Below, in pieces: positions 1 to 64,000 of a DNA stretch of 64,000 nucleotides (positions are counted from its first letter, which is position 1; every line of letters starts with the position of its first letter). The notes under the pieces were generated by a model that searched no databases, was not told the origin of the DNA, and was given only the letters and a program-made list of their open reading frames with translations. The stretch comes from Caldinitratiruptor microaerophilus (GTDB lineage Bacteria; Bacillota; Sulfobacillia; Symbiobacteriales; ZC4RG38): positions 124,001-188,000 of the forward strand of contig NZ_AP025628.1 in assembly GCF_025999835.1 (NCBI RefSeq), in the 5' to 3' direction. Position numbers and translations under genes: made by a program.

Positions 1-1
1 C

Positions 2-991
2 GTGCTGCGGGCCCTCAGCCGTCTCACACGGGGGCGGCTCTTCCAGGGAGAACCTGCGGGGGCGGCGAGGGCTCGCAGCCCTCACGTCGTCTGGAAGTCG
101 TCCGGAATCCCGGGCAAGGAGGTGCTCGAGATCCCCGGGCTCATCGTCGGGAAGCGGGACCGGCCCGTGCGCCGGGTTGCCATGGGCATCACGTTGACGG
201 AGAACGCGATCGAACTGGCGGGCGCCATGAACGTGGATCTTCTGATCTGCCACCACCCGGTGGCCGACGGGGCTTCCGCCGGCGGAGTGCCGCTCAGTCA
301 ATACCTGGGGCTGTACGACCTGGCCCTCATCGAGGTGCACGAGGCGTTCCACGGGCTCCATCCGGGAATCCCGTATCTACACGGACTGGACGTCGTCTTC
401 CGCGACACGTCTTTCGGCGGCATCCCCGGGAACGTGGTCGTGGTCGGGGAGCCGTTACCGGAGGTGCGCCGATTGGGCGACATCCCGGCGCGCCTGGAGC
501 GTTTCATGGGCCTGGGACGAGAGGAATCGATCCTCGAGGCGGAACGGGCAGCCGTCGGGACATCGGCGGTGGAGAGCGCTGCCGTCGCCACACGGCCTCG
601 GATCCTCCTGGGCCGTCCGGACGACCCCGTGACGGGCATCATCCAGGTGTTCCCACACTCGGGAACCCGCCCGGAGCACCTGGAGGCCCTGGTCACTCGC
701 TTCCCCTGGTGCAACACCGTCGTGGCGAGCATCAGCCGAGTTCGGGCCGGAGCCCCGCTGGTCGACGCGGCCGCCCGGATGGGCCTCCGCTTCGTACTGG
801 GAAATTCGCACGCCATGGAGGTGTTCGAGAACTGGGTGCCGCTGGCCCACGCACTGGCCGCCCTGTTGCCCGGGTTGGAGTTCCTGATCTGGCAGGAACG
901 GGTGAGCGTGGTGCCGCTGGAGTTCGCAGGATCACCCGACCTGCGTGAGTACGCGGCGGATATCGCCCGGCATCTTCTCGGAGAGGGCTGA
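2..991 (+). CDS. NIF3-like metal-binding protein (5' end may be cut)
   Basis: Resembles the NIF3/YbgI (GTP cyclohydrolase I type 2-like) family, whose members bind two metal ions through His and Glu residues and mostly lack a proven function. Around residues 58-85 a TLTENAIELA helix is followed by DLLICHHPVADG, which matches the family signature in which a predicted hydrophobic strand ends in HHP. Near residue 272 GNSHAMEVFENW sits where the family has its second metal-ligand segment. The first possible start is a GTG at position 2, so the true start may lie outside the window. It ends 220 bases before the 2-oxoacid oxidoreductase operon, with a promoter and operator between, so it is probably a separate unit. 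The family call is from motif memory only. Confidence 0.5.
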   Translation: MLRALSRLTRGRLFQGEPAGAARARSPHVVWKSSGIPGKEVLEIPGLIVGKRDRPVRRVAMGITLTENAIELAGAMNVDLLICHHPVADGASAGGVPLSQYLGLYDLALIEVHEAFHGLHPGIPYLHGLDVVFRDTSFGGIPGNVVVVGEPLPEVRRLGDIPARLERFMGLGREESILEAERAAVGTSAVESAAVATRPRILLGRPDDPVTGIIQVFPHSGTRPEHLEALVTRFPWCNTVVASISRVRAGAPLVDAAARMGLRFVLGNSHAMEVFENWVPLAHALAALLPGLEFLIWQERVSVVPLEFAGSPDLREYAADIARHLLGEG

Positions 992-1015
992 GTATTTCGG
1001 CGTTTCGACGGTATC

Positions 1016-1044
1016 TTGCGCTGGGGCGGGCGGGTCGGTATACT
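1016..1044 (+). promoter_or_regulatory. Predicted sigma-A-type promoter before the first oxidoreductase operon
   Basis: A TTGCGC hexamer (1016-1021) and a good TATACT minus 10 hexamer (1039-1044) are 17 bases apart, in a relatively AT-rich gap. Transcription would start near 1051, upstream of the palindrome at 1091-1109, which would then act as a downstream roadblock. A second minus 35-like TTGACC at 1078-1083 could instead place RNA polymerase over the palindrome itself. Confidence 0.45.
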
Positions 1045-1090
1045 CATGCTGAAACGACTTTGGGACGAGGCTTTCTTTTGACCTACCTGC

Positions 1091-1109
1091 CGCTCATAAT
1101 TGATGAGCG
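1091..1109. promoter_or_regulatory. Regulon palindrome, site 1
   Basis: CGCTCAT-AATTG-ATGAGCG: perfect 7-bp arms around a 5-bp centre. It lies 102 bases before the start of the oxidoreductase alpha subunit. It matches five other sites in the next 16 kb (consensus CGCTCATCAnTGATGAGCG) and is most likely the operator of the FCD-domain regulator encoded at 6137-6856. Confidence 0.8.
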
Positions 1110-1211
1110 ACTGGTCTCCAGGCGGGCGTTCAGTCAGAACCCCTTGAGGCAGAACCCCGGCGGATACCTTGCCTGTGTTGCGGCGAAGTCAGGGTCCAGG
1201 GAGGGAGCGTC

Positions 1212-2357
1212 GTGCAGGGGAGGCACCACGAGATGGCGGTGGCTGCCCGACGGCTGCTGCAGGGGAACGAAGCTTGTGCGGAAGCGGCCATCGCGGCAGG
1301 GTGTCGCTTCTACGCCGGATACCCGATCACCCCCTCGTCCGAGATCGCCGAGTACATGGCGCGCCGGTTGCCTGAGGTCGGCGGCACCTTCATCCAGATG
1401 GAAGACGAGATGGCCAGCATCGCCGCCTGCATCGGCGCTTCCCTCGCCGGGGTCCGGGCGATGACCGCAACGAGCGGACCTGGGTTCAGCCTCATGCAGG
1501 AGAACCTCGGCTACGCCTGCCTGGCCGAGATTCCGATCGTGGTCGTCGACGTACAGCGGGTGGGGCCCAGCACGGGTATGCCCACGCTGCCGTCTCAAGG
1601 TGACGTCATGCAGGCCCGGTGGGGGACCCATGGTGATCACCCCATCGTGGTGCTCGTGCCGGCCTCTGTGGCGGAGTACTACGAGCTCACCGTGAAAGCG
1701 TTCCAGATCTCGGAGATCCTGCGGACGCCGGTGGTGCTCTTGGCGGATGAGGTTGTGGCCCACATGCGCGAGGTGGTCTCCGTGCCGGCCGAGGTGACGG
1801 TGAAAGAGAGGCCGACCCCCGCCGTGCCGCCGGAGGCATACGTGCCCTATCGGGTGTCGGCGCCGGACGAGGTGCCACCCATGGCACCGCTGGGCAGCGG
1901 CTACCGGTTTCACGTCACCGGCCTGTACCACGGCGAGGACGGGTTCCCGACGAACGACCCGCGCGTGGCCGAAGCCCTCATCCGGCGGCTTCACGCGAAA
2001 ATCGAGGCGAGGCGCGACCTTCTCACCCTGGCGACCCGCCACTATCTGGAGGATGCCGACGTGGCCGTGGTCGCCTACGGCTCACCCGTACGGGCGGCGC
2101 TGCGGGCGGTGCGCGAAGCCAGGGCGCTGGGCGTGAGGGCCGGGCTCCTCCAGCTCTCCTGTATCTGGCCCTTCCCCTCGCACCTGGTGCGGGAGCTGGC
2201 TCAACAGGTGCGTGCGTTGGCGGTGCCCGAGATGAACCTGGGCCAACTGGTCGGCGAGGTCGAGCGCGCCGCTGCCGGGTTGGTCCCGGTGCGGTCGCTC
2301 TCCCGTGTCGGCGGCGAACTGTTCACACCCGACGAGATCCTCCAGGCACTGGTCTGA
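1212..2357 (+). CDS. korA: 2-oxoacid:ferredoxin oxidoreductase, alpha subunit
   Basis: Alpha subunit of a four-subunit 2-oxoacid:acceptor oxidoreductase, which decarboxylates a 2-oxoacid and forms acyl-CoA while reducing ferredoxin. Family motifs are clear: GYPITPSSEI near residue 36, MEDEMASIAA, TATSGPGFSLM and DVQRVGPSTGMP. At 381 residues it has the normal length of a separate alpha chain. The start is a GTG preceded by AGGGAGGG. The gamma, delta and beta genes follow within 15 bases or overlap, so all four form one operon. The substrate cannot be read from sequence: pyruvate, 2-oxoglutarate, branched-chain or aryl 2-oxoacids are all possible. Its place in a B12-mutase regulon suggests a pathway-specific 2-oxoacid. 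Confidence 0.9.
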   Translation: MQGRHHEMAVAARRLLQGNEACAEAAIAAGCRFYAGYPITPSSEIAEYMARRLPEVGGTFIQMEDEMASIAACIGASLAGVRAMTATSGPGFSLMQENLGYACLAEIPIVVVDVQRVGPSTGMPTLPSQGDVMQARWGTHGDHPIVVLVPASVAEYYELTVKAFQISEILRTPVVLLADEVVAHMREVVSVPAEVTVKERPTPAVPPEAYVPYRVSAPDEVPPMAPLGSGYRFHVTGLYHGEDGFPTNDPRVAEALIRRLHAKIEARRDLLTLATRHYLEDADVAVVAYGSPVRAALRAVREARALGVRAGLLQLSCIWPFPSHLVRELAQQVRALAVPEMNLGQLVGEVERAAAGLVPVRSLSRVGGELFTPDEILQALV

Positions 2358-2371
2358 AAGGGGCGGGCCTG

Positions 2372-2974
2372 ATGGGTGACCGTACGGCCGTGCAAGAGCT
2401 TTCCCGTACACAGAGGCGGCGCCACGAGGTGCGCCTGGCGGGTAGTGGCGGCCAGGGCCTGATCCTGGCCGGGATCATCCTGGCCGAGGCCGCCGGGCTC
2501 TACGACGGGCTCCACGTCGTCCAGACCCAGGTGTACGGCCCCGAGTCCCGCGGGGGGGCCAGCCGGGCCGACGTGATCATCAGCCCGGACGAGATCGACT
2601 ACCCGAAGGCGACCACCCCGCAGGCCCTGCTGGTGATGAGCCAGGATGCCTACGACCGCTTTGCCCGTACTCTGGCGCCCGGCGGACTGCTGCTCCATGA
2701 CTCGAGCATGGTCGAGCACCGATACGTCCTGGGCGAAGGGCGACGCGTCGTGGGCTTGCCCTTCACCCGTGTTGCCCTTGAGGAACTGGGCCGCGCCATC
2801 GTGGCGACGATCATGGGTTTGGGGGTGCTGGTAGCCTGGACCGGAGTGGTCACGCCGGGAGCGCTGGAAAAGGCCGTGGCCGGGCGCGTTTCGGGCGGGA
2901 CCCGTGAGCTGAACCTGATGGCCCTTCGCCGGGGCTTCGACCTGGCACGGCAGGCGCGGGAGGGAACGCTGTGA
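2372..2974 (+). CDS. korC: 2-oxoacid:ferredoxin oxidoreductase, gamma subunit
   Basis: Gamma subunit (200 residues) of the same complex. The family's N-terminal motif LAGSGGQGLILAGIILAE begins near residue 15, followed by TQVYGPESRGGASRADVI and later LLVMSQDAYD. In this family the domain helps form the CoA-binding region. The alpha gene stops 14 bases upstream. The stop codon overlaps the GTG start of the ferredoxin gene (GTGA), which suggests translational coupling and fixed stoichiometry. Confidence 0.9.
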   Translation: MGDRTAVQELSRTQRRRHEVRLAGSGGQGLILAGIILAEAAGLYDGLHVVQTQVYGPESRGGASRADVIISPDEIDYPKATTPQALLVMSQDAYDRFARTLAPGGLLLHDSSMVEHRYVLGEGRRVVGLPFTRVALEELGRAIVATIMGLGVLVAWTGVVTPGALEKAVAGRVSGGTRELNLMALRRGFDLARQAREGTL

Positions 2975-3273
2975 GCGATACGCTGGCTTGCGCAGGGCAC
3001 GGGACCGGGATCGTCGACAGGGCGGAGGGGATTCACCGGGTTCGGGAAGACCCGGGGTGGCGCGAGAGCCCCGACACGCCGGAGATCGTCATCAACCGGG
3101 GGTACTGCAAGAAGTGCGGGATCTGCATCTCCATCTGCCCGGCGGACGTGTACGCGGCAGGCCCGGATGGCAGCCCGCAGGTGGTGGAACCTGACCGTTG
3201 CATCTGGTGTGAACGCTGCGAGATCTATTGCCCCGACTTCGCCATTCAGCTCCTGGGGGACAAGGCCTGGTAG
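2971..3273 (+). CDS. korD: 2-oxoacid:ferredoxin oxidoreductase, delta (ferredoxin) subunit
   Basis: A 100-residue 2x[4Fe-4S] ferredoxin-type subunit that passes electrons from the catalytic core to free ferredoxin. It has two clusters of the form CxxCxxCxxxCP: CKKCGICISICPADV and CIWCERCEIYCPDFA, at about residues 48-62 and 78-92. The N-terminal 45 residues are less conserved and contain no cluster. The GTG start overlaps the gamma-subunit stop by four bases. The beta subunit starts 50 bases downstream. Confidence 0.9.
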   Translation: MSDTLACAGHGTGIVDRAEGIHRVREDPGWRESPDTPEIVINRGYCKKCGICISICPADVYAAGPDGSPQVVEPDRCIWCERCEIYCPDFAIQLLGDKAW

Positions 3274-3323
3274 CGAGGTGTCCGCCGGGCCGACGCGAAG
3301 GTTCGAGCAGGGGGTTCAGACCC

Positions 3324-4145
3324 GTGCGCTACCTGGAGACGCAGGCGCTCGTGGCCGAGTACTTTCGGCCCAAGCTCCCCCACATCTGGTGTCCCGGCTG
3401 CGCCCACGGCATCATCACCAAGGCCCTGGTCAAGGCCATACAGGAACTCGACCTGGACCGGGACCGGACGGTGGTGGTCTCCGGCATCGGCTGTGCGTCG
3501 CGGGCCACGGGCTACCTCGACTTCGGGACCGTCCACGCCACCCACGGCCGGGCCCTGGCCTTTGCCACGGGGATCAAGGCAGCCCGCCCGGACCTGACCG
3601 TGATCGTGATCAGCGGCGACGGCGACGCGGCCGCGATCGGCGGAAACCACCTCATCCACGCGGCGCGCCGGAACATCGACCTGACGCTCATCGTGTACCA
3701 GAACGGGATTTACGGGATGACCGGGGGACAGTACGCCCCCACGACGGCCCCGGGTCATGTGACGACCACCTCCCCCGGTGGACACGTCGAAAGGGCCTTC
3801 GACCTGGCGGCTCTGGCAGCAGCCGCAGGCGCTACCTTCGTGGCCCGCTCCACGGCCTACCACTTCGACCTCACGGTCCAGCTCTTTCAGCGGGCCATCC
3901 GCCACCGAGGCTTCAGCTTCGTCGAGGCGATCTCGTCCTGTCCCACGTACGCCGGCCGATTGAACGGGCTCGAGACGGGACTGGACGCTCTCCTCTGGAT
4001 GCGGAACAACGCCGTGCCCGTCGGCACCGGCCAGGAGGGGGACGGCAGGTTCGAGATCGGCGTCATCCGGGAGTCCGAGGCGCCGGAATGGACGGAGGCT
4101 TACCGGCAGCTCAGCGTCAAGGCGCAGGCAGGGAGGAGGGTGTAA
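3324..4145 (+). CDS. korB: 2-oxoacid:ferredoxin oxidoreductase, beta subunit
   Basis: Catalytic beta subunit (273 residues) that binds thiamine diphosphate. WCPGC (about residue 22), GIGCASR and a distal ISSCPTY supply the Cys residues that bind the core [4Fe-4S] cluster in this family. ISGDGDAAAIGGNH is the TPP/Mg motif. The GTG at 3324 is chosen because GCAGGGGG lies just upstream and RYLETQ then PHIWCPGC gives the usual short N-terminus; the frame stays open further upstream but only overlaps the ferredoxin gene. One base after its stop begins an FAD oxidoreductase, so the flavoprotein is tightly linked to this complex. Confidence 0.9.
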   Translation: MRYLETQALVAEYFRPKLPHIWCPGCAHGIITKALVKAIQELDLDRDRTVVVSGIGCASRATGYLDFGTVHATHGRALAFATGIKAARPDLTVIVISGDGDAAAIGGNHLIHAARRNIDLTLIVYQNGIYGMTGGQYAPTTAPGHVTTTSPGGHVERAFDLAALAAAAGATFVARSTAYHFDLTVQLFQRAIRHRGFSFVEAISSCPTYAGRLNGLETGLDALLWMRNNAVPVGTGQEGDGRFEIGVIRESEAPEWTEAYRQLSVKAQAGRRV

Positions 4146-4146
4146 G

Positions 4147-5448
4147 ATGGCGCGAGTCGTCGTGGTGGGGGGCGGCTGGGCCGGCTGCGCGGCGGCCCTG
4201 GCGGCGGCGAAGGCCGGGGCGGAGGCGGTTCTCGTGGAGAAGACCGACATGCTCCTCGGCACCGGGCTCGTGGGCGGCATCATGAGGAACAACGGGCGGT
4301 TCACGGCCACCGAAGAGATGATCGCCATGGGCGCCGGCGAACTCTTCGAGGCCACGGACCGGGTGGCGACCCACCGGGGGATCGACTTCCCGGATCACCG
4401 CCACGCCACGCTGTACAACGTCACGCGCATCGAGCCGGAAGTACGGGCGGTGCTCCGGAAGGCGGGGGTCGACGTCCGCCTGCGCACGCGTATCACGGCC
4501 GTGCGCATGGAGGGTGAACGGATCCTCGCGGTGGCCTCACGCGGGGGTCCTCCCATCACCGGGGACGTGTTCATCGACACGACCGGCAGCGCCGGACCGC
4601 CCGGGAACTGCACGCGGTACGGGGAAGGCTGCGTCATGTGCGTGCTGCGGTGTCCCACCTTCGGAGGACGGGTGGGGCTGGCGGCGCTGTGCGGCGTTCG
4701 TGAGCTCCAGGCTGTCAACGCCGCCGGGAAGGTGGGCGCCTACAGCGGCTCGTGCAAGCTCGCCAAGGACTCCCTGGCCCCCGAGATCGTCGCAGAGCTG
4801 GAAGAGAAGGGCGTCGTGGTCGTGCCGATCCCTGACCGCCTCCAGGACACGACCAAGCTGGCGCTAAAGGCCTGCCAGCAGTACGCGACCGAAGCGTACG
4901 GCGAGAACCTCATTCTGCTGGACACCGGCCACGCCAAGCTGATGGCGCCGTACATGGACCTGGAGAAGCTCCGGGCGGTGCCGGGGTTCGAAGAGGCGCG
5001 CTACATCGACCCCTACGCTGGCGGGGTGGCCAACTCGGTGCGTTTTCTCGCCATCGCCCCGCATGATGTGGCCCTCCGGGTCGAGGGGGTGGCCAACCTG
5101 TACTGCGCCGGCGAGAAGGCAGGCCCCCTCGTCGGGCACACCGAGGCGATCTGCACCGGCACTCTGGCGGGGCACAACGCCGCTCGCCAGGCGTTCGGAC
5201 TCGAACCTGTGACGATCCCCGAGACGCTCGCGGTCGGCGACGCGATCGCATACGTCACCCGCCGTCTCGAGGAATCGGGCGGTCTGGGGAAGAAGTACAC
5301 CTTCTCGGGTTCCGTGTACTTCGAGCGGATGCGCCGGCTGGGCCTCTACACCACCGACGTGGACGCCGTCCGCCGGCGCGTGGAAGCGGCCGGGATGACC
5401 GGGTTCTTCGCACGCCCGGTGGCCCGGGCACAGGCGCACGCCGGTTAG
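4147..5448 (+). CDS. FAD-dependent oxidoreductase with conserved Cys motif (copy 1)
   Basis: A 433-residue flavoprotein of the FAD-dependent oxidoreductase type. The N-terminal VVVGGGWAGCAAALAAAKAG is a dinucleotide-binding fold, and CAGEKAGPLVGHTEAICTG near the C-terminus is the usual FAD-contacting end motif. Between them lies GCVMCVLRCPTFGG, a CxxCxxxC arrangement, followed by LCGV and GSCKLAKDSLAP. The same Cys residues recur in the second copy at 7004-8416, so they are probably functional, either as an iron-sulfur site or redox-active thiols. It starts one base after the 2-oxoacid oxidoreductase beta gene. The substrate is unknown; oxidation of an amino acid or hydroxy acid to the 2-oxoacid used by the neighbour is a reasonable inference. 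Confidence 0.75.
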   Translation: MARVVVVGGGWAGCAAALAAAKAGAEAVLVEKTDMLLGTGLVGGIMRNNGRFTATEEMIAMGAGELFEATDRVATHRGIDFPDHRHATLYNVTRIEPEVRAVLRKAGVDVRLRTRITAVRMEGERILAVASRGGPPITGDVFIDTTGSAGPPGNCTRYGEGCVMCVLRCPTFGGRVGLAALCGVRELQAVNAAGKVGAYSGSCKLAKDSLAPEIVAELEEKGVVVVPIPDRLQDTTKLALKACQQYATEAYGENLILLDTGHAKLMAPYMDLEKLRAVPGFEEARYIDPYAGGVANSVRFLAIAPHDVALRVEGVANLYCAGEKAGPLVGHTEAICTGTLAGHNAARQAFGLEPVTIPETLAVGDAIAYVTRRLEESGGLGKKYTFSGSVYFERMRRLGLYTTDVDAVRRRVEAAGMTGFFARPVARAQAHAG

Positions 5449-5550
5449 CCAGCCGGTGAGCTGGAAGCGGGCGAGAACATTTTTTCTCCGGAACTTGGCG
5501 ATCGACAGAAGGAATTCGGCGATCTGTGCCGAAAAAGGTTCACCAGCAAC

Positions 5551-5569
5551 CGCTCACCAGTGATGAGTG
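5551..5569. promoter_or_regulatory. Regulon palindrome, site 2
   Basis: CGCTCAC-CAGTG-ATGAGTG: one mismatch to consensus in each arm, at symmetric positions, so the dyad stays perfect. It lies 99 bases before the small gene at 5669, which is followed by the regulator gene at 6137. This suggests that the regulator controls its own expression. Confidence 0.7.
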
Positions 5570-5668
5570 GATCGGAACAAGCCTCGGGACCTCGGCGCGA
5601 CGGCCACGTCGGGGTTGGGGAAACGGTACGGTGGCGGCAGGGTTGCCAGGTGGGGTGAGCGAATTCCG

Positions 5669-6106
5669 ATGCCAGACCCGTATGTGGGGGGGCTATTTCG
5701 GTCGAGTCCGTACGCCGCGCTGCGGGAGATCACCGGCACCGTGGTGGCCGTATTGGATGCCCGGCTGGCGGGGCGGGGGCTGAACCTGATCGCCCCGATC
5801 TCTCGATGCCTTCTGCGGGACGAGATCCACGAGCTGATCCTGACCACGGGGGCGGTCGGGCCGGGAGACCGGGTGGAGGACGTACACTACCTGGCGTTCT
5901 TCGAGGTCAGCCAGGGTGGGGTTGCCGTCGTCGGGCAGACCGTCCGGATCGCCGGGTACGAGGTCGGGCGCATCGCGGGGTTCGACGAGACGCACATGCC
6001 CAACCACATGAACGTCGTGTTGAGCGGACCCCGGGGGGTCACCGGCGGCGAGCTGGGACTGCAGCCGGGGGACCCTGTGATCATATCCGGCAGGCTGGGG
6101 GCCTGA
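5669..6106 (+). CDS. Unrecognised conserved-looking protein, 145 residues
   Basis: I do not recognise this family. It is a compact soluble protein without signal peptide or membrane segment, rich in predicted beta strands (ITGTVVAVLDARL, YLAFFEVSQGGVAVVGQTVRIAG) and ending in LQPGDPVIISGRL. The ATG at 5669 is preferred because AGGTGGGGTGAG lies 10 bases upstream. The frame is open back to 5567, but that start falls inside the palindrome at 5551-5569. It lies 30 bases before the FCD regulator and downstream of the regulon operator, so it is probably co-expressed with the regulator. It could be a ligand-binding or enzyme-accessory protein; nothing more can be said. Confidence 0.7.
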   Translation: MPDPYVGGLFRSSPYAALREITGTVVAVLDARLAGRGLNLIAPISRCLLRDEIHELILTTGAVGPGDRVEDVHYLAFFEVSQGGVAVVGQTVRIAGYEVGRIAGFDETHMPNHMNVVLSGPRGVTGGELGLQPGDPVIISGRLGA

Positions 6107-6136
6107 CGGAGGGCAGGCAAGGAGCGAACCGAGTCG

Positions 6137-6856
6137 ATGACGCGGAGTAACCCGGAGGACGTCGAGTTCCTGATCCTGGAGTGCCTCGGCCAGGCGGGCA
6201 GCCCGCTGGGCTGCGGTGCCGTCGCGGATTACCTGCGCCGCCACGGCCACCCGGTGAGCGAGGCGACGGCAGGCCGGCTGCTACGGGATCTGGATCTGCG
6301 GGGCTATACCACCCGCGCCGGATTTCGAGGGCGCTCGCTTACGGAGGTGGGACTGGCTCGGTTGGGCAGCCTGCGGCAGAGCCGCACCCTTTCGAGCTAC
6401 AGCTCCGAACTGCTTGAAGCGCTGAGCGCTACGCGGGTCGAAGAGGTGATCGACATCCTAGTGGCCCGAAGGGCCGTCGAACGGGAAACCGCCCGCCTGG
6501 CAGCGGAGAGGGCCGGCCCGGAGGACGTGGCGGCCCTGGAGGTCATCCTGGACCGGTATGAGAAGGCCGATTCGGCGGCGGCCATGGCGCGGGCCGACAT
6601 GGAGTTCCACCAGAAGCTCGCCGAGATTGCCGGCAACCGGGTTCTCGAGGCGGCTACCCGCCTGGTTCACGGAGAGGTGGCAACCACCCCGCTGCCGCCG
6701 TCCGTCTCCCGGCGGATGCACAGGCGGCTGGCGGAGGAGCACCGCCGGATCCTCGAGTCGATCCGGGCCCGTGACCCGGAAGCGGCCGAGCGGGCCATGG
6801 TACGTCACATCGAGGGCATCATGGAGGCGGTGCGGCAGCACGCCGTAGCCCACTGA
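6137..6856 (+). CDS. FCD-domain transcriptional regulator with atypical winged helix
   Basis: A 239-residue regulator. Residues 85-232 look like the FCD ligand-binding domain of FadR-type GntR proteins: EVIDILVARRAVERETARLA, then DMEFHQKLAEIAGNRV, EEHRRILESI and MVRHIEGIM supply the Asp and three His that normally bind a metal and a carboxylate ligand. The N-terminal 80 residues form a winged helix (LILECLGQAG through RGYTTRAGFRGRSLTEVGLA), but not the usual GntR pattern; it is closer to the wHTH found before NrpR-like and RNase R-like proteins. It lies in the middle of six copies of a 19-bp palindrome and is the natural candidate to bind them, with a small carboxylic or amino acid as effector (inference). 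Confidence 0.85.
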   Translation: MTRSNPEDVEFLILECLGQAGSPLGCGAVADYLRRHGHPVSEATAGRLLRDLDLRGYTTRAGFRGRSLTEVGLARLGSLRQSRTLSSYSSELLEALSATRVEEVIDILVARRAVERETARLAAERAGPEDVAALEVILDRYEKADSAAAMARADMEFHQKLAEIAGNRVLEAATRLVHGEVATTPLPPSVSRRMHRRLAEEHRRILESIRARDPEAAERAMVRHIEGIMEAVRQHAVAH

Positions 6857-6904
6857 GCCAATTTCCGGATGCGCGGCCCCGTGTCCCCTTGGTGTGGCCG
6901 CTAT

Positions 6905-6923
6905 CGCTCATCATAGATGAGCG
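6905..6923. promoter_or_regulatory. Regulon palindrome, site 3
   Basis: CGCTCAT-CATAG-ATGAGCG: perfect 7-bp arms; the flanking T and A extend the dyad to 21 bp. A possible minus 35 TTGGTG (6889-6894) would place a minus 10 (CATAGA, 6912-6917) in the centre of the palindrome, so a bound protein would block RNA polymerase. It lies 80 bases before the second FAD oxidoreductase. Confidence 0.85.
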
Positions 6924-7003
6924 AATCCGCCCACCCGACCGCGTCGCTCGGTGCGGGGAGGTGGCGGCAGATGGTGGCAGACGGCGGTAGGGGAGGGAGA
7001 GAG

Positions 7004-8416
7004 ATGGCACGTGTCGTGGTCGTCGGCGGCGGGTGGTCGGGCGTCTCGGCGGCCATCGCGCTGGCGAAGGCCGGGGTGGAGGAGGTCCACCTGTTCGAAA
7101 AGACCGACCAGCTCCTGGGCACCGGGCTCGTCGGGGGCATCATGCGGAACAACGGCCGGTGGACGGCGGCGGAGGAGATGATCGCCCTGGGGATGGGCGA
7201 GCCCTTCGAGGCCGTCGACGCCTGCGCCCGACATAAAGATGTCAATTTCCCGGGGCACGAGCACGCCACGCTGTACGACGTGACTCGCATCGAGCCCTAC
7301 GTCCGGCGGATCGTGGAGCAGTACGGGGTCCAGGTCCACATGATGTCCCGCGTGACCGATGTCATCCTCGAGGAGGTGCCGGCGCCGCCCTCGGAACGGG
7401 GCGGGTTCTGGACCCTGCTGGGGCAGCGGGTCCCGAAGCCGGCCAAGAACAAGCGGATCCGTGCCGTCCAGTACTACGAGAAGCACGGCGCGGACTTCCG
7501 CGGCCCGTACACACTGGAAGCCGATGTGTTCGTCGAGACCACGGGCACGGTGGGCCCGCAGTCGGAGTGCGCCCGCTATGGCAACGGCTGCGTGATGTGC
7601 GTCATCCGTTGCCCCACGTTCGGGGGACGGGTATCGATCGCGGGGCTCTGCGGGGTGCCCGAGATGATCGGGGGAGCCAACCCGGAGAGCCTGGGTTCCT
7701 TCAGCGGGTCCTGCAAGCTGATCAAGGAGTCTCTGGCGCCCTGGATCGTCGAGGAGCTCGACCGTACGGGCGTGTGCATCGTGCCCCTGCCGGACGAGAT
7801 GATCGACCGGGAGAAACTCAAGAAGAAGGCCTGCCAGCAGTACGCCGGTAAGGAGTTCGCGGAAAACATCGTCCTCCTGGACACCGGACACGCCAAGCTG
7901 ATGACATCCTACTTCCCCCTGGAGAAGTTGCGCCGCATTCCTGGTTTCGAGAACGCCCGCTACGACGACCCGTACTCGGGCGGTATCGGCAACTCCGTGC
8001 GTTACCTGGCGATCAGCCCGCGGGACAACTACCTGCGGGTCGGTGGGGTGGAGAACCTCTTCTGCGGCGGCGAGAAGGCGGGGCCGCTGGTGGGTCATAC
8101 CGAGGCCATCGTCACCGGGACCCTGGCGGGGCACAACGCCGCCCGGTACGCCTTGGGACTGCCCCTGCTCGAGCTGCCGAGGCAGCTGGCGGTCGGTGAT
8201 GCCATCGCCTTCGTCAACGAGCAGATCCGTGAGGGCGGGCTGTTCAAAAAGTACACCTTTTCCGGTGCCACTTACTTCGACCGGATGGTCGCCACCGGCC
8301 TGTACATCATGGACCGCGACATGATCCGGGCGAAGGTGGAGTCCCTCGGCCTCACCGGAGTCTTCGCCCGGCGGCTCGTGCCGGCCCGGGAGTCCCTACT
8401 GCTCGCGGGCGACTGA
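7004..8416 (+). CDS. FAD-dependent oxidoreductase with conserved Cys motif (copy 2)
   Basis: A 470-residue paralogue of the flavoprotein at 4147-5448. It shares the N-terminal VVVVGGGWSGVSAAIALAKAG fold, GIMRNNGRWTAAEEMIA, the motif GCVMCVIRCPTFGGRV, GSCKLIKESLAPWIV and KKACQQYAGKEFAENIVLLD. It differs by an insertion of about 35 residues near residue 125 (EEVPAPPSERGGFW to FRGPYTLEADV). The ATG at 7004 is chosen because GGGAGGGAG precedes it and it aligns with copy 1. An in-frame ATG at 6917 lies inside the palindrome and has no ribosome site. It is probably monocistronic, since a strong hairpin follows the stop. The two copies may act on successive or related substrates, or form a complex with different partners. 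Confidence 0.75.
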   Translation: MARVVVVGGGWSGVSAAIALAKAGVEEVHLFEKTDQLLGTGLVGGIMRNNGRWTAAEEMIALGMGEPFEAVDACARHKDVNFPGHEHATLYDVTRIEPYVRRIVEQYGVQVHMMSRVTDVILEEVPAPPSERGGFWTLLGQRVPKPAKNKRIRAVQYYEKHGADFRGPYTLEADVFVETTGTVGPQSECARYGNGCVMCVIRCPTFGGRVSIAGLCGVPEMIGGANPESLGSFSGSCKLIKESLAPWIVEELDRTGVCIVPLPDEMIDREKLKKKACQQYAGKEFAENIVLLDTGHAKLMTSYFPLEKLRRIPGFENARYDDPYSGGIGNSVRYLAISPRDNYLRVGGVENLFCGGEKAGPLVGHTEAIVTGTLAGHNAARYALGLPLLELPRQLAVGDAIAFVNEQIREGGLFKKYTFSGATYFDRMVATGLYIMDRDMIRAKVESLGLTGVFARRLVPARESLLLAGD

Positions 8417-8423
8417 TCTCGGG

Positions 8424-8464
8424 GGGCCCCGGGGAGCCAGGGGTGCCTGACAGCCCCGGGGCCC
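8424..8464 (+). terminator. Strong GC hairpin after FAD oxidoreductase copy 2
   Basis: Arms 8424-8434 (GGGCCCCGGGG) and 8454-8464 pair perfectly over 11 bp around a 19-nt loop that can form a second small stem. It begins 8 bases after the stop codon. There is no T-tract, so it may act as a Rho-independent terminator only weakly, or as a 3' stabiliser. Confidence 0.5.
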
Positions 8465-8508
8465 GTCCGGATCGCCCCGGAGGCGCCCGGCAAGGCCGTA
8501 GTCATAAG

Positions 8509-8527
8509 TGCTCATCGATGATGAGCG
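8509..8527. promoter_or_regulatory. Regulon palindrome, site 4
   Basis: TGCTCAT-CGATG-ATGAGCG: the inner 17 bp (GCTCAT-N5-ATGAGC) is a perfect dyad. It lies 28 bases before the GTG start of the four-cluster ferredoxin. It would control the five-gene operon of ferredoxin, PLP enzyme, small protein, mutase and P-loop protein. Confidence 0.8.
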
Positions 8528-8554
8528 GAAGCCGGCCGAAGGGGGGTGCCACCC

Positions 8555-8992
8555 GTGGCCCACTTCATCACAGAAAAGTGCATCGGTTGCACGGCGTGCG
8601 TGCTGGCCTGCCCTGTCGACTGCATCAGCGGTACCTGGAAGGAGCGCCACGTCATCGACCGGGGCCGGTGCATCGACTGCAGCGCTTGCGCGGCGGTCTG
8701 CCCTGTGGACGCCATCACCGGGTGGTGGGTGAGGGAACGGGTGGTGCGCCGCCCCGACTGGCCCGTGCCGGTGGTGAACCCCGAGCACTGCACGGGCTGC
8801 GACTTCTGCGTTCAGATCTGCCCCACGGGGTGCCTGGAACTGATCGGAGGCGGGCAGTTCGAGGGAATCGCCCAACTGGTGCGGGAGGCCGACTGCATCT
8901 CGTGCCGGCAGTGCGAGGAGGTGTGCGCCAAGGGCGCGATCACGATGGTCGTGCTTGGCGAGAAGAAGCAGCGCGAAGCGGGGGCCGCCTGA
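8555..8992 (+). CDS. Ferredoxin-like protein with four [4Fe-4S] motifs
   Basis: A 145-residue electron carrier with four CxxCxxCxxxC motifs: CIGCTACVLACPVDC, CIDCSACAAVCPVDA, CTGCDFCVQICPTGC and CISCRQCEEVCAKGA, at about residues 9, 37, 76 and 112. The fourth lacks the usual Pro after its last Cys. It is soluble, with no signal or membrane segment. The GTG at 8555 fits AAGGGGGG eight bases upstream; a GTG at 8546 overlaps that ribosome site. It leads the operon that includes the B12-dependent mutase, and may accept electrons from the two flavoproteins or the 2-oxoacid oxidoreductases (inference). Confidence 0.85.
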   Translation: MAHFITEKCIGCTACVLACPVDCISGTWKERHVIDRGRCIDCSACAAVCPVDAITGWWVRERVVRRPDWPVPVVNPEHCTGCDFCVQICPTGCLELIGGGQFEGIAQLVREADCISCRQCEEVCAKGAITMVVLGEKKQREAGAA

Positions 8993-9055
8993 GGCGCGGG
9001 GATGTCCCAGGCACGGGCCCCTGGCCCAATCCGACTTCCGTGGAGGGGACTTGAC

Positions 9056-10537
9056 ATGGGCGAGTTCAGGTACCGGTTCCAGCTCTACAAAGCCCTCCAG
9101 GCCAGCATCCCGGCCATCTACGCTGAGGCCCGGAAGGCGGCGGATGAGATCGGCATCCCGCCCGAGTGGCGGGGGAAGTTTGGCCTCACCGGAGCCATCT
9201 CCGGGACTCCGGCTCCCCTTCGGCGGGACATCCTGGCCGCCTCCGAAGCCGGGGCCGCGGAAGTCATCCCGCTGGCGACGCTGGTCGAGCAGATCCGGGA
9301 GATCGTGAAGGACGTGTACGGGGACGAATGGGACGTGTGCCCCGTGAACACGGCCGAAGCAGGGCTGTGGGTGGCCTTCGACACGCTGTGTACGCCCCCG
9401 GCCCTGGGGCGGGGGGACAATTATCGGGCCCGCTACATCGCCCCCCTCGAGAAGCACATGCACCATCAGGCCAGCTACGGGCGGCCCTTCCCGGCGAAGT
9501 ACAAGGACTTCCTGGCCGACCGCGGGACGACGGCCGGCGAGATGGGGTTCTACGGGAAGCGGCAGAACAACCTGGACACGGTCATCGTCCCGCTCGAAGG
9601 GGCCCAGTACCCCAACCACGGCATCAAGTACTGGCCGGTGCCCCTCCTCACGGGGGTCGACCCGGAGGCTTCGGCCCGCCGCATCGCCCGCGTGGCCGCG
9701 CAGCATGCGGAACTCCTCACGGGGTTCACCTCCCTCGGGTACGATACGCCCGGCTACGGGTACGGCGTCAAGGCGGAAGACGGGGCGCCCCTTCTCCAGA
9801 AACGTATCGGCGAGATCGCCCGGGATTACAACGTGCCCTACATCGTCGACAACGCGTGGGGACTGCCCTTCGTGGGGACCGACCCGCGGAAGATCGGCTG
9901 CGATGTCATGGTCTACTCCATGGACAAGGCAACCGGCGCCGCCACCTCGGGCCTGCTCATCGGCCGTGAGGACGTCATGGTCACCATCCGGCGCGCCCTC
10001 GGCATGCACGGGGACCGGTACGGCACCCTGGCTTCCTACGGCAAGGCGGCCTACGTCACCCAGGATCCCGGAAAGGAGGCACTTCTCACCCAGATCCAGG
10101 CGCTCAAGGTCCTACGGGACCGGCCGGAGGTCATCACCGACCCAGTGGATCGCCTCTACGAGATCGTGGTGGAGGAACTGGAGGGCCTGCCGACGGCCAT
10201 CCGTTCCGGGATCCTGGTCAGCAAGTCCTACAACTCCGGGGCGGTCGAGGTCAACTACGAGGGTACGTGGAAGGATGGGCGCATCGGGCTCCCCATCTTC
10301 TCCATCGAGGACATGTACGCCGGGACCAACATCTTCCAATCGGGCCTCGCCCAGATGGGCATCATCCCGACCATCGCGTACGACGCCAACATCTTCATCT
10401 CGCCGGGGCTCGGCACGACCGACCCGGACGGGGCACTGCGGGAGGACAAGGCCCGCCTGGCGGTCCGGGGCCTGGTGGCCCTCATGGGGATCGTGGCCCG
10501 CTACGCGGGGCTCGCGGCGGAGGCCGCGGTGTCCTGA
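9056..10537 (+). CDS. Fold-type I PLP-dependent enzyme of unknown reaction
   Basis: A 493-residue enzyme. IVDNAWGLPFVG gives an Asp at residue 265 that should contact the PLP ring nitrogen, and VYSMDKATGAATSG gives a Lys at 291 as the likely Schiff-base residue. That spacing is typical of the aminotransferase/decarboxylase superfamily. The N-terminal half is unlike common aminotransferases. It carries HMHHQASYGRPFP, and the C-terminal half has NSGAVEVNYEGTW and PGLGTTDPDGALREDKARLAVRGLVAL. I cannot name a subfamily. It is not the fold-type II thiolase (OrtB) of ornithine fermentation. The ATG at 9056 follows TGGAGGGGA. It precedes the small domain protein and mutase by 56 bases, so it should act on the mutase substrate or product, for example as a lyase, transaminase or racemase. 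Confidence 0.7.
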   Translation: MGEFRYRFQLYKALQASIPAIYAEARKAADEIGIPPEWRGKFGLTGAISGTPAPLRRDILAASEAGAAEVIPLATLVEQIREIVKDVYGDEWDVCPVNTAEAGLWVAFDTLCTPPALGRGDNYRARYIAPLEKHMHHQASYGRPFPAKYKDFLADRGTTAGEMGFYGKRQNNLDTVIVPLEGAQYPNHGIKYWPVPLLTGVDPEASARRIARVAAQHAELLTGFTSLGYDTPGYGYGVKAEDGAPLLQKRIGEIARDYNVPYIVDNAWGLPFVGTDPRKIGCDVMVYSMDKATGAATSGLLIGREDVMVTIRRALGMHGDRYGTLASYGKAAYVTQDPGKEALLTQIQALKVLRDRPEVITDPVDRLYEIVVEELEGLPTAIRSGILVSKSYNSGAVEVNYEGTWKDGRIGLPIFSIEDMYAGTNIFQSGLAQMGIIPTIAYDANIFISPGLGTTDPDGALREDKARLAVRGLVALMGIVARYAGLAAEAAVS

Positions 10538-10593
10538 ACGGGGCGGTCGGGCCCGGCACTTGCCCCCGTGCGGGCCCGGCGTAGGGGGGAGTC

Positions 10594-10857
10594 ATGGTGC
10601 ACGGCAACGCTACATGGAGTCGCGCGGTGCTGGACGGGGTGGACGTGGAGACCTTCCTGGTTTGCCGGGACGAGGGGGAGGGTCGCCAGCTCATGCTGGC
10701 CCTGATGAACAGCATGGGGTTCCAGGACGTGGACATCGTCTTCATCGAGCACCGGGGGCCAGGCGCGCGGGTCCGGGGCCGGGCATACCTCCATCGCCCC
10801 GGCGAGAGCCATCCCTTCGGAGAGGCCCCGCAGCGCCCGGGGGAGGGTCGTGCGTGA
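10594..10857 (+). CDS. Small aminomutase-type dimerisation-domain-like protein
   Basis: An 87-residue protein. The stretch from about residue 12 to 55 (VDVETFLVCRDEGEGRQLML, then NSMGFQDVDIVFIEHRGPG and VRGRAYL) resembles the alpha/beta domain that precedes the B12-binding domain in lysine 5,6-aminomutase beta (KamE) and ornithine 4,5-aminomutase (OraE). Here it is a free-standing gene. The start follows AGGGGGGAG. Its stop overlaps the GTG start of the mutase (GTGA), so the two proteins are probably made in equal amounts and form a complex. The similarity is judged by eye from pattern and length and needs a profile search. Confidence 0.6.
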   Translation: MVHGNATWSRAVLDGVDVETFLVCRDEGEGRQLMLALMNSMGFQDVDIVFIEHRGPGARVRGRAYLHRPGESHPFGEAPQRPGEGRA

Positions 10858-12683
10858 GCGGGGAAGCAGCCAAACGTGTCCTGCTGGCCCCTCTGGATCC
10901 AGTGCACGACGTGGGGCTCAAGGTCATCCGGCGGGCGCTCGAGGCAGCCGGCCACACCACCATCCTGTTGCCTCCCGACGTGCCCCCCGAGGAGATCGTG
11001 GCAGCGGCGCTGGAGCACCAGGTCGACGTCGTCCTCCTGAGCCGGACCATTGGCTACCAGGTGGCCGAGGCGGCCGCCCGGTTCGCCGACCTGGCCGAGG
11101 CCGCGGGGCTCAGGGAGCGCGTGCGGATTGCGATCGGCGGCATGGCCATACGGCCCGAACTGGCGGCGGAGATGGGGTTCGACGCCGCATTCGGCCCCGG
11201 GACCACGCCCGAGGAGGCGGTGGCCTTCGTCGAGGGCCGTGAGCCGGCGCCCGGCGAGCAGCGCGGAGCGACCCGCCGCCGGCCGGCGCTGGCTCCCACC
11301 CGCACGTACCGGTACCGGCACGCGGAGATCGGCCGGCTCCTGGAGGAGATCGCCCAGGAGTTGCTGGCCTGGGCCCACGGGCGGCTGAGCCCCGGGGTGG
11401 AGCGGGCACAGCTCCGCCAGGCCATGATCCGGGCGGCCCGGGCCGGGGAATCCACAGAGCGCCTCCGGCGGGAGTACGCACGTCTCACCGACGGAGCGGC
11501 CGCTGCCTTCTACGCGCGGGGGGACCTGCCGCCCGGGCTGCGCCGGCTGGAGGCCGGCGAACTCCAAGCCATCCGCCGCTACGCCGAGAGGGCGAACGCC
11601 GCACCGGCTGGCCCCGAACTCCGGCACGGGCAGGACACCCTGGTGTTCACGCAGTACGGGACGGGGTGCCCGATCCACGACATCGCGCACATCAAGGTCC
11701 TCGAAGGCTGGTCGGTGGACGGCGTCATCCATTTCGACCCCGCCTGGGGGGCCCGAACGGAGGGCCTGCTGGAGGGGGCGTTCACACACCAGCGCGACGG
11801 GACGGTGATCACGCCCGAGAACCTCCAGCACATCCGCGCAGGGCTGGGGCCGTACACCCTCTGGCAGGTGAGGGCGCACCGGGGGCTTAACACGGCAGAG
11901 ACCGTCGTGCTGGCGGGCGAGTACGGTGCCGACGCGACCAAGATCAACATCGCCTACGGGTCCCTGTCTGGCGGCACAGACCCCGAACGGCTGGCGGTCG
12001 ACGGCCTGGCGGCGATGCGCTATGCAGCCGAGTACCGCCTGCCTTACGACGTCGTCACGAACGAAGAGCTTTCTGGCGTACCGGCGCACAAGGCGTTCGC
12101 CGGCATGCTGATCGTGGCCCACGTGGGGCGGAGGCTGGGCGGGACCCCTTACCTCCAGCCACTCTTCTGCAAGGGGCCGGAGGCCCTGATCCGGGGTCTC
12201 ATGGATGCCAACCACGTAGACTTCCACGCGGCCAAGATACTGGCCCTCCGGCGCATCGTCGACGCGCCCATATGGCCCGGGGCCCCGGTGGGCTTCATGA
12301 CCCACACCGAGGACCGGGTGCAGTCGAGTGTCACCACGGCGCTGCACGCGGCCCTGGGGGCGAGCCTGGGCGTGGAGGCGGTGACCATCGCCTCGTCTGA
12401 CGAGGCGTACTCCGGTGGCCCGATCACGGCCGCGTCCCGGGTCGACACCCTGCGCGCCGTGGCGGAGGCCCTTCGATTCTTCGGCCGGGCGCGGATCGAA
12501 CCGACGCCGGCGGCGGAAAGCCTGGCGGACGAACTCGTGGAAGGGATCGAACAGGTCCTGCGTCGGGTGGCGGAGGTCGGCTTCGTCCGGGCCCTTTACG
12601 AGGGGGTCCTGGGTTCGCCGGAGGAAGGCGGGCACCCCGGGCGCGCCGGCCGGGGAACGGTCTACGCACGAGCGGCCCGGTAG
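10854..12683 (+). CDS. Cobalamin-dependent mutase: N-terminal B12 domain fused to TIM-barrel domain
   Basis: A 609-residue protein. Residues 5-125 form a B12-binding Rossmann domain: LDPVHDVGLKVIRRALEAAG carries the base-replacing His at residue 18, then VLLSRTIGY and IAIGGMAIRP, and a FGPGTTPEEAVAFV end. Residues about 255-600 look like the substrate-binding barrel of an adenosylcobalamin mutase: GTGCPIHDIAHIKVLEGWSV, THQRDGTVITPENLQ, GADATKINIAYGSLSGGTD and IASSDEAYSGGPI. The order, B12 domain first, is the reverse of OraE. The usual D-x-H-x-x-G is altered to D-P-V-H-D-V-G, and the Lys-rich loop that holds PLP in KamE/OraE seems to be missing. It is therefore either a new aminomutase type or a carbon-skeleton mutase. 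GTG start overlapping the previous stop. Confidence 0.7.
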   Translation: MSGEAAKRVLLAPLDPVHDVGLKVIRRALEAAGHTTILLPPDVPPEEIVAAALEHQVDVVLLSRTIGYQVAEAAARFADLAEAAGLRERVRIAIGGMAIRPELAAEMGFDAAFGPGTTPEEAVAFVEGREPAPGEQRGATRRRPALAPTRTYRYRHAEIGRLLEEIAQELLAWAHGRLSPGVERAQLRQAMIRAARAGESTERLRREYARLTDGAAAAFYARGDLPPGLRRLEAGELQAIRRYAERANAAPAGPELRHGQDTLVFTQYGTGCPIHDIAHIKVLEGWSVDGVIHFDPAWGARTEGLLEGAFTHQRDGTVITPENLQHIRAGLGPYTLWQVRAHRGLNTAETVVLAGEYGADATKINIAYGSLSGGTDPERLAVDGLAAMRYAAEYRLPYDVVTNEELSGVPAHKAFAGMLIVAHVGRRLGGTPYLQPLFCKGPEALIRGLMDANHVDFHAAKILALRRIVDAPIWPGAPVGFMTHTEDRVQSSVTTALHAALGASLGVEAVTIASSDEAYSGGPITAASRVDTLRAVAEALRFFGRARIEPTPAAESLADELVEGIEQVLRRVAEVGFVRALYEGVLGSPEEGGHPGRAGRGTVYARAAR

Positions 12684-12706
12684 GATTGACGTCTGGAGGG
12701 TCCCCT

Positions 12707-13798
12707 ATGGTGGCCATCGGTGTCGCCGGTACCGCGAAAAATACCGGCAAGACTACCACGTTGACCGCGCTCCTCCAGGTCGCGGCCGGTCTGGGCGCGC
12801 CGGTCGGGCTCACCTCGATCGGGTTCGACGGGGAAGACCTGGATCACCTGACCGGTCTGCCCAAGCCCCGCGTCGACGTCCCGGCGGGCACTTGGGTGGC
12901 CACCGCCCGTCCTCTGCTGAAGGTGGGAACGGCCCGGCTGGAGCCCGTGTCGGGCACCGGCGTCCAAACGGCCGTGGGCGAGGTGGTGTTGGCACGAGCG
13001 GAAGAAGCGGGTCGCGTGGTACTGGCCGGGCCGGCGACGGCGGCCGGGCTGCGGACGGTGCTGGCAGCTCTGCCCCGCAGCGGACTGTGCCTGGTCGACG
13101 GTGCCTTCGGCCGGATGGCGCCGATGCTGGCCACCCAGGGCCTGGTCCTGGCGACGGGGGCCGCGTACCGGCGGCAACTCCCGGCGCTCCTGGCGGAGAC
13201 GGCTGCCCTGGTATGGCTCTTCGAGCGTCCCGTTCTCGACCCTCCGGCCGGACCCGTGGTGCGGCTCCACGGGATCTTGACCCCGAATGATGCGAAACAG
13301 GCTTCCGAGGCGCTCCGGCGGTTTGGAGGCGCCGCGGGCGAACTCCGGTTGGTCCTGGGCGGCGTGGTCCCAGTCGCCGGCCTCGAGATCCTGGCGGAGG
13401 TCCTCGAAGCCCTCCCGATCGCCCCCGAGATCCAGTTCGACAACGTCATGTGCCTTGCCCTGGGTGGCCCGCCGCTGAAAGTGCGGGGCCTCCTCAGGCG
13501 ACTCGGGCGCCGCTCCAGGGTCGGGCTCGCCCGTGGGTTCCCGCTCCTGGCCGTGACCGTGAACCCGTTCTTCCCGGATGAGTCGGGCGGGAAGTTCCGC
13601 CCGGGCTACGTGGACGGCCAGCGCCTCAGGGAAGAGATGGCAGCCTCGCTCCCCGTGCCGGTGGTAGACGTCCGGCAGCAGGACGCGAGCACGGTTCTGC
13701 ACCAGGTTGTTGGAAACTTGTTATCCATGAGAGATCTTTCCATAGAAGGAATCAAACGAACCTCGTCGTATCTAAGCGTAGCACCCACTCACAAATGA
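12707..13798 (+). CDS. KamB-like P-loop protein, probable mutase reactivase component
   Basis: A 363-residue protein starting MVAIGVAGTAKNTGKTTTL. Residues 8-16 are a Walker A loop with an AKNTGKTT form that I associate with KamB, a reactivating-factor component of lysine 5,6-aminomutase clusters. Such factors release damaged cobalamin from the mutase using ATP. The rest is alpha/beta (VVLAGPATAAGLRTVLAALP, LVDGAFGRMAPMLATQGLVLATG) with no membrane segment. The ATG at 12707 follows TGGAGGG and comes 23 bases after the mutase. No KamC-like partner gene follows. The last 20 codons are unusually AT-rich and run into the palindrome at 13786-13804, so the 3' end doubles as the promoter region of the ABC importer. 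Confidence 0.65.
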   Translation: MVAIGVAGTAKNTGKTTTLTALLQVAAGLGAPVGLTSIGFDGEDLDHLTGLPKPRVDVPAGTWVATARPLLKVGTARLEPVSGTGVQTAVGEVVLARAEEAGRVVLAGPATAAGLRTVLAALPRSGLCLVDGAFGRMAPMLATQGLVLATGAAYRRQLPALLAETAALVWLFERPVLDPPAGPVVRLHGILTPNDAKQASEALRRFGGAAGELRLVLGGVVPVAGLEILAEVLEALPIAPEIQFDNVMCLALGGPPLKVRGLLRRLGRRSRVGLARGFPLLAVTVNPFFPDESGGKFRPGYVDGQRLREEMAASLPVPVVDVRQQDASTVLHQVVGNLLSMRDLSIEGIKRTSSYLSVAPTHK

Positions 13799-13804
13799 TG
13801 AGCG
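13786..13804. promoter_or_regulatory. Regulon palindrome, site 5
   Basis: CACTCAC-AAATG-ATGAGCG: the right arm is perfect and the left arm has two changes from consensus. It overlaps the stop codon of the KamB-like gene and lies 122 bases before the start of the ABC substrate-binding protein. The surrounding 13690-13800 stretch is much more AT-rich than its neighbours, as expected for a promoter. Confidence 0.65.
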
Positions 13805-13926
13805 ATGGCGGCAACGGGCGTAACGGAGGGGGGTGGAGGCCGCGGACGGCTACATACACCCATCTATCGGAGTATTCGGTTAGAAGACAAGTCAGGGTAC
13901 AAGCCAAGCTCAGGGAGGGGACTCGA

Positions 13927-15093
13927 GTGAGGAACGGTAATCTCATACGGCACCAAGCGAAGGTTCTGTTGCTGGCGGTGACCCTCGTCACGTCGCTTTC
14001 CGCCTGTGGCGGCCAGAAGCCGGCAACCCCCGCCGGTACCCAGGATGGGCAGGCACAGCAGCAGGCTCCCACCGGGCAGCAAGCTCAGGCCAGCACCACG
14101 GCGCAGGCGCCCCAGCAGCCGGCGTCCCAGACCGCCAAGTTGGCGCCGCTCAGTCCGCCGGTGAAGATCTGGATCGCAGAGGACGGCTCACCCTCAGGTG
14201 CGGGGTTCTACATCGCGAAGGAGAAGGGGTACTTCGCTGAGTTTGGCATCGAGGCGGATATCCGGCCGTTCGAGTCGTCGAAGGACATGCTCCCGGCCAT
14301 CGCCTCGGACGAGGTGCAAGTCGCGGGTGGCATCCTGGGGGCCAACCTGTTCAACGCGGTGTCCCGGGGCCTGAACATCAAGATCATCGCAGACAAGGGT
14401 ACGAACAACCCCGGCAAATCGTACTACAGCATGGTGGTCCGCAAGGACCTGGCAGGCCAGATCAAGGACTACAAGGACCTCAAGGGCCATAAGATCGGCC
14501 TCTTCTCCGTGGGCACGCTCAACGAATACACGGTGGAGAAGGCCCTCCTGAAGGGTGGCCTCACCGTGAAGGACGTCGAGCTGGTCCCCCTGGGACCGCC
14601 GGACATCAGCGTGGCGCTGGCTCGCAAGTCCATCGACCTGGGCATGCACATCGAGCCCCTCATCACGCAGGGTGTGAAGCAAGGGATCTTCGAGCGGTGG
14701 AAAGACACCACAGACTTCCTGCCCGACGCACAGATCGCCGTGGTGCTGGCGAGCCCGAAGTTCGTGGCCAACGAGGCGCTGTCAAAGCGGTTCATGGTGG
14801 CTTACCTGCGGGCTCTGCGGGATTACAACGACGCATTCCTGAAGGGCAAGGGGAAGGACCAGATCATCGACATTCTGGCAAAGTACACCGATCTGAAGGA
14901 CAAGTCCCTCTGGAATGACGTGTACGTCACCGGGCTCAACCCCAACGGCCAGGTCAATGTGAAGAGCCTCGAAGACCAGCTCCAGTGGTACAAGGAGAAG
15001 GGCACGGTAACGGGCAACGTCGATCTGAATCACGTCGTCGACCTGTCGCTGGCGAAGTTCGCGGTCGAGTACCTTGGCGGCGAGTACAAGTAG
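13927..15093 (+). CDS. ABC transporter substrate-binding lipoprotein, NMT1/TauA type
   Basis: A 388-residue secreted lipoprotein. A short basic N-terminus and the hydrophobic VLLLAVTLVTSLSAC give a lipobox with Cys near residue 23, followed by a low-complexity Gln/Ala/Pro linker of about 50 residues. The binding domain starts KIWIAEDGSPSGAGFYIAKEKGYF, the hallmark of the nitrate/sulfonate/taurine/pyrimidine-precursor group. The GTG at 13927 is chosen because CAGGGAGGGG lies seven bases upstream and it places the signal peptide at the N-terminus. Permease and ATPase genes follow. The ligand is unknown; its position in the palindrome regulon suggests it delivers the substrate of the B12-dependent pathway. 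Confidence 0.85.
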   Translation: MRNGNLIRHQAKVLLLAVTLVTSLSACGGQKPATPAGTQDGQAQQQAPTGQQAQASTTAQAPQQPASQTAKLAPLSPPVKIWIAEDGSPSGAGFYIAKEKGYFAEFGIEADIRPFESSKDMLPAIASDEVQVAGGILGANLFNAVSRGLNIKIIADKGTNNPGKSYYSMVVRKDLAGQIKDYKDLKGHKIGLFSVGTLNEYTVEKALLKGGLTVKDVELVPLGPPDISVALARKSIDLGMHIEPLITQGVKQGIFERWKDTTDFLPDAQIAVVLASPKFVANEALSKRFMVAYLRALRDYNDAFLKGKGKDQIIDILAKYTDLKDKSLWNDVYVTGLNPNGQVNVKSLEDQLQWYKEKGTVTGNVDLNHVVDLSLAKFAVEYLGGEYK

Positions 15094-15103
15094 CGAGTCG
15101 GCT

Positions 15104-15138
15104 CGGCAGCCAGGTGCTGAACGGGCGCCTGGCTGCCG
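15104..15138 (+). repeat. Stem-loop between substrate-binding protein and permease genes
   Basis: Left arm CGGCAGCCAGGTGC (15104-15117) pairs with 15125-15138 over 14 bp with one G-U pair, leaving a 7-nt loop. It begins 11 bases after the binding-protein stop codon and has no T-tract. Such intercistronic stems commonly protect the upstream mRNA, giving more binding protein than permease. Confidence 0.7.
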
Positions 15139-15166
15139 GCCGGGGCCGGCAGAGGGAGGGTTCCCC

Positions 15167-16060
15167 TTGGCTTATCAGGAGGCGTCGGCTCGGACCAAAC
15201 GGAGGGCGGTGACTTCCCCCGCGCCCGGGCCAGCTCCTCAACCGGTTCACGGTGGGAGCACGAGGGCGCAGGGTCGATCGGGCCGGGAGTGGACGAGCAG
15301 GCAGAAGCAGCGCCGGCGGGAACGGATCATGTCTGTCCTCTCGCCGGTTGCCCTGCTGGTGCTCTGGGAGATGCTCGTGCGCTTGAAACTCCTGGACGCC
15401 CGCTTCTTCCCGCCGCCCTCCGGGATCGTTGGCACGTTCGTGGACCTCCTCGTCTCCGGGGAGCTCTTGCAGGCGCTGCTGATCAGTCTGTCGCGGATCT
15501 TCATCGGGTTCGTGGTCGGCGCCGTGCCCGGACTTCTCATCGGCCTCACGATGGGACTGTTCCCGCTGGTGCGGGCCGCGCTGGAGCCGATGGTCGCTGC
15601 CCTCTATCCCATTCCAAAGATCGCCTTGCTGCCCCTCATCATGATCCTTTTCGGCATCGGCGAGTGGTCCAAGTACATCACGATCGCGATCGGCGTCTTC
15701 TTTCTGGTGCTCATCAACACCGTGGCAGGCGTTGTCAACATCGACCGGATCTACCTGGATGTGGCCCGGAACTTCGGGGCCAGCCGCAAGGATTTCTACA
15801 CCACCATTGCGTTGCCCGGGGCCCTTCCCCTCATCTTCACCGGCATCAAGCTCGGGATGGGCATGGCGCTGCTCCTGATCGTGGCGGCGGAGATGATCGG
15901 TGCCAAGAGCGGAATCGGGTACATGATCTGGACCGGGTACGACACCTTCTACCTCGAGAAGATGTACGTCGGCCTCGTCATCATGTCGTTCCTGGGCTAC
16001 GTGTTTACCCTCGTGCTCGACGAGCTCGAGCGGTGGATCATCCCGTGGAAGCACTCGTGA
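15167..16060 (+). CDS. ABC transporter permease, TauC/SsuC type
   Basis: A 297-residue inner-membrane permease. After a polar, basic N-terminus of about 50 residues come six or so membrane helices starting at [38 protein letters not shown] is the cytoplasmic loop that docks the ATPase. The TTG at 15167 is preferred because AGAGGGAGGG lies six bases upstream. The frame is open further back, but that would run through the stem-loop at 15104-15138. Its stop overlaps a possible start of the ATPase gene by one base. Confidence 0.85.
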
Positions 16061-16077
16061 TGGGGAGGGAAAGGCGC

Positions 16078-16890
16078 GTGGAACGTCCGGTGAAGATCTC
16101 GGTCCGGAACCTCACCAAAGTGTTCCAGTCCCGGGGACGGCGTGTGACCGCGATCGACGACGTCAGCTTCACAGTGCCCGACGGCACGTTCCTGGCGATC
16201 GTTGGCCCCAGCGGGTGCGGGAAGACGACCCTGCTGCGGATCCTGGCCGGGCTGGAGGAGCCTACCTCCGGCGTGCTGGAGGTGCGCCAGACCGACCGCG
16301 GCCGGCCGGTGAACTCGATGGTGTTCCAGGAGCAGTCAATCCTCCCGTGGATGACGGTCCGGGACAACGTCGCATACGGCCTCCGGCTGCGCGGGGTGGA
16401 CCGGCACGAGCGCTGTAAGGTGGCCGACCACTACATCCAGATGGTCGGCCTCACGCGGTTCGCCGATGCATACCCCCACCAACTCAGCGGCGGCATGAAG
16501 CAACGGGTCTCCATCGCCCGGGCGTTCGCCAACGACCCCGAGATTCTCCTGATGGACGAGCCGTTTGCGGCTCTGGACGAGCAGAACAAGATCCTCCTGC
16601 AGCAGGAACTCCTACGCATCTGGGAGGGAACGCGGAAGACCGTGTGCTACATCACCCATTCCATCGATGAGGCCCTCAACCTCAGCGACCGCGTGATGAT
16701 CATGACGGCCCACCCCGGCCGGGTGAAGGCGATCATCGACGTGGACCTCCCCCGGCCCCGTGACATCACGAAGATCCGGAGCCACCCACGGTTCGGCGAG
16801 CTGTTCGAGCAGATCTGGCTGTCGCTCCGGGACGAGGTCCTTAAGGCGAAGGCGGAGGAAGGCCTGGTGATGGCCGGCGCCGGAAACTGA
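16078..16890 (+). CDS. ABC transporter ATPase, TauB/SsuB type
   Basis: A 270-residue ATPase that powers the importer. Walker [12 protein letters not shown]-loop [11 protein letters not shown], signature [14 protein letters not shown] and Walker [14 protein letters not shown] are all intact, as is the switch His in [30 protein letters not shown] is typical of the nitrate/taurine group. The GTG at 16078 ([12 protein letters not shown]) has GGGGAGGGAAAG just upstream; an ATG at 16060 overlaps the permease stop but has no ribosome site of its own. Confidence 0.88.
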
Positions 16891-16937
16891 CGAGGATTAC
16901 CCGGTTCGGCCACCGGGCTCGGCTGCCTGCAGCTAGC

Positions 16938-16956
16938 CGCTCATCGAAGACGAGCA
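16938..16956. promoter_or_regulatory. Regulon palindrome, site 6
   Basis: CGCTCAT-CGAAG-ACGAGCA: the left arm is perfect and the right arm has two changes. It lies 24 bases before the TTG start of the second 2-oxoacid oxidoreductase, tying that enzyme to the same regulon. The weaker match may mean weaker control. Confidence 0.65.
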
Positions 16957-16980
16957 CATGCGGCCGTGGAGGGACGGAGC

Positions 16981-18711
16981 TTGGACTTCACCTGGAAGAT
17001 CGGTGGGGCGCAGGGAGAGGGCATCGACAGCGCGGGCGAGACCTTCGCCCTGACGCTCAGCCGCATGGGGTACCACGTCTTCGCACACCGGCATTACCAG
17101 TCGCTCATCAAGGGCGGGCACACGAACTACAAGGTGCGGGTGGCTGACCAGCCGGTTCGCCATCACGGCGACCGCCTGGACCTGCTGGTGGCGTTGGATG
17201 GCCCGAGCATCACCCACAACTTGGCGGAACTCCGCCCGGGTGGGGCCGTCCTGTGCGAGCCGGCCCACGCTGCACTCGCCTCCGCCCGGCCGGACGTCAC
17301 CTGCTGGCCCATCTCGTTCGGTTCGGTGGCGTCGGACCTCGGGAGCGCAATCCTGAAGAACGCGGTGGCCCTCGGTGCGAGCGCTGCCGTGCTGGGGCTG
17401 AGCCCCTCGTCGTTCACGGGGGTGTTCCGTGGGCAGTTCGCGGACAAGGGCGAGGGTGTGATCACCTCCAACCTCGAGGCGTTTCAGCGTGGCCACGCGT
17501 ACGCCAGCGAGCAGGGGTGGCGTCTCGTCCCGGGCCTGCCGGCCTTGCCGGAGCTCCCCCGCCGCCACCTCTTCATGAGCGGTAACGACGCGCTGGCCCT
17601 CGGGGCACTGGCGGCCGGCTGCCGGTTCCTGGCAGCCTACCCGATCACCCCGGCGACCGATATCATGTACCGGCTCATCCGGTACTTTGAGCGGTTTGGT
17701 GGCGCCGTGGTGCAGGCGGAGGACGAACTCGCTGCCATCAACATGGCCATCGGGGCGGCGTTTGCCGGGGTACGCGCCATGACCAGCACGTCCGGCCCCG
17801 GGTTCTCTCTCATGATGGAGGCCCTCGGCCTGGCGGGTATCGCTGAGATTCCCGTCGTGATCGTCGACGTGCAGCGGGGCGGCCCCAGTACCGGCCTGCC
17901 GACGAAGACCGAACAGGGCGATCTCAACGAGATGCTCTACGGATCGCACGGGGATATCCCCCGGATCGTGATCGCCCCCGCCACGGTGGAGGACTGCTTC
18001 GCGTACGCGGCAGAGGCATTCAACTTGGCGGAGCGATACCAGACCCCGGTCATCGTCGCCTCGGACATGTACCTGGGACAGTCGCGGGCCACGGTGGATC
18101 CCCTGAGCTTTCAGGTTGCCGCCGTGGACCGCGGGTGGCTGGTCTCGAACGAGGAGTTGGCGGCGGTGGGTACCCGGGAGTACCCCCGCTACCAGGTTAC
18201 CGCGACGGGCATCTCGCCGCGCACGATCCCCGGCCAGCCCGGCGGCCGGTACGTAGCTCTGGGCAACGAGCATGACGACCGCGGCTACGAGATCGAGGAC
18301 CCCCCGACACGCATCGCCCAGGTGCAGAAGCGGGCGAGGAAACTCGACGGGTTCCGCTCGGACGTGGTGAAGAACCGCTACGTCGGGCCGCAGGATCCCG
18401 ACGTGCTCCTGGTCGGGTGGGGATCCACCTACGGGCCTATCCGGGAGGCCCGGGAGGCCCTGCAGGCGTTCGGCGTGCGGGCGGGCCACCTGCACCTCGG
18501 GCTCCTGTCTCCCTTCCCCGCCGGTGAGGTCTGCCCACGCATCGCCATGGCCCGGCGCGTCGTGGTGGTGGAGCAGGCCATCACCGGGCAGCTGGCCGGT
18601 CTCCTCAAGCGGCACTGCGAGGCCCACGACCGCATCACCTCGTGTCTTCGGTACGACGGCGTCCCCCTTTTGCTGGAAGATATCGTGCGGGCAGTGAGAG
18701 AGGTGGCGTAG
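16981..18711 (+). CDS. korA: 2-oxoacid:acceptor oxidoreductase, fused gamma-alpha subunit (second system)
   Basis: A 576-residue fusion of the gamma domain (about 1-190, with KIGGAQGEGIDSAGE and LIKGGHTNYKVRV) and the alpha domain (about 195-576, with AAYPITPATDI, STSGPGFSLM and VQRGGPSTGLPT). This is the two-subunit KorAB form, unlike the four-subunit system at 1212-4145, and it encodes no ferredoxin subunit. TTG at 16981 follows GGAGGGACGGAG with good spacing and matches the N-terminus of the third system at 29572; a GTG at 16966 is an alternative. The beta subunit follows at two bases. The preceding palindrome places it in the B12-mutase regulon. Substrate not readable. Confidence 0.88.
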   Translation: MDFTWKIGGAQGEGIDSAGETFALTLSRMGYHVFAHRHYQSLIKGGHTNYKVRVADQPVRHHGDRLDLLVALDGPSITHNLAELRPGGAVLCEPAHAALASARPDVTCWPISFGSVASDLGSAILKNAVALGASAAVLGLSPSSFTGVFRGQFADKGEGVITSNLEAFQRGHAYASEQGWRLVPGLPALPELPRRHLFMSGNDALALGALAAGCRFLAAYPITPATDIMYRLIRYFERFGGAVVQAEDELAAINMAIGAAFAGVRAMTSTSGPGFSLMMEALGLAGIAEIPVVIVDVQRGGPSTGLPTKTEQGDLNEMLYGSHGDIPRIVIAPATVEDCFAYAAEAFNLAERYQTPVIVASDMYLGQSRATVDPLSFQVAAVDRGWLVSNEELAAVGTREYPRYQVTATGISPRTIPGQPGGRYVALGNEHDDRGYEIEDPPTRIAQVQKRARKLDGFRSDVVKNRYVGPQDPDVLLVGWGSTYGPIREAREALQAFGVRAGHLHLGLLSPFPAGEVCPRIAMARRVVVVEQAITGQLAGLLKRHCEAHDRITSCLRYDGVPLLLEDIVRAVREVA

Positions 18712-18713
18712 CG

Positions 18714-19580
18714 GTGGCGGTGGTCCTCGAGGAATTCAAGACCTCTGTCAAGCCCACCTGGTGTCCGGGCTGCGGCGACTTCGGCGTCATGAACGCCCTG
18801 GGGCGGGCCGTGGCTAGCCTCGGCATCCCGGGGCACGAAGTGGTGGTGGTCTCGGGCATCGGCTGCTCAGGAAAGATCTCGCAGCACTTCGGGGCGTACG
18901 GGATCCATACCCTGCATGGCCGGGTGCTACCGACCGCGACGGCGGTGAAGGTGGCGAACCGGTCCCTCACCGTGATCGCGGCCGGTGGCGACGGCGACGG
19001 GTACGGCATCGGCGTCGGGCATCTCGTGCACGCGGCCCGCCGCAACGTCGACATCACCTACGTGGTGATGGACAACCACATCTACGGCCTGACCACCGGG
19101 CAGACGTCTCCCACTTCCGACCCCGGTATGGCGACCAAGACACACCCCCGTGGTGCCTTCGAGGAGCCCGTGCACCCGCTGGCCTTGGCGATCGTATCGG
19201 GCGCCACGTTCGTGGCGCAGGGGTTCTCCGGTGACGTGAACGGGCTTGCCCGGATTCTGGCGGAGGCGATCCGGCATCCTGGCTTCGCGCTGGTCAACGT
19301 GTTCAGCCCCTGCGTGACGTTCAACAAGGTCAACACCTATGCCTGGTATCGCGAGTCGCTCACCTCGGTTGACGGGGACCCCGACTACGACCCGAGCGAC
19401 CGCATGGCGGCCCTGAGCCGGATCGAGGCTACGCGCGGCTTGGTAACGGGTATCCTGTACCGAAGTCGGCGGCCGACCTTTGAGTCCCAGTTGCCCGGGC
19501 TCGGGGAGAAGCCGCTCGCGGTGTTGCCGGCGGGCCTCTCCGGAGAGGATCTGGAGGACCTTCTTGCCGAGTTCGAGTGA
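18714..19580 (+). CDS. korB: 2-oxoacid:acceptor oxidoreductase, beta subunit (second system)
   Basis: A 288-residue TPP-binding beta subunit. TWCPGCGDFGVM, SGIGCSGK and VFSPCVTFNKVNTY carry the cluster Cys residues; AAGGDGDGYGIG is the TPP/Mg motif; DNHIYGLTTGQTSPTS is the conserved active-site loop. The GTG at 18714 has GAGAGAGGTGG upstream. It is co-transcribed with the fused gamma-alpha gene and followed six bases later by a DMT-type permease, so the permease probably moves a substrate or product of the pathway. Confidence 0.9.
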   Translation: MAVVLEEFKTSVKPTWCPGCGDFGVMNALGRAVASLGIPGHEVVVVSGIGCSGKISQHFGAYGIHTLHGRVLPTATAVKVANRSLTVIAAGGDGDGYGIGVGHLVHAARRNVDITYVVMDNHIYGLTTGQTSPTSDPGMATKTHPRGAFEEPVHPLALAIVSGATFVAQGFSGDVNGLARILAEAIRHPGFALVNVFSPCVTFNKVNTYAWYRESLTSVDGDPDYDPSDRMAALSRIEATRGLVTGILYRSRRPTFESQLPGLGEKPLAVLPAGLSGEDLEDLLAEFE

Positions 19581-19586
19581 TGCGGG

Positions 19587-20498
19587 ATGGGTATCCTGTT
19601 CGCCCTGCTGACGGCGCTCTGCTGGGGCCTGTACAACCTCTTCGTGCGGCGGGGCCGGGACGGCATCGACCCCGGAGCCGGCTACCTCCTGACCCTCCTC
19701 CTCAACGCAGGCGCCAACGCCGCGTTCACCCTGCTGCCCCTGCCCGGGTCCGGGGCACCGGGTTTCGGGCCAGTCCCCGTCGTTCTCTTTGTCTTGGCGG
19801 GCCTGACCACGACTCTCCTCGGCCGGTGGCTGTACTTCGAGAGCGTGTTCACCCTCGGCCCGTCCCGTGCCAGCGCCTGGAAAAACGCTTCGCCCGTATA
19901 CACGCTGTTCATCGCGTGGCTACTCCTGGCGGAGCGGCCCACACCGTTCACAGTGCTCGGGGTCCTGGCCACGCTGGCGGGGATGTACCTCCTGGCGCGC
20001 GAGCAGGCGGAAAGCGAACGGCGCGGCACCCTGGTGGGGGCGGCCGGCGCCGCGGCCGGGCACAGGGGTAACGTGGTGGGTCTCCTCCTGGGGGTCGGGA
20101 GCGGGGTGGCGTTCGCCTCAGGCATCATGCTTCGGAAGGCGGGCCTGAACGTCTGGCCGGATGCCGCCATGGGGGCAGCGATCGGTGCAGCCGCGGCGCT
20201 TGTTGGCTGGCTACCGGTGTCGGTGCGGAGGGGCGAGGTCGGAGCCCTCCTGCGGGCCTCGGGTCCAGGGCTCCGCTACTTCTTCCTGGCCGGAGTGTTC
20301 AGCAGCCTGGCACAGCTGTTCGTTTTCCTGTCCCTCCGCCTCACCCCCTCCACCGTGACCCATGTCGTGACCTCCCTGGAGCCGGTCTTCACGATGATGC
20401 TCAGCCCACTGGTGCTCGGGGGCCGTGAGCGCCTGAACCTGGCGCTCGTCCGGGCGGTGGCCCTCATTACCGTGGGTGCCGCGCTGGTATCACTGTAG
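19587..20498 (+). CDS. EamA/DMT-superfamily permease
   Basis: A 303-residue membrane protein with about ten hydrophobic helices in two homologous halves of five, as in EamA (RhaT/YdcZ-like) transporters. The first half runs from ILFALLTALCWGLYNLFVR to LATLAGMYLLA, and the second from GNVVGLLLGVGSGVAFASG to VALITVGAALVSL. The loop between them, about residues 138-155, is rich in charged residues and Ala/Gly. It starts six bases after the oxidoreductase beta gene. Members usually export amino acids or metabolites, so export of a pathway end product is likely but not proven. Confidence 0.8.
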   Translation: MGILFALLTALCWGLYNLFVRRGRDGIDPGAGYLLTLLLNAGANAAFTLLPLPGSGAPGFGPVPVVLFVLAGLTTTLLGRWLYFESVFTLGPSRASAWKNASPVYTLFIAWLLLAERPTPFTVLGVLATLAGMYLLAREQAESERRGTLVGAAGAAAGHRGNVVGLLLGVGSGVAFASGIMLRKAGLNVWPDAAMGAAIGAAAALVGWLPVSVRRGEVGALLRASGPGLRYFFLAGVFSSLAQLFVFLSLRLTPSTVTHVVTSLEPVFTMMLSPLVLGGRERLNLALVRAVALITVGAALVSL

Positions 20499-20593
20499 GG
20501 CTGACTATACGCCCGCGCGCGGTCTGTGCTCCGGCCCACCCCCACCCTTGGCCGACCGCCGGCAGAGGTGATACCGTGCCCGTCGAAAATACC

Positions 20594-20630
20594 GGGACGG
20601 GTGTCCCTGTTAACGGGACATGAAGGGACA
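20594..20630. promoter_or_regulatory. Overlapping GGGAC repeats before the dehydrogenase operon
   Basis: TGTCCC-TGTTAAC-GGGACA (20602-20620) is an inverted repeat with 6-bp arms and an inner GTTAAC. It overlaps GGGAC-GGGT-GTCCC (20594-20607), and a further GGGACA follows at 20625-20630. It lies 27-63 bases before the E1 alpha start. Short dyads like this are typical IclR-family operators, and an IclR gene ends this gene group at 25603-26379. Confidence 0.55.
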
Positions 20631-20656
20631 TACCGCCCGGCGAGGAGGAACATCCG

Positions 20657-21748
20657 ATGGGTTCTGCGCCTACTGTGACAGGAGAGTGTGTCCAGGCCCC
20701 GCTGCAGTGTCTCACCCCGGCAGGCGAGCTGGCAGCGCCCCTGCCGCCCGGGCTGGATGCCAACCGGCTCGTCGAGATCTACCGCTGGATGGTCCGACTG
20801 CGCGCCTTCGACAGCCGGGCGCTTCGGCTCCAGCGCCAGGGGCGGCTTGGCACCTACGCCCCTTACAGCGGGCAGGAGGCCTGCCAGGTGTGCAGCGTCC
20901 TCCCCCTCCAGCGCACGGACTGGATCTGCCCCACCTACCGGGACCACGGTGCCATGATGGTCCACGGCGTGCCCATGGCCAACATCCTTCGCTACTGGCG
21001 GGGGGACGAGTGGGGGTCCCACCTGCCCGGTGTGTACACCTTGCCCATCTCCATCCCCATCGCGACCCAGTGCCTGCACGCGGTCGGGCTGGCATGGGCG
21101 GCCAGGTTGCGCGGGACGGGGCAGGTGGCCGTCGCGTACTTTGGCGACGGTGCCACCTCCCAGGGTGACTTCCACGAGGCCATGAACTTTGCCGGCGTGT
21201 TCAGGTTGCCTGTGATCTTCTTCTGCCAGAACAACCTCTACGCCATCAGCGTTCCCCTGGCCCGGCAGACGGCTGCCCCCATCGTGACCAAGGCGGCCGG
21301 CTACGGCGTGGCCGCGTTGCGGGTGGACGGCAACGACCCTATCGCGGTGTGGGCCGCCGTGTCCCAGGCAGCGGCCCGAGCACGTGCCGGTGAGGGCGCC
21401 ACGCTGATCGAGGCCCTGACCTACCGCTACGGGCCCCACACCACGGCAGACGATCCGACCCGCTACCGCAGTGAGGACGAAGTCCGCCAGTGGCAAGAGC
21501 GGGATCCCATTACCCGACTCCACCGGTACCTGGTGCACCAGGGCCTGTGGGACGCGGCTTCCGAGGAGGCGCTGCAGGAGCAGGTCAAGGCGGAAGTGGC
21601 CGCTGCCGTCGCCGAAGCCGAATCCTTGCACCCCGCGCCGACGGACATCTTTGACTACGTGTACGGGGAGGCGCCGTGGTACATCCGGGAGCAGCGCCGG
21701 GAAGTTCTGGCGGAGGCCCGCGTCGGGGAGGGAGGCGGGCATGGCTAA
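20657..21748 (+). CDS. pdhA: 2-oxoacid dehydrogenase E1 alpha (pyruvate/branched-chain type)
   Basis: A 363-residue TPP-dependent E1 alpha chain of a 2-oxoacid dehydrogenase complex. YFGDGATSQGDFHEAMNFAG is the TPP/Mg motif, CQNNLYAISVP follows, and YRYGPHTTADDPTRYRS contains the regulated loop. The start follows GAGGAGG by eight bases. The E1 beta start lies eight bases inside its 3' end. The order E1a-E1b-E2-E3 is the Bacillus-type pdh layout, but branched-chain or acetoin dehydrogenases share it and cannot be excluded. Confidence 0.88.
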   Translation: MGSAPTVTGECVQAPLQCLTPAGELAAPLPPGLDANRLVEIYRWMVRLRAFDSRALRLQRQGRLGTYAPYSGQEACQVCSVLPLQRTDWICPTYRDHGAMMVHGVPMANILRYWRGDEWGSHLPGVYTLPISIPIATQCLHAVGLAWAARLRGTGQVAVAYFGDGATSQGDFHEAMNFAGVFRLPVIFFCQNNLYAISVPLARQTAAPIVTKAAGYGVAALRVDGNDPIAVWAAVSQAAARARAGEGATLIEALTYRYGPHTTADDPTRYRSEDEVRQWQERDPITRLHRYLVHQGLWDAASEEALQEQVKAEVAAAVAEAESLHPAPTDIFDYVYGEAPWYIREQRREVLAEARVGEGGGHG

Positions 21749-22721
21749 GCTCACCCTGGTGGAGGCCGTTCGGGACGGCTTAGCCGCGGAGATGCGCCAG
21801 GACCCACGGGTGATCGTGCTGGGGGAGGACGTGGGCGTCAACGGCGGCGTCTTCCGGGCCACCGACGGCCTTCTCGCCGAGTTCGGGCCCGACCGGGTCA
21901 TCGACACGCCCTTGGCGGAGTCCGGCATCATCGGGACGGCGATCGGGCTGGCCATCGGTGGGATGCGCCCGGTGGCAGAGATCCAGTTCATGGACTTCAT
22001 CGCGCCGGGGCACGACCAGCTCGTCAGCCACGCGGCGCGCATGCGCAACCGAACCCGGGGCGCCCTCACCGTCCCCCTTGTCATCCGGACGCCGTCGGGG
22101 GGCGGCATCCGACCGCCCGAGCACCACTCCGACAGCACCGAAGCGGTGTACTGCCACTATCCGGGGATCAAGGTGGTGATCCCGTCCAACCCGTACGACG
22201 CCAAGGGGCTTCTCATCGCCGCCATCCGGGACGACGACCCGGTCCTGTTCATGGAACCGAAGCGCATTTACCGCGCCCAGCGGCAAGAGGTCCCGGCGGA
22301 GGCGTATACCGTGCCCCTCGGCAAGGCGAGGGTGGCGCGGGAGGGGAACGACTGCACCCTCGTTTCCTGGGGAGCGATGGTGGACGTGTGCCTCGAGGCG
22401 GCCGAACAGGCGGAGCGGGAGCACCGGTGGCAGGCGGAGGTGCTGGACCTGCGCACCCTGAACCCCATGGACATCGACGCCGTGATCGCCTCGGCGGAAA
22501 AGACCGGGCGCGTCGCGGTGGTGCACGAGGCCCCTCGCCAGTGCGGGCTCGGCGCCGAGATCGCGGCGCTCATCCAAGAGCGGGTCTTCCTGTACCTGCA
22601 GGCGCCGGTGGTGCGGGTGACGGGGTATGACGTACCCTTTCCCCTCGCCTCCCTGGAGGACGTCTACCTCCCCAACGTGCGCCGGGTGATGGCCGGTATC
22701 CAGAAAGTCATGCAGTTCTAA
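21741..22721 (+). CDS. pdhB: 2-oxoacid dehydrogenase E1 beta
   Basis: A 326-residue E1 beta chain. GEDVGVNGGVFRATDGL and DTPLAESGIIGTAIGLAIGG bind TPP, and HHSDSTEAVYCHYPGIKVV is highly characteristic. LDLRTLNPMDIDAVIASAEKTGR and EAPRQCGLGAEIAA mark the C-terminal transketolase-like domain. ATG at 21741 follows GGGAGGGAGG and overlaps the E1 alpha stop by eight bases, indicating coupled translation of the two chains of the heterotetramer. Confidence 0.9.
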   Translation: MAKLTLVEAVRDGLAAEMRQDPRVIVLGEDVGVNGGVFRATDGLLAEFGPDRVIDTPLAESGIIGTAIGLAIGGMRPVAEIQFMDFIAPGHDQLVSHAARMRNRTRGALTVPLVIRTPSGGGIRPPEHHSDSTEAVYCHYPGIKVVIPSNPYDAKGLLIAAIRDDDPVLFMEPKRIYRAQRQEVPAEAYTVPLGKARVAREGNDCTLVSWGAMVDVCLEAAEQAEREHRWQAEVLDLRTLNPMDIDAVIASAEKTGRVAVVHEAPRQCGLGAEIAALIQERVFLYLQAPVVRVTGYDVPFPLASLEDVYLPNVRRVMAGIQKVMQF

Positions 22722-22742
22722 CGGAGCCAGGTGAGACAGGAC

Positions 22743-24110
22743 ATGTTCGAGTTTCGGCTGCCCGACATCGGGGAGGGTCTCCACGAGGCGGAAATCGTGC
22801 GCTGGCTGGTCCGGCCCGGCGACCGGGTGACCGAGGACCAGGCGGTCCTGGAGGTGCAAACGGACAAGGCCACCGTGGAACTCTCGTCGCCCGTCGCCGG
22901 CGTAATCGGGGAACTGCGGGCGCAGGAGGGCGAAGTGGTCCGGGTCGGGTCCGTGCTGTTCACCGTGCTGCAGGACGGGGATGAGCCTGGTTCGTCCCCT
23001 GACGGCGGCGCCGTGGCCCCGGTTCCGAACGGGGTCACGCAGGTCTCCCCGCCCGCGCCAGGCGAGACCAGGGAAGCAGGGCCGCGGCGCGGCAAGGGAC
23101 GGTGGGCGCCCGCCACGCCCAGCACCCGACGCCTCGCCCGAGCGCTGGGGGTGGACGTGAACGCCCTTCAGGGCACCGGCCCGGGAGGGCGGGTGACGGA
23201 CGAGGACGTGCGCCGCGCCGCGTTGGCCGTGGAGGCCGCCGCCCGGGGCGGGGCGACGGCCCACGGCGCCGCTTTGCCGGCGGCGTCTTTCCAGGGTACC
23301 GGCGGGCAGGCGGACGTCGGGCTCCGTGCTGCCGCCCCGCCGCCCCAGCGGGTATCCTCCGCTGGGGGTGCGACGGCTCCCGCTCCGAGCCCTGCGCCGG
23401 ACGGCCAGCCGCCAGGTGACGAGCGGGTCCCCCTGCGGGGGATCCGTCGGGCCATCGCCCAGCACATGGTCCGCGCCAAGACGCTGGCCCCCCATGCGGC
23501 TGCCATCGACGAAGCGGACATGGAGAACCTCATCGCCTTGCGCCAGACGGTCAACGACGCCGACCCGGCGCGGCGGATGACGTACCTGCCCTTCATCGTC
23601 AAGGCGGTCGCGGTGGCCCTGCGAGCCTTTCCGCACCTGAACGCTCATATGGACGAGGAAGCCCAGGAAATCATCCTGCGCAAATCCGTTCACATGGGTA
23701 TCGCCACGGCCACGGCGGACGGGCTGCTGGTACCGGTCATCCGGGACGTGGACCGCAAGAGCATCCGGCAGATCGCGGACGAACTGGCGGACCTCACTAG
23801 CCGTGCGCGCTCGCGGCGGCTGCGACCCGAGGAGCTATCGGGCAGCACCTTCACCATCACCAACATCGGGTCGGTGGGCAGCCTCCTGTCCGTCCCGATC
23901 ATCAACCACCCCGAAGTGGCCATCCTCGGCGTGCACACGATCCAGGCCCGCCCGGTGGTGCGCCAGGACGAGCTGGTGATCCGCCGCATGGCGTACCTCT
24001 GCCTCTCCTTTGACCACCGGGTCATCGACGGCGACGTGGCTGCCCGGTTCCTGCGCCACGTCATCGGCTATCTGGAAGAGCCGAGCCGGTTGCTGGTGGA
24101 GATGGTGTAG
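22743..24110 (+). CDS. pdhC: 2-oxoacid dehydrogenase E2 (dihydrolipoyl acyltransferase)
   Basis: E2 core of the complex, 455 residues. One lipoyl domain lies at about residues 1-80, with the lipoylated Lys in VQTDKATVELS. An Ala/Pro linker is followed by the E1/E3-binding domain (ATPSTRRLARALGVDVNALQ) near residue 125, then a second long linker and the acyltransferase domain from about residue 225. SFDHRVIDGDVAARFL has the catalytic His and Asp. The start could be ATG 22743 or GTG 22731; the ATG gives the normal MFEFRLPDIGEG beginning. The stop directly abuts the E3 start. Confidence 0.9.
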   Translation: MFEFRLPDIGEGLHEAEIVRWLVRPGDRVTEDQAVLEVQTDKATVELSSPVAGVIGELRAQEGEVVRVGSVLFTVLQDGDEPGSSPDGGAVAPVPNGVTQVSPPAPGETREAGPRRGKGRWAPATPSTRRLARALGVDVNALQGTGPGGRVTDEDVRRAALAVEAAARGGATAHGAALPAASFQGTGGQADVGLRAAAPPPQRVSSAGGATAPAPSPAPDGQPPGDERVPLRGIRRAIAQHMVRAKTLAPHAAAIDEADMENLIALRQTVNDADPARRMTYLPFIVKAVAVALRAFPHLNAHMDEEAQEIILRKSVHMGIATATADGLLVPVIRDVDRKSIRQIADELADLTSRARSRRLRPEELSGSTFTITNIGSVGSLLSVPIINHPEVAILGVHTIQARPVVRQDELVIRRMAYLCLSFDHRVIDGDVAARFLRHVIGYLEEPSRLLVEMV

Positions 24111-25481
24111 ATGGTCGTGGGGCAGATTGCGAACGGTACGGAGGTGCTCGTCATCGGCGGCGGCCCCGGCGGGTACCACGCGGCAGCGACGGCAGCCAGG
24201 GCGGGCAAGGAGGTGGTCCTGGTCGAGGCGTCTCTCCTGGGCGGCACCTGCCTCAACTGCGGGTGCATTCCTTCCAAGGCCCTCATCCAGGCCACGCGGC
24301 GGGCCAGCCCCGTGTCACCGAGCGGGGTGCCCCCCCTGGCGGAGATCCAGGCGTGGAAGCGACAGGTGGTGGACCGGCTGCGCCGGGGCGTGGAGCAGAC
24401 CCTGAAGCAGGCCGGCGTGACGCTGGTGCAGGGCAGGGCGACCTTCACGGGTCCCGACCGGGTGTCCGTGGAAACCGCCCAAGCCACCGAGGTGTACCGT
24501 TTCCGCCACTGTATCATCGCCACCGGGTCCGTTCCCGCCTTTCCCCCGGGCTTTGCCCCCGACGGAGAGGGCGTATGCGACGCGGCGGCCGCCCTCGAGT
24601 GGACGGAACCGCCCGAGGAACTCGTGATCCTGGGTGCCGGCTACATCGGCCTGGAGCTGGGCACGGCCTTCGCCAAGCTCGGCAGCCGGGTCACGGTGCT
24701 GGAGGTGGCCGACCAGATCCTCCCGGGCCTCGACGCCGAGCTCACCCGCCCGGTGGCGCGCCACCTCGAGAAGCTGGGGGTCAAGGTGCACCTGGGGGTT
24801 CGGGCGACCGGTTGGGAGAGGGAAGGCGGACGCATCGTGGTGCGGGCCGAGGGGGTGGTGCCACCCGCTCTTCCCGCGGACAGGGTCTTGGTGGCTACCG
24901 GCCGGCTCCCCAATATCAGGGGCCTGGGCCTTGAGAAGGCCGGCATCGCCCTGGACGAGTGCGGATACGTCCGGGCGGACGACCAGTGCCGCACCAACGT
25001 GCCTCGCATCTATGCCATCGGCGACGTGGCTGGCGGGCCGCTCCTGGCCCACAAGGCGACCCGGGAAGCCGAGGTAGCGGCGGCCGCTATTGCGGGCCAC
25101 GTCGACGCCATGGACCCGGCCGGCATCCCCGCCGTCATCTTCACCGAACCGGAGGTGGCCACGGTGGGCCTCACCGAGGCAGAGGCGAGGGCAAGGGGGT
25201 ACCGGGTGGTGACCGGCCGCTTTCCCTTGACCGCCTCCGGCCGAGCCTGGACCCTCGGGGAGCCCGACGGGTTCGTCAAGGTGGTGGGGGACGGCGACAC
25301 GGGGGTGCTGCTCGGAGCCCAGATGGTCGGCCCGGAGGTGTCCGAGCTCATCGCGGCCGCCACCCTGGCTCTGGAACTGGGGGCACGGGTCGAGGACGTG
25401 GCCCTGACCCTCCATCCCCACCCAACGCTCGCCGAGGCCTTCATGGCGGCGGCGGCCGACGCGGCGGCGAAGAGACGGTAG
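24111..25481 (+). CDS. pdhD: Dihydrolipoyl dehydrogenase (E3)
   Basis: A 456-residue FAD disulfide oxidoreductase that reoxidises the E2 lipoyl group with NAD. It has the FAD motif VIGGGPGGYHAAATAARAGK, the redox disulfide in GGTCLNCGCIPSKAL, the NAD-binding ILGAGYIGLELGTAFAKLG, the second FAD motif IYAIGDVAG and the C-terminal HPHPTLAEAF with the catalytic His-Glu pair. A third Cys lies between the two redox Cys residues, where Val or Arg is commoner. It is the last enzyme gene of the complex, and the IclR regulator follows after 121 bases. Confidence 0.92.
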   Translation: MVVGQIANGTEVLVIGGGPGGYHAAATAARAGKEVVLVEASLLGGTCLNCGCIPSKALIQATRRASPVSPSGVPPLAEIQAWKRQVVDRLRRGVEQTLKQAGVTLVQGRATFTGPDRVSVETAQATEVYRFRHCIIATGSVPAFPPGFAPDGEGVCDAAAALEWTEPPEELVILGAGYIGLELGTAFAKLGSRVTVLEVADQILPGLDAELTRPVARHLEKLGVKVHLGVRATGWEREGGRIVVRAEGVVPPALPADRVLVATGRLPNIRGLGLEKAGIALDECGYVRADDQCRTNVPRIYAIGDVAGGPLLAHKATREAEVAAAAIAGHVDAMDPAGIPAVIFTEPEVATVGLTEAEARARGYRVVTGRFPLTASGRAWTLGEPDGFVKVVGDGDTGVLLGAQMVGPEVSELIAAATLALELGARVEDVALTLHPHPTLAEAFMAAAADAAAKRR

Positions 25482-25602
25482 GGGTGTTGGGTGCTCCGCT
25501 CCTGCCGCGCACCGGACGGGCGGTCCGAGATGACGGCAGTCTCCGACCGCTTCCCAGCGCCCGCTCCGTGTGACAGGATGGTCATTGAAGGGGTGAAGGC
25601 GG

Positions 25603-26379
25603 GTGGCTGTCGAACCGGTGCGCGGCCAGCCGAGTCCCATGGAGAAGTGGCTCCGGCTCTTGGAAGCCTTCGCGGACCGGGATGAATGGGGCGTGCGGGA
25701 ACTGGCCCGCGCCGTGGCGCTCCCTCGCAGCGTGGTGCACCGGCTACTCCACGAGATGGAACGGGTGGGTCTCCTCTCGCCGGGGAGCGAGCCGGGGCGC
25801 TTCTCTGTTGGACCCGCCCTGGTGAGGCTGGCCTCTGTGGTGCTGGACCGCCTCGACATCGTGCGGGTGGCTCGCCCCATCCTCGAAGAGACCATGCGCC
25901 GGTGCGGCGAGACCGTCATTCTCACCCTCTATGACCCGACCCGCCGCCAGTTCTTTGCCGTGGATGCCGTGGAGTCCCCGCAGGCGGTGCGGTACATCTG
26001 GGATGCGCTGCGCCAGTGGAGTCACGTCCATATCGGGTCCAGCGGCAAGGGGATCCTGGCCTTTCTCCCCCCGGAGCAGCAGGAGGCCATCCTGGCCGAT
26101 CTACCCGACCCGGTGCCGGGGCTGAGACCGGTGTCGAAGGAGCAGTTGCGTCAGGAGCTGGCCGCCGCACGCCGGCGAGGGTACGTGGTGAGCCGGAGCG
26201 AGCGGTACGCGGGGGCGATGGGGGTCGCCGCGCCGGTGTACAACGCCCTGGGGCGCGTTGTGGGTGACGTGATCATCACGGCCCCTGAGAGCCGCATGGG
26301 CGCCCGCAGCGAAGAGGAGTGGGGGCATCTGGTCATGCGGGCAGCGGGGGCCATCTCCCGGGCCCTCGGCCACAGGTAG
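25603..26379 (+). CDS. IclR-family transcriptional regulator
   Basis: A 258-residue regulator. Residues 12-70 are a winged helix (PMEKWLRLLEAFADRD, then ELARAVALPRSVVHRLLHEM). Residues 80-255 are the IclR effector domain, with HIGSSGKGILAFLPPE, SRSERYAGAMGVAAPVYNALG and a C-terminal regulatory segment. The GTG start follows AAGGGGTGAAGG. It lies just downstream of the dehydrogenase genes, in the same direction, and probably senses a 2-oxoacid or related metabolite. The GGGAC dyad before E1 alpha is a likely target (inference). Confidence 0.88.
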   Translation: MAVEPVRGQPSPMEKWLRLLEAFADRDEWGVRELARAVALPRSVVHRLLHEMERVGLLSPGSEPGRFSVGPALVRLASVVLDRLDIVRVARPILEETMRRCGETVILTLYDPTRRQFFAVDAVESPQAVRYIWDALRQWSHVHIGSSGKGILAFLPPEQQEAILADLPDPVPGLRPVSKEQLRQELAAARRRGYVVSRSERYAGAMGVAAPVYNALGRVVGDVIITAPESRMGARSEEEWGHLVMRAAGAISRALGHR

Positions 26380-26485
26380 CCAGCAGGCTGTCGGCTCCTG
26401 GCTTGTCGGTCGCGTGGACCGGGCTGGCACCGGCCGCATAACGTGGCAGGGGCCAGTGGGTCTGGGCCCCTGGGAGGAGATCGAC

Positions 26486-27286
26486 GTGCAGGACGTCTGG
26501 ACCGGATCCCCGGCACTCTCACCGCCCATCGGCGCGCCCCTGCCGGGCCGTCTCGCCAAGCCCCGCCGCGAGGGGCTCACCGTGGTCATGGACAAGGGGC
26601 TTGGCCTGGCCGCGACCCGGGACGTCCTCGAAGTTGCGGCCGCACATGTCGACCTCTGGAAGCTGGCCTTCGGGACGGCGGCGCTGTACCCCGCGCGGCT
26701 CCTCCAGGAGAAGATCGCCCTGGTACGCTCGTACGGGGTTGACCCGTACCCGGGTGGGACGTTCATCGAGGCCGCGTACCTGCAGGGCCGCGTGCCGGCG
26801 GTGTTCGCGTACGTCCGCCGCATGGGGTTCGCGGCGGTGGAAATCTCGGACGGGACCATCCGGCTGGCGCGGCACGAGCGCAGGGCGCTGATCCGGGCCG
26901 CCCGGGAGGCGGGGCTCCGGGTGCTGGCCGAGGTGGGGAAGAAAGACCCCGACCGCCAGCCGCCGCCCGAGGCGCTGGCCGAGCAGGGCCTGCTCGATCT
27001 GGAGGACGGGGCGGAGTACATCATCGTCGAGGCACGCGAGAGCGGAAAGGGCGTCGGCATCTACGACAAGGCCGGCGAGGTGAAGGAGGACTCCCTGGCG
27101 GTCCTCGCCGGCGCGCTGCCGGTCGACCGGGTCATCTGGGAGGCGCCCCAGAAGCCGCAGCAGCAGGCGCTCATCCTCCGCTTCGGCGCGAACGTGAGCC
27201 TGGGGAACGTGCCGCCGGGGGAGGCGCTGGCGCTCGAGTCCCTGCGCCAGGGCTGGCGCGGCGACACCCTGGCGCTCGTCACCTGA
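26486..27286 (+). CDS. comA: Phosphosulfolactate synthase
   Basis: A 266-residue TIM-barrel enzyme of the ComA family, which adds sulfite to phosphoenolpyruvate to give (R)-phospho-3-sulfolactate. Family features include TVVMDKGLGLAATRDVLE, YVDLWKLAFGT-like HVDLWKLAFGTAALYP, GVDPYPGGTFIEAAYLQG, VEISDGTIRL, VLAEVGKKDPD and the C-terminal RFGANVSLGNVPPGEAL. GTG 26486 is chosen because GGGAGGAGA lies upstream and the protein then has family length. In bacteria the product leads to coenzyme M or to sulfolactate, the latter found in Bacillus spores. No other genes of either route are adjacent, so the role here is open. Confidence 0.88.
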   Translation: MQDVWTGSPALSPPIGAPLPGRLAKPRREGLTVVMDKGLGLAATRDVLEVAAAHVDLWKLAFGTAALYPARLLQEKIALVRSYGVDPYPGGTFIEAAYLQGRVPAVFAYVRRMGFAAVEISDGTIRLARHERRALIRAAREAGLRVLAEVGKKDPDRQPPPEALAEQGLLDLEDGAEYIIVEARESGKGVGIYDKAGEVKEDSLAVLAGALPVDRVIWEAPQKPQQQALILRFGANVSLGNVPPGEALALESLRQGWRGDTLALVT

Positions 27287-27316
27287 TCGCCGGGCGGTAC
27301 CCGGGGGCGAGGGCGA

Positions 27317-27343
27317 GGAGGCGGGGCCCCGGGCCCCGCCTCC
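27317..27343 (+). terminator. GC-rich hairpin after phosphosulfolactate synthase
   Basis: GGAGGCGGGGCCC at 27317-27329 is mirrored at 27331-27343 around a single base, giving a 10-bp stem with a 7-nt loop in practice. It begins 31 bases after the stop codon. There is no T-tract. Confidence 0.55.
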
Positions 27344-27462
27344 GGCGCGCCCGTGATCCGCGCGAGCCGGGAAAATGGTGCTTTCGGCTCATTACCCGCT
27401 TCGGGGGGATCGACTAGACTTCCTTTAGAACAAACCTGCCGTAGCGGGGGAGGGGACGAGCC

Positions 27463-28011
27463 ATGCGGTACCCGGGAGCGCTCCAGTTCGCCCTGGGTCT
27501 GTCCTGCGCGCTCCTCCTGGCGCTGGGGCCCCGCCCGGCGGCGGCTCACGGCGCCACGATCGGCGCGCGGGTGCAGTTCGATCCCCATCCCGCGCAGCCG
27601 GAGTCCCGGGTGCGCCTGGTCGTCGACCTGTTCGACGCGTACGACAACCCCGTGGACGGCGAGGAAGTGCGGGCGCTCCTGGCCCGGGGGAGTCGCGCCC
27701 ACGGGCGGCCGGTGGCGCTCGCCCGGGTGGGCGAGGGCCGCTACGCCGGGGAGATCGGTCTTGGCGAAGCGGGCGACTGGACCCTCTGGCTGGACGCGCG
27801 GGCGCTCGGGACGCGCTGGCGCGGCAAGGTCGACTTTACGGTGGAGGAGGGCGCCACCCCGCCGCCCGGGCAGGCCGCGCTCGAGCACGTCGAGACGACC
27901 GGGCCAGGCCTGTGGATCGGGGTGGCCAGCACCGTCGGGCTCGTGATCGGCGCCGCTGCCGTGTGGTGGGGGCTCCGGCAGGGTGGGGGCGACAGGCCCG
28001 GGGAAGGGTGA
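27463..28011 (+). CDS. Secreted, membrane-anchored beta-sandwich protein (FixH/YtkA-like)
   Basis: A 182-residue exported protein. Residues 1-28 are a signal peptide ending in PAAAHG. Residues about 30-130 look like a single beta-sandwich domain (VQFDPHPAQPESRVRLVVDL, DAYDNPVDGEEV, YAGEIGLGEAGDWTLWLDA), similar in pattern to FixH/YtkA domains. Residues 146-170 form one C-terminal membrane helix with a short cytoplasmic tail. The ATG follows GGGGGAGGGG. A weak promoter (TTACCC 27392, TAGACT 27415) lies upstream. It probably forms an operon with the lipoprotein that starts 11 bases later. Function unknown. Confidence 0.7.
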   Translation: MRYPGALQFALGLSCALLLALGPRPAAAHGATIGARVQFDPHPAQPESRVRLVVDLFDAYDNPVDGEEVRALLARGSRAHGRPVALARVGEGRYAGEIGLGEAGDWTLWLDARALGTRWRGKVDFTVEEGATPPPGQAALEHVETTGPGLWIGVASTVGLVIGAAAVWWGLRQGGGDRPGEG

Positions 28012-28021
28012 ACGGCTCGAG

Positions 28022-28405
28022 GTGGTGAGGCGGTCACGCGGGGGCGCCCGCCGGGTAGGTCCTCTCCTCCTGACCCTGTTGGCGCTGCTCTCCCCACTGG
28101 GGGGCTGTGCGCCCCGCTGGGGGGATCTCGAGGTCACCGTGAGCGTCGCCGGAGACGAGGCGCTGGTCACCTTCGTTCGGACAGGTGTGCGGCTGTCCGG
28201 CGGCCGGCACCTGCACCTCAGCCTCAACGGCGGCCCGGAGATCATGCTCTACTCCGATCGCCCGTACCGCTTCCGCCGGTTGCCTCCGGGCGATTACACG
28301 CTGCGCGTCTGGATCACGGACGTGAACCACCGGACCATCCCCGGCCTGGAAACGGTGGTCACGTTCACGGTGCCGAAGGAGCCCCGGGTTCCTCGGGCTC
28401 CGTGA
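28022..28405 (+). CDS. Small lipoprotein with beta-sandwich-like domain
   Basis: A 127-residue predicted lipoprotein. After RRSRGGARR, the helix LLLTLLALLSPLGGC gives a lipobox with Cys near residue 30. The mature part (DLEVTVSVAGDEALVTFVR, LHLSLNGGPEIMLYSDRPYR, LPPGDYTLRVWITDVNH) is Pro/Gly-punctuated beta structure. Two adjacent GTG codons (28022, 28025) are the possible starts. It follows the FixH/YtkA-like gene by 10 bases. Its 3' end overlaps the converging LysR gene by 41 bases. No function can be assigned. Confidence 0.65.
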   Translation: MVRRSRGGARRVGPLLLTLLALLSPLGGCAPRWGDLEVTVSVAGDEALVTFVRTGVRLSGGRHLHLSLNGGPEIMLYSDRPYRFRRLPPGDYTLRVWITDVNHRTIPGLETVVTFTVPKEPRVPRAP

Positions 28406-29312
28406 TGCCCTCCGCCCCGACTGCCCCGTACCGCTCGAGCACCAGTCGGATGAAGTTCTCCACCGCCCGCGCCCGCGGTGCCGCATCGCGGCGGAGGAGC
28501 ATGGAGGTGGTGCGGTGGAGGGGCGGGAGGCCGTCCACCCGCAACTCGATGAGGGCGCCCGAGTCGAGCTCGGCCCGGACCGTCGACTCCGGCACCATCG
28601 CCACCCCGTACCCGAGAAGCACCATGGTCTTGACGGCTTCGTGGCTGTCGAACTCCATGGCGACCCGGGGGTAGACGCCGACCGTTTCCAGGTGGGCCTC
28701 GATCAGGGTGCGGAACCGGGAGGGAGCCTGGTAGGCGATCATGTCCAGCTCGGCCAGGTGCCCGAGGGTGAGCGGGTTCGGCAGGCGGGCCGCCTCCGAC
28801 GGCGAAGCGACCAGCACCACGCGGTCCCGGAACAGCGGCACGGATTCGAGCCGGGGATGGGTCACCGGCATGGTGACGAGGCCGAGGTCGGACTCGCCGT
28901 CGAGCACGCGGTCCATCACCGCCGCGATCTTCCCGGACCACACCCGGATCCGGACGGCCGGGTACTGCCGGGAGAAGGCCGCGAGGAGCCCGGGGAGGGT
29001 GAAGAGCCCGGTCGTGGTCACGCAGGCGATGGAAACCTGGCCCTGTTCGGGGCTCGACAGGGCCTCCACCTGACGGCGGGCGCTGTCCACCACCGCCACC
29101 ACCCGCCGGGCGTGCTCGTACACGATCTCCCCGGCGGCGGTCAGCCGGAAGTGCCGCCCCTGCCGGTCCAGGAGAGGTTCGCCGAACTCGGCCTCCAGCG
29201 CGGCCACCTGCCGGGTGACGGCCGGCTGGGTCAGGTTCAGCAGCTCGGCCGCCCGGGTGAAACTGCCGGCCTCCACGACGCGGCAGAACGTGATGAGCTG
29301 CTGCAGGAGCAT
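28365..29312 (-). CDS. LysR-family transcriptional regulator
   Basis: A 315-residue LysR regulator. Residues 1-60 hold the helix-turn-helix (FCRVVEAGSFTRAAELLNLT, then QPAVTRQVAALEAEFG). Residues 90-290 are the two-lobed effector domain (VSIACVTTTGLFTLPGLLAAF, VLLGYGVAMVPESTV). ATG at 29312 follows an AGGAGG seven bases away; an ATG seven codons upstream has none. It is divergent from the third 2-oxoacid oxidoreductase across a 259-base gap. LysR proteins usually activate the divergent operon in response to its substrate, so a 2-oxoacid or amino acid effector is likely. Confidence 0.9.
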   Translation of the reverse strand: MLLQQLITFCRVVEAGSFTRAAELLNLTQPAVTRQVAALEAEFGEPLLDRQGRHFRLTAAGEIVYEHARRVVAVVDSARRQVEALSSPEQGQVSIACVTTTGLFTLPGLLAAFSRQYPAVRIRVWSGKIAAVMDRVLDGESDLGLVTMPVTHPRLESVPLFRDRVVLVASPSEAARLPNPLTLGHLAELDMIAYQAPSRFRTLIEAHLETVGVYPRVAMEFDSHEAVKTMVLLGYGVAMVPESTVRAELDSGALIELRVDGLPPLHRTTSMLLRRDAAPRARAVENFIRLVLERYGAVGAEGITEPEEPGAPSAP

Positions 29313-29360
29313 GGAGGTGCCTCCTCGATTCATGCCGGACGTTTATTCGCTCTATGTCAC

Positions 29361-29398
29361 TTATGCATTTGCCTCATGAAAGCCTGCAGTCGTATGCT
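29361..29398. promoter_or_regulatory. Divergent promoter region with LysR-type dyad
   Basis: In an AT-richer part of the intergenic gap, TTATG-N9-CATGA (29361-29379) is an imperfect dyad with the T-N11-A form typical of LysR boxes. TATGCT at 29393-29398 could be the minus 10 of the rightward operon, with TTGCCT (29369-29374) as minus 35, so the box overlaps the polymerase site. Confidence 0.4.
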
Positions 29399-29571
29399 GA
29401 AGCTGCGAAGGACCATCCAATGGCAGGTGGCCAGGCGCCCCCGGTGCGCACGTTCCAGGTTCCGGTCGACCGGACCGGGGATCCCCCCGGCCCGCTACCT
29501 CCGAGGGAGCCCGGCCACACCAGAGGCACGCGGATGGAACGGGCAGGCGACCGAACAGGAGGCGGGCGTCC

Positions 29572-31323
29572 GTGAGGGAGATCGTCTGGAAGATCGGTGG
29601 CGAGCAGGGGCAAGGCCTGGACTCGACCAGCGACGTCTTCGCGACGGTGTGTAGCCGGCTCGGGTACCACGTCTACGCCTACAAGACGTTCGCGTCCCGC
29701 ATCAAGGGCGGCCACACGAACTTCACCGTACGGGTCAGCACCCGCCGGGTCCTGGCCCCGGCCAGGCACGTGCACGTCCTGGTCGTGCTGGACCAGGAGG
29801 CCGTGGACCGGACCATCGGCGACCTGGTACCCGGCGGCCTGGTGTTGACGGATTCGAGCTTCACCCCCGACGTGCCCCCGGGCACCAACGTCATCTCCGT
29901 TCCCATGATCCAGATTGCCCGGGAACTCGGCAACCCGGTCTACAGGAACATGGTGGCCATCGGCGCCTCGGCGGCCCTGCTGGGCATCCCGCTGGACGGC
30001 TTCCGCGCCTACGTCGCCGACAAGTTCGGCCGCAAGGGCGCCGAGGTCGTCCAGGGCAACATCGAGGCCCTGCAGCGGGGTTTCGACATCGCCCGGGAGC
30101 AGGCCGGCGACCGGGTCTTCGCGCTCGACCGGGGCGACGGGAAGCCGCGGCTGCTCATGACCGGGAACGACGCCACGGCGATCGGGGCGATCGCCGGCGG
30201 CTGCCGCCTGGTCGCGGCCTACCCGATCACGCCGGCGTCCGAGATCCTTGAAGTTGCCGCCAAGTACCTGCCGAAGTTCGGCGGGGCTGCGGTGCAGATG
30301 GAGGACGAACTCTCCGCCGTGGCCGTGACCATCGGCGCGGGCTTCGCCGGGGTGCGGGCGATGACCTCGACTTCCGGCCCGGGCATCTCCCTGATGCAGG
30401 AGAACCTCGGCCTGGCCAGCATGACCGAGATCCCGATGGTCGTCGTGGACACCCAGCGCGGCGGCCCCTCGACGGGCATGCCCACCAAGCACGAGCAGTC
30501 CGACCTCATGGCCCTGATCCACGGCGGGCACGGCGAGGGCCCGCGGATCGTGCTGGCGCCGGGGACTGCCGAGCAGATCTTCTACGACACCGCCATGGCG
30601 TTCAACCTGGCGGAGAACTACCACTGCCCGGTGATCATCGCCTCCGACCTGGGGCTGGCCCTCTGGCAGCAGACGGTGGAGGACATCGACCTGGACCGGA
30701 TCGAGATCGACCGCGGTCCGCTCGCCGACCCCGCGGAACTCGAGAAGCTCGGCCGCGAGGCCTTCCAGCGCTACGCGCAGACCGAGACGGGCGTGTCGCC
30801 CCGCTCGCTGCCCGGCATGAAGAACGGGCAGTACCTGGCGACGGGTGCCGAGCACAACGTGTTCGGCAAGGTGAGCGAGGACCCGAAGAACCGCAAGCAG
30901 ATGATGGACCGGCGCCTGCGGAAGATCCGCAAGCTCGAACTCGGCGGCAAGCCGGTGCCGGGCCTCGAGGTCAGCGGCGACGACCGGCCCGACGTGCTCC
31001 TCATCAGCTTTGGCTCGACCATCGGCGCGTGCTGGGAGGCGGCGGACGACCTCCGCGAGCAGGGCCTGAAGGTCAAGGTGGCCCAGGTCCGGGTGCTGAA
31101 CCCGCTGCCCGTCGCCGAGCTGCAGGCGCTCGTTGACGAGGCCGGTGCGGCGTTCACCGTGGAGAACAACGCCACGGCCCAGCTGGCCTTCCTGCTGCGG
31201 GGGAACGGGCTGAACGGCAAGCCGCTGCGGTCCGTGCTCAAGTACGACGGCACGCTGATGATGGCGGACGAGATCGTCGCGCAGGTGCGTGAGGCGCTCA
31301 CGGTGGAAGGGGTGCGGGCGTGA
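29572..31323 (+). CDS. korA: 2-oxoacid:acceptor oxidoreductase, fused gamma-alpha subunit (third system)
   Basis: A 583-residue gamma-alpha fusion, paralogue of the gene at 16981. Gamma domain: WKIGGEQGQGLDSTSDVFA and IKGGHTNFTVRVS. Alpha domain from about residue 190: AAYPITPASEILEV, STSGPGISLMQE and DTQRGGPSTGMPTKHE. GTG start after AGGAGG. The stop overlaps the ATG of the beta gene (TGATG). It is controlled separately from the first two systems, by a divergent LysR gene and without the 19-bp palindrome, so it probably serves a different 2-oxoacid or central metabolism. Confidence 0.9.
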   Translation: MREIVWKIGGEQGQGLDSTSDVFATVCSRLGYHVYAYKTFASRIKGGHTNFTVRVSTRRVLAPARHVHVLVVLDQEAVDRTIGDLVPGGLVLTDSSFTPDVPPGTNVISVPMIQIARELGNPVYRNMVAIGASAALLGIPLDGFRAYVADKFGRKGAEVVQGNIEALQRGFDIAREQAGDRVFALDRGDGKPRLLMTGNDATAIGAIAGGCRLVAAYPITPASEILEVAAKYLPKFGGAAVQMEDELSAVAVTIGAGFAGVRAMTSTSGPGISLMQENLGLASMTEIPMVVVDTQRGGPSTGMPTKHEQSDLMALIHGGHGEGPRIVLAPGTAEQIFYDTAMAFNLAENYHCPVIIASDLGLALWQQTVEDIDLDRIEIDRGPLADPAELEKLGREAFQRYAQTETGVSPRSLPGMKNGQYLATGAEHNVFGKVSEDPKNRKQMMDRRLRKIRKLELGGKPVPGLEVSGDDRPDVLLISFGSTIGACWEAADDLREQGLKVKVAQVRVLNPLPVAELQALVDEAGAAFTVENNATAQLAFLLRGNGLNGKPLRSVLKYDGTLMMADEIVAQVREALTVEGVRA

Positions 31324-32201
31324 TGGCGACCGTCACGGTGACGCTGCAGGATTACAAGACCAGCGAGAAGGCCTGGTGGTGCCCGGGGTGCGGCGACTTC
31401 GGCGTGCTCGCCGCGCTGCAGAAGGCCCTGGTGGAGCTGGAGATCGAGCCCCACAACGTGGCCGTGGTGGCGGGCATCGGCTGCTCGGGGAAGATCGGGA
31501 ACTACATCAACGCATACAACATCCACGTGACCCACGGCCGGACCATGCCCGTGGCGCTCGGGCTCAAGCTCGCCAACCGGGACCTGACGGTCATCGCGGC
31601 CGGCGGCGACGGCGACGGTTACGCGATCGGCATGAGTCACTTCCTGCACGCGATGCGCCGTAACCCCGATATCACGTATATCGTCATGGATAACCGCATC
31701 TACGGCCTGACGAAGGGGCAGACCTCCCCGACGTCGCAGACGGGGTTCGAGACGAAGAGCACGCCGGACGGCAACCTGGAGCGTCCGGTGCAGCCGATCC
31801 AGCTCGCCCTGGCCGCCGGCGCCACCTACGTGGCCCAGGGCTTCTCCTCCAACCAGAAGCAGCTCGTGCGGCTCATCAAGGGCGCCATCCAGCACAAGGG
31901 GTTTGCCCTGGTCAACACGTTCAGCCCCTGCGTCACCTTCAACAAGGTGAACACCTACGACTGGTTCAAGGAGCACCTGGTCGACCTGGACGAGGTGCCC
32001 GACTACGATCCCCACGACCGGGTCGCCGCCATGCGGTTCGTGGCCGAACACGACGGCCTGGTCACGGGCCTGATCTACCAGGAGCCCGAGTCGATCCCGT
32101 TCGAGGAGAAGCTCCCGGGCCTGGGCCGCCGGCCTCTGGCCGCCCAGGACCTGCGGCCGGACAAGGAGAAGCTGCAGCAGATCCTCGCCCAGTTCCGCTG
32201 A
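31323..32201 (+). CDS. korB: 2-oxoacid:acceptor oxidoreductase, beta subunit (third system)
   Basis: A 292-residue TPP-binding subunit. AWWCPGCGDFGVLAAL, AGIGCSGK and TFSPCVTFNKVNTYDW carry the cluster Cys residues; AAGGDGDGYAIG binds TPP/Mg; DNRIYGLTKGQTSPTS is the active-site loop. It is close to the second-system beta subunit at 18714. The ATG overlaps the preceding stop codon by one base. A long perfect palindrome 41 bases after the stop probably ends the transcript. Confidence 0.92.
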   Translation: MATVTVTLQDYKTSEKAWWCPGCGDFGVLAALQKALVELEIEPHNVAVVAGIGCSGKIGNYINAYNIHVTHGRTMPVALGLKLANRDLTVIAAGGDGDGYAIGMSHFLHAMRRNPDITYIVMDNRIYGLTKGQTSPTSQTGFETKSTPDGNLERPVQPIQLALAAGATYVAQGFSSNQKQLVRLIKGAIQHKGFALVNTFSPCVTFNKVNTYDWFKEHLVDLDEVPDYDPHDRVAAMRFVAEHDGLVTGLIYQEPESIPFEEKLPGLGRRPLAAQDLRPDKEKLQQILAQFR

Positions 32202-32242
32202 CCCGGAGAGGCGAAACCGGAGGCGCATCCGCCAAGGCCAGA

Positions 32243-32272
32243 GCGGGGCCGGCCCACGTGGGCCGGCCCCGC
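32243..32272. terminator. Perfect 30-bp GC palindrome, probable bidirectional terminator
   Basis: Every base from 32243 to 32272 is part of one perfect dyad centred on CACGTG. The RNA from either strand would fold into a 13-bp stem with a 4-nt loop. It lies between the converging 2-oxoacid oxidoreductase beta gene (stop 32201) and the small leftward zinc-ribbon gene (stop 32291). Neither side has a T-tract. Confidence 0.6.
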
Positions 32273-32290
32273 CGTCGCTTACGGGTTCGA

Positions 32291-32446
32291 TCAAACGTCG
32301 TGCGTGTCTTCCTTCGGGCCTTCCAGATACCGCGCGGCGTCCGACTCGTGGGCGACGTCGCAGTCCGGGCAGAGCCAAGGGGACGTCTGCGCCGGCTGCA
32401 GCTCCAGCGGCGTTCCGCACCAGTTGCACAGGATCGGCTCGCGCAC
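32291..32446 (-). CDS. Small zinc-ribbon protein, 51 residues
   Basis: A short leftward gene. The product begins MREPILCNWCGTPLELQP and continues to WLCPDCDVAHES, so it has CxxC at residues 7-10 and CxxC at about 27-30, a zinc ribbon or knuckle. The C-terminus is acidic (LEGPKEDTHDV). The GTG start is preceded by AGGGAGGTG with six bases spacing, which is strong evidence that it is translated. It is only 156 bases long. Function unknown; such proteins may bind nucleic acid or another protein. It faces the 2-oxoacid oxidoreductase operon across the 30-bp palindrome. Confidence 0.65.
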   Translation of the reverse strand: MREPILCNWCGTPLELQPAQTSPWLCPDCDVAHESDAARYLEGPKEDTHDV

Positions 32447-32970
32447 GCCTGACACCTCCCTGCCACACGGCGCGCACCCACGGGGTGCCCCCCAACGGAC
32501 TCCGGTATGGGGTTTCGAGCAGGGAGCCGAAAAACCTCGTCGATTCTATCTATCTCAGTGATAGAAAAAAACTGGAGCTCAAGTGAACCCCCTGCCTCTC
32601 TTCCCCACGGCTGTCTTTCCCACGGGCTCCGAGGCGCACCAGCTGCGCGGTACGATTTCCCTCCGCGTGGCAACTCGTGCGTGCGGGTTGGCCATACTTC
32701 CCAGCAGGGTCGACAAACCAGCGAGTGCCGGGAAACGCGGGCCCTGCCCAGGTTCACTTCCTCCCCCGAGGCGACCACACCGGACGCGACACGCCAGATG
32801 TGACCGGCTACGAACTCGTTCACGGGTCAAGTTGTGCGTTTCGTTTCACCCACGACGGCGGGGTTCCGCCCGGAAGAACGCCCCGCTGCGCCCGGCAGGC
32901 AGGCCGAGCGTCGACAGGTCCGGGGCGCCCCCTCCGCGGTCGCGCATAGGCTGGGCCGGAGGGATCGCCA
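32447..32970. other. 524-base gap without a convincing gene
   Basis: I find no coding region with a ribosome site here. It contains the AT-rich inverted repeat at 32544-32566 and, further right, several short GC hairpins such as GCGCACCAGCTGCGC near 32635. Open frames on both strands lack ribosome sites and codon bias. It may hold the promoter of the leftward zinc-ribbon gene, leader sequence for the gene at 32971, a non-coding RNA, or decayed DNA. Confidence 0.5.
32544..32566. repeat. AT-rich inverted repeat TTCTATC-N9-GATAGAA
   Basis: Perfect 7-bp arms (32544-32550 and 32560-32566) around a 9-base centre, followed on the plus strand by a run of A. It stands out in very GC-rich surroundings. 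It could be an operator about 100 bases upstream of the leftward zinc-ribbon gene; on the minus strand the run of T precedes it, so it is not a leftward terminator. Confidence 0.5.
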
Positions 32971-33444
32971 GTGTACACCTACTTCCCCGGCTACGGCTGG
33001 CTCGGGCCGAGCTTCGATGGCAAGCGCAGCCTCATCCCGGGTGTGATGCCCGTGGTCCCCCCGTCCATGCCGGAGCCGCCGCCTGCCGCCCCGGGCCCCG
33101 ATCCGCTGGCAGCGGCACCTTCCGCGGCCCCCGGCTGGCTCCCGGGGCCGACTGGCTCGGGGCTTGCCCAGAGCGGCAGCCAGACCGTGCGCGCGCCAAC
33201 GATGGGCGGCCCGCTCGCGGCCCTGGCGGGTACCCCCCTGGGTCCGGCGCTGGCCCAATTGCTGGCGTCCAGGCCCGATCTCGGCACCTACCAGCCGGGC
33301 AGCCTGCCGCCCGAGATCCCCGGGATACCCGCAATGCCGCCTCCGCCGCCCGGGATGTTCGAGGGGATGCGGGCGGGCGGCGCGGGCCGGCCGTCCCCGC
33401 TGCCGAGCTGGCCCCAGCCAGCGGGGGCGGCCGGAACTTGGTGA
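32971..33444 (+). CDS. Pro/Gly/Ala-rich protein, 157 residues
   Basis: A low-complexity protein starting MYTYFPGYGWLGPSFDGKRS, followed by long Pro-rich stretches (VVPPSMPEPPPAAPGPDP; MPPPPPGMFEGM). It has no signal peptide or membrane helix and no Cys. The GTG start has GGAGGGATC five bases upstream, which supports translation. Composition resembles surface or spore-coat associated proteins, but no family is recognised. It converges on the symporter gene, whose stop is 17 bases away. Confidence 0.5.
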   Translation: MYTYFPGYGWLGPSFDGKRSLIPGVMPVVPPSMPEPPPAAPGPDPLAAAPSAAPGWLPGPTGSGLAQSGSQTVRAPTMGGPLAALAGTPLGPALAQLLASRPDLGTYQPGSLPPEIPGIPAMPPPPPGMFEGMRAGGAGRPSPLPSWPQPAGAAGTW

Positions 33445-33460
33445 ACGCCTGCCGGTGAGC

Positions 33461-35104
33461 TCACCCGGTCCCTGCCAGACGGGAGGGAACCGCTGCGAGG
33501 TCGCGGCCGGCCACCTCCGGACGGGGCCGGACGAGCCACATCGTCCCGAGGCAGAGACCGAGCACGCCGAGGAACAGCACCAGGCCGAGGAGGCCCGTCG
33601 GCCGGAGGGCGGCGAACATTCCGGCGGCGACGGCCAGCAGCAGCACCCCGCTACCCAGCGCCGAGTAGCCGGCCACCGCGGCCCCCCGGCCGGCCGGAGC
33701 CACCTGCCATCCGTCCCGGCGGGTGAGCAGGGAGACCAGAACGAGCACGGCGAGGTTCGTTCCCATGCCGACCCATACCGGGTGGATGTCGAGGAAGAAG
33801 CGGTTCACCGACCAGCCGCTGAGCTGGTACCAGCCGGTGCCCGCGAGGAATCCCGCGCCCATGGCGGCCAGCACCCCCGGTACCGTGGCCCCCCGCCACA
33901 GGAGCGCCGTGATGACCGGGGCGAAGGTCGCCGAGTTCCGGACGGTCCAGGCGAGCACGTTCCACCAGGCCGCCTGCTCCGAGCGCAGCACGCCGAAGAG
34001 GACCATGAGCACCGTCAGGAGGACGAGCGACCACCGGGTGTAGCGGACGAGGTCGGCCTCACGCGCCTGCGGCCGCAGCGCCATCCCCACGTCCCGCCCC
34101 AGGCTGGTGGCCCCGGAGAACTGGCAGGGGGCACCCCAGCCGAGGGCGCAGGCCCAGATGCCGAGGAAGAAGAGCCCCGTCAGCGGAGCGGGGAGCACGG
34201 AGGCCAGGTACTGCGGCACGGCCACGAGCCCGCGGGGGATGCCGGGGACCGCCAGCGCCGCAGCCAGGCCGAGCAGCACGCCGACGAGGATGAATGGGAT
34301 CCCCATGAGGCTGGCGAGGTAGAGCCCTCGCCGGCCCTCTGCCGCGGTTCGGCACGAGAGCGCCATCTGGAAGGCCGCCTGGGCGAGTGGGACGTTGACG
34401 ATGAACGTGCCGAACCAGGCCACGATCGTCTGCATGCCCACGGTGTCGAGCCGCAGCAGCTCCGGCCGGGCGGCAGACAGGGTCGCCAGGCCCCCCAGGC
34501 CCGGGCGCAGCAGGACGCCGGCGAGCCCGATCGCCAGCATGAGGGCGAACACGATCGCGTTCGCGCTCTGGGTGAGCGCGATCGACCACATGCCGCCGCC
34601 CTGCAGGTAGGCGAGGAGAAGCAGGGCGGTGATCACCAGCGAGCCGAGAAGCGGGATGCCGGTGAAGACGTGCACCGCCGAGGCGAACGCCAGGGCCGTG
34701 GCCACGGACCACATCGGGAAGGCGAAGGCCGTGATCGCCCCGGCCAGCGCCCGCGCCGCCCGGCCGTACTGGTCGCCGATCAGCCCGGAGACCGTGACGA
34801 TGGCCCGCTCCCGGAACGGTCCCACGAGGAACAGGGCGATGAGCAGGACCTGGACGGTTTCGGCCACGCCGTACCACACGGCCGAGACGCCCGTCAGGTA
34901 GCTGAGCTCGAGGACGGAGATGAAGGTCGACCCGGAGAAGAGCCCCGTGATGCACACCGCGACGAGGATCGGCGAGAACCGCCGCCCGGCGACGAAGAAA
35001 TCCTCCCCGCGCTGCGCCCGCCGCCGCGCCACCTGGCCCATGACGATGAGCACGGCGGTGTACAGGACGGCGAGGCCGAGGATCCACCGGCCGTGCGGGG
35101 TCAA
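33461..35104 (-). CDS. Sodium:solute symporter family protein
   Basis: A 547-residue membrane transporter with about 13 helices, of the SSS family (proline, pantothenate, acetate and similar uptake driven by sodium). Characteristic parts are the first helix WILGLAVLYTAVLIVMGQVA, DFFVAGRRFSPILVAVCITG after it, FSGSTFISVLELSYLTGVS and LFFLGIWACALGW. The TTG start at 35104 overlaps the stop codon of the OsmC gene (TTGA), with GGAGCGGGG upstream, so the two are coupled. The substrate is not readable. The frame stays open upstream but there it is only a shadow of the OsmC gene. Confidence 0.85.
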   Translation of the reverse strand: MTPHGRWILGLAVLYTAVLIVMGQVARRRAQRGEDFFVAGRRFSPILVAVCITGLFSGSTFISVLELSYLTGVSAVWYGVAETVQVLLIALFLVGPFRERAIVTVSGLIGDQYGRAARALAGAITAFAFPMWSVATALAFASAVHVFTGIPLLGSLVITALLLLAYLQGGGMWSIALTQSANAIVFALMLAIGLAGVLLRPGLGGLATLSAARPELLRLDTVGMQTIVAWFGTFIVNVPLAQAAFQMALSCRTAAEGRRGLYLASLMGIPFILVGVLLGLAAALAVPGIPRGLVAVPQYLASVLPAPLTGLFFLGIWACALGWGAPCQFSGATSLGRDVGMALRPQAREADLVRYTRWSLVLLTVLMVLFGVLRSEQAAWWNVLAWTVRNSATFAPVITALLWRGATVPGVLAAMGAGFLAGTGWYQLSGWSVNRFFLDIHPVWVGMGTNLAVLVLVSLLTRRDGWQVAPAGRGAAVAGYSALGSGVLLLAVAAGMFAALRPTGLLGLVLFLGVLGLCLGTMWLVRPRPEVAGRDLAAVPSRLAGTG

Positions 35105-35586
35105 CCCTGCTTCACCCCGCTCCGGATCTCCCAGTGCAGGCGCACTTCCGCGCCGCTGTCCTTGATGAGGTTGTACACCGGGCAGCGCTTGAGAACGGCG
35201 GCCTGCAGGGCCTCGAGGCGCTCCGGCGGCTCGTCGGTGACGAAGGCGGCGTGGATGTCCACCGACTGGAAGTGCGGGGAGACGTCTGCCGTCCCGAAGA
35301 GCCCGCGCTGGTCGACCAGCCCCTCGCTGCGGATTTCCAGGCCCTCCAGGCGGAAGTCCATCTCCCGGGCCACCATCTCGATGACCACGCTGAGGCAGCC
35401 GTTGAGCGCCCCGATCACGTACTCCATGGGGGTCGGGCCCTCGTTGGTGCCGCCCAGCTTCTCGGGTTCCGCCGTCACGAAGGAGAAGTCGCGCACGCTC
35501 AGGTCGGTGCGGTAGCGGCCCTTCCAGGTCCCCTGCGCGCGGACGACCTTGTACTGCGGCGCGGTGGCTTCGGGCTTTTCGGACAC
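35101..35586 (-). CDS. OsmC-family protein
   Basis: A 161-residue OsmC/YhfA-like protein. EGPTPMEYVIGALNGCLSVVIEMVARE holds the first conserved Cys, at about residue 70, and AVLKRCPVYNLIK the second near residue 140; in Ohr/OsmC these reduce peroxides. DFSFVTAEPEKLGGTNEGP is the usual beta-sheet start. The GTG at 35586 has AAGGAGGATG just upstream. It is the first gene of a two-gene leftward unit with the sodium symporter. Two dyads lie in its promoter region. Confidence 0.85.
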   Translation of the reverse strand: MSEKPEATAPQYKVVRAQGTWKGRYRTDLSVRDFSFVTAEPEKLGGTNEGPTPMEYVIGALNGCLSVVIEMVAREMDFRLEGLEIRSEGLVDQRGLFGTADVSPHFQSVDIHAAFVTDEPPERLEALQAAVLKRCPVYNLIKDSGAEVRLHWEIRSGVKQG

Positions 35587-35696
35587 GGTACATCCTCCTT
35601 CACACCCACGCCCCCCTTCGGGTCCAGGCCGTTTGGGGGTGAGGCAGCGGTGGTTGGCCTCAGGATAACGGGAACCGTTGCCACGGGTCAAGGATG

Positions 35697-35716
35697 TGTT
35701 CTAGTTAAATAGAACA
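35697..35716. promoter_or_regulatory. Perfect dyad before the OsmC gene
   Basis: TGTTCTAGTTAAATAGAACA: 7-bp arms and a 6-bp centre, 111 bases upstream of the OsmC start. A smaller dyad, AACGG-GAA-CCGTT, lies nearer at 35667-35679. On the plus strand GTTTTT follows the dyad, but no rightward gene lies upstream to be terminated, so an operator is more likely. Confidence 0.5.
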
Positions 35717-35854
35717 GTTTTTGGACCACACCGGGTGAGCCTGCACGGCCGTATGGAGGCAGCGGCCGACGGAGCAACGCCGCGTGGCGCTGCCGCGAGC
35801 AGGTTGCATCAGTCGCCAATGGTAGTGACATCCAATGGCTTTGTGATAACAGTA

Positions 35855-35866
35855 ACTTGTTCAAGT
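35855..35866. promoter_or_regulatory. Candidate LacI-family operator
   Basis: ACTTG-TT-CAAGT, a 12-bp even-spaced dyad in AT-rich sequence 84 bases before the LacI gene. LacI-family operators are short symmetric sites of this kind and are often autoregulatory. The central bases are not the common CG, so the assignment is tentative. Confidence 0.35.
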
Positions 35867-35949
35867 AAGCGAGATTCAGCAGGAGAAATGCGTACGCGCT
35901 TCGAAGTTGGCTTATCGTGAATGCGTATTCAAAGACGTGATGAGGAACA

Positions 35950-36963
35950 GTGCCAACCGCGAGGGATGTAGCGAACCGGGCGGGCGTGTCGCAAAGCACG
36001 GTCTCGCGGGTGCTCAATAACCATCCGCATGTGCGTCCCGAGACCCGGAAGCGCGTATTGGACGCCATCGCCGAACTGGACTACCACCCGAACCAGGCCG
36101 CTCGCAGTCTTGTCACACAGCGGACGGGTAGCATCGGTCTGGTCGTGGGGGACATCCGTAACCCCTTTTTTGCCGAGACCGCGAAGGGCATCGTCGACAC
36201 CAGCCGCAGCTACGGGTACCGCGTGGTGCTCTGCACGACGGACAACCAGGACACCTTGCAGTCGGAAGCGATCAAGTTACTCCGTTCCCAGGAGGTGGAC
36301 GGGCTCATTTTCGGCTCCGTCCGGATGGACGATGCCGAGGTGCTGGCGCTGATCGAGAGCGGGTTTCCGTGCGTCCTGTACAACCGTGTCCTGAAAACGG
36401 ATGCAGGAAGCTATGTGGTATTGGACAACCGAAAGGGCGCCCGGATGGCAACGGAGCACCTGCTGAAGCTTGGGCACCGTCGTATCGCAGTGCTCACGGG
36501 GTCCCGACAGTTCTCCACTTTTGCCCATCGTCTGGAAGGGTATTCAGAGGTGCTACGCGAATACGGTATCCCGGTCGACCGGCATCTGATCCTCGACCAC
36601 CAGGCCTACGCTGCCGATCGAATCGGCACGCTGCGCCGGCTCCTCGGGCAGCGGCGGCCGCCCACAGCGATCTTCGCGTTGACCGACGACTATGCCTTGC
36701 AAGTGCTCGACACGCTGGCAGAACTTGACGTACCCGTTCCCGAAGGGATGGCGGTCGTCGGTTTCGACGATATCCGGATCGCGGGCCACTCGCGCATCGG
36801 TCTCACTACGGTAGCCCAGCGGAAGGACCTCATGGGGCGGCTGGCGGTGGAATCCCTGATGGAACTGATCACGGCCCGGGCGGAGGGGCGAACTCCGCAG
36901 CCCATCCGCCTCGTGCTTGAGCCGCAACTGATCGTCCGCCGCACCTGCGGTGCCCAACGCTGA
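35950..36963 (+). CDS. LacI-family transcriptional regulator
   Basis: A 337-residue repressor. Residues 1-50 are the LacI helix-turn-helix and hinge (TARDVANRAGVSQSTVSRVL, then NNHPHVRPETRKRVLDAI and YHPNQAARSL). Residues 60-330 are a periplasmic-binding-like effector domain (GLVVGDIRNPFFAETAKGI, HRRIAVLTGS, VVGFDDIRIAGHSRIGLTTV). GTG start after a GAGGA. It heads the alcohol dehydrogenase, Liv transporter and aldehyde oxidoreductase genes in the same direction with a 26-base gap, and probably represses them until the transported compound is present. Confidence 0.92.
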   Translation: MPTARDVANRAGVSQSTVSRVLNNHPHVRPETRKRVLDAIAELDYHPNQAARSLVTQRTGSIGLVVGDIRNPFFAETAKGIVDTSRSYGYRVVLCTTDNQDTLQSEAIKLLRSQEVDGLIFGSVRMDDAEVLALIESGFPCVLYNRVLKTDAGSYVVLDNRKGARMATEHLLKLGHRRIAVLTGSRQFSTFAHRLEGYSEVLREYGIPVDRHLILDHQAYAADRIGTLRRLLGQRRPPTAIFALTDDYALQVLDTLAELDVPVPEGMAVVGFDDIRIAGHSRIGLTTVAQRKDLMGRLAVESLMELITARAEGRTPQPIRLVLEPQLIVRRTCGAQR

Positions 36964-36989
36964 ACCAAAACCAGAAGAGGTGGTCTCTG

Positions 36990-38141
36990 GTGGTGTTCCC
37001 GTTCCGTATGCCCGGCGTGCTGTACGCCGGCGTGGGGGCTCTGGACAAACTTGGCCCTGAGGTGCAACGCCTGGGCGGCGACCACGTCGTCGTGGTGACG
37101 GACAAGGGACTGGTCAAGGCCGGAGTGGTGGACTCCGTGCTGGCGCGGCTGAAGGAGATCGGCGTCGCGGTCACCGTGTTCGACGAAGTCGAGGCGGAGC
37201 CCAGCACCGAGAACTGTGAGAAGGCCGCTTCCGCCGTGGTTGCTGCCGGTGCGCGGCTGATCGTCGCCGTGGGCGGCGGCAGCTCCCTGGACGTGGCCAA
37301 GGGCTCGTCCATCCTTGCGGCCCACGGGGGCAAGATCGCTGACTACTTCGGCATCGACAAGGTCCCCGGCCCCGGTCTGCCCTGGATCGGCATCCCCACG
37401 ACTTCCGGCACCGGTTCCGAAGTCACGCCCAACGCCATCTTCACCGACAAGATGCAGCAACTGAAGATTGGGGTGGTCAGCCCGTACCTTCTGCCCACCG
37501 TGGCCATCGTGGACCCCGTGCTCACCCTCACGGTGCCACCGGCCGTCACCGCCGCCACCGGCATCGATGCCCTTACCCATGCGATCGAGTCGTTCACCGC
37601 CCCCAAGGCAACGCCGCAGACCGACCTGTACGCGCTCGAGGCGATCCGCCTCATCTCTCGCAGCCTGCGCAAGGCGGTCTGGGCGGGGAAAGACCTGCAG
37701 GCCAGGACGGACATGGCGTACGGGAGCCTCTTCGCCGGTGTCTCGCTTGGCAACGCCGGGGTTGGTGCCGTCCACGCCCTCGGCTACCCGCTCGGCGGCC
37801 AGTTCGGCGTTACTCATGGCGTGTCCATGTCGCTGCTGCTGCCGTATGTGATGGAGTTCAACATGGTGGCCGACATCGAGAAGTTTGCTCGTGTCGCGGA
37901 GGCCATGGGAGAGAACGTCGCGGGCCTGTCCACCCGCGCCGCGGCGGCCAGAGCGGTCGAAGCCGTGCGGACGCTCTCGGTGGATGTCGGAATCCCCCAG
38001 CGGCTGCGCGACGTGGGTATCCCGGAGAGCGCCCTGGACGGCCTGGCGGAGGCGGCCATGAAGGTGACCCGCCTGTTGGACAACAACCCGCGGAAGGTCA
38101 CCCTCGAGGACGCCCGGGCCCTTTATCAGGCGGCTTATTAG
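36990..38141 (+). CDS. Iron-containing alcohol dehydrogenase
   Basis: A 383-residue group III (iron-dependent) NAD(P) alcohol dehydrogenase. GGGSSLDVAKGSSI binds the dinucleotide phosphate, GIPTTSGTGSEVTPNAIF follows, and the metal is bound by the Asp in TVAIVDPVL and the His residues in GIDALTHAIESF, VGAVHALGYPLGG and THGVSMSLLLP. It lies between the LacI repressor and the Liv binding protein, so its substrate is probably the imported compound or a product of it. With the aldehyde oxidoreductase at the end of the operon it could form a two-step alcohol-to-acid route. Confidence 0.92.
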   Translation: MVFPFRMPGVLYAGVGALDKLGPEVQRLGGDHVVVVTDKGLVKAGVVDSVLARLKEIGVAVTVFDEVEAEPSTENCEKAASAVVAAGARLIVAVGGGSSLDVAKGSSILAAHGGKIADYFGIDKVPGPGLPWIGIPTTSGTGSEVTPNAIFTDKMQQLKIGVVSPYLLPTVAIVDPVLTLTVPPAVTAATGIDALTHAIESFTAPKATPQTDLYALEAIRLISRSLRKAVWAGKDLQARTDMAYGSLFAGVSLGNAGVGAVHALGYPLGGQFGVTHGVSMSLLLPYVMEFNMVADIEKFARVAEAMGENVAGLSTRAAAARAVEAVRTLSVDVGIPQRLRDVGIPESALDGLAEAAMKVTRLLDNNPRKVTLEDARALYQAAY

Positions 38142-38179
38142 GTCCACCCCAACACACATAGAAAGGAGAATCACCCGAG

Positions 38180-39472
38180 GTGAAGGCAAAGTTCCTTGCG
38201 AGCGTCCTCACCGGCGCCATGTTCGCGATCGCGCTGGCCGGGTGTGGCGGCCAGCAGGGAGGTTCCACCGCGGGAGGCAGCGCCGGTGGCGGCGGTGCTG
38301 CAAAGGTGGCCGAGGTCAAGATCGGCAACATCTTGCCCCTTTCGGGCCCCGCCGCCCCGCTGGGGGAGCTCGGGAAAAAGGCCCGCGAACTGGCGGCTGA
38401 AGAGATCAACGCGGCCGGTGGCATCAAGTCCCTCGGCGGAGCCAAGCTGAAGCTGATCTTCGCCGACAGCCAGGGCAAGCCCCAGGTGGGCGTCGCGGAG
38501 GCGGAACGCCTGATTACCCAGGAGAAGGTCTCCCTCCTTACCGGCACGTATCAGTCGGGTGTGGCCATTCCGGTTTCCGAGGTCGCCGAACGCTACAAGG
38601 TCCCGTTCTTCGCCCCCGTGCCCTCCGACGACAGCATCACTCAGCGCGGTTTCAAGTACCTGTGGCGGTTGGCCGATACCTCGGAAATGCGGGTGATCGC
38701 CCAGAGCCAGTTCCTGGACGACCTCAACAAGACGCAAGGCGCTGGGTTGAAGACCGTCTACTTGATTTATGAGAACACCGCCTGGGGCCAGGGCGTGGCA
38801 AAGAGCTGGAAGAAGTACCTGCCCGAGAAGGGTTTCCAGATCGTGGGTGAAGAAGCCTACCCGCAGGGTAGCTCTGATTTCACGCCGCTGGCAAACAAGG
38901 TGAAGGCCGCGAACCCCGACGTCGTCCTGCTCACCTCCTACGTGGCCGATGCCTCCCTGCTGACCAATACCTTCGCCGAGCAGAAAGTAACCCCCAAGGT
39001 TTTCCTTGGCACTTCGGGTGGTTACTCCGACCCGGTCTACCTGAAGAACACGGGGGAGAATGCCGAATACTTCTTTGACGTCTCCTCGTGGGAGACGGAT
39101 GTCCGTCGGCCTCATGTGCAGGAGATCAACGAGAAGTTCCAGCAGAAGTTCGGCGTCCTGCCGTCCAACGAAGCCGTGAAGGCGTACGTGGCCATGTACG
39201 TCATCAAGGACGTACTGGAGCGGGCGGGTTCTCTGGAGGCCGACAAGATCCGCGATGCCTTCAACCAGACCAACATCACAGAGGGCATCACACAGGTGTA
39301 CGCTCCCACCATCAAGTTCGACGACAAGGGCCAGATGATCAGCCAGGCCCTGGTCATTGCCCAGTACCGCAAGGTGAACGGAAAGATCGAGCGGGTAACC
39401 GTCTGGCCGGAAAAGGAAGCCCGGTCCCCCGAGTTCAAGCCGGTCCTGTTCCCCGGCTGGGACAAAAAGTAG
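38180..39472 (+). CDS. Liv-type ABC transporter substrate-binding lipoprotein
   Basis: A 430-residue lipoprotein. The signal peptide KFLASVLTGAMFAIALAGC places the lipid-bearing Cys near residue 22, followed by a Gly/Ser linker. The mature domain (IGNILPLSGPAAPLGELGK, INAAGGIKSLGGAKLKLIFAD, VSLLTGTYQSGVAIPVSEVA, YLIYENTAWGQGVAKSWKKY) is a type I periplasmic-binding protein of the branched-chain amino acid/urea/amide group. GTG start after GAAAGGAGA. The LacI and alcohol dehydrogenase context points to a ligand other than leucine, possibly an aromatic or hydroxylated acid. Confidence 0.9.
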   Translation: MKAKFLASVLTGAMFAIALAGCGGQQGGSTAGGSAGGGGAAKVAEVKIGNILPLSGPAAPLGELGKKARELAAEEINAAGGIKSLGGAKLKLIFADSQGKPQVGVAEAERLITQEKVSLLTGTYQSGVAIPVSEVAERYKVPFFAPVPSDDSITQRGFKYLWRLADTSEMRVIAQSQFLDDLNKTQGAGLKTVYLIYENTAWGQGVAKSWKKYLPEKGFQIVGEEAYPQGSSDFTPLANKVKAANPDVVLLTSYVADASLLTNTFAEQKVTPKVFLGTSGGYSDPVYLKNTGENAEYFFDVSSWETDVRRPHVQEINEKFQQKFGVLPSNEAVKAYVAMYVIKDVLERAGSLEADKIRDAFNQTNITEGITQVYAPTIKFDDKGQMISQALVIAQYRKVNGKIERVTVWPEKEARSPEFKPVLFPGWDKK

Positions 39473-39549
39473 GTCTATGTGTTCTTCCACACCTGGTGGG
39501 GCCGCTGGCCTGGACGGCGGCCCCATCTGAGTCAGAAGGTGGTCGGCGA

Positions 39550-40431
39550 ATGGCGCTGACGAATGCCATCGTCAACGGCATCCTGATGGGCGGCATATAC
39601 GGGCTGATCGCTCTGGGCCTCACCCTCGTCTTTGGGATCATGAGGGTCGTTAACTTCGCTCACGGCGCCTTGCTCATGGTATCCATGTATGCCGCCTACT
39701 TCGCGTGGCATTACACGAGGCTGTACCCGTATTTCACCGTGTTTGTGGTTGCCCCATTCATGTTCGTGGTGGGCTTCCTGCTCCAGCGGTACTTGATCAG
39801 GCCCGTGTTCAAGGCGGAGGCGGACGTGCGTGAACCGATCAGCGCGCTGCTCCTGACGGCCGGCCTGATGGTCACGCTGGAGAACATGGCGCTGCTCTTC
39901 TTCGGCGCCGACTACCGAACGGCCAAGACCACGCTGTCCGGCGTGACGTACCATCTAGGCGGCATCAGCGTTGCCGCCCCGCGCCTTTATGCGTTTCTCA
40001 TCACCCTTGTGGCTACTGTCATCTTCTACGTCTTCTTACAGCGCACGGAAACCGGCAGGGCCATGCGCGCGGTGGGACAGGACCGATCGGCCGCGGCCCT
40101 GGTGGGTATCAACGTCTACCGGATGTATGACGTGGCCTTCGGCGTCGGTCTCGCCCTACTGGGTGTGGCAGGCTCCGTCCTCGTGCCCTTCTACTACGTG
40201 CAGCCGTCCGTCGGCCAGATCTTCGGTACCCGGGCTTTCATCACCGTGGTGCTGGGCGGGCTGGGCAGCGTGCCGGGCGCCCTCGTGGGCGGGCTGCTGA
40301 TCGGGATCGTGGAGTCGGTGGCCGCCCAGTTCATGGAGTCGACCTGGACCCAAGTACTGATCAACTACGGCTTCCTGGCCTTCCTCTTCATCAAGCCCTC
40401 CGGCCTGTTCGGGTCGCCGTATGACGCCTGA
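39550..40431 (+). CDS. livH: Liv-type ABC transporter permease, LivH family
   Basis: A 293-residue permease with eight or so helices. The N-terminus LTNAIVNGILMGGIYGLIAL, the segment FGIMRVVNFAHGALLMVSMY and GRAMRAVGQDRSAAALVGINV are family hallmarks, the last being the ATPase-docking loop. It ends KPSGLFGSPYDA, as most LivH proteins do. ATG 39550 follows AGAAGGTGG. The second permease starts eight bases after its stop. Confidence 0.92.
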   Translation: MALTNAIVNGILMGGIYGLIALGLTLVFGIMRVVNFAHGALLMVSMYAAYFAWHYTRLYPYFTVFVVAPFMFVVGFLLQRYLIRPVFKAEADVREPISALLLTAGLMVTLENMALLFFGADYRTAKTTLSGVTYHLGGISVAAPRLYAFLITLVATVIFYVFLQRTETGRAMRAVGQDRSAAALVGINVYRMYDVAFGVGLALLGVAGSVLVPFYYVQPSVGQIFGTRAFITVVLGGLGSVPGALVGGLLIGIVESVAAQFMESTWTQVLINYGFLAFLFIKPSGLFGSPYDA

Positions 40432-40439
40432 TTGGGGGT

Positions 40440-41453
40440 ATGGAGGCGTTGGCCAAGCGCAAGCTTCTGGCCGTACTGCTGGCGGTGGCAGCTCTGGCGG
40501 TGGTGCCGCTGGTCATCACCCAGCCTTATTACCTGCACACGGCCATCATGGTGCTGTACTTTGCCTACCTGAGTTCCTCCTGGAACATCGTAGGGGGATT
40601 CGCCGGCCAGCTTTCCCTCGGCCACTCGGCCTACCTGGCTATCGGGGCGTACACGTCCACCTTGCTCTTCATCAACACCGGGCTCACGCCATGGATAGGC
40701 ATGGTGATCGGTGGCTTGCTGGCGGCCGCGGTGGCGGTGGTGGTTGGCCTGCCGACTTTCCGGCTGAGGGGTGCCTACTATGCCCTTGCCACCGTCGCCT
40801 TCTCCGAGGGCTTCCGAGTCATCCTTGAGAGCACCAGTCACATCGGCTCGTGGGAGACCGGTGCCGCCGAAGGCTTGCAGGTACCGCTCAGGGGCGAGGC
40901 GCCCGCTGTGATGCAGTTCCTGGACAAGACGCCTTATTACTACTTGATTCTGGCCCTGCTGGTGCTGGTCGTGTTCGTCTCCTGGTGGATTGACCGCAGC
41001 AAGCTCGGGTATTACCTCACGGCGCTGCGGGAGGACGAGGAGGCAGCCCAGGCCCTGGGTGTCAACACGGCCATGGCCAAGCTCAAAGCTGCCGCCATCA
41101 GTGCGTTCTTCACCGCGCTCGGCGGCACCTTCTACGCCCAGCTCATCCGCTTCCTGGAGCCGCCAGCCATTGCCGGCCCCGATCTCTCGGCGCAGATGGT
41201 GCTGCTCACCATCGTCGGCGGCCGGGGCACCGTGTTCGGGCCTGTCGTAGGCGGCATCCTGCTTTCCATGCTCGGCGAGTTCACCCGCGCCAAGCTCGGC
41301 GGTTCGCTGCTAGGGGTGCACCTCATCCTGTACGGCGTCGGCGTGATGATCGCCATCCTGTACAAGCCGCAAGGGTTGATCCAGCCGCTGGGCGCCTGGT
41401 GGGCCCGACTGACCGAGTCGAGGTCAGGCAAGCTGGCCGGCGTACGGGGGTGA
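40440..41453 (+). CDS. livM: Liv-type ABC transporter permease, LivM family
   Basis: A 337-residue permease with about nine helices. AYLSSSWNIVGGFAGQLSLG and AYLAIGAYTSTLLF are characteristic, and YYLTALREDEEAAQALGVNT is the docking loop. It ends LYKPQGLIQPLGAWW. It pairs with LivH to form the membrane channel. The ATPase gene follows after six bases. Confidence 0.92.
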   Translation: MEALAKRKLLAVLLAVAALAVVPLVITQPYYLHTAIMVLYFAYLSSSWNIVGGFAGQLSLGHSAYLAIGAYTSTLLFINTGLTPWIGMVIGGLLAAAVAVVVGLPTFRLRGAYYALATVAFSEGFRVILESTSHIGSWETGAAEGLQVPLRGEAPAVMQFLDKTPYYYLILALLVLVVFVSWWIDRSKLGYYLTALREDEEAAQALGVNTAMAKLKAAAISAFFTALGGTFYAQLIRFLEPPAIAGPDLSAQMVLLTIVGGRGTVFGPVVGGILLSMLGEFTRAKLGGSLLGVHLILYGVGVMIAILYKPQGLIQPLGAWWARLTESRSGKLAGVRG

Positions 41454-41459
41454 GGGGCG

Positions 41460-42194
41460 ATGGCCCTGCTGGAAGTTCGTAACCTGGTCAAGCGCTTCGG
41501 CGGCCTGGTGGCCACCAACGACGTCTCCTTGACTGTCGAGAAGGGCTCCATCACCGGCGTGATCGGCCCCAACGGTGCCGGCAAGACGACGCTGTTCGCC
41601 CTGATCTCAGGCTTTCACACCCCCACCAGCGGCGACATCCTGTTCGAAGGCAGGAGCATTGTTGGCCTGAAGCCATACGACCTCTGCAGGCTCGGCATCA
41701 CCCGCACCTTCCAGGTCGTGAAGCCCTTTGCCGGCAAGTCGGTCCTGTACAACGCCATGGTGGGGGCCTTTGTGCGCACGAACAGCACAGCCGAGGCGGA
41801 GCGGATCGCCTTGGACGTGCTCAGGCTCACGGGTCTCTACGAGAAGAGGGACGTGCCGGCCAAGTCGCTGACCATCGTGGATCGCAAGCGCCTGGAAGTC
41901 GCGAAGGCGCTGGCCACCCGGCCCAAATTGCTGCTGCTCGATGAGGTGCTGGCCGGCCTGACGCCCAGGGAAGTGACAGAAGCGGTCGAGCTCGTCCGGA
42001 CGATCCGAGCGCAAGGCGTGACCATCCTGATGATCGAGCACGTGATGCAGGCGGTCATGGCGCTCTGCGAGCGCGTCCACGTCATCCACCACGGCGAGAA
42101 GATCGCCGAGGGTACGCCGGCCGAGGTCACTCGCGACGAGAAGGTCATCCAGGCGTATTTGGGGGAGAAGTATGCCGCTGCTGGAAGTCAGTAA
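41460..42194 (+). CDS. livG: Liv-type ABC transporter ATPase, LivG family
   Basis: A 244-residue ATPase. Walker A is GPNGAGKTTL and Walker B LLLLDEVLAGLTP. The signature is degenerate: AKSLTIVDRKRLEVAKAL replaces the usual LSxGQ, a variation seen in LivG-like proteins (YGxQRxLEIA form). FEGRSIVGLKPYDLCRLGITR and RTFQVVKPFAGKSVLYN are family features. Its 3' end overlaps the LivF gene by 23 bases. Confidence 0.9.
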   Translation: MALLEVRNLVKRFGGLVATNDVSLTVEKGSITGVIGPNGAGKTTLFALISGFHTPTSGDILFEGRSIVGLKPYDLCRLGITRTFQVVKPFAGKSVLYNAMVGAFVRTNSTAEAERIALDVLRLTGLYEKRDVPAKSLTIVDRKRLEVAKALATRPKLLLLDEVLAGLTPREVTEAVELVRTIRAQGVTILMIEHVMQAVMALCERVHVIHHGEKIAEGTPAEVTRDEKVIQAYLGEKYAAAGSQ

Positions 42195-42882
42195 CCTCGA
42201 AGTCCGGTACGGGGACGTCTCTGCCCTTCGGGGCATTTCCTTGCGTGTGGAGGAAGGGGAGATCGTCTCCATCGTCGGCGCCAACGGCGCCGGCAAGACC
42301 ACCCTGATCAATACCCTTTCCGGTTTGCTCAAGCCGAGCGGGGGCAGCATCCGCTTCCTGGGACAGGACATCACCGACACGGAGCCCCACGACCGGGTGC
42401 CGATGGGTATCGTGCAGGTGCCGGAAGGGCGGCGGCTCTTCCCCTTGATGACGGTGATGGAGAACCTCCTGCTCGGCTCCCACGCGCCATCCGCCCGGGC
42501 GAAGCGGGAGGAGACGTTGGGGTGGGTGTTCAAGCTGCTGCCCCGGCTGGAGGAGCGCAAGGGTCAGATCGCCCGAACGCTCTCCGGCGGGGAGCAGCAG
42601 ATGGTGGCCATCGGCCGGGCGCTGATGAGCCAGCCGAAGCTGCTCATGCTGGACGAGCCCTCTCTGGGCCTGGCTCCCGCCATCGTCGAGCAGATCTTCG
42701 ACCTCATCCGGCAGATCAGCCGCGAAGGTGTAACGGTGCTCCTGGTAGAGCAGAACGTACACCATTCGTTAGAGCTGTCGCACCGCGGGTACGTCCTGGA
42801 GCACGGTTCCATCGTTTTGGAGGGTACAGGCCGCGAATTGCTGGGCAACGACCACGTACGCAAGGCGTACCTCGGAATGTAG
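42172..42882 (+). CDS. livF: Liv-type ABC transporter ATPase, LivF family
   Basis: A 236-residue ATPase partner of LivG. Walker A GANGAGKTTL, signature LSGGEQQMVAIGRAL and Walker B LLMLDEPSLGLAP are intact. VPEGRRLFPLMTVMENLLLG is a LivF hallmark. It starts inside the LivG gene, indicating coupled translation of the two ATPases. The aldehyde oxidoreductase gene begins 67 bases after its stop without an obvious terminator between, so they probably share a transcript. Confidence 0.92.
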   Translation: MPLLEVSNLEVRYGDVSALRGISLRVEEGEIVSIVGANGAGKTTLINTLSGLLKPSGGSIRFLGQDITDTEPHDRVPMGIVQVPEGRRLFPLMTVMENLLLGSHAPSARAKREETLGWVFKLLPRLEERKGQIARTLSGGEQQMVAIGRALMSQPKLLMLDEPSLGLAPAIVEQIFDLIRQISREGVTVLLVEQNVHHSLELSHRGYVLEHGSIVLEGTGRELLGNDHVRKAYLGM

Positions 42883-42949
42883 GTTCTGAGGTCACCGCGT
42901 CGTCCACCGGGATGCGTCCGTGCAGGTCATGCGGGAGGGAACGGTAGCC

Positions 42950-44653
42950 TTGGAACGTGTGTTACGGGTCAACATGACGGACCGGAGCTACCGCATCGAG
43001 CCGCTGCCGGAGGCGTGGCGCCTCCTGGGCGGCCGTGCGATCACGAGCCGCATCGTCGCGACGGAAGTGGACCCGCTCTGCGACCCCCTCGGCCCGAACA
43101 ACAAGCTGGTGCTGGCGCCCGGCCTCCTTTCCGGGACCACCCTCAGCAGTTCCAGCCGCATCTCCGCGGGGGCCAAGAGCCCGCTCACCGGGGGGATCAA
43201 GGAGTCGAACGGCGGTGGCCAGAGCGGGCTGAAGCTGGCCCAGCTCGGCTACCGCGCGGTGATCATCGAGGGTCAACCGCGCGAGGCGGGCTGGTGGCTC
43301 CTGGTGATCGGGCCGGAGTCGGTCCGGTTCGAGCGCGCGGACGACCTGGCCGGGCTCGGGCAGTACGAGACGGCGCGGCGGCTCTTCGAGCGGTTCGGCC
43401 GCAAGGTGGGGCTCTCGGTCATCGGGCCGGCGGGCGAGATGAAGATGAACATCGCCGGGATCGGCAACACCGACCCGGAGGGCCGGCCCGGCCGGATGTG
43501 CGCGCGGGGCGGCCTCGGCGCCGTGATGGGGTCGAAGGGGCTCAAGGCGATCGTCTACGAGGACGTGGGGTGGAACCCGCCGAGGAGCCTGGACGAGGCC
43601 GTCTGGAAGGCGGCCAGCAAGGCGTACGTCCAGGAACTGCGCACGCAGCCCGCCACGGCCGAGCGGTACCCCAAGCTCGGCACCCTGGGCGTGCTGGAGC
43701 TGGTGAACAAGGTCGGCGGGCTGCCGGTCCACAACTTCCGCTGGGGGCAGGACGAGCGGGCGCTGGAGATCGGCGGGATCCGGGTGCGGGAGATCATCCT
43801 GGAGCGGGGCGGCCAGACCACGCACTCGTGCATGACCGGCTGCATCATCCAGTGCTCGAACGTGTTCGTCGACAAGGAGGGCCAGGAGATCGCCTCCTCG
43901 ATGGAGTTCGAGACCCACGGCCTCCTGGGCTCCAACCTGGAGATCTTCGACGTCGACTGGATCGCCCGCTTCACCCGCGAGTGCAACGACCTCGGGGTGG
44001 ACACCATCGAGACCGGAGGCGCCATGGGCGTGGCGATGGAAGCGGGTGTCATCCGGTGGGGCGACGCGGAGGGCGTGATGCGCCTGATGGGGGAGATCCG
44101 GGCGGGCACCGTGCTCGGCCGGGTGCTGGGAGCGGGTGCCGGCATCGCCGGCAAGGTCCTGGGCGTGCAGCGGGTGCCGGTCGTGAAGAACCAGACGATC
44201 TCCGCGTACGACCCCCGGGCCGTGAAGGGCAACGGCGTGACCTACGCGACGAGCCCCATGGGGGCCGACCACACGTGCGGGAACACCATCGCCCTTCCCA
44301 TCGACCACCTCGACCCCTCCGACAAGGTGGCCGTGTCCCGGGAGATGCAGATCGTCGCCACGGCGCTGGACGTGCTGGGCTTCTGCAACTTCGCCCGGGG
44401 CGTCATGAGTGCGACCCCGCAGACCTTCGCCGACCTGTTCAACGCCCGGATGGGGACGAACTTCACGCCGGAAGAGATCCGGCGCTACGCCGTGGACGTG
44501 ATAAAGCAAGAGATCGAGTTCAACCGCCGGGCGGGGCTCGGTCCGGAGACGGACCGGCTGCCGGAGTGGCTGCGCACGGAGCCGCTGCCGCCGCACGGCG
44601 CGGTGTTCGACGTGCCGGAGGCGGAGCTCGATCGCATCTGGGAGGGGTACTGA
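42950..44653 (+). CDS. Aldehyde:ferredoxin oxidoreductase (tungsten type)
   Basis: A 567-residue member of the AOR family, which oxidises aldehydes to acids and reduces ferredoxin with a tungsten (or molybdenum) bis-pterin cofactor and one [4Fe-4S] cluster. The N-terminal domain shows RVLRVNMTDRSY and APGLLSGTTLSSSSRISAG, then MCARGGLGAVMGSKGLKAI. SCMTGCIIQCSN near residue 298 gives three cluster Cys residues, and LDVLGFCNFA supplies the fourth. TTG at 42950 follows GGAGGGA by nine bases. Its position after the Liv transporter in a LacI and alcohol dehydrogenase operon suggests it removes the aldehyde formed from the imported compound. Confidence 0.9.
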   Translation: MERVLRVNMTDRSYRIEPLPEAWRLLGGRAITSRIVATEVDPLCDPLGPNNKLVLAPGLLSGTTLSSSSRISAGAKSPLTGGIKESNGGGQSGLKLAQLGYRAVIIEGQPREAGWWLLVIGPESVRFERADDLAGLGQYETARRLFERFGRKVGLSVIGPAGEMKMNIAGIGNTDPEGRPGRMCARGGLGAVMGSKGLKAIVYEDVGWNPPRSLDEAVWKAASKAYVQELRTQPATAERYPKLGTLGVLELVNKVGGLPVHNFRWGQDERALEIGGIRVREIILERGGQTTHSCMTGCIIQCSNVFVDKEGQEIASSMEFETHGLLGSNLEIFDVDWIARFTRECNDLGVDTIETGGAMGVAMEAGVIRWGDAEGVMRLMGEIRAGTVLGRVLGAGAGIAGKVLGVQRVPVVKNQTISAYDPRAVKGNGVTYATSPMGADHTCGNTIALPIDHLDPSDKVAVSREMQIVATALDVLGFCNFARGVMSATPQTFADLFNARMGTNFTPEEIRRYAVDVIKQEIEFNRRAGLGPETDRLPEWLRTEPLPPHGAVFDVPEAELDRIWEGY

Positions 44654-44695
44654 CCCGGCCGCGGCCAGACAGCCGGCTGCGACGACCCGTGAGAC

Positions 44696-44724
44696 GAGCC
44701 AGCCCTGGGCACGGGGGCTGGCTC
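44696..44724. terminator. Hairpin between converging AOR and phoU genes
   Basis: GAGCCAGCCC (44696-44705) pairs with 44715-44724 over 10 bp around a 9-base loop. It lies 43 bases after the AOR stop and 9 bases beyond the phoU stop on the other strand, so it can serve both as terminator. Confidence 0.65.
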
Positions 44725-44732
44725 TGTCTGGC

Positions 44733-45389
44733 TCACTCGTTCAGCTCGCGGCGCTCCCCCGTCACCATGTAGATGACCCACTCGCCGATGTTCGTGGCGT
44801 GGTCGCCGATGCGCTCCAGGTGCATGGCCACGAAGAGAAGCTGGGCCGCCTGCGGCACGGTGGACGGATCGCGCCCCATGATGGGGACCAGCTCGTCGAA
44901 GATCTGCCGGTAGAGGTGGTCCAGCTCGTGGTCGCGCTTGATCATGTCGTAGGCCAGGTCGGCGTCCTGCCGGATGTAGGCCGTGAGCGCGTCCCGGACC
45001 ATCCCCTGGGCGATCTCGCCCATGCGCGGGATGTCGATCAGCGGCTTGATGAAGGGCTGATCGCCGAGCCGGATCGTGATCCTCGCGATGTCCACGGCGT
45101 GGTCGGCGAGCCGCTCGAGGTCGGTGATCGCCTTCAGCGTGGCGCCGATCACCCGGAGGTCGCTGGCCATGGGCTGCTGCAGCGCCACCAGGGTGAGGCA
45201 GCGCTCCTCGATCTCAAGCTCCATGGCGTCGATGGCGTCGTCGCCGTCGATGACCTGCTGCGCGAGGGCCGTATCCCGCTGGATGAGGCTACGCAGGGCG
45301 CCTGCGATGGCCTCCTCCACCCGGGTGCCCATGCGGGCCAGGTCCCGGCGCAGGTCGGCCAGTTCCTGATGGAAGGACTGGCGGGTCAT
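44733..45389 (-). CDS. phoU: Phosphate-signalling protein PhoU
   Basis: A 218-residue all-helical protein with two PhoU repeats. The first has MELEIEERCLTLVALQQPMASD and RVIGATLKAITDLERLADHA; the second ends LERIGDHATNIGEWVIYMVTG. PhoU links the Pst transporter to the PhoR kinase and represses the regulon when phosphate is plentiful. ATG 45389 follows GGGGAGG. It is the last gene of the leftward phoPR-pstSCAB-phoU cluster, two bases after pstB. Confidence 0.95.
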   Translation of the reverse strand: MTRQSFHQELADLRRDLARMGTRVEEAIAGALRSLIQRDTALAQQVIDGDDAIDAMELEIEERCLTLVALQQPMASDLRVIGATLKAITDLERLADHAVDIARITIRLGDQPFIKPLIDIPRMGEIAQGMVRDALTAYIRQDADLAYDMIKRDHELDHLYRQIFDELVPIMGRDPSTVPQAAQLLFVAMHLERIGDHATNIGEWVIYMVTGERRELNE

Positions 45390-45391
45390 GA

Positions 45392-46174
45392 TTACCCGAA
45401 CCTCCCCGTGACGTAGTCCTCGGTGCGCCGGTCCCGCGGGCGGGTGAAGAGCGTCCGGGTGGGTCCGCACTCGACCAGCTCCCCGCTGAGGAAGAAGGCC
45501 GTCTGGTCCGACACCCGGGCGGCTTGCTGCATGTTATGGGTGACGATCACGATGGTGTACCGTTCCTTCAGCGAGTGGATGAGGTCCTCGATGCGGGCCG
45601 TCGCGGCCGGGTCGAGGGCCGAGGCGGGCTCGTCCATGAGGAGCACCTCCGGCTCGACGGCCAGCGCCCGGGCGATGCACAGGCGCTGCTGCTGGCCGCC
45701 GCTGAGGCCCAGGGCCGAGTGGTGCAGCCGGTCGCGCACCTCGTCCCACAGGGCGGCGGCCGTCAGGCTGCGCTCGACGATCTCCATGAGCCGGCTGCGG
45801 CTCTTGATCCCGTGGAGCCGCGGGCCGTAGGCCACGTTGTCGAAGATCGACATCGGGAACGGGTTCGGGCGCTGGAAGACCATGCCGACCCGGGTGCGCA
45901 GGTCGATGACGTCGAGGTCCGGCCCGTAGACGTCGACCCCGTCGAGCAGGACCTTCCCGGTCATGCGGAACCCGCTCACCAGATCGTTCATCCGGTTGAG
46001 CGTGCGCAGGAAGGTGGACTTGCCGCAGCCGGACGGGCCGATCAGCGCCGTGACCGACCGGGCCGGGATGTCCAGCGTGATGCCCTTCAGCGCGTGGAAG
46101 TTTCCGTAGTAGACGTGAAGGTCCTGCACCGAGAACGCGGTGCGCGCCGGGGCGGCGGCAAGCGGCTCGGACAA
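45392..46174 (-). CDS. pstB: Phosphate ABC transporter ATPase PstB
   Basis: A 260-residue ATPase with intact Walker A ([19 protein letters not shown], the RxLNRMND form being diagnostic of PstB), Q-loop [20 protein letters not shown], signature [15 protein letters not shown] and Walker [13 protein letters not shown]. The C-terminus [20 protein letters not shown] is also typical. TTG start with AAGGAG upstream. It lies 15 bases after pstA. Confidence 0.96.
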
Positions 46175-46189
46175 CGGTCTCAGCTCCTT

Positions 46190-47053
46190 CTACGACGGCA
46201 GGCTGCCCGTGCGGCGCCGGTACCAGGCCCGGGCCGGCAGGGCGACGGCCAGGTTGAAGGCGAGGACCATCAGCACCAGGAGGGCGGCCGCGCCGGCCTG
46301 GATGCGGTCGGCGTCCGGCACGATGGGGTTCGACCCGGTGGCCCAGAGGTGCACGGCCAGGGTCGCGCCGGAGGCCAGGGGGTCGAAGTCGGGGAAGAAC
46401 CGGGAGGCGGTGGTGCCGGCCGTGAACACGAGGATGGCCGTCTCCCCCAGCGCCCGCCCGGCGACCAGGGTGATCCCGGTGACCAGGCCGGGGAGCGCCG
46501 CCGGCAGCACCACGCGGGTCACGGTCTGGAAGCGGGTCGCTCCCAGCGCCAGGCTTGCCTCCCGGTAGGAGTCCGGGACCGACCGGATGGCGGCCTCGGT
46601 CACGTTGACCAGGACCGGCAGGTTCAGCAGGCCCAGCGCCAGGGCGCCGCCGAGGATGGTGAACCCCAGCCCCAGCCACTGCACGAAGATGAGCATGCCG
46701 AAGAGGCCGAGCACGATGGAAGGGACCGTGGCGAGGGCCTCGGTGCTCAGGCGGATGAGATCGGTGAACCGGCCCGGCCGGGCGTACTCGGCGAGCCAGA
46801 TCCCCGCCCCCATGCCGACGGGCACGGAGAAGACAAGTGAGAGGGTGAGGATATAAAAGGAATTGAACAGGAAGGGCCCGACCCCTCCTCCTGCCGAGAT
46901 CTGGCTGGGGAGCCCGAAGAGGAAATCCGGGGTCAGGTGCGGCAACCCCTGGCCGAGGATGTGGAGGAGGAACCAGGCCAGGATGGCGAGGATGAGGGCC
47001 ATGGCCGCCCACAGGAGGCCGGTGCCGAGGCGGTCGGCGAGGCGCTTGTCCAC
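46190..47053 (-). CDS. pstA: Phosphate ABC transporter permease PstA
   Basis: A 287-residue permease with six helices. GVGPFLFNSFYILTLSLVF and PVGMGAGIWLAEYARPGRF are typical, and SYREASLALGATRFQTVTRV is the ATPase-docking loop, followed by GRALGETAILVFTAG. GTG or ATG start at 47053 directly follows pstC by four bases. It works with PstC as the high-affinity phosphate channel. Confidence 0.95.
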   Translation of the reverse strand: MDKRLADRLGTGLLWAAMALILAILAWFLLHILGQGLPHLTPDFLFGLPSQISAGGGVGPFLFNSFYILTLSLVFSVPVGMGAGIWLAEYARPGRFTDLIRLSTEALATVPSIVLGLFGMLIFVQWLGLGFTILGGALALGLLNLPVLVNVTEAAIRSVPDSYREASLALGATRFQTVTRVVLPAALPGLVTGITLVAGRALGETAILVFTAGTTASRFFPDFDPLASGATLAVHLWATGSNPIVPDADRIQAGAAALLVLMVLAFNLAVALPARAWYRRRTGSLPS

Positions 47054-47057
47054 CGCG

Positions 47058-47981
47058 CTACCCCCTTCCCGACGCGTACGCCGCGCGCCGGCCCAGCGCC
47101 CGCACGGCGAGGATGAGCCCCAGGGAGATGAGGAGGAGCAGGAAGGCCATGAAGAACAGGGCGTCCGCCCACGGGGTCCCGTAGGGGGCGTTCCCCATCT
47201 CCGTGACGATCTCGCTCGTGAGGGTCGCCGTCGGCGTCCAGAGGCTCACGGGGAGGCGCGGGCTGTTGCCGATCACCATCTGCACCGCCATGGTCTCGCC
47301 GATCGCGCGCGCCATCGCCAGGATGATGCCGGCGAGGATGCCGGGGCGGGCGGCCGGGACGAGCACCCGCCAGATGGTCTGCCAGCGGGTGGCGCCCAGG
47401 GCCAGCGATCCCTCCACCAGCGGGCGCGGAACCGCCCGCAGCGCGTCCTCGGCGATGCCGATGACCGTGGGGAGGATCATGATGCCGAGGATCACCCCGG
47501 CGGCCAGGAGGCCGAAGCCCGAGCCGCCGCCGGCGAGCCGGTCCCGGATGAAGGGCACGAAGATGGTGAGGCCGATCCAGCCGTAGACGACGGACGGGAT
47601 GCCCACGAACAGGTCGACGGCCGGGCGCAGCACGGCCCGCAGCCGGGGCCCGGCAAGCTCCGAGAGCACGATGGCGCCGGCGAGCCCGAGCGGAGCCCCC
47701 ACGAGCAGCGCCAGGGCGGTGACCGCCAGGGAGCCGACGATGAACGTGGCGGCACCGTACTGCTCCGGCGGCTGCCAGCGGGTCGAGAGGAAGAACTCCA
47801 GGGGGCTGATCGACCGGAAGGCCGCCAGCCCCTGGAGCCCCAGGAAGAGGATGATGGCGAACACCGTCAGCGCCACGGCGGCCGCGCTGAAGACGAACAG
47901 GGCGCGGTTCAGCCGGTCCCAGGCGTGGGCCGCTCCGGCCCGGGCGGGCGGCCGGCGGCCCACCAGCGCGTGCGTGTTCAC
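47058..47981 (-). CDS. pstC: Phosphate ABC transporter permease PstC
   Basis: A 307-residue permease. After about 25 polar residues, helix one is ALFVFSAAAVALTVFAIILF; then EFFLSTRWQPPEQYGAATFI, DLFVGIPSVVYGWIGLTIFV, LVEGSLALGATRWQTIWRVL and RAIGETMAVQMVIGNSP are all PstC hallmarks. It lies 13 bases after pstS and 4 before pstA. Confidence 0.95.
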   Translation of the reverse strand: MNTHALVGRRPPARAGAAHAWDRLNRALFVFSAAAVALTVFAIILFLGLQGLAAFRSISPLEFFLSTRWQPPEQYGAATFIVGSLAVTALALLVGAPLGLAGAIVLSELAGPRLRAVLRPAVDLFVGIPSVVYGWIGLTIFVPFIRDRLAGGGSGFGLLAAGVILGIMILPTVIGIAEDALRAVPRPLVEGSLALGATRWQTIWRVLVPAARPGILAGIILAMARAIGETMAVQMVIGNSPRLPVSLWTPTATLTSEIVTEMGNAPYGTPWADALFFMAFLLLLISLGLILAVRALGRRAAYASGRG

Positions 47982-47994
47982 CGCTCCGACCCCC

Positions 47995-48870
47995 TCAGCG
48001 GCTCATCTTGCTGACCGGGATGAAGCCCATCTTCGGAAGCACCCGCTCCTGGAAGTCCGGACTGAGGATGTATTCGATGAAGGCCTTGGTGGCCCCGGCA
48101 GGCTCGCCTCGGGTGAACATGTGCTCGTACGCGAAGATCGGGTACTTCCCGCGGATCACCGCGTCGACCGAGTACTCCACGCCCTCGAAGGCCACCCCTT
48201 TCACGCTCTGGTCGAGGTAGGCCGCGTCGATGTACCCGATGCTGCCCGGCGTGCTCGCCACCGTGGCCCGCACCTTGCCGTTCGAGTCCTGGACCACGGC
48301 CCGGTCGGTCACCTCCGCCCCGTCCAGCACGATCCGCTGGATCGTGGCCCGGGAGCCGGACGAGCGGGGACGGTCGACCACGGTGATGGCCTGATCCGGC
48401 CCGCCCACCTCGCGCCAGTTCGTGATCTTGCCCGTGAAGATCCCCTTAGCCTGTTCCTTCGTCAGGTTCGTGACCCCCACGCCGGGGTGGGTGACGAGAA
48501 CGAAGGGCGCGACGGCGACGCGGTGGTCGACGAGGTTCTTGCCCTGCAGTTCCGGCGGCAGGTCCACGTCGGAGTTGCCGATGTCCACCGACCCGGCGGC
48601 GACCTGGGTGAGGCCGGTGAACGAGCCGCCGCCGCTCACGTTCACGGTGACGCCCGGGTTCTTCTGCATGAACTCTTCCGCGGCTTGCTGCACCAGGGGG
48701 AGGAGGGCCGTGGAGCCGGCGGCGGTGACCTTCCCGCTCACGGCCCCCCCGCCGCCTTCCCCGCCCGGAGCGGGCGGCGTCTGGGCCCCCCGTCGCGCGC
48801 AGGCGGTGACGGTGAAGACCAGGAGGGCTGCCACGACGACCCCGACGTGTCGACGACCGTGCACGCGCAT
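47995..48870 (-). CDS. pstS: Phosphate-binding lipoprotein PstS
   Basis: A 291-residue lipoprotein. Signal peptide VGVVVAALLVFTVTAC gives the lipid-bearing Cys near residue 24, then a Gly-rich linker. The binding domain shows TAAGSTALLPLVQQAAEEFM, VSGGGSFTGLTQVAAGSVDI, KGIFTGKITNWREVGG and DRPRSSGSRATIQRI, the standard PstS phosphate-contact segments. ATG at 48870 follows AGGGAGG; the frame is open further upstream but without signal peptide logic. A direct repeat 82-100 bases upstream may be its Pho box. Confidence 0.95.
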   Translation of the reverse strand: MRVHGRRHVGVVVAALLVFTVTACARRGAQTPPAPGGEGGGGAVSGKVTAAGSTALLPLVQQAAEEFMQKNPGVTVNVSGGGSFTGLTQVAAGSVDIGNSDVDLPPELQGKNLVDHRVAVAPFVLVTHPGVGVTNLTKEQAKGIFTGKITNWREVGGPDQAITVVDRPRSSGSRATIQRIVLDGAEVTDRAVVQDSNGKVRATVASTPGSIGYIDAAYLDQSVKGVAFEGVEYSVDAVIRGKYPIFAYEHMFTRGEPAGATKAFIEYILSPDFQERVLPKMGFIPVSKMSR

Positions 48871-48951
48871 CCGGATTGCCTCCCTGCGCCATGGGTGATC
48901 CTGTTGCCGCATCCAGCATGTCACCCGCGCATGAAGGTGATCTTGCTCCCG

Positions 48952-48970
48952 GATTAAGATTCGATTAAGA
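48952..48970 (-). promoter_or_regulatory. Candidate Pho box: 11-bp-spaced direct repeat
   Basis: Read on the minus strand, TCTTAATC-GAA-TCTTAATC: two identical 8-bp units one helical turn apart, 82 bases upstream of pstS and overlapping the last codons of phoR. OmpR/PhoB-type regulators bind 11-bp tandem repeats of this kind, so PhoP is expected to drive pstSCAB-phoU from here. Confidence 0.6.
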
Positions 48971-50375
48971 CGCCTGCGCCCTGCCCGGTGCCTGCCGCCG
49001 GCAAGACGAAGTGGATGGCGGTGCCCTCCCCCGGCCGGCTCTCCGCCCACACCCGCCCCCCATGGCCTTCGACGATGTGCTTGACGATCGCCAGCCCCAG
49101 CCCGGTCCCGCCGGTGGTGCGCTCCCGCCCGCGCTCGACCCGGTAGAACCGCTCGAAGATGCGGGGGAGGGCCTCGGGTGGGATGCCCGTGCCCGTGTCG
49201 ATCACGGCGATGTGCACCCCCTCCGGGATCGCCTGGGCCCGGATGGTGATCCGCCCGCCCCGGGGGGTGTGCTGGACGCTGTTCTCCACGAGGTTGGTCA
49301 GGGCCTGATCGATCCGGCGCGGGTCGGCGGGGGCGGGTAGCGTGGCGGGCGCCTCCACGGCCAGCTCGAGGCCCGCCTCCTCCGCGCGGGGCCGGAGGCG
49401 CGCGGCCGCCTCGCGGACGAGCCGCGCCAGGTCGGTGGGCACCGGCCGGATCGCCTGGGGATCCGACTCGAGCCGGGCCAGGTCGAGGAGTTCCTGCACC
49501 AGGTCGCTGAGGCGCCGGGCCTCGGCATCGATGATCTGGACGAAGCGCCGCGCGTCCCCGGGCTCCTCCAGGGCTCCCTGCAGGAGCGTCTCGGCGAAGC
49601 CGCGGATGGCCGTGACGGGCGTCTTCAGCTCGTGGGACACGTTGGCGATGAGGTCGCGGCGGACGGCCTCGACCCGCCGGGCCTCCGTGATGTCGTGCAG
49701 CACCAGGATGGCCCCGCCGCCGGGCCCGTGCCCCGGGGTGGCGCTGGCCTCGAGCCAGCGCGCCGGGGGGCCCTCGCGGCGGATGGTCACCCGGGCGGGG
49801 CGCCCGCCCAGGGCGGCGTCGACCGCGCCGGAAAGCGCCGTCTGCCGGAGCGCCTCGACGTGATGGCGGCCCCGGTCGGCAGGGGAGAGGCCCAGGAAGC
49901 GGTCGGCGGCCGGGTTGGAGCGGGCCACGGCGCCGGTCCGGTCGACGTACACCACGCCCACGGGCATCTGGTCCAGCACGGTGTCGAGGAGGTCCCGCTC
50001 CGCCTGGGCGGCCTCCAGGTGCTCCTCCATGCGCCGCGCGGCGTGGTTGAGGGCCCGGGCGAGGCTCCTCACCTCGGCGTCCGGCAGGTCGGCGTAGACC
50101 CGCCGCCCGGGCTCGCCCCGGGCGAGCGCGTCCACGGCGCGCGCCATCTCCGCCAGCACCCCCTGGAGCCGGCGCGCGACCCGCGCGCCCAGGGCCGCGG
50201 CCCCGGCGGTTGCCACCAGGGCGGACGCGCCTGCCGCCGCGGCGAGGCGGCGCCCCGCCGGGTCCCCCCGGGGGACGTCCGCCAGGACGAGGGTCGAGCC
50301 GGCGACGACGGCCGCGGCACCCAGGCCCGCCAGGGCGTGGGTCAGGAGAAGGCGCGACCCGAGGGAGCGGCTCAC
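48954..50375 (-). CDS. phoR: Sensor histidine kinase PhoR
   Basis: A 473-residue membrane kinase. Two N-terminal helices (LLLTHALAGLGAAAVVAGSTL and RLAAAAGASALVATAGAAAL) leave almost no extracellular domain. A HAMP-like segment and a PAS domain follow, about residues 115-225 (LLDTVLDQMPVGVVYVDRTG). The phosphorylated His is in LIANVSHELKTPVTAIRG. The ATP domain has NLVENSVQHTP, DTGTGIPPEALPRIFERFYR and GTGLGLAIVKHIV. GTG 50375 follows GGGAGGGG and lies three bases before the phoP stop region, so kinase and regulator are coupled. Lack of a sensor loop fits phosphate sensing through PstB/PhoU. Confidence 0.92.
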   Translation of the reverse strand: MSRSLGSRLLLTHALAGLGAAAVVAGSTLVLADVPRGDPAGRRLAAAAGASALVATAGAAALGARVARRLQGVLAEMARAVDALARGEPGRRVYADLPDAEVRSLARALNHAARRMEEHLEAAQAERDLLDTVLDQMPVGVVYVDRTGAVARSNPAADRFLGLSPADRGRHHVEALRQTALSGAVDAALGGRPARVTIRREGPPARWLEASATPGHGPGGGAILVLHDITEARRVEAVRRDLIANVSHELKTPVTAIRGFAETLLQGALEEPGDARRFVQIIDAEARRLSDLVQELLDLARLESDPQAIRPVPTDLARLVREAAARLRPRAEEAGLELAVEAPATLPAPADPRRIDQALTNLVENSVQHTPRGGRITIRAQAIPEGVHIAVIDTGTGIPPEALPRIFERFYRVERGRERTTGGTGLGLAIVKHIVEGHGGRVWAESRPGEGTAIHFVLPAAGTGQGAGVLIES

Positions 50376-50377
50376 CC

Positions 50378-51106
50378 TCACCCCTCCCGGAGCTTGTAGC
50401 CGGCGCCGCGCACGGTGACGATCCAGCGGGGGTCGGCCGGGTCGTCCTCGATCTTCTCGCGCAGGTGGCGGATGTGCACGTCGACCAGCCGGGGGTCGCC
50501 GAAGTAGTCCACTCCCCACACCCGGTCGAGGAGCTGCTCCCGGCTGAGCACGATGCCCGGGTGGGTCATGAAGCACTCGAGGAGGGAGAACTCGGTCGGG
50601 GTGAGGTGGAGGGGCCGGTCCCCCCGGCGTGCCTCGTGGCGGGCCCGATCGAGGTAGAGCTCGCCGACTCGCAGGGCCTCCGGTTCGCCTGCGGTCAGAC
50701 CGCCGGCGGGCGCGGCGGCGGCCCCCGCGCCGGCGGGGTTCCCCTGCGCCGGGCGCCCCGCCCGGCGGAGGACGGCGCGCACCCGCGCCACCAGCTCGCC
50801 GGGGCTGAAGGGCTTGGTGACGTAGTCGTCGGCCCCCAGCTCCAGGCCGACGATGCGGTCGACCTCCGCGTCGCGCGCGGTGAGGAAGATGACCGGGACG
50901 TCCCCCCGACGGCGCAGTTCCCGGCACACGTCCCGGCCATCGGCGTCCGGCAGCATGATGTCCAACAGCACCAGGTCCGGCGGGTCGGCCACGGCCGCGG
51001 CCAGCGCCTCCTTGCCGCCGCCGGCGACCCGGGTCTGGAAGCCGGCGCGCCGCAGGTTGTACTCGATCAGCGTGGCGATGGCGGGCTCGTCCTCCACGAT
51101 GAGCAC
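50378..51106 (-). CDS. phoP: Response regulator PhoP/PhoB (OmpR family)
   Basis: A 242-residue response regulator. The receiver domain shows LIVEDEPAIATLIEYNLRRA, the phosphoacceptor Asp in DLVLLDIMLPDADG and the conserved Lys in DDYVTKPFSPGEL. An Ala/Gly/Pro-rich linker of about 25 residues follows. The C-terminal winged helix has LHLTPTEFSLLECFMTHPGI, QLLDRVWGVDYFGDPRLVDV and TVRGAGYKL. GTG 51106 is used; the frame continues a few codons upstream (LLAQK) closer to GGGGGG, so a CTG or other upstream start is possible. It is the first gene of the leftward phosphate cluster. Confidence 0.93.
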   Translation of the reverse strand: MLIVEDEPAIATLIEYNLRRAGFQTRVAGGGKEALAAAVADPPDLVLLDIMLPDADGRDVCRELRRRGDVPVIFLTARDAEVDRIVGLELGADDYVTKPFSPGELVARVRAVLRRAGRPAQGNPAGAGAAAAPAGGLTAGEPEALRVGELYLDRARHEARRGDRPLHLTPTEFSLLECFMTHPGIVLSREQLLDRVWGVDYFGDPRLVDVHIRHLREKIEDDPADPRWIVTVRGAGYKLREG

Positions 51107-51181
51107 CTTCTGCGCCAGCAGGCATCCCCCCAGGAGGAAAGCGGCCTTCCGGGCGCCAACTCCATCGAGGTGGAACGCGCC

Positions 51182-51215
51182 GGCCCCGGCCCCGCCCCGG
51201 CGCGGGGCCGGGGCC
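51182..51215. repeat. Perfect 14-bp GC stem-loop in the phoP / S9 peptidase gap
   Basis: GGCCCCGGCCCCGC (51182-51195) pairs exactly with 51202-51215 around a 6-base loop. It lies in a divergent gap where no transcript ends, 60 bases before the peptidase start, so it would sit in the 5' leader of one of the two genes or form a barrier between their promoters. Confidence 0.65.
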
Positions 51216-51275
51216 TGTAGTGCCGCCCTGGCTACAGCCGGGGCCGAGACCGGACGGGGGAGGTCATCACACAGG

Positions 51276-53294
51276 ATGGGAAAGCGGCGTCTCCAGTCCC
51301 GCGATCTGCTCGAGTTCCGGCTCGCGGGGGACGTTCAGATCGATCCGTCGGGCTCCTGGGTCTACTATACCCTCAACACGATCAACAAGGAAACCAACGA
51401 CTACAACACCTCGATCTACCGGGCGGCGCCCGGGGGCGAGCCGGTCCGCTTCACGGGGGGCGAGACGGATCAGAGCCCGCGCCTGAGCCCCGACGGGCGG
51501 CTGCTCGCCTTCGTCTCGAAGCGAAGCGGCCAGCCGCAGATCTGGATCCTGCCCACGACGGGCGGGGAGGCGTGGCAGCTGACCCGGGTCCAGGGCGGGG
51601 TGCGGGAGATGGCGTGGTCGCCGGACGGGCGGCACCTGGCCTTCACCGCCATGCTGGACGACCGGGGCATCGAGCCGGAGAGGAAGGAGGACAAGGAAGA
51701 AGACCTCTACCGGAAGTTCACGAAGGGCGTCAAGGTGATCGAGGAGCTTTACCACAAGCTGGACGGCGAGGGGTTCGTCCACGAGCGCCGCCCCCAGGTG
51801 TGCGTGGTGGAGGTCCGCCCCGGCGCCGAGCCCCGGCAGCTCACCCGGCCGCCCTACCGGCACCAGGACCTGGCGTGGTCCCCGGACGGCCGGTTCCTCC
51901 TTTTCAGCAGCCGGCGCGGCCCCGATTACGACCGGGAGCCCTGGGAGACCCAGGTCTGGCGGATCCCGGCCGGCGGCGGCGAGCCCGAGCCGCTCACGCC
52001 GAAGGAGCTCGCCGCGGGTGCCCCGGCCTGGTCTCCGGACGGCCGGTGGATCGCCTTCGTGGCCGAGCGAGTGGACGAGCTCGGGTACGACAACCCCACC
52101 GTGTACGTCGTCCCCGCGGAGGGCGGGCAGCCCCGGGCGCTGGGCGCGGCGTTCGACCGGCCGGTGGGGAACCAGGCCATTACCGATCTGCCGGCTCCGG
52201 GCGGGATGAAGCTGACCTGGAGCCCCGACAGCCGGGCCGTCTTCGCCCTCTACTCGGACCACGGGCGGGTGCACCTCGCCCGGGTGGCGCTGGAGACGGG
52301 CGAGGTGACCCTGCTCACGCGCGGCGAGCGGATGGTGTACTCCGCCGCGCTGGACGCCGCCTGCCGCCGCGCCGCGCTCGGCGTGGCCGAACCCCTCGAC
52401 CCGTCCCGGATCGTTCTGGCCGACCTGGAGTCGGGGCGCGAGGACGTGCTGGCTGCCCCGAACCGGGACCTCCTGGCCGCGCTCGATCTCACCCAGCCGC
52501 GCCGGTTCACCTTCCGGGCGCCGGGCGGCCCGGAGGTCGACGGCTGGATCCTCGAACCGGCCGGCCGGGAGGAAGGGAAGCGCTACCCGGCCGTGCTGGA
52601 GATCCACGGCGGCCCCATGGCGATGTACGGGGTGGGCTTCTTCTTCGAGTTCCACCTGCTGGCCGCACACGGTTACGGGGTGATCTTCACCAACCCGCGC
52701 GGCTCGCTGGGCTACGGCCACGACTTCTGCGCCGCCATCCGGGACCGCTGGGGGGACAAGGACTACGCCGACGTCATGGCCGGTCTGGAGGAGGCGCTCC
52801 GGCTCAGCCCGTGGATCGACCCCGACCGCCTCGGGGTGGCGGGAGGCTCGTACGGCGGCTACATGACCAACTGGATCGTCGGCCACACGGACCGCTTCAA
52901 GGCCGCGGTCACCATGCGGTCGGTCGTCGACTGGTCGTCCATGATCGGGGCCGGCGACGTGAACTGGGACGTGGTCAAGCGGGCCGGCGGCCGGTGGCCG
53001 TGGCAGGACCCCGAGTGGTACCGGCAGCAGTCCCCCATCACCTACGTCGACCGCATCACGACCCCGCTTCTCATCGAGCACCAGGAGGGTGACCTGCGCT
53101 GCCCGATCGACCAGGGCGAGACGCTGTTCACTGCCGTGAAGGCCCTGGGGAAGGCCCCCGTCCGCTTCGTCCGCTACCCGAACGAGTTCCACGGCATGAG
53201 CCGCAGCGGCAAGCCGTGGCACCGGGTGCACCGGCTCGACCAGATCCTGGACTGGTTCGGCCGCTACCTCCGTCCCGGCGCGCCGGCGGCCTGA
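51276..53294 (+). CDS. S9-family (acylaminoacyl/oligopeptidase-type) serine peptidase
   Basis: A 672-residue cytoplasmic peptidase. Residues about 10-420 form a beta-propeller made of TolB/WD-like repeats (SPDGRLLAFVSKRSGQPQIW, WSPDGRHLAFTAMLDDRG, WSPDGRFLLFSSRRGPDYDR, WSPDGRWIAFVAERVDELGY). Residues about 430-672 are the alpha/beta hydrolase: GGSYGGYMTNWI holds the nucleophile Ser, EHQEGDLRCPIDQ the Asp and NEFHGMSRSG the His. There is no signal peptide. The ATG is preceded by GGGGGAGG at a long distance. It probably trims peptides from protein turnover; it is divergent from phoP. Confidence 0.92.
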   Translation: MGKRRLQSRDLLEFRLAGDVQIDPSGSWVYYTLNTINKETNDYNTSIYRAAPGGEPVRFTGGETDQSPRLSPDGRLLAFVSKRSGQPQIWILPTTGGEAWQLTRVQGGVREMAWSPDGRHLAFTAMLDDRGIEPERKEDKEEDLYRKFTKGVKVIEELYHKLDGEGFVHERRPQVCVVEVRPGAEPRQLTRPPYRHQDLAWSPDGRFLLFSSRRGPDYDREPWETQVWRIPAGGGEPEPLTPKELAAGAPAWSPDGRWIAFVAERVDELGYDNPTVYVVPAEGGQPRALGAAFDRPVGNQAITDLPAPGGMKLTWSPDSRAVFALYSDHGRVHLARVALETGEVTLLTRGERMVYSAALDAACRRAALGVAEPLDPSRIVLADLESGREDVLAAPNRDLLAALDLTQPRRFTFRAPGGPEVDGWILEPAGREEGKRYPAVLEIHGGPMAMYGVGFFFEFHLLAAHGYGVIFTNPRGSLGYGHDFCAAIRDRWGDKDYADVMAGLEEALRLSPWIDPDRLGVAGGSYGGYMTNWIVGHTDRFKAAVTMRSVVDWSSMIGAGDVNWDVVKRAGGRWPWQDPEWYRQQSPITYVDRITTPLLIEHQEGDLRCPIDQGETLFTAVKALGKAPVRFVRYPNEFHGMSRSGKPWHRVHRLDQILDWFGRYLRPGAPAA

Positions 53295-53303
53295 GGGCGA
53301 TCC

Positions 53304-54128
53304 TCACGCCACGGCCTCGTCCGCCAGGGCGAGGCGGACGCCGTATCCGGCGTACTTGGGGACGTTGAGGGCGCCGGTGGAGAGCACGAGGTACTTCGCC
53401 TTCATGCCCAGCAGCACGCCGGCGGCGGGGCCCCGGTCCAGGTCGATGCTGGTCAGGGGGTCCGGAACCCCGGTCATCGGGTAGGCGATCCGGGTCGGCT
53501 CCGCGTCGGGGAGGAGGAACGGGCGGTACTCGTCCGGGACGAGAGCCAGAACCTGCTCCCGCACCTCCGCCAGGGGGGTCGGGCTCACCTCCCCCCGGAG
53601 CATCCGGCGCCAGTTGGTCTTGTCCGGAATGTGACGGGAGAGGAGGAGCTCCAGCTCGCCCGCCGCCTTGCGGCTCGGCAACCGGGCCAGGACCACCGCC
53701 TCCACGGCGCCTTGCTCGAGCCAGCGGCCGGGGATGTTCCGGCTGATGCCCACCTTGATCTCGCTCGAGCGGGCGATGTAGAGGTACGTTGGGACCATGC
53801 AGTGGGCGTCGCCCCACGACGAGTCCCGGCAGGTGTCGTAGTGGCACAGATGGGGTTTCACGATGCAGAGGTCGTTTTGAGGTAAATCTTTGAAGCAGGG
53901 ATAGCAGGAGCCATTGGGGAAAAGCTTCTTCACCGGCCTTCCGCACCACACGCAGGCCTTCTCCCCGGTCGGCTCGATCCGGATCGGCTTGCCGATGTAG
54001 CGGTTCAGGTGGACGGTCTCGGAACCGAGGGTCAGGTGGTACTGGACGACCTCGCCCGGCTGGGGCGTCAGGTCCTGGATGTGTCCTGTCAGCAACGACT
54101 CGGCCCCCTCCCACCTCGGTACCCCCAT
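53304..54128 (-). CDS. DUF2797-type protein with Cys-rich and GIY-YIG-like parts
   Basis: A 274-residue protein. Residues 58-105 are Cys-rich: CVWCGRP, CYPCF, LCIVKPHLCHYDTCRD, likely a zinc site. Residues 110-175 (TYLYIARSSEIKVGISRNIP, RWLEQGA, RKAAGELELLLSRHIPD, TNWRRML) resemble a GIY-YIG-like fold and match what I recall of DUF2797. Function is not known; nucleic-acid binding is plausible. It converges on the S9 peptidase gene (nine bases apart) and is divergent from the YceG-like gene. The ribosome site is weak. Confidence 0.75.
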   Translation of the reverse strand: MGVPRWEGAESLLTGHIQDLTPQPGEVVQYHLTLGSETVHLNRYIGKPIRIEPTGEKACVWCGRPVKKLFPNGSCYPCFKDLPQNDLCIVKPHLCHYDTCRDSSWGDAHCMVPTYLYIARSSEIKVGISRNIPGRWLEQGAVEAVVLARLPSRKAAGELELLLSRHIPDKTNWRRMLRGEVSPTPLAEVREQVLALVPDEYRPFLLPDAEPTRIAYPMTGVPDPLTSIDLDRGPAAGVLLGMKAKYLVLSTGALNVPKYAGYGVRLALADEAVA

Positions 54129-54178
54129 GGTACTACGTTTCGCCGGCGCGGCAAACCGCCGCCGGGGCGGAGAAGGGG

Positions 54179-54952
54179 ATGGTTGCCCTGTTGCCGTGGC
54201 TTGTCCTTGCGCTCGGAACGATCGTCACGCTGGGCGCGTACTTCCGCGCCCAGTCCGTGCCGGCCCGCCGGCGCTCGCGCCGCGCCCGGGACGTGGAAGC
54301 GCAGGTCGCGGCCGGGCTCGACCCCGCCGCGGGGGACCCGTCGGACCCCCACGCGGTGGCCTGGGCCGTGCTGCGGGAGCCCATCGGGGTCGAGCGATGG
54401 CTGGACCGGCAGGCGGCGGCGCGCCACTTCCGCCTGGGGACCCTCTTCGGGATCGGCTGGTCCCTCCTGGCCCTGGGCATGTACCTCGCCGTCTTCGCCA
54501 CGCCGGCGGCGCCCCCGGACCTCAGGGACTCGGGGGACGGGGCGCCGGCGCCGGTGGACGCCGGTCCCGACCGCACCGCGCCGGCGGCCCAGCCGGGGGG
54601 CGCCGGGGCGGTCACCCCCGGGACGGGAGGCACGGGCACAACTACCCGGGAACCCGCAGGCGGGTCGGGCGCCCAGCCGCAGCCCGGCCCCGGCCAGGGC
54701 GCGTCCGGTCAGCCGGGCTCCGGGCCGGCCACGCCCCCCCAGCCCGCACCGGTGACCGTGACCATCGCCGAGGGCGACACCGCCCCCCGCGTGGCCGCCA
54801 AGCTGGCCGGTGCCGGGGTGATCCGCGACCGGGAGGAGTTCCTGCGCCGCCTGGTCGAGCGAAAGAAGGATACCCTGCTGCGACCCGGAACCTTCCGGAT
54901 CCTGCCCGGCCAGAGCGTCGACGCCGTGATCGACATCCTGACCCGGTCGTGA
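54179..54952 (+). CDS. Membrane protein with C-terminal YceG/LysM-like domain
   Basis: A 257-residue protein with two membrane helices (LLPWLVLALGTIVTLGAYF near residue 5 and FGIGWSLLALGMYLAVFAT near 95), a Pro/Gly/Gln-rich linker (about 115-190), and a C-terminal domain with VTIAEGDTAPRVAAKLAGAG, REEFLRRLVERKK and LRPGTFRILPGQSVDAVIDIL. That segment matches the LysM-like N-terminal domain of MltG/YceG, but the transglycosylase domain with its catalytic Glu is absent. It may bind peptidoglycan or another protein without cutting glycan. A hairpin terminator overlaps its stop codon. Confidence 0.7.
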   Translation: MVALLPWLVLALGTIVTLGAYFRAQSVPARRRSRRARDVEAQVAAGLDPAAGDPSDPHAVAWAVLREPIGVERWLDRQAAARHFRLGTLFGIGWSLLALGMYLAVFATPAAPPDLRDSGDGAPAPVDAGPDRTAPAAQPGGAGAVTPGTGGTGTTTREPAGGSGAQPQPGPGQGASGQPGSGPATPPQPAPVTVTIAEGDTAPRVAAKLAGAGVIRDREEFLRRLVERKKDTLLRPGTFRILPGQSVDAVIDILTRS

Positions 54953-54966
54953 TGGGCGACCGGGTC
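54940..54966 (+). terminator. Terminator overlapping the stop codon of the YceG-like gene
   Basis: GACCCGGTCG (54940-54949) pairs perfectly with 54957-54966; the loop TGATGGG contains the TGA stop. TCCTGTTTTG follows the stem, so this is a fair Rho-independent terminator. Confidence 0.7.
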
Positions 54967-54986
54967 TCCTGTTTTGCCCCGGACCG

Positions 54987-54995
54987 TGTTATTAT
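54987..54995 (+). promoter_or_regulatory. Extended minus 10 promoter before aspartate aminotransferase
   Basis: TGTTATTAT: an extended TG-n motif joined to a near-consensus TATTAT hexamer, in AT-rich sequence just after the preceding terminator and 34 bases before the start codon. No convincing minus 35 is present, as is common with extended minus 10 promoters. Confidence 0.5.
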
Positions 54996-55028
54996 GGTCA
55001 CAAAGTCGCAGGAGGGGGAACCACCGCC

Positions 55029-56222
55029 ATGCTCAGCCAGCGTGCCAGGGAACTGGCGCCGTCGCCCACCATGGCCATCGACGCCCGCGCCAAGCAGCTC
55101 CTCGCCGAGGGGGCGGACGTGGTCAACTTCAGCGTGGGCGAGCCGGACTTCGACACGCCGGACACCGCCAAGGAGGGCGGGATCGCCGCGATCCGGCAGG
55201 GGTTCACCAAGTACACGCCGGCGGCCGGCACGCTCGAGCTGCGCAGGGCCATCGCCGAGAAGCTGCGCCGGGAGAACGGGCTGGAGTACGCGCCGGAGCA
55301 GATCGTCGTGTCCAACGGCGGCAAGCAGTCGCTGTACAACGCCTTCATGGTCCTCCTCGATCCCGGCGACGAGGTGATCATCCAGGCGCCTTACTGGGTA
55401 AGCTATCCGGAGATGGTGAAGCTCGCCGGCGGCGTGCCCGTGGTGGTGGAAACGGATGCCCGGACGGGGTTCAAGATGACGCCCGACATGATCCGGGAGA
55501 AGCTCACGCCGCGCACGAAGGTCATCAACCTGAACAGCCCGTCCAACCCCACCGGCGTGGTCTACACCCCGGCCGAGCTGCGGGCGATCGCCGAGCTTGC
55601 GGTGGAGAAGAACCTCATCATCATCAGCGACGAGATCTACGAGAAGCTCCTCTACGACGGCGCCGAGTTCGTGAGCATCGCCTCCTTCGGCCCCGACGTG
55701 AAGCGCCTGACGGTCACCGTGAACGGCTTCTCCAAGGCCTACGCCATGACCGGCTGGCGGATGGGGTACGCGGCGGCCGAAAAGCCCATCGCCAAGGCGA
55801 TGGCGGACCTGCAGAGCCAGACCACCTCCGGCCCGTCCTCGATCACCCAGAAGGCCGCCCTGGCGGCCCTCCAGGGCGATCAGGGTCCGGTGGAGGCCAT
55901 GCGGCAGGAGTTCGACCGGCGCCGCCGGTACGTGGTCGAGCGGCTCCGGTCGATCCCGGGGTTCGATCTCGAGGTGGTGCCCCAGGGCGCGTTCTACGTG
56001 TTCCCCAACGTCTCGGCCCTGTTCGGGCGCACCATCGCCGGGCAGCGGGTCGAGAACGCCGACGACCTCGGGATGCTGCTCCTCGAGAAGGCGAAGGTGG
56101 CCCTCGTGCCCGGCAGCGGGTTCGGCTCGCCCAACCACGTGCGCATCTCCTACGCCACCTCCATGGAGCGCCTCAAGGAGGGGCTCGACCGCATCGAGCG
56201 CCTTCTGCGGGAGTCGCTCTGA
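55029..56222 (+). CDS. aspC: Aspartate aminotransferase (class I)
   Basis: A 397-residue PLP aminotransferase of subgroup Ib. NFSVGEPDFDTPDTAKEGG and KYTPAAGTLELRRAIAEKL form the N-terminal substrate lid; NLNSPSNPTGVVYTPAEL, ISDEIYEKLLYDGAEF and GFSKAYAMTGWRMGYAAA supply the PLP contacts, the last with the Schiff-base Lys. The Arg in NHVRISYATSMERLKEGLDR binds the substrate carboxylate. The ATG follows AGGAGGGGG and its own promoter. Other amino acids could be used as well. Confidence 0.92.
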   Translation: MLSQRARELAPSPTMAIDARAKQLLAEGADVVNFSVGEPDFDTPDTAKEGGIAAIRQGFTKYTPAAGTLELRRAIAEKLRRENGLEYAPEQIVVSNGGKQSLYNAFMVLLDPGDEVIIQAPYWVSYPEMVKLAGGVPVVVETDARTGFKMTPDMIREKLTPRTKVINLNSPSNPTGVVYTPAELRAIAELAVEKNLIIISDEIYEKLLYDGAEFVSIASFGPDVKRLTVTVNGFSKAYAMTGWRMGYAAAEKPIAKAMADLQSQTTSGPSSITQKAALAALQGDQGPVEAMRQEFDRRRRYVVERLRSIPGFDLEVVPQGAFYVFPNVSALFGRTIAGQRVENADDLGMLLLEKAKVALVPGSGFGSPNHVRISYATSMERLKEGLDRIERLLRESL

Positions 56223-56342
56223 ACCGGTCCGGGCCGGCAGGAACGGCGCCACCGGCGGCGAACATACGGCGGCACGCAGGAGTCGCAGAAAGGGGGAGGG
56301 CTGGGCGCCCTCCCCGTGGCCTCTTCCGGGACGGGATGGACC

Positions 56343-57719
56343 ATGAACTTCGCGGGTCAAAAGGTCGCGGTGGTGGGGCTCGGCCGGAGCAACCTGGCCC
56401 TGATCCGCTGGCTCCGGGAACGGGGGGCGCGGGTGACGGCGCTCGACCGGGCGCGGCCCGAGGAACTGGGCGACCGCTACCGGGAGCTCCTGGCCCTCGG
56501 CGTCGAGGACCTGGTGCTGGGGCCGTCCTACCTGGACAGGCTCGCGGAGTTCCCCGTGGTCTTCCTCACCCCGGGGATGCCCAAGCATCTCCCCCCGATC
56601 GCGGCCGCCCGGGCTGCCGGGGCCTGGGTGACCGGTGAGATCCCGCTGGTGCTGCGACTGGCCAGGGCGCCGGTGGTCGGGATCACCGGCAGCGCGGGCA
56701 AGACCACCACCACCACGCTGGTGGGCGAGATCCTGAAGGCCAGCGGGCGGGAGGTGTACGTGGGGGGAAACATCGGCCGGCCGCTCATCGAGGTGGTGGA
56801 GACGATCCCGCCCACGGCGGTGATCGTCCTCGAGCTGTCGAGCTTCCAGCTGGAGCTGGCGGACAGGAGCCCACCGGTGGCGGTCATCACCAACGTGACG
56901 CCGAACCACCTGGACGTCCACCCGTCGATGGAGGCCTACGTGGACGCCAAGCGGAACATCTACCGCTTCCAGGGGCCGGAGGGGCGGGTGGTCCTGAGCG
57001 CCGACAACCCGGTGACGGCCGCCCTTGCGGCCGAGGTGGGCGAGCGGGCCATCCTGTTCAGCCGCCGAGGGGACCCCGGCGGCCGCGCCGCCGCCTACGT
57101 CGACGGCGACCAGGTGCTGTGGCGCCTCGGGGGCGACCGGATCGGGGTGGTGCGGCTCGACGAGCTGCGCATCCCCGGCGCCCACAACGTGGAGAACGTC
57201 CTCGCGGCCGTGGCGGCGGCCTTCCTGGCCGGGGGCACCTGGCACGGGATGCGGCAGGTGCTGCCGCACTTTGCGGGGGTCGAGCACCGGCTCGAGCCGG
57301 TGCGGGAAGTGGACGGCGTCCGCTACGTGAACGACTCCAAGGCCACCGCCCCGGCGGAGACCATGGCCGCCCTGGCCGCGCTGCCCGGGCCCATCGTCCT
57401 CATCGCCGGCGGTTACGACAAGCGGATCGCCTTCGACGACCTGGCCCGGGCGATCGTGGAGGGTCCCGTGCACACGCTCGTCCTCATGGGCGCCACCGCC
57501 GGCGCCATCGAGGCCGCGGTCGAAGCCGAGCGGGGCGGGCGGGCGACGCCCCGGGTGCTGCGGGCGAAGGACATGGAGGAGGCGGTCCGGCTCGCCCGGC
57601 AGGCGGCACGGCCGGGGGACACCGTGCTCCTCTCCCCCGCGTGCGCCTCCTACGACCTGTACGCCAACTTCGAGGAGCGGGGAAGGCACTTCAAGGCGCT
57701 CGTCCACCAGCTCGCGTGA
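56343..57719 (+). CDS. murD: UDP-N-acetylmuramoylalanine-D-glutamate ligase
   Basis: A 458-residue Mur ligase that adds D-Glu to UDP-MurNAc-Ala. The N-terminal Rossmann domain shows KVAVVGLGRSNLALIRWLRE. The central ATPase domain has ITGSAGKTTTTTLVGEILK, ELSSFQLE and NVTPNHLDVHPSMEAYVDAK. The C-terminal domain has HRLEPVREVDGVRYVNDSKA, TAPAETMAAL and LLSPACASYDLYANFEERG. ATG 56343 (MNFAGQKVAVVG) gives the normal start; GTG 56316 is also open. It is not in a dcw cluster here, which is unusual for murD. A terminator hairpin follows. Confidence 0.93.
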   Translation: MNFAGQKVAVVGLGRSNLALIRWLRERGARVTALDRARPEELGDRYRELLALGVEDLVLGPSYLDRLAEFPVVFLTPGMPKHLPPIAAARAAGAWVTGEIPLVLRLARAPVVGITGSAGKTTTTTLVGEILKASGREVYVGGNIGRPLIEVVETIPPTAVIVLELSSFQLELADRSPPVAVITNVTPNHLDVHPSMEAYVDAKRNIYRFQGPEGRVVLSADNPVTAALAAEVGERAILFSRRGDPGGRAAAYVDGDQVLWRLGGDRIGVVRLDELRIPGAHNVENVLAAVAAAFLAGGTWHGMRQVLPHFAGVEHRLEPVREVDGVRYVNDSKATAPAETMAALAALPGPIVLIAGGYDKRIAFDDLARAIVEGPVHTLVLMGATAGAIEAAVEAERGGRATPRVLRAKDMEEAVRLARQAARPGDTVLLSPACASYDLYANFEERGRHFKALVHQLA

Positions 57720-57740
57720 AGGCGCTGTCCTCCGGCACTG

Positions 57741-57768
57741 AGCCGGCCCCCTGCGGGTGGGGCCGGCT
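57741..57768 (+). terminator. Terminator after murD
   Basis: AGCCGGCCCC (57741-57750) pairs perfectly with 57759-57768 around an 8-base loop, followed by GCTTTGCTT. It begins 22 bases after the stop codon. Confidence 0.7.
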
Positions 57769-57811
57769 GCTTTGCTTCACGGCGCCGAGCGCCCCGGTGG
57801 ATGCCGCCGGA

Positions 57812-58372
57812 TCAGTCGACGTCGAGGACGTCCCAGTCGAGGTCCGGGTCCGGGTCGGCCCCGATGAGCATCTGCGTCGCCCCGGTGATCGCCCGCGCCG
57901 CTGGCTGCATCTGGGCGTACACCTGACGCAGCGCCCGCACCTCGGGCATCCGCGCCGCGGCCGGCCGGGCGGCGAGCTCCCGCAGGGCGGCGCCGGCCCG
58001 GGCGTGGGCGGCCGTGTGGCTCCGGACGGTCTCCGCCAGGAGGCGCACCGTCTCCGGGCGCGTGTCGCCCATCAGGATCCGCCGGGCGAGGCCCGCCGCC
58101 GCCACCTTGTCGTGCAGCGCCCGCACCGATTCGGCCGTGAAGCGCTCCATCGCCGGGTCACGGGCGATCTCGGCGTGCCGAAGGGCTTCGACGTGCCAGG
58201 CGTGCAGGAGTTCCTCGGCGGGATACGTGGATTCGATCATCCGCAGGAGCGTGTGGGCCTGGTGGTATGCCGGCATCACCATGAGTCGCGGTATGTCCGC
58301 GGCCCACATCGGCGCGCCCATCCATGTCCCCATCATGGCCATTCCGGGGATGGCCATGGCCATCTCTTCCAA
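57812..58372 (-). CDS. Unrecognised protein with Met-rich N-terminus, 186 residues
   Basis: The first 35 residues are strikingly Met-rich (MEEMAMAIPGMAMMGTWMGA, then PMWAADIPRLMVM). The rest is helical and His/Ala/Arg-rich: HQAHTLLRMIESTYPAEEL, LHAWHVEALRHAEIARDP, ETVRSHTAAHARAGAAL. There is no clear signal peptide or membrane helix. TTG 58372 is chosen since AAGGAGGGG lies seven bases upstream. The Met/His pattern might bind copper or another metal, or the protein might be a spore-coat-type component, but I recognise no family. It follows the subtilase gene in the same direction with a gap of 106 bases. Confidence 0.65.
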   Translation of the reverse strand: MEEMAMAIPGMAMMGTWMGAPMWAADIPRLMVMPAYHQAHTLLRMIESTYPAEELLHAWHVEALRHAEIARDPAMERFTAESVRALHDKVAAAGLARRILMGDTRPETVRLLAETVRSHTAAHARAGAALRELAARPAAARMPEVRALRQVYAQMQPAARAITGATQMLIGADPDPDLDWDVLDVD

Positions 58373-58478
58373 GCGCAGCCCCTCCTTCGTTGCTCGCCCC
58401 GTTGTGTAGCCAGGATATGCGTGGCGCCGGGGGACCGTCCCGGGTCACGCCCTCCGCCAGGCGCGTCGCAAGCACGGC

Positions 58479-59585
58479 TCAGGGCGCTCCCAGCGCGCAG
58501 TCGGCCCGCACCAGCCCCGCGCCCTGCTCCTCCCGGCCCAGCCCCGGCAGCCTTTCCGCCGTCTCCTGGAGCCGGCGGCGCACCTCGCCGGGGCGGAGGC
58601 CGGGTTCGGCGGACAGGAGGAGGGCCACGACCCCCGTGACGTGGGGGGCGGCCGTTGACGTGCCGCTGAGGACCCGCAGCCGGCCGCCGGGGCCGAGGGA
58701 CGGGATGTCACGACCCGGCGCGGCGAGGTCGATCTCCGGGCCCCGGCTCGAGGTCCGCAGGAGCCGGTCCCACCGCGTCACGGCGGAGACGGCGAGCACG
58801 GTGGGAAGGCGGGCCGGGTAGTCGACGGAGTCCGGGCGCCCGTCGTTCCCCGCCGCCGCGACGAGCACGACGCCGGCCGTCTCCAGCGCCGCCACGGCCC
58901 GGGCGAGCGACGGCGACGGGTCGTCCTGGCCGAAGCTCATGTTCACCACGTGCATGTCGTACTGGAGGCACCACTGCAGGGCGAGGAGGACGTCGCTGGT
59001 GGCGCCGTAGCCGTTCTTGTCGAACGCCTTGAGCGCATAAAGATCGCAGCGCGGTGCGACCCCCACCACGCCCCCGTCGCCGTCCCGGGCGCCGATGATG
59101 CCGGCGACGTGGGTGCCGTGCCCGTTGTCGTCGTCCGGCGGGAGCGAGGGGTCCAGGAAGTTCCACCCACCGCGGATGTTGGGGGCCAGGTCGGGGTGCT
59201 GCCAGTCCACACCGGTGTCGATGACCGCCACCCGCACCCCCTCCCCGCGGGTCCGGGCCCAGGCGCGGGGCGCGCCGACCCGCGCGACCCCCCAGGGCAC
59301 CATCTCCTCCCAGGCGAGGTGCAGGCCCCTCCCGGCGGGCTGAACGAGGGATCGGGGCAGCGGGACGCGGTTGTCGGGCTCGACGAGCTCGACGTCGGGG
59401 TGTCCGGCGATCGCCGCGAGGGACGCCGGCCCGGGGCAGGAGCAGATGAGGCCGTGGATGAGGGGGACCTGCCAGAGGACCCGGCCGCCGGCCTGCTCCA
59501 CGGCGTCACAGCACGACTCCACCGAAGCGCCGGGCCGGGTCAGGACGATGTGCCGCCTTGCGAGCGGCCGCCTTGGCTTTCGCAC
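58479..59585 (-). CDS. Subtilisin-like serine protease (S8) without signal peptide
   Basis: A 368-residue subtilase. The catalytic triad is Asp in VRVAVIDTGVDWQHPDL, His in DNGHGTHVAGIIG and Ser in LSGTSTAAPHVTGVVALLL; VNMSFGQDDPS and VLVAAAGNDGRP form the oxyanion region. About 90 residues precede the catalytic domain and resemble an inhibitor-I9-type propeptide (HIVLTRPGASVESCCDAVEQ, VELVEPDNRV). There is no signal peptide, so it is either intracellular or exported by another route. GTG start after GGAGGAGGG. Divergent from the gene at 59650 with only 64 bases between. Confidence 0.9.
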   Translation of the reverse strand: MRKPRRPLARRHIVLTRPGASVESCCDAVEQAGGRVLWQVPLIHGLICSCPGPASLAAIAGHPDVELVEPDNRVPLPRSLVQPAGRGLHLAWEEMVPWGVARVGAPRAWARTRGEGVRVAVIDTGVDWQHPDLAPNIRGGWNFLDPSLPPDDDNGHGTHVAGIIGARDGDGGVVGVAPRCDLYALKAFDKNGYGATSDVLLALQWCLQYDMHVVNMSFGQDDPSPSLARAVAALETAGVVLVAAAGNDGRPDSVDYPARLPTVLAVSAVTRWDRLLRTSSRGPEIDLAAPGRDIPSLGPGGRLRVLSGTSTAAPHVTGVVALLLSAEPGLRPGEVRRRLQETAERLPGLGREEQGAGLVRADCALGAP

Positions 59586-59649
59586 GCGCCTGCGCCCTCC
59601 TCCGTACTATGGGGTGCAGTCTGCGGTCCGGAAGGGAGTGAAGTCGCGC

Positions 59650-60612
59650 ATGACGGATTCCTTGAACCCGAGTCCGCTGAGCCGCCTGGCCCGCCTGGCG
59701 GACCGTCAGGAGCGGCTGGCCGTGCGTATCGGGGCCCTGGCCGGGGCACCGCCGGTGAGCGCCGGGCTGGCGATCCGGAGTGCGCCGGCCCTCGTCAGCG
59801 TGTCGGACGGCAGCGTGGTCCGGGTGGCCCGGGCAGCCGGCAGTCGCCGCCCGGGGGCCGCGGCCGGCGACAGGGGTGACGAGACGGTCTCCGGCGCAGA
59901 ACATATCTTCCCGGCGCGGCAGGCGGAGCCAGAGGCCGGGACGGATGCGTCCGCCGCCGGCGATCCGGGGGACGGCGCAGCGAGGGTGGAGGCACAGCCC
60001 GGCCGTCCGGCGCCGGTGGCGGGGGCGCAGGTGCCAGCCCTGGGCATGTGGCGGCCGGCACGGGGCGAGACGATCCGCCGGGACCGGCGGATCCAGGTGA
60101 CCGAGCGCGTCGAGACGCTTCGCCACCACGTACGGGTGCTGAGCCAGACCGCGCAGCGGCTCGAGTCGATCTGCCACCTGCTCGGCGAGTGCGTCCTCCT
60201 CGCCTGCGACCCGCAGGCGGCCGGGCGGGGCATTGCCAGCACCTCCACGGGGGAGACCGGGGCGCATGGTGACGGTGAGGCAGGCAAGGACTCCGGCGGC
60301 GGCAACGCCGGGCTCGGCGCGCTCCTCAGCCTGCTCCCGGGGCTCCTGCGTTCCGGCGGGGAGACCGGGGGCTCGCCGGAAGCGGGGGGCGGCCAGGGGG
60401 CCGGCGCTCCCGGCGGCGACGGCGCGCCGGCCGCTGGCGACGGGGCATCCGGTGAGGGCCAGATGGCGGCCCTCATCCAGCTCCTCCAGTACCTGGCGGC
60501 CCGCTCCTCGCGGACGGGGGAGGATCTCGTCTCCCGGCTGGCCGGCATCCTGGGTTCTCCGGCGATTCGGGGGCTTCTGGGGCAGCAGGCGGAGGCGCCG
60601 GGGCCGAACTGA
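59650..60612 (+). CDS. Unrecognised Gly/Ala-rich protein, 320 residues
   Basis: A low-complexity protein. The N-terminal 35 residues (LSRLARLADRQERLAVRIGA) and the middle (RRDRRIQVTERVETLRHHVR, LSQTAQRLESICHLLGECVL) are helical and likely coiled. The C-terminal half alternates Gly/Ser-rich linkers with short hydrophobic helices (LGALLSLLPGLLRSG; MAALIQLLQYLAARSS; LVSRLAGILGSPAIRGLLGQ). That pattern resembles small spore or biofilm proteins, but no family is recognised. ATG 59650 follows GAAGGGAGTG. A perfect hairpin follows the stop. Confidence 0.6.
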   Translation: MTDSLNPSPLSRLARLADRQERLAVRIGALAGAPPVSAGLAIRSAPALVSVSDGSVVRVARAAGSRRPGAAAGDRGDETVSGAEHIFPARQAEPEAGTDASAAGDPGDGAARVEAQPGRPAPVAGAQVPALGMWRPARGETIRRDRRIQVTERVETLRHHVRVLSQTAQRLESICHLLGECVLLACDPQAAGRGIASTSTGETGAHGDGEAGKDSGGGNAGLGALLSLLPGLLRSGGETGGSPEAGGGQGAGAPGGDGAPAAGDGASGEGQMAALIQLLQYLAARSSRTGEDLVSRLAGILGSPAIRGLLGQQAEAPGPN

Positions 60613-60631
60613 TCGGTCCCGAGTTTTCGGC

Positions 60632-60659
60632 AGAGGCAGGGGCGGGTGCCCCTGCCTCT
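60632..60659. terminator. Hairpin between converging genes
   Basis: AGAGGCAGGGGC (60632-60643) pairs perfectly with 60648-60659 around GGGT. It starts 20 bases after the stop of the gene at 59650 and lies 49 bases beyond the stop of the leftward 27-residue peptide gene, so it may serve both. Confidence 0.65.
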
Positions 60660-60707
60660 TCGCCGTGTGTAAGTTCCCGGCCTCCGCTCGCCGGGTGTCC
60701 CGGCACC

Positions 60708-60791
60708 TCACAGGTCGCCCATGAGCAGGACGAGCAGGAGCACCAGGACAATGAGTAGGGTCGGGCTGATCTGCTGCTTGGTGTCCACCAC
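60708..60791 (-). CDS. 27-residue single-span membrane peptide
   Basis: A tiny leftward gene. The peptide starts MVDTKQQISPTLLIVLVLLL and ends VLLMGDL: a short polar N-terminus and one hydrophobic helix. Two adjacent GTG codons can start it, and AGGAGGAGGG lies upstream at good spacing, which is the main evidence for translation. Size and layout recall the YjcZ/YnzF-like small peptides of spore-forming Firmicutes, though I cannot show homology. It lies 35 bases downstream of the unrecognised gene at 60827-61165 on the same strand. Confidence 0.6.
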   Translation of the reverse strand: MVDTKQQISPTLLIVLVLLLVLLMGDL

Positions 60792-60826
60792 GGTACACCC
60801 TCCTCCTGTCACCGGGCGTCCCGCGG

Positions 60827-61165
60827 TCACGGGGCTGCGGTGCTGCCGGGACCGCTTCGCGCGGGGGGCAGGCGCAGGCCGGCCTGCTCGAGGGCTGCCC
60901 GGAGCGCGTCGGCATCCGGCCCCGCCCGGTCCAGGAGGGGGGAGAGCAGCTGCGTCAGTTCCTGAGGACGGCTGAGGAGCGCCTCGAGGCGCGCCACCGG
61001 GATTCCCAGCGCCGCGGCTGCCCGGACCTTCAGCTCCTCGAGGCTGGCGGCGCCCACCTGCTCGAGCACCGCCCGCAGGAGCTGCTCGTCTTCCGCCGTC
61101 CGGGGACCCTGGACGCGTTCAGCCAGGCGCCGGAGGCCCGGGGGCACGTCCGACGGGTTTCCCAC
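60827..61165 (-). CDS. Unrecognised helical protein, 112 residues
   Basis: A small soluble, all-helical protein (VPPGLRRLAERVQGPRTAED, EQLLRAVLEQVGAASLEELK, LEALLSRPQELTQLLSPLLD). GTG 61165 follows GGAGGTG by eight bases. The gap of about 100 bases to the OB-fold gene upstream and the 27-residue peptide gene downstream suggest one leftward group. The repeated hydrophobic pattern hints at protein-protein contacts. No family recognised. Confidence 0.6.
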   Translation of the reverse strand: MGNPSDVPPGLRRLAERVQGPRTAEDEQLLRAVLEQVGAASLEELKVRAAAALGIPVARLEALLSRPQELTQLLSPLLDRAGPDADALRAALEQAGLRLPPARSGPGSTAAP

Positions 61166-61271
61166 TGCGAACACCTCCGGCCGGGGAGGGCTTCGCGCCT
61201 TCGCTGGTATCCATGCTATTCCCCGGCCGGGGAAGCGTGACAGAATGCGGCCTCCGGGTTCCGGGCCGGGG

Positions 61272-61790
61272 TCACCCGGCGGGGTGGCGCGCACTGCGCT
61301 CGCGCCGCCACCAGAGCGCCCCGAGGGCGGTCCCGGCCGCCCCGAGGAGCCCCGCGGCGTAGAGCCGGCGGCGGTCCAGCGGTCGTGGCAGCGGACGGGC
61401 GGCCTCCAGTCGGACGACGGTACGGCCTTCGACGTCCGTCTCGCCGCCCTGTCGCGGGTCGGCCCGCCGGAAGGTGCCCGTCACCTCGACGACGTCGCCC
61501 CGAAGGCCGTAACGTCCCCCCTGCAGGCCTCGCACCTCGCTTGCCGGGACCCACACGCCGATGACCCCGGTTCCGTCGGAGACGTTGATCCAGCCGTGAT
61601 CGCCGCGGAGCATCACGTCCCCGACCACCTCGCCGGCGATGCGCACCTCTGCGCCGTCGAAGCGCTCGGCGCCGGCCAGCAAGTCGGCGATCGACACCCG
61701 CGCCGCCGCAGCGGCCGGTTCCCCGATCGCCAGGAAGACCAGCGCCCCCGCCGCGAGCAGCAGGCGCCACGGGAACTCCCCTGCCCTCAC
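61272..61790 (-). CDS. Exported, membrane-anchored OB-fold protein
   Basis: A 172-residue protein. The N-terminal LLLAAGALVFLAIGEPAAAA is a signal peptide, cut near residue 28 or kept as an anchor. Residues 30-125 look like an OB fold of the nucleic-acid-binding/BOF type (LLAGAERFDGAEVRIAGEVV, DHGWINVSDGTGVIGVWVPA, VVEVTGTFRRADP). A second helix (LYAAGLLGAAGTALGALWW) lies near the C-terminus. The GTG start overlaps the trkH stop (GTGA), so it is translationally coupled to a potassium transporter. Possibly a periplasm-side stabiliser; unproven. Confidence 0.7.
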   Translation of the reverse strand: MRAGEFPWRLLLAAGALVFLAIGEPAAAAARVSIADLLAGAERFDGAEVRIAGEVVGDVMLRGDHGWINVSDGTGVIGVWVPASEVRGLQGGRYGLRGDVVEVTGTFRRADPRQGGETDVEGRTVVRLEAARPLPRPLDRRRLYAAGLLGAAGTALGALWWRRERSARHPAG

Positions 61791-63304
61791 CGCCGACTCA
61801 CCGCCTTCACCGCGAAGGCCACGAGGACGAACACGGAGAGGAACTCGAGGCGCCCCAGCCACATGCCGGCGATGTAGGCCACCTTCATCAAGGCGGGCAT
61901 GGCCGGGGACGTCACGCCGGCGGTCAGGCCCACGTTGCCCGTCACCGAGGCGGCCTCGAACATCACGTCCGTGAACGCCCAGCCGTACGAGGGCGCGTAG
62001 TACGCGCCGATCAGCACCAGCACGAACCAGAGCATGACGTAGAGGACGATGACGGAGAGGGCGGTCCGCACCAGCCGGTCTTCCAGCACGGCGCTGCGGA
62101 ACATGTGGAACTTCTCCACCACCACGGCCGACTCGGGCGCGACGAGACGCCGCACGTCGTGAGCGATCGCCTTGGCCGCCAGCCCGATGCGGACGGCCTT
62201 GAACCCGCCGGCGGTGGAGCTCGCGCTGCCGCCGAAGAGCATCGCCAGCGTGATCGCCGCCAGCGCCAGCGGGCCCCACTCCCGTGCGAACTGCTGGGCG
62301 TAGACGGTCATGAACCCGGTGGTGGTGTGCGCCGAGATGAGGCTGTACCAGCCGCGCCGGAAGAGGCCCACGGCGCCGGGGTAGGTCCCGGACACGGCCA
62401 AATCCCACACCGTGAGGGCGCCCAGGACCGTGGTGGTGACCAGGAAGGTGACGGTCTCGAGGTTCCGGACGAGTTCCCGCCGGTCTCCCTGCCATACGGC
62501 CCAGTGCAGGTTGAAGTTGAAGGAGCCGATGATGAAGAAGACGACCGTGACGACTTCATAGAGGAGGCTGTGGTAATAGACGATGTTCTGGGACATGGGG
62601 GCGAACCCGCCCGTGCTCCACCCGGCCATGAACACCCAGAGCCCGTGGAGGAGCGCCCGCCCCGGCGGGAGGCCGATCGCCAGGCCCGCTGCCCACTGGA
62701 GCGCGGTACCGACCGCCAGGTAGACGACACTGATGTACCAGATGGCCCGGGCCGTGTGGATCACGTTGGGCAGGAGGCGCTCGTCCTTCGCCTCGCCCAC
62801 GTAGAGCTTGAACGCGCCGGGTAGCCCCCGCACGAAGAACATGAGGGCCAGGACGACCATGCCCTGCCCTCCGACCCAGGTGAGAAGGTGGCGCCACATG
62901 TTCACCCCGTCGGCGATGTGGTCCAGGTCCTGGACCAGCACGAGGCCCGTGGTGGTGAACCCGCTCATGACATCGAAGGCGGCGTCGAGGTACGAGCCCC
63001 AGTGCCCGCTCAGGTAGTAGGGGACGGCGGCCACGAGCATGCCGATCAGCCAGGCAAAGGCCGCGGCCGCCATGCCTTGCGACCAGGTGAGGTCGCCTCC
63101 CCCCGGCGGACCCAGGAGCAGCATGCCGAACCCGACGACGGCTGCGACGGCCGCGCTGAGGGCGAAGTCGACTGCCACGGGCCACTCGCGCTGGATGAGG
63201 GCCGTTGCCAGGGGGATGAGCATCAACCCCCCCAGGCTGAGGACCACGAGGCCGGCGTAATAGGCGACCGCCTGCCACTGCCGGAGCCGCATCCGCCCGG
63301 CCAT
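61787..63304 (-). CDS. trkH: TrkH-family potassium uptake protein
   Basis: A 505-residue Trk/Ktr channel subunit with four M1-P-M2 repeats. The four filter segments are visible: DVMSGFTTTGLVL, AGWSTGGFAPMS, SAHTTTGFMTV and ASVTGNVGLTAG. Each has the central Gly needed for K+ selectivity. The ATG overlaps the stop of a 45-residue membrane peptide gene (TGATG), and its stop overlaps the OB-fold gene. No TrkA/KtrA regulatory subunit is in the window. Confidence 0.9.
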   Translation of the reverse strand: MAGRMRLRQWQAVAYYAGLVVLSLGGLMLIPLATALIQREWPVAVDFALSAAVAAVVGFGMLLLGPPGGGDLTWSQGMAAAAFAWLIGMLVAAVPYYLSGHWGSYLDAAFDVMSGFTTTGLVLVQDLDHIADGVNMWRHLLTWVGGQGMVVLALMFFVRGLPGAFKLYVGEAKDERLLPNVIHTARAIWYISVVYLAVGTALQWAAGLAIGLPPGRALLHGLWVFMAGWSTGGFAPMSQNIVYYHSLLYEVVTVVFFIIGSFNFNLHWAVWQGDRRELVRNLETVTFLVTTTVLGALTVWDLAVSGTYPGAVGLFRRGWYSLISAHTTTGFMTVYAQQFAREWGPLALAAITLAMLFGGSASSTAGGFKAVRIGLAAKAIAHDVRRLVAPESAVVVEKFHMFRSAVLEDRLVRTALSVIVLYVMLWFVLVLIGAYYAPSYGWAFTDVMFEAASVTGNVGLTAGVTSPAMPALMKVAYIAGMWLGRLEFLSVFVLVAFAVKAVSRR

Positions 63305-63441
63305 CACCACCGCCCCCCGGCCGCGAGGAGGGACAGCACGAGCCCGACGATGGCGATCGCCAGGGCGAATCCTACCTCGGCGAGTACCCCGGCCGCATGC
63401 CGCGGCGCCGGCGGCTCGCCCGCACCGCTTCCATTCCGCAC
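63304..63441 (-). CDS. 45-residue single-span membrane peptide coupled to trkH
   Basis: A short leftward gene whose stop codon overlaps the trkH ATG (TGATG). The peptide starts MRNGSGAGEPPAPRHAAGVL and ends in one hydrophobic helix, VGFALAIAIVGLVLSLLAAG, then GRW. The GTG start has GGGAGGG eight bases upstream. Coupling and a single membrane helix recall KdpF in the Kdp K+ pump, which stabilises its complex; a similar role with TrkH is only an analogy. Confidence 0.6.
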   Translation of the reverse strand: MRNGSGAGEPPAPRHAAGVLAEVGFALAIAIVGLVLSLLAAGGRW

Positions 63442-63607
63442 GGTACGATCCCTCCCATCGGCAGAGCGCCGACAGCGACAGCATAACCTCGGATTCCTCT
63501 CCCGTAAAGAAGCCCCCGTGGGGCGCGCCCACCGGGTGCTTGCGAGCGAGGAGACGCTGGAGTAGAGTGTTGCCAGCGGAGCCGGGCCGGGTGGAGGCGA
63601 CCGCTCC

Positions 63608-64000
63608 ATGTTCCGAAGCCTGCGCCAGAAGATCCTGGCCGGCAACCTGGTCCTGATCGCGATCTTCGCCGGGGTCGGCGCCTGGTCCGTCTACAATTTC
63701 TTCCGCCTGGCGGGGACCGTCGTGGCCCTCACCCGGGAGAACTACCGGTCCGTGGTGGCGGCCCAGCGGATGGTGGCGGCGCTCGAGCGCCAGGACAGCG
63801 GCCAGCTCCTCCTGCTCCTGGGCGAAGCGGACTTCGGCCGGGCCGAGTTCGCCTCGGGTCAGACGGAGTTCCTGGCATGGCTCGGGCGGGCCGAGGACAA
63901 CGTCACCCTGCCGGAGGAGCCGGCGCTCCTGCGGGAGATCCGCAGTCGCTACAGCGCGTACCAGCAGCTCCACGGCCGGTTCGCCGCTGCCCTCGCCCGG
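63608..64000 (+). CDS. Sensor-type membrane protein, N-terminal part (cut by window end)
   Basis: The first 131 residues of a longer gene that stays open to the window edge. MFRSLRQKILAGNLVLIAIF is a short cytoplasmic end leading into a membrane helix (LVLIAIFAGVGAWSVYNFF). It is followed by a helical extracytoplasmic region (ENYRSVVAAQRMVAALERQD, LLLLLGEADFGRAEFASGQT), as in four-helix-bundle sensor domains of KinB/NtrY-like histidine kinases and chemoreceptors. GGAGG lies about ten bases before the ATG. The kinase or signalling part would lie beyond the window. Confidence 0.65.
   Translation, partial: MFRSLRQKILAGNLVLIAIFAGVGAWSVYNFFRLAGTVVALTRENYRSVVAAQRMVAALERQDSGQLLLLLGEADFGRAEFASGQTEFLAWLGRAEDNVTLPEEPALLREIRSRYSAYQQLHGRFAAALAR

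Follow-up and report, generated by a model that had tools for sequence, protein, structure and literature searches.

Two overlapping genes of Caldinitratiruptor microaerophilus probably encode an AdoCbl radical mutase, a sister to lysine 5,6-aminomutase (LAM) and D-ornithine 4,5-aminomutase (OAM) in which the canonical PLP site is lost and the substrate is bound directly; its operon appears to be catabolic and includes a PLP enzyme as a separate protein. The domain layout of this gene pair and its family are established by computation. Dependence on AdoCbl, inferred from computation alone, is very likely, and there is good support for loss of the canonical PLP site; an enzyme using no PLP at all is an inference. 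Whether the pair is indeed a PLP-independent AdoCbl radical mutase on the LAM/OAM scaffold, whose rearrangement and catabolic pathway are both undescribed and whose pathway is common in one phylum, is in our judgment an even call.

Identification of the gene pair and its domains

The sequence studied (positions 124,001-188,000 of the forward strand of NZ_AP025628.1, assembly GCF_025999835.1) is a window of 64,000 nt, within which the following features make up the gene pair:

10594..10857, + strand: small subunit, 87 aa, a KamE/OraE-type small (dimerisation) domain on its own chain (AlphaFold2, PDB fold matches, hhalign to KamE)
10854..12683, + strand: large subunit of 609 aa, beginning with GTG, a B12 domain and then a TIM barrel (Pfam, AlphaFold2, fold matches; full-length conservation)
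10854..11252, + strand: B12-binding Rossmann domain, large-protein residues 1-133, with His18 in the motif DPVHDxG (Pfam, hhalign)
11310..12680, + strand: KamD-like TIM barrel with its helical lead-in, residues 153-609 (fold matches, hhalign to KamD)

The stop of the small gene and the start of the large gene share 4 bp (GTGA, 10854-10857); the ORF positions, their sizes and this four-base overlap agree with the first-pass annotation. A chance ORF or an annotation artefact is ruled out, because dozens of genomes conserve the two ORFs together, and searches of a phage and of a plasmid collection for the origin of the pair gave no match in either. The two genes form a real pair that is unnamed in current family libraries, since in Pfam the large protein matches only through its B12-binding domain and the small one not at all, and NCBIfam returns only partial B12-domain matches for the large protein, the best of them to LAM beta and OraE.

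The AlphaFold2 model of the small protein (pLDDT 84) finds its best PDB matches in the small domain of OAM (residues 503-591) and the N-domain of LAM beta (Z 6.5-7.1, the next unrelated match reaching 5.6). The absolute fold scores are modest, which is expected given the shortness of the protein, and the top matches are exactly the predicted domains. A profile comparison with KamE by hhalign (E 9e-6, score 38.8 vs. a shuffle maximum of 23) likewise bears out the earlier proposal that the 87-residue protein is the KamE/OraE small domain.

The large protein starts, as had also been proposed, with a B12 Rossmann domain, supported by Pfam (PF02310, E 2.4e-19), by hhalign to KamE (E 1.7e-22) and OraE (E 6e-15), by a fold search in which residues 1-133 of the model match B12 domains, and by the lower-ligand His18, invariant in 43 sequences. 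The remainder of the AlphaFold2 model (pLDDT 87.6, built with 43 sequences) has LAM alpha as its top fold match in Foldseek and VIA-align (E 2e-14, Z 32, 392 residues, model 156-609 vs. chain 13-505), followed by glutamate mutase E (GlmE, Z 26) and OAM (Z 25.7). The C-terminal AdoCbl-mutase TIM barrel claimed in the first-pass annotation is thus confirmed, and the objection that this part might be no TIM barrel falls away; only its extent needs correction, as the LAM-like part begins at ~153 and not at 250. A colinear hhalign match to KamD (E 4e-7, score 61 vs. a shuffle maximum of 23) covers the barrel, resting on ~15% identity, with short segments alone not significant; PF09043 (Lys-AminoMut_A) was absent among the Pfam matches of the large protein at E up to 1. 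On the basis of such comparisons the family is a deep third branch beside LAM and OAM, because the LAM and OAM barrels (E 1e-32) are closer to each other than either is to it.

The layout, small / B12-barrel across two genes, is opposite in domain order to OAM, where OraE reads barrel-small-B12. In LAM, KamE contains the small and B12 domains and KamD is a separate barrel, so that reading across the two genes gives KamE and then KamD, with the break between genes shifted by one domain. The idea that no described enzyme has such a layout is supported, with two qualifications: the order is indeed reversed relative to OraE, and no characterised enzyme in PDB, Pfam or NCBIfam matches the large protein end to end (a match that would have refuted the idea), but the KamE-KamD order is the same and a B12-first fusion is known. 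In IcmF, the fused isobutyryl-CoA mutase, the B12 domain is N-terminal, ahead of the mutase barrel, as in the large protein; a G-protein domain lies between the two, and the barrel is one for a CoA substrate. Because of this known B12-first fusion to a mutase barrel, the domain order alone is unusual, not unique.

Conservation and genomic context

Of 398 genomes sampled from the window's phylum, 39 gave a match along the whole length of the large protein in a profile search, and a genome scan revealed full-length homologues, 58-59% identical, in three Paenibacillus genomes. Related loci were compared (n=43; 44 with the window); mean column identity is 69% for the large and 51% for the small protein. 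The two genes co-occur in all 44 cases, the small gene lying directly upstream of the large one in 43 (window included); in the single exception, L047, it is found elsewhere in the same genome, adjoining kamB, which corrects an initial reading of this locus as lacking it. No homologue shows a fusion of the small and large proteins, the small gene being always separate; the N-terminal extensions of L046 and L077, considered as candidate fusions, are just longer open frames with the small gene in another frame. The gene-pair family is widespread and apparently undescribed.

In the window the pair is surrounded by the following genes:

1212..4145, + strand: 2-oxoacid:ferredoxin oxidoreductase, four subunits, at the upstream end of the gene run (beta by NCBIfam; the other three read from ORFs)
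4147..5448, + strand: MnmG/TrmFO-like flavoprotein (31 of 43 related loci)
5669..6106, + strand: DUF6917 protein (PF21891), function unknown (48% identical to the L053 protein, which matches PF21891 at 1.6e-49)
6137..6856, + strand: FCD-domain (GntR-type) regulator (30 of 43 related loci)
6995..8416, + strand: second MnmG/TrmFO-like flavoprotein (longest ORF from 6917)
8546..8992, + strand: polyferredoxin
9002..10537, + strand: PLP-dependent fold-type-I enzyme, weakly similar to SelA, DgaE and sulfhydrylase, possibly starting at 9053 (35 of 43 related loci have an orthologue)
12707..13798, + strand: KamB-like reactivase, next gene downstream of the large gene (NCBIfam NF052386, 186.2 bits)

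In addition to the counts given in the list, KamB is present in 37 of the 43 related loci, DUF6917 in 33, RidA in 22 and a transporter in 17; the operon of the window itself has no RidA gene. The KamB score is just under the curated cut-off of 210, and a relative from L053, 32% identical, is over it (254.9 bits). This KamB presumably serves the enzyme described here, as the window genome has neither a LAM/OAM barrel (no PF09043 match, search at 1e-30) nor a KamC orthologue (only MutS-like matches). The Paenibacillus homologues have no KamB, and in place of the PLP enzyme their loci carry one of the Cys/Met-lyase type together with an ornithine-cyclodeaminase-type protein, a swap that fits a PLP step next to the mutase but does not fit one fixed enzyme. 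The 2-oxoacid:ferredoxin oxidoreductase at the start of the gene run suggests a 2-oxo acid intermediate. The neighbourhood is best read as a catabolic operon that combines the mutase with a distinct PLP enzyme, a flavoprotein, RidA and this oxidoreductase. No riboswitch hints at the substrate: Rfam gave no match in window positions 1-22000, and none is placed to control the operon in 23 related loci scanned; in L061 a cobalamin riboswitch (11191-11401) lies downstream of the mutase locus, apparently for another gene. Open-access literature yielded nothing on DUF6917, the KamB/KamC reactivase or the operon.

Several neighbours deserve a remark of their own. The DUF6917 protein, a regular partner of the mutase that is found in Paenibacillus too, may itself belong to the pathway. 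The PLP enzyme shares ~67-73% identity with most of its relatives and only weak similarity with solved or named families, apparently representing an uncharacterised family of its own. Both flavoproteins carry an invariant Cys-rich motif, and several relatives have a second copy after an iron-sulphur reductase-like gene. Gene sets for 2-oxoacid:ferredoxin oxidoreductase occur three times within 32 kb (1212-4145, 16966-19580 and 29572-32201). Sulfonate/taurine-type ABC transporter genes (13795-16890) directly follow kamB and are not conserved with the mutase in relatives.

The active site and the question of PLP

In LAM, PLP is contacted by K144beta, S238, Y263, N299, R184, R268 and S189, mostly common to OAM (PMC3958899); in OAM, E338 is the Glu that drives Co-C cleavage and contacts the adenosyl ribose (PMC4413051). 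Mapped on the large protein, R184 becomes D, S189 A, Y236 A, S238 R and R268 G/A, with identical columns in two MAFFT modes, and the Arg-to-D295 and Tyr-to-Y368 assignments are reproduced independently by hhalign to KamD and to OraE. The Schiff-base K144beta aligns with invariant L29 (K629 of OAM falls in a gap of the OraE comparison), the column of LAM K370 / OAM R is Gly, and the placement of N299 is inconsistent. Schiff-base Lys, both phosphate Arg, the phosphate Ser and the pyridine Ser are replaced in all sampled sequences. Two residues are retained: the stacking Tyr (Y263, equivalent to Tyr187 of OAM) as invariant Y368, and the adenosyl-contacting Glu (OAM E338) as invariant E517. Given the alignment, every mappable PLP-site residue is replaced except the stacking Tyr. 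New invariant residues appear in the barrel (R301, R340, H342, R343, K363, E404 and E405); K413 and K461 are invariant there as well. K23 was weighed as a PLP lysine but not adopted, because ordinary B12 domains often have a Lys close to His-x-x-Gly.

This loss, overlooked by the first-pass annotation, argues more strongly for a new reaction than the order of the domains does. The new rearrangement proposed there gains support from the replaced PLP-site residues, and as a reaction it remains an inference. No characterised homologue was found.

With LAM (KamD/KamE, PF09043, NF052385; 1XRS, 8T0V, 9Q1A) the pair shares the three domains, the barrel fold, a colinear profile match and a linked KamB; it differs in the fusion of the B12 domain to the barrel N-terminus, the split-off small domain, the replaced PLP residues and the lack of a KamC match in the window genome. 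With OAM (OraE/OraS; 3KOW-3KP1), more distant than LAM by both profile and fold, it shares the three domains and the equivalents of E338, the lower-ligand His and Tyr187, but not K629 or the other PLP residues. Because a defining feature, the PLP site, was looked for without being found, we did not file the pair as a lysine or ornithine aminomutase.

Alternative interpretations

Loss of the known PLP residues is not proof of PLP loss, as another site could be built around invariant K363 and Y368. The enzyme might still be a PLP- and AdoCbl-dependent 1,2-aminomutase with PLP on a relocated lysine (e.g. K363, on barrel strand 4) stacked by Tyr368. We consider this unlikely: the invariant Tyr and the three invariant barrel lysines would permit it, and to date it is in PLP-dependent aminomutases that KamB and the small domain have been described, but it has to contend with the replacement of the Schiff-base, phosphate and pyridine residues in every sampled sequence and with the Gly in the K370 column. 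That the pair is no mutase, and acts as a corrinoid methyltransferase or merely senses B12 without catalysis, could be imagined from the B12 domain, which matches corrinoid proteins too; it is very improbable in view of the mutase barrels as best barrel matches, the invariant adenosyl-contacting Glu and the linkage to KamB, a reactivase of AdoCbl enzymes.

A special case of our preferred explanation, the PLP-site-less radical mutase, is a carbon-skeleton mutase like glutamate mutase (GlmE/GlmS, PF06368), in which an amino acid would be held through its carboxylates by barrel Arg, with no second cofactor. GlmE is the second-best barrel fold match, a Glu-Ala motif lies at the same barrel end, and the segments QVR...NIxY and xxDEAxxGxP resemble QVRHG...NIPY and TPHEAxGIP in the GlmE sequences compared. 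A direct sequence link had nevertheless to be rejected: PF06368 is absent among the Pfam matches of the large protein, the profile comparison is not significant (hhalign probability 0.8%), and individual segments score no better than shuffled ones. Glutamate mutase has no small domain. This version stays possible and rather doubtful.

Proposed reaction and significance

In the mechanism that we favor, that of a radical mutase without the canonical PLP site, the B12 domain would swing over the barrel and the Co-C bond would break, upon which the 5'-deoxyadenosyl radical would abstract H from a substrate bound directly by invariant R301, R340, H342, R343, E404 and E405 and not via PLP. The substrate, not identified, is likely to be an amino acid or some different carboxylate. 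The product may then pass to the separate PLP enzyme, RidA (where present) may hydrolyse an enamine/imine to a 2-oxo acid, and the adjacent ferredoxin oxidoreductase may oxidise the latter, with KamB restoring the cofactor after inactivation. The order of these pathway steps is inferred from gene neighbours alone.

To our knowledge, few reactions of AdoCbl radical mutases have been described. LAM and OAM are rare enzymes that use B12 as well as B6 (PMC3958899). If a sister family has kept the scaffold, the reactivase and the Glu that contacts the adenosyl group while losing the B6 site, it would reveal how radical mutases came to gain or lose PLP. The family also points to an unknown pathway, and its conserved operon supplies concrete partners for finding the substrate.
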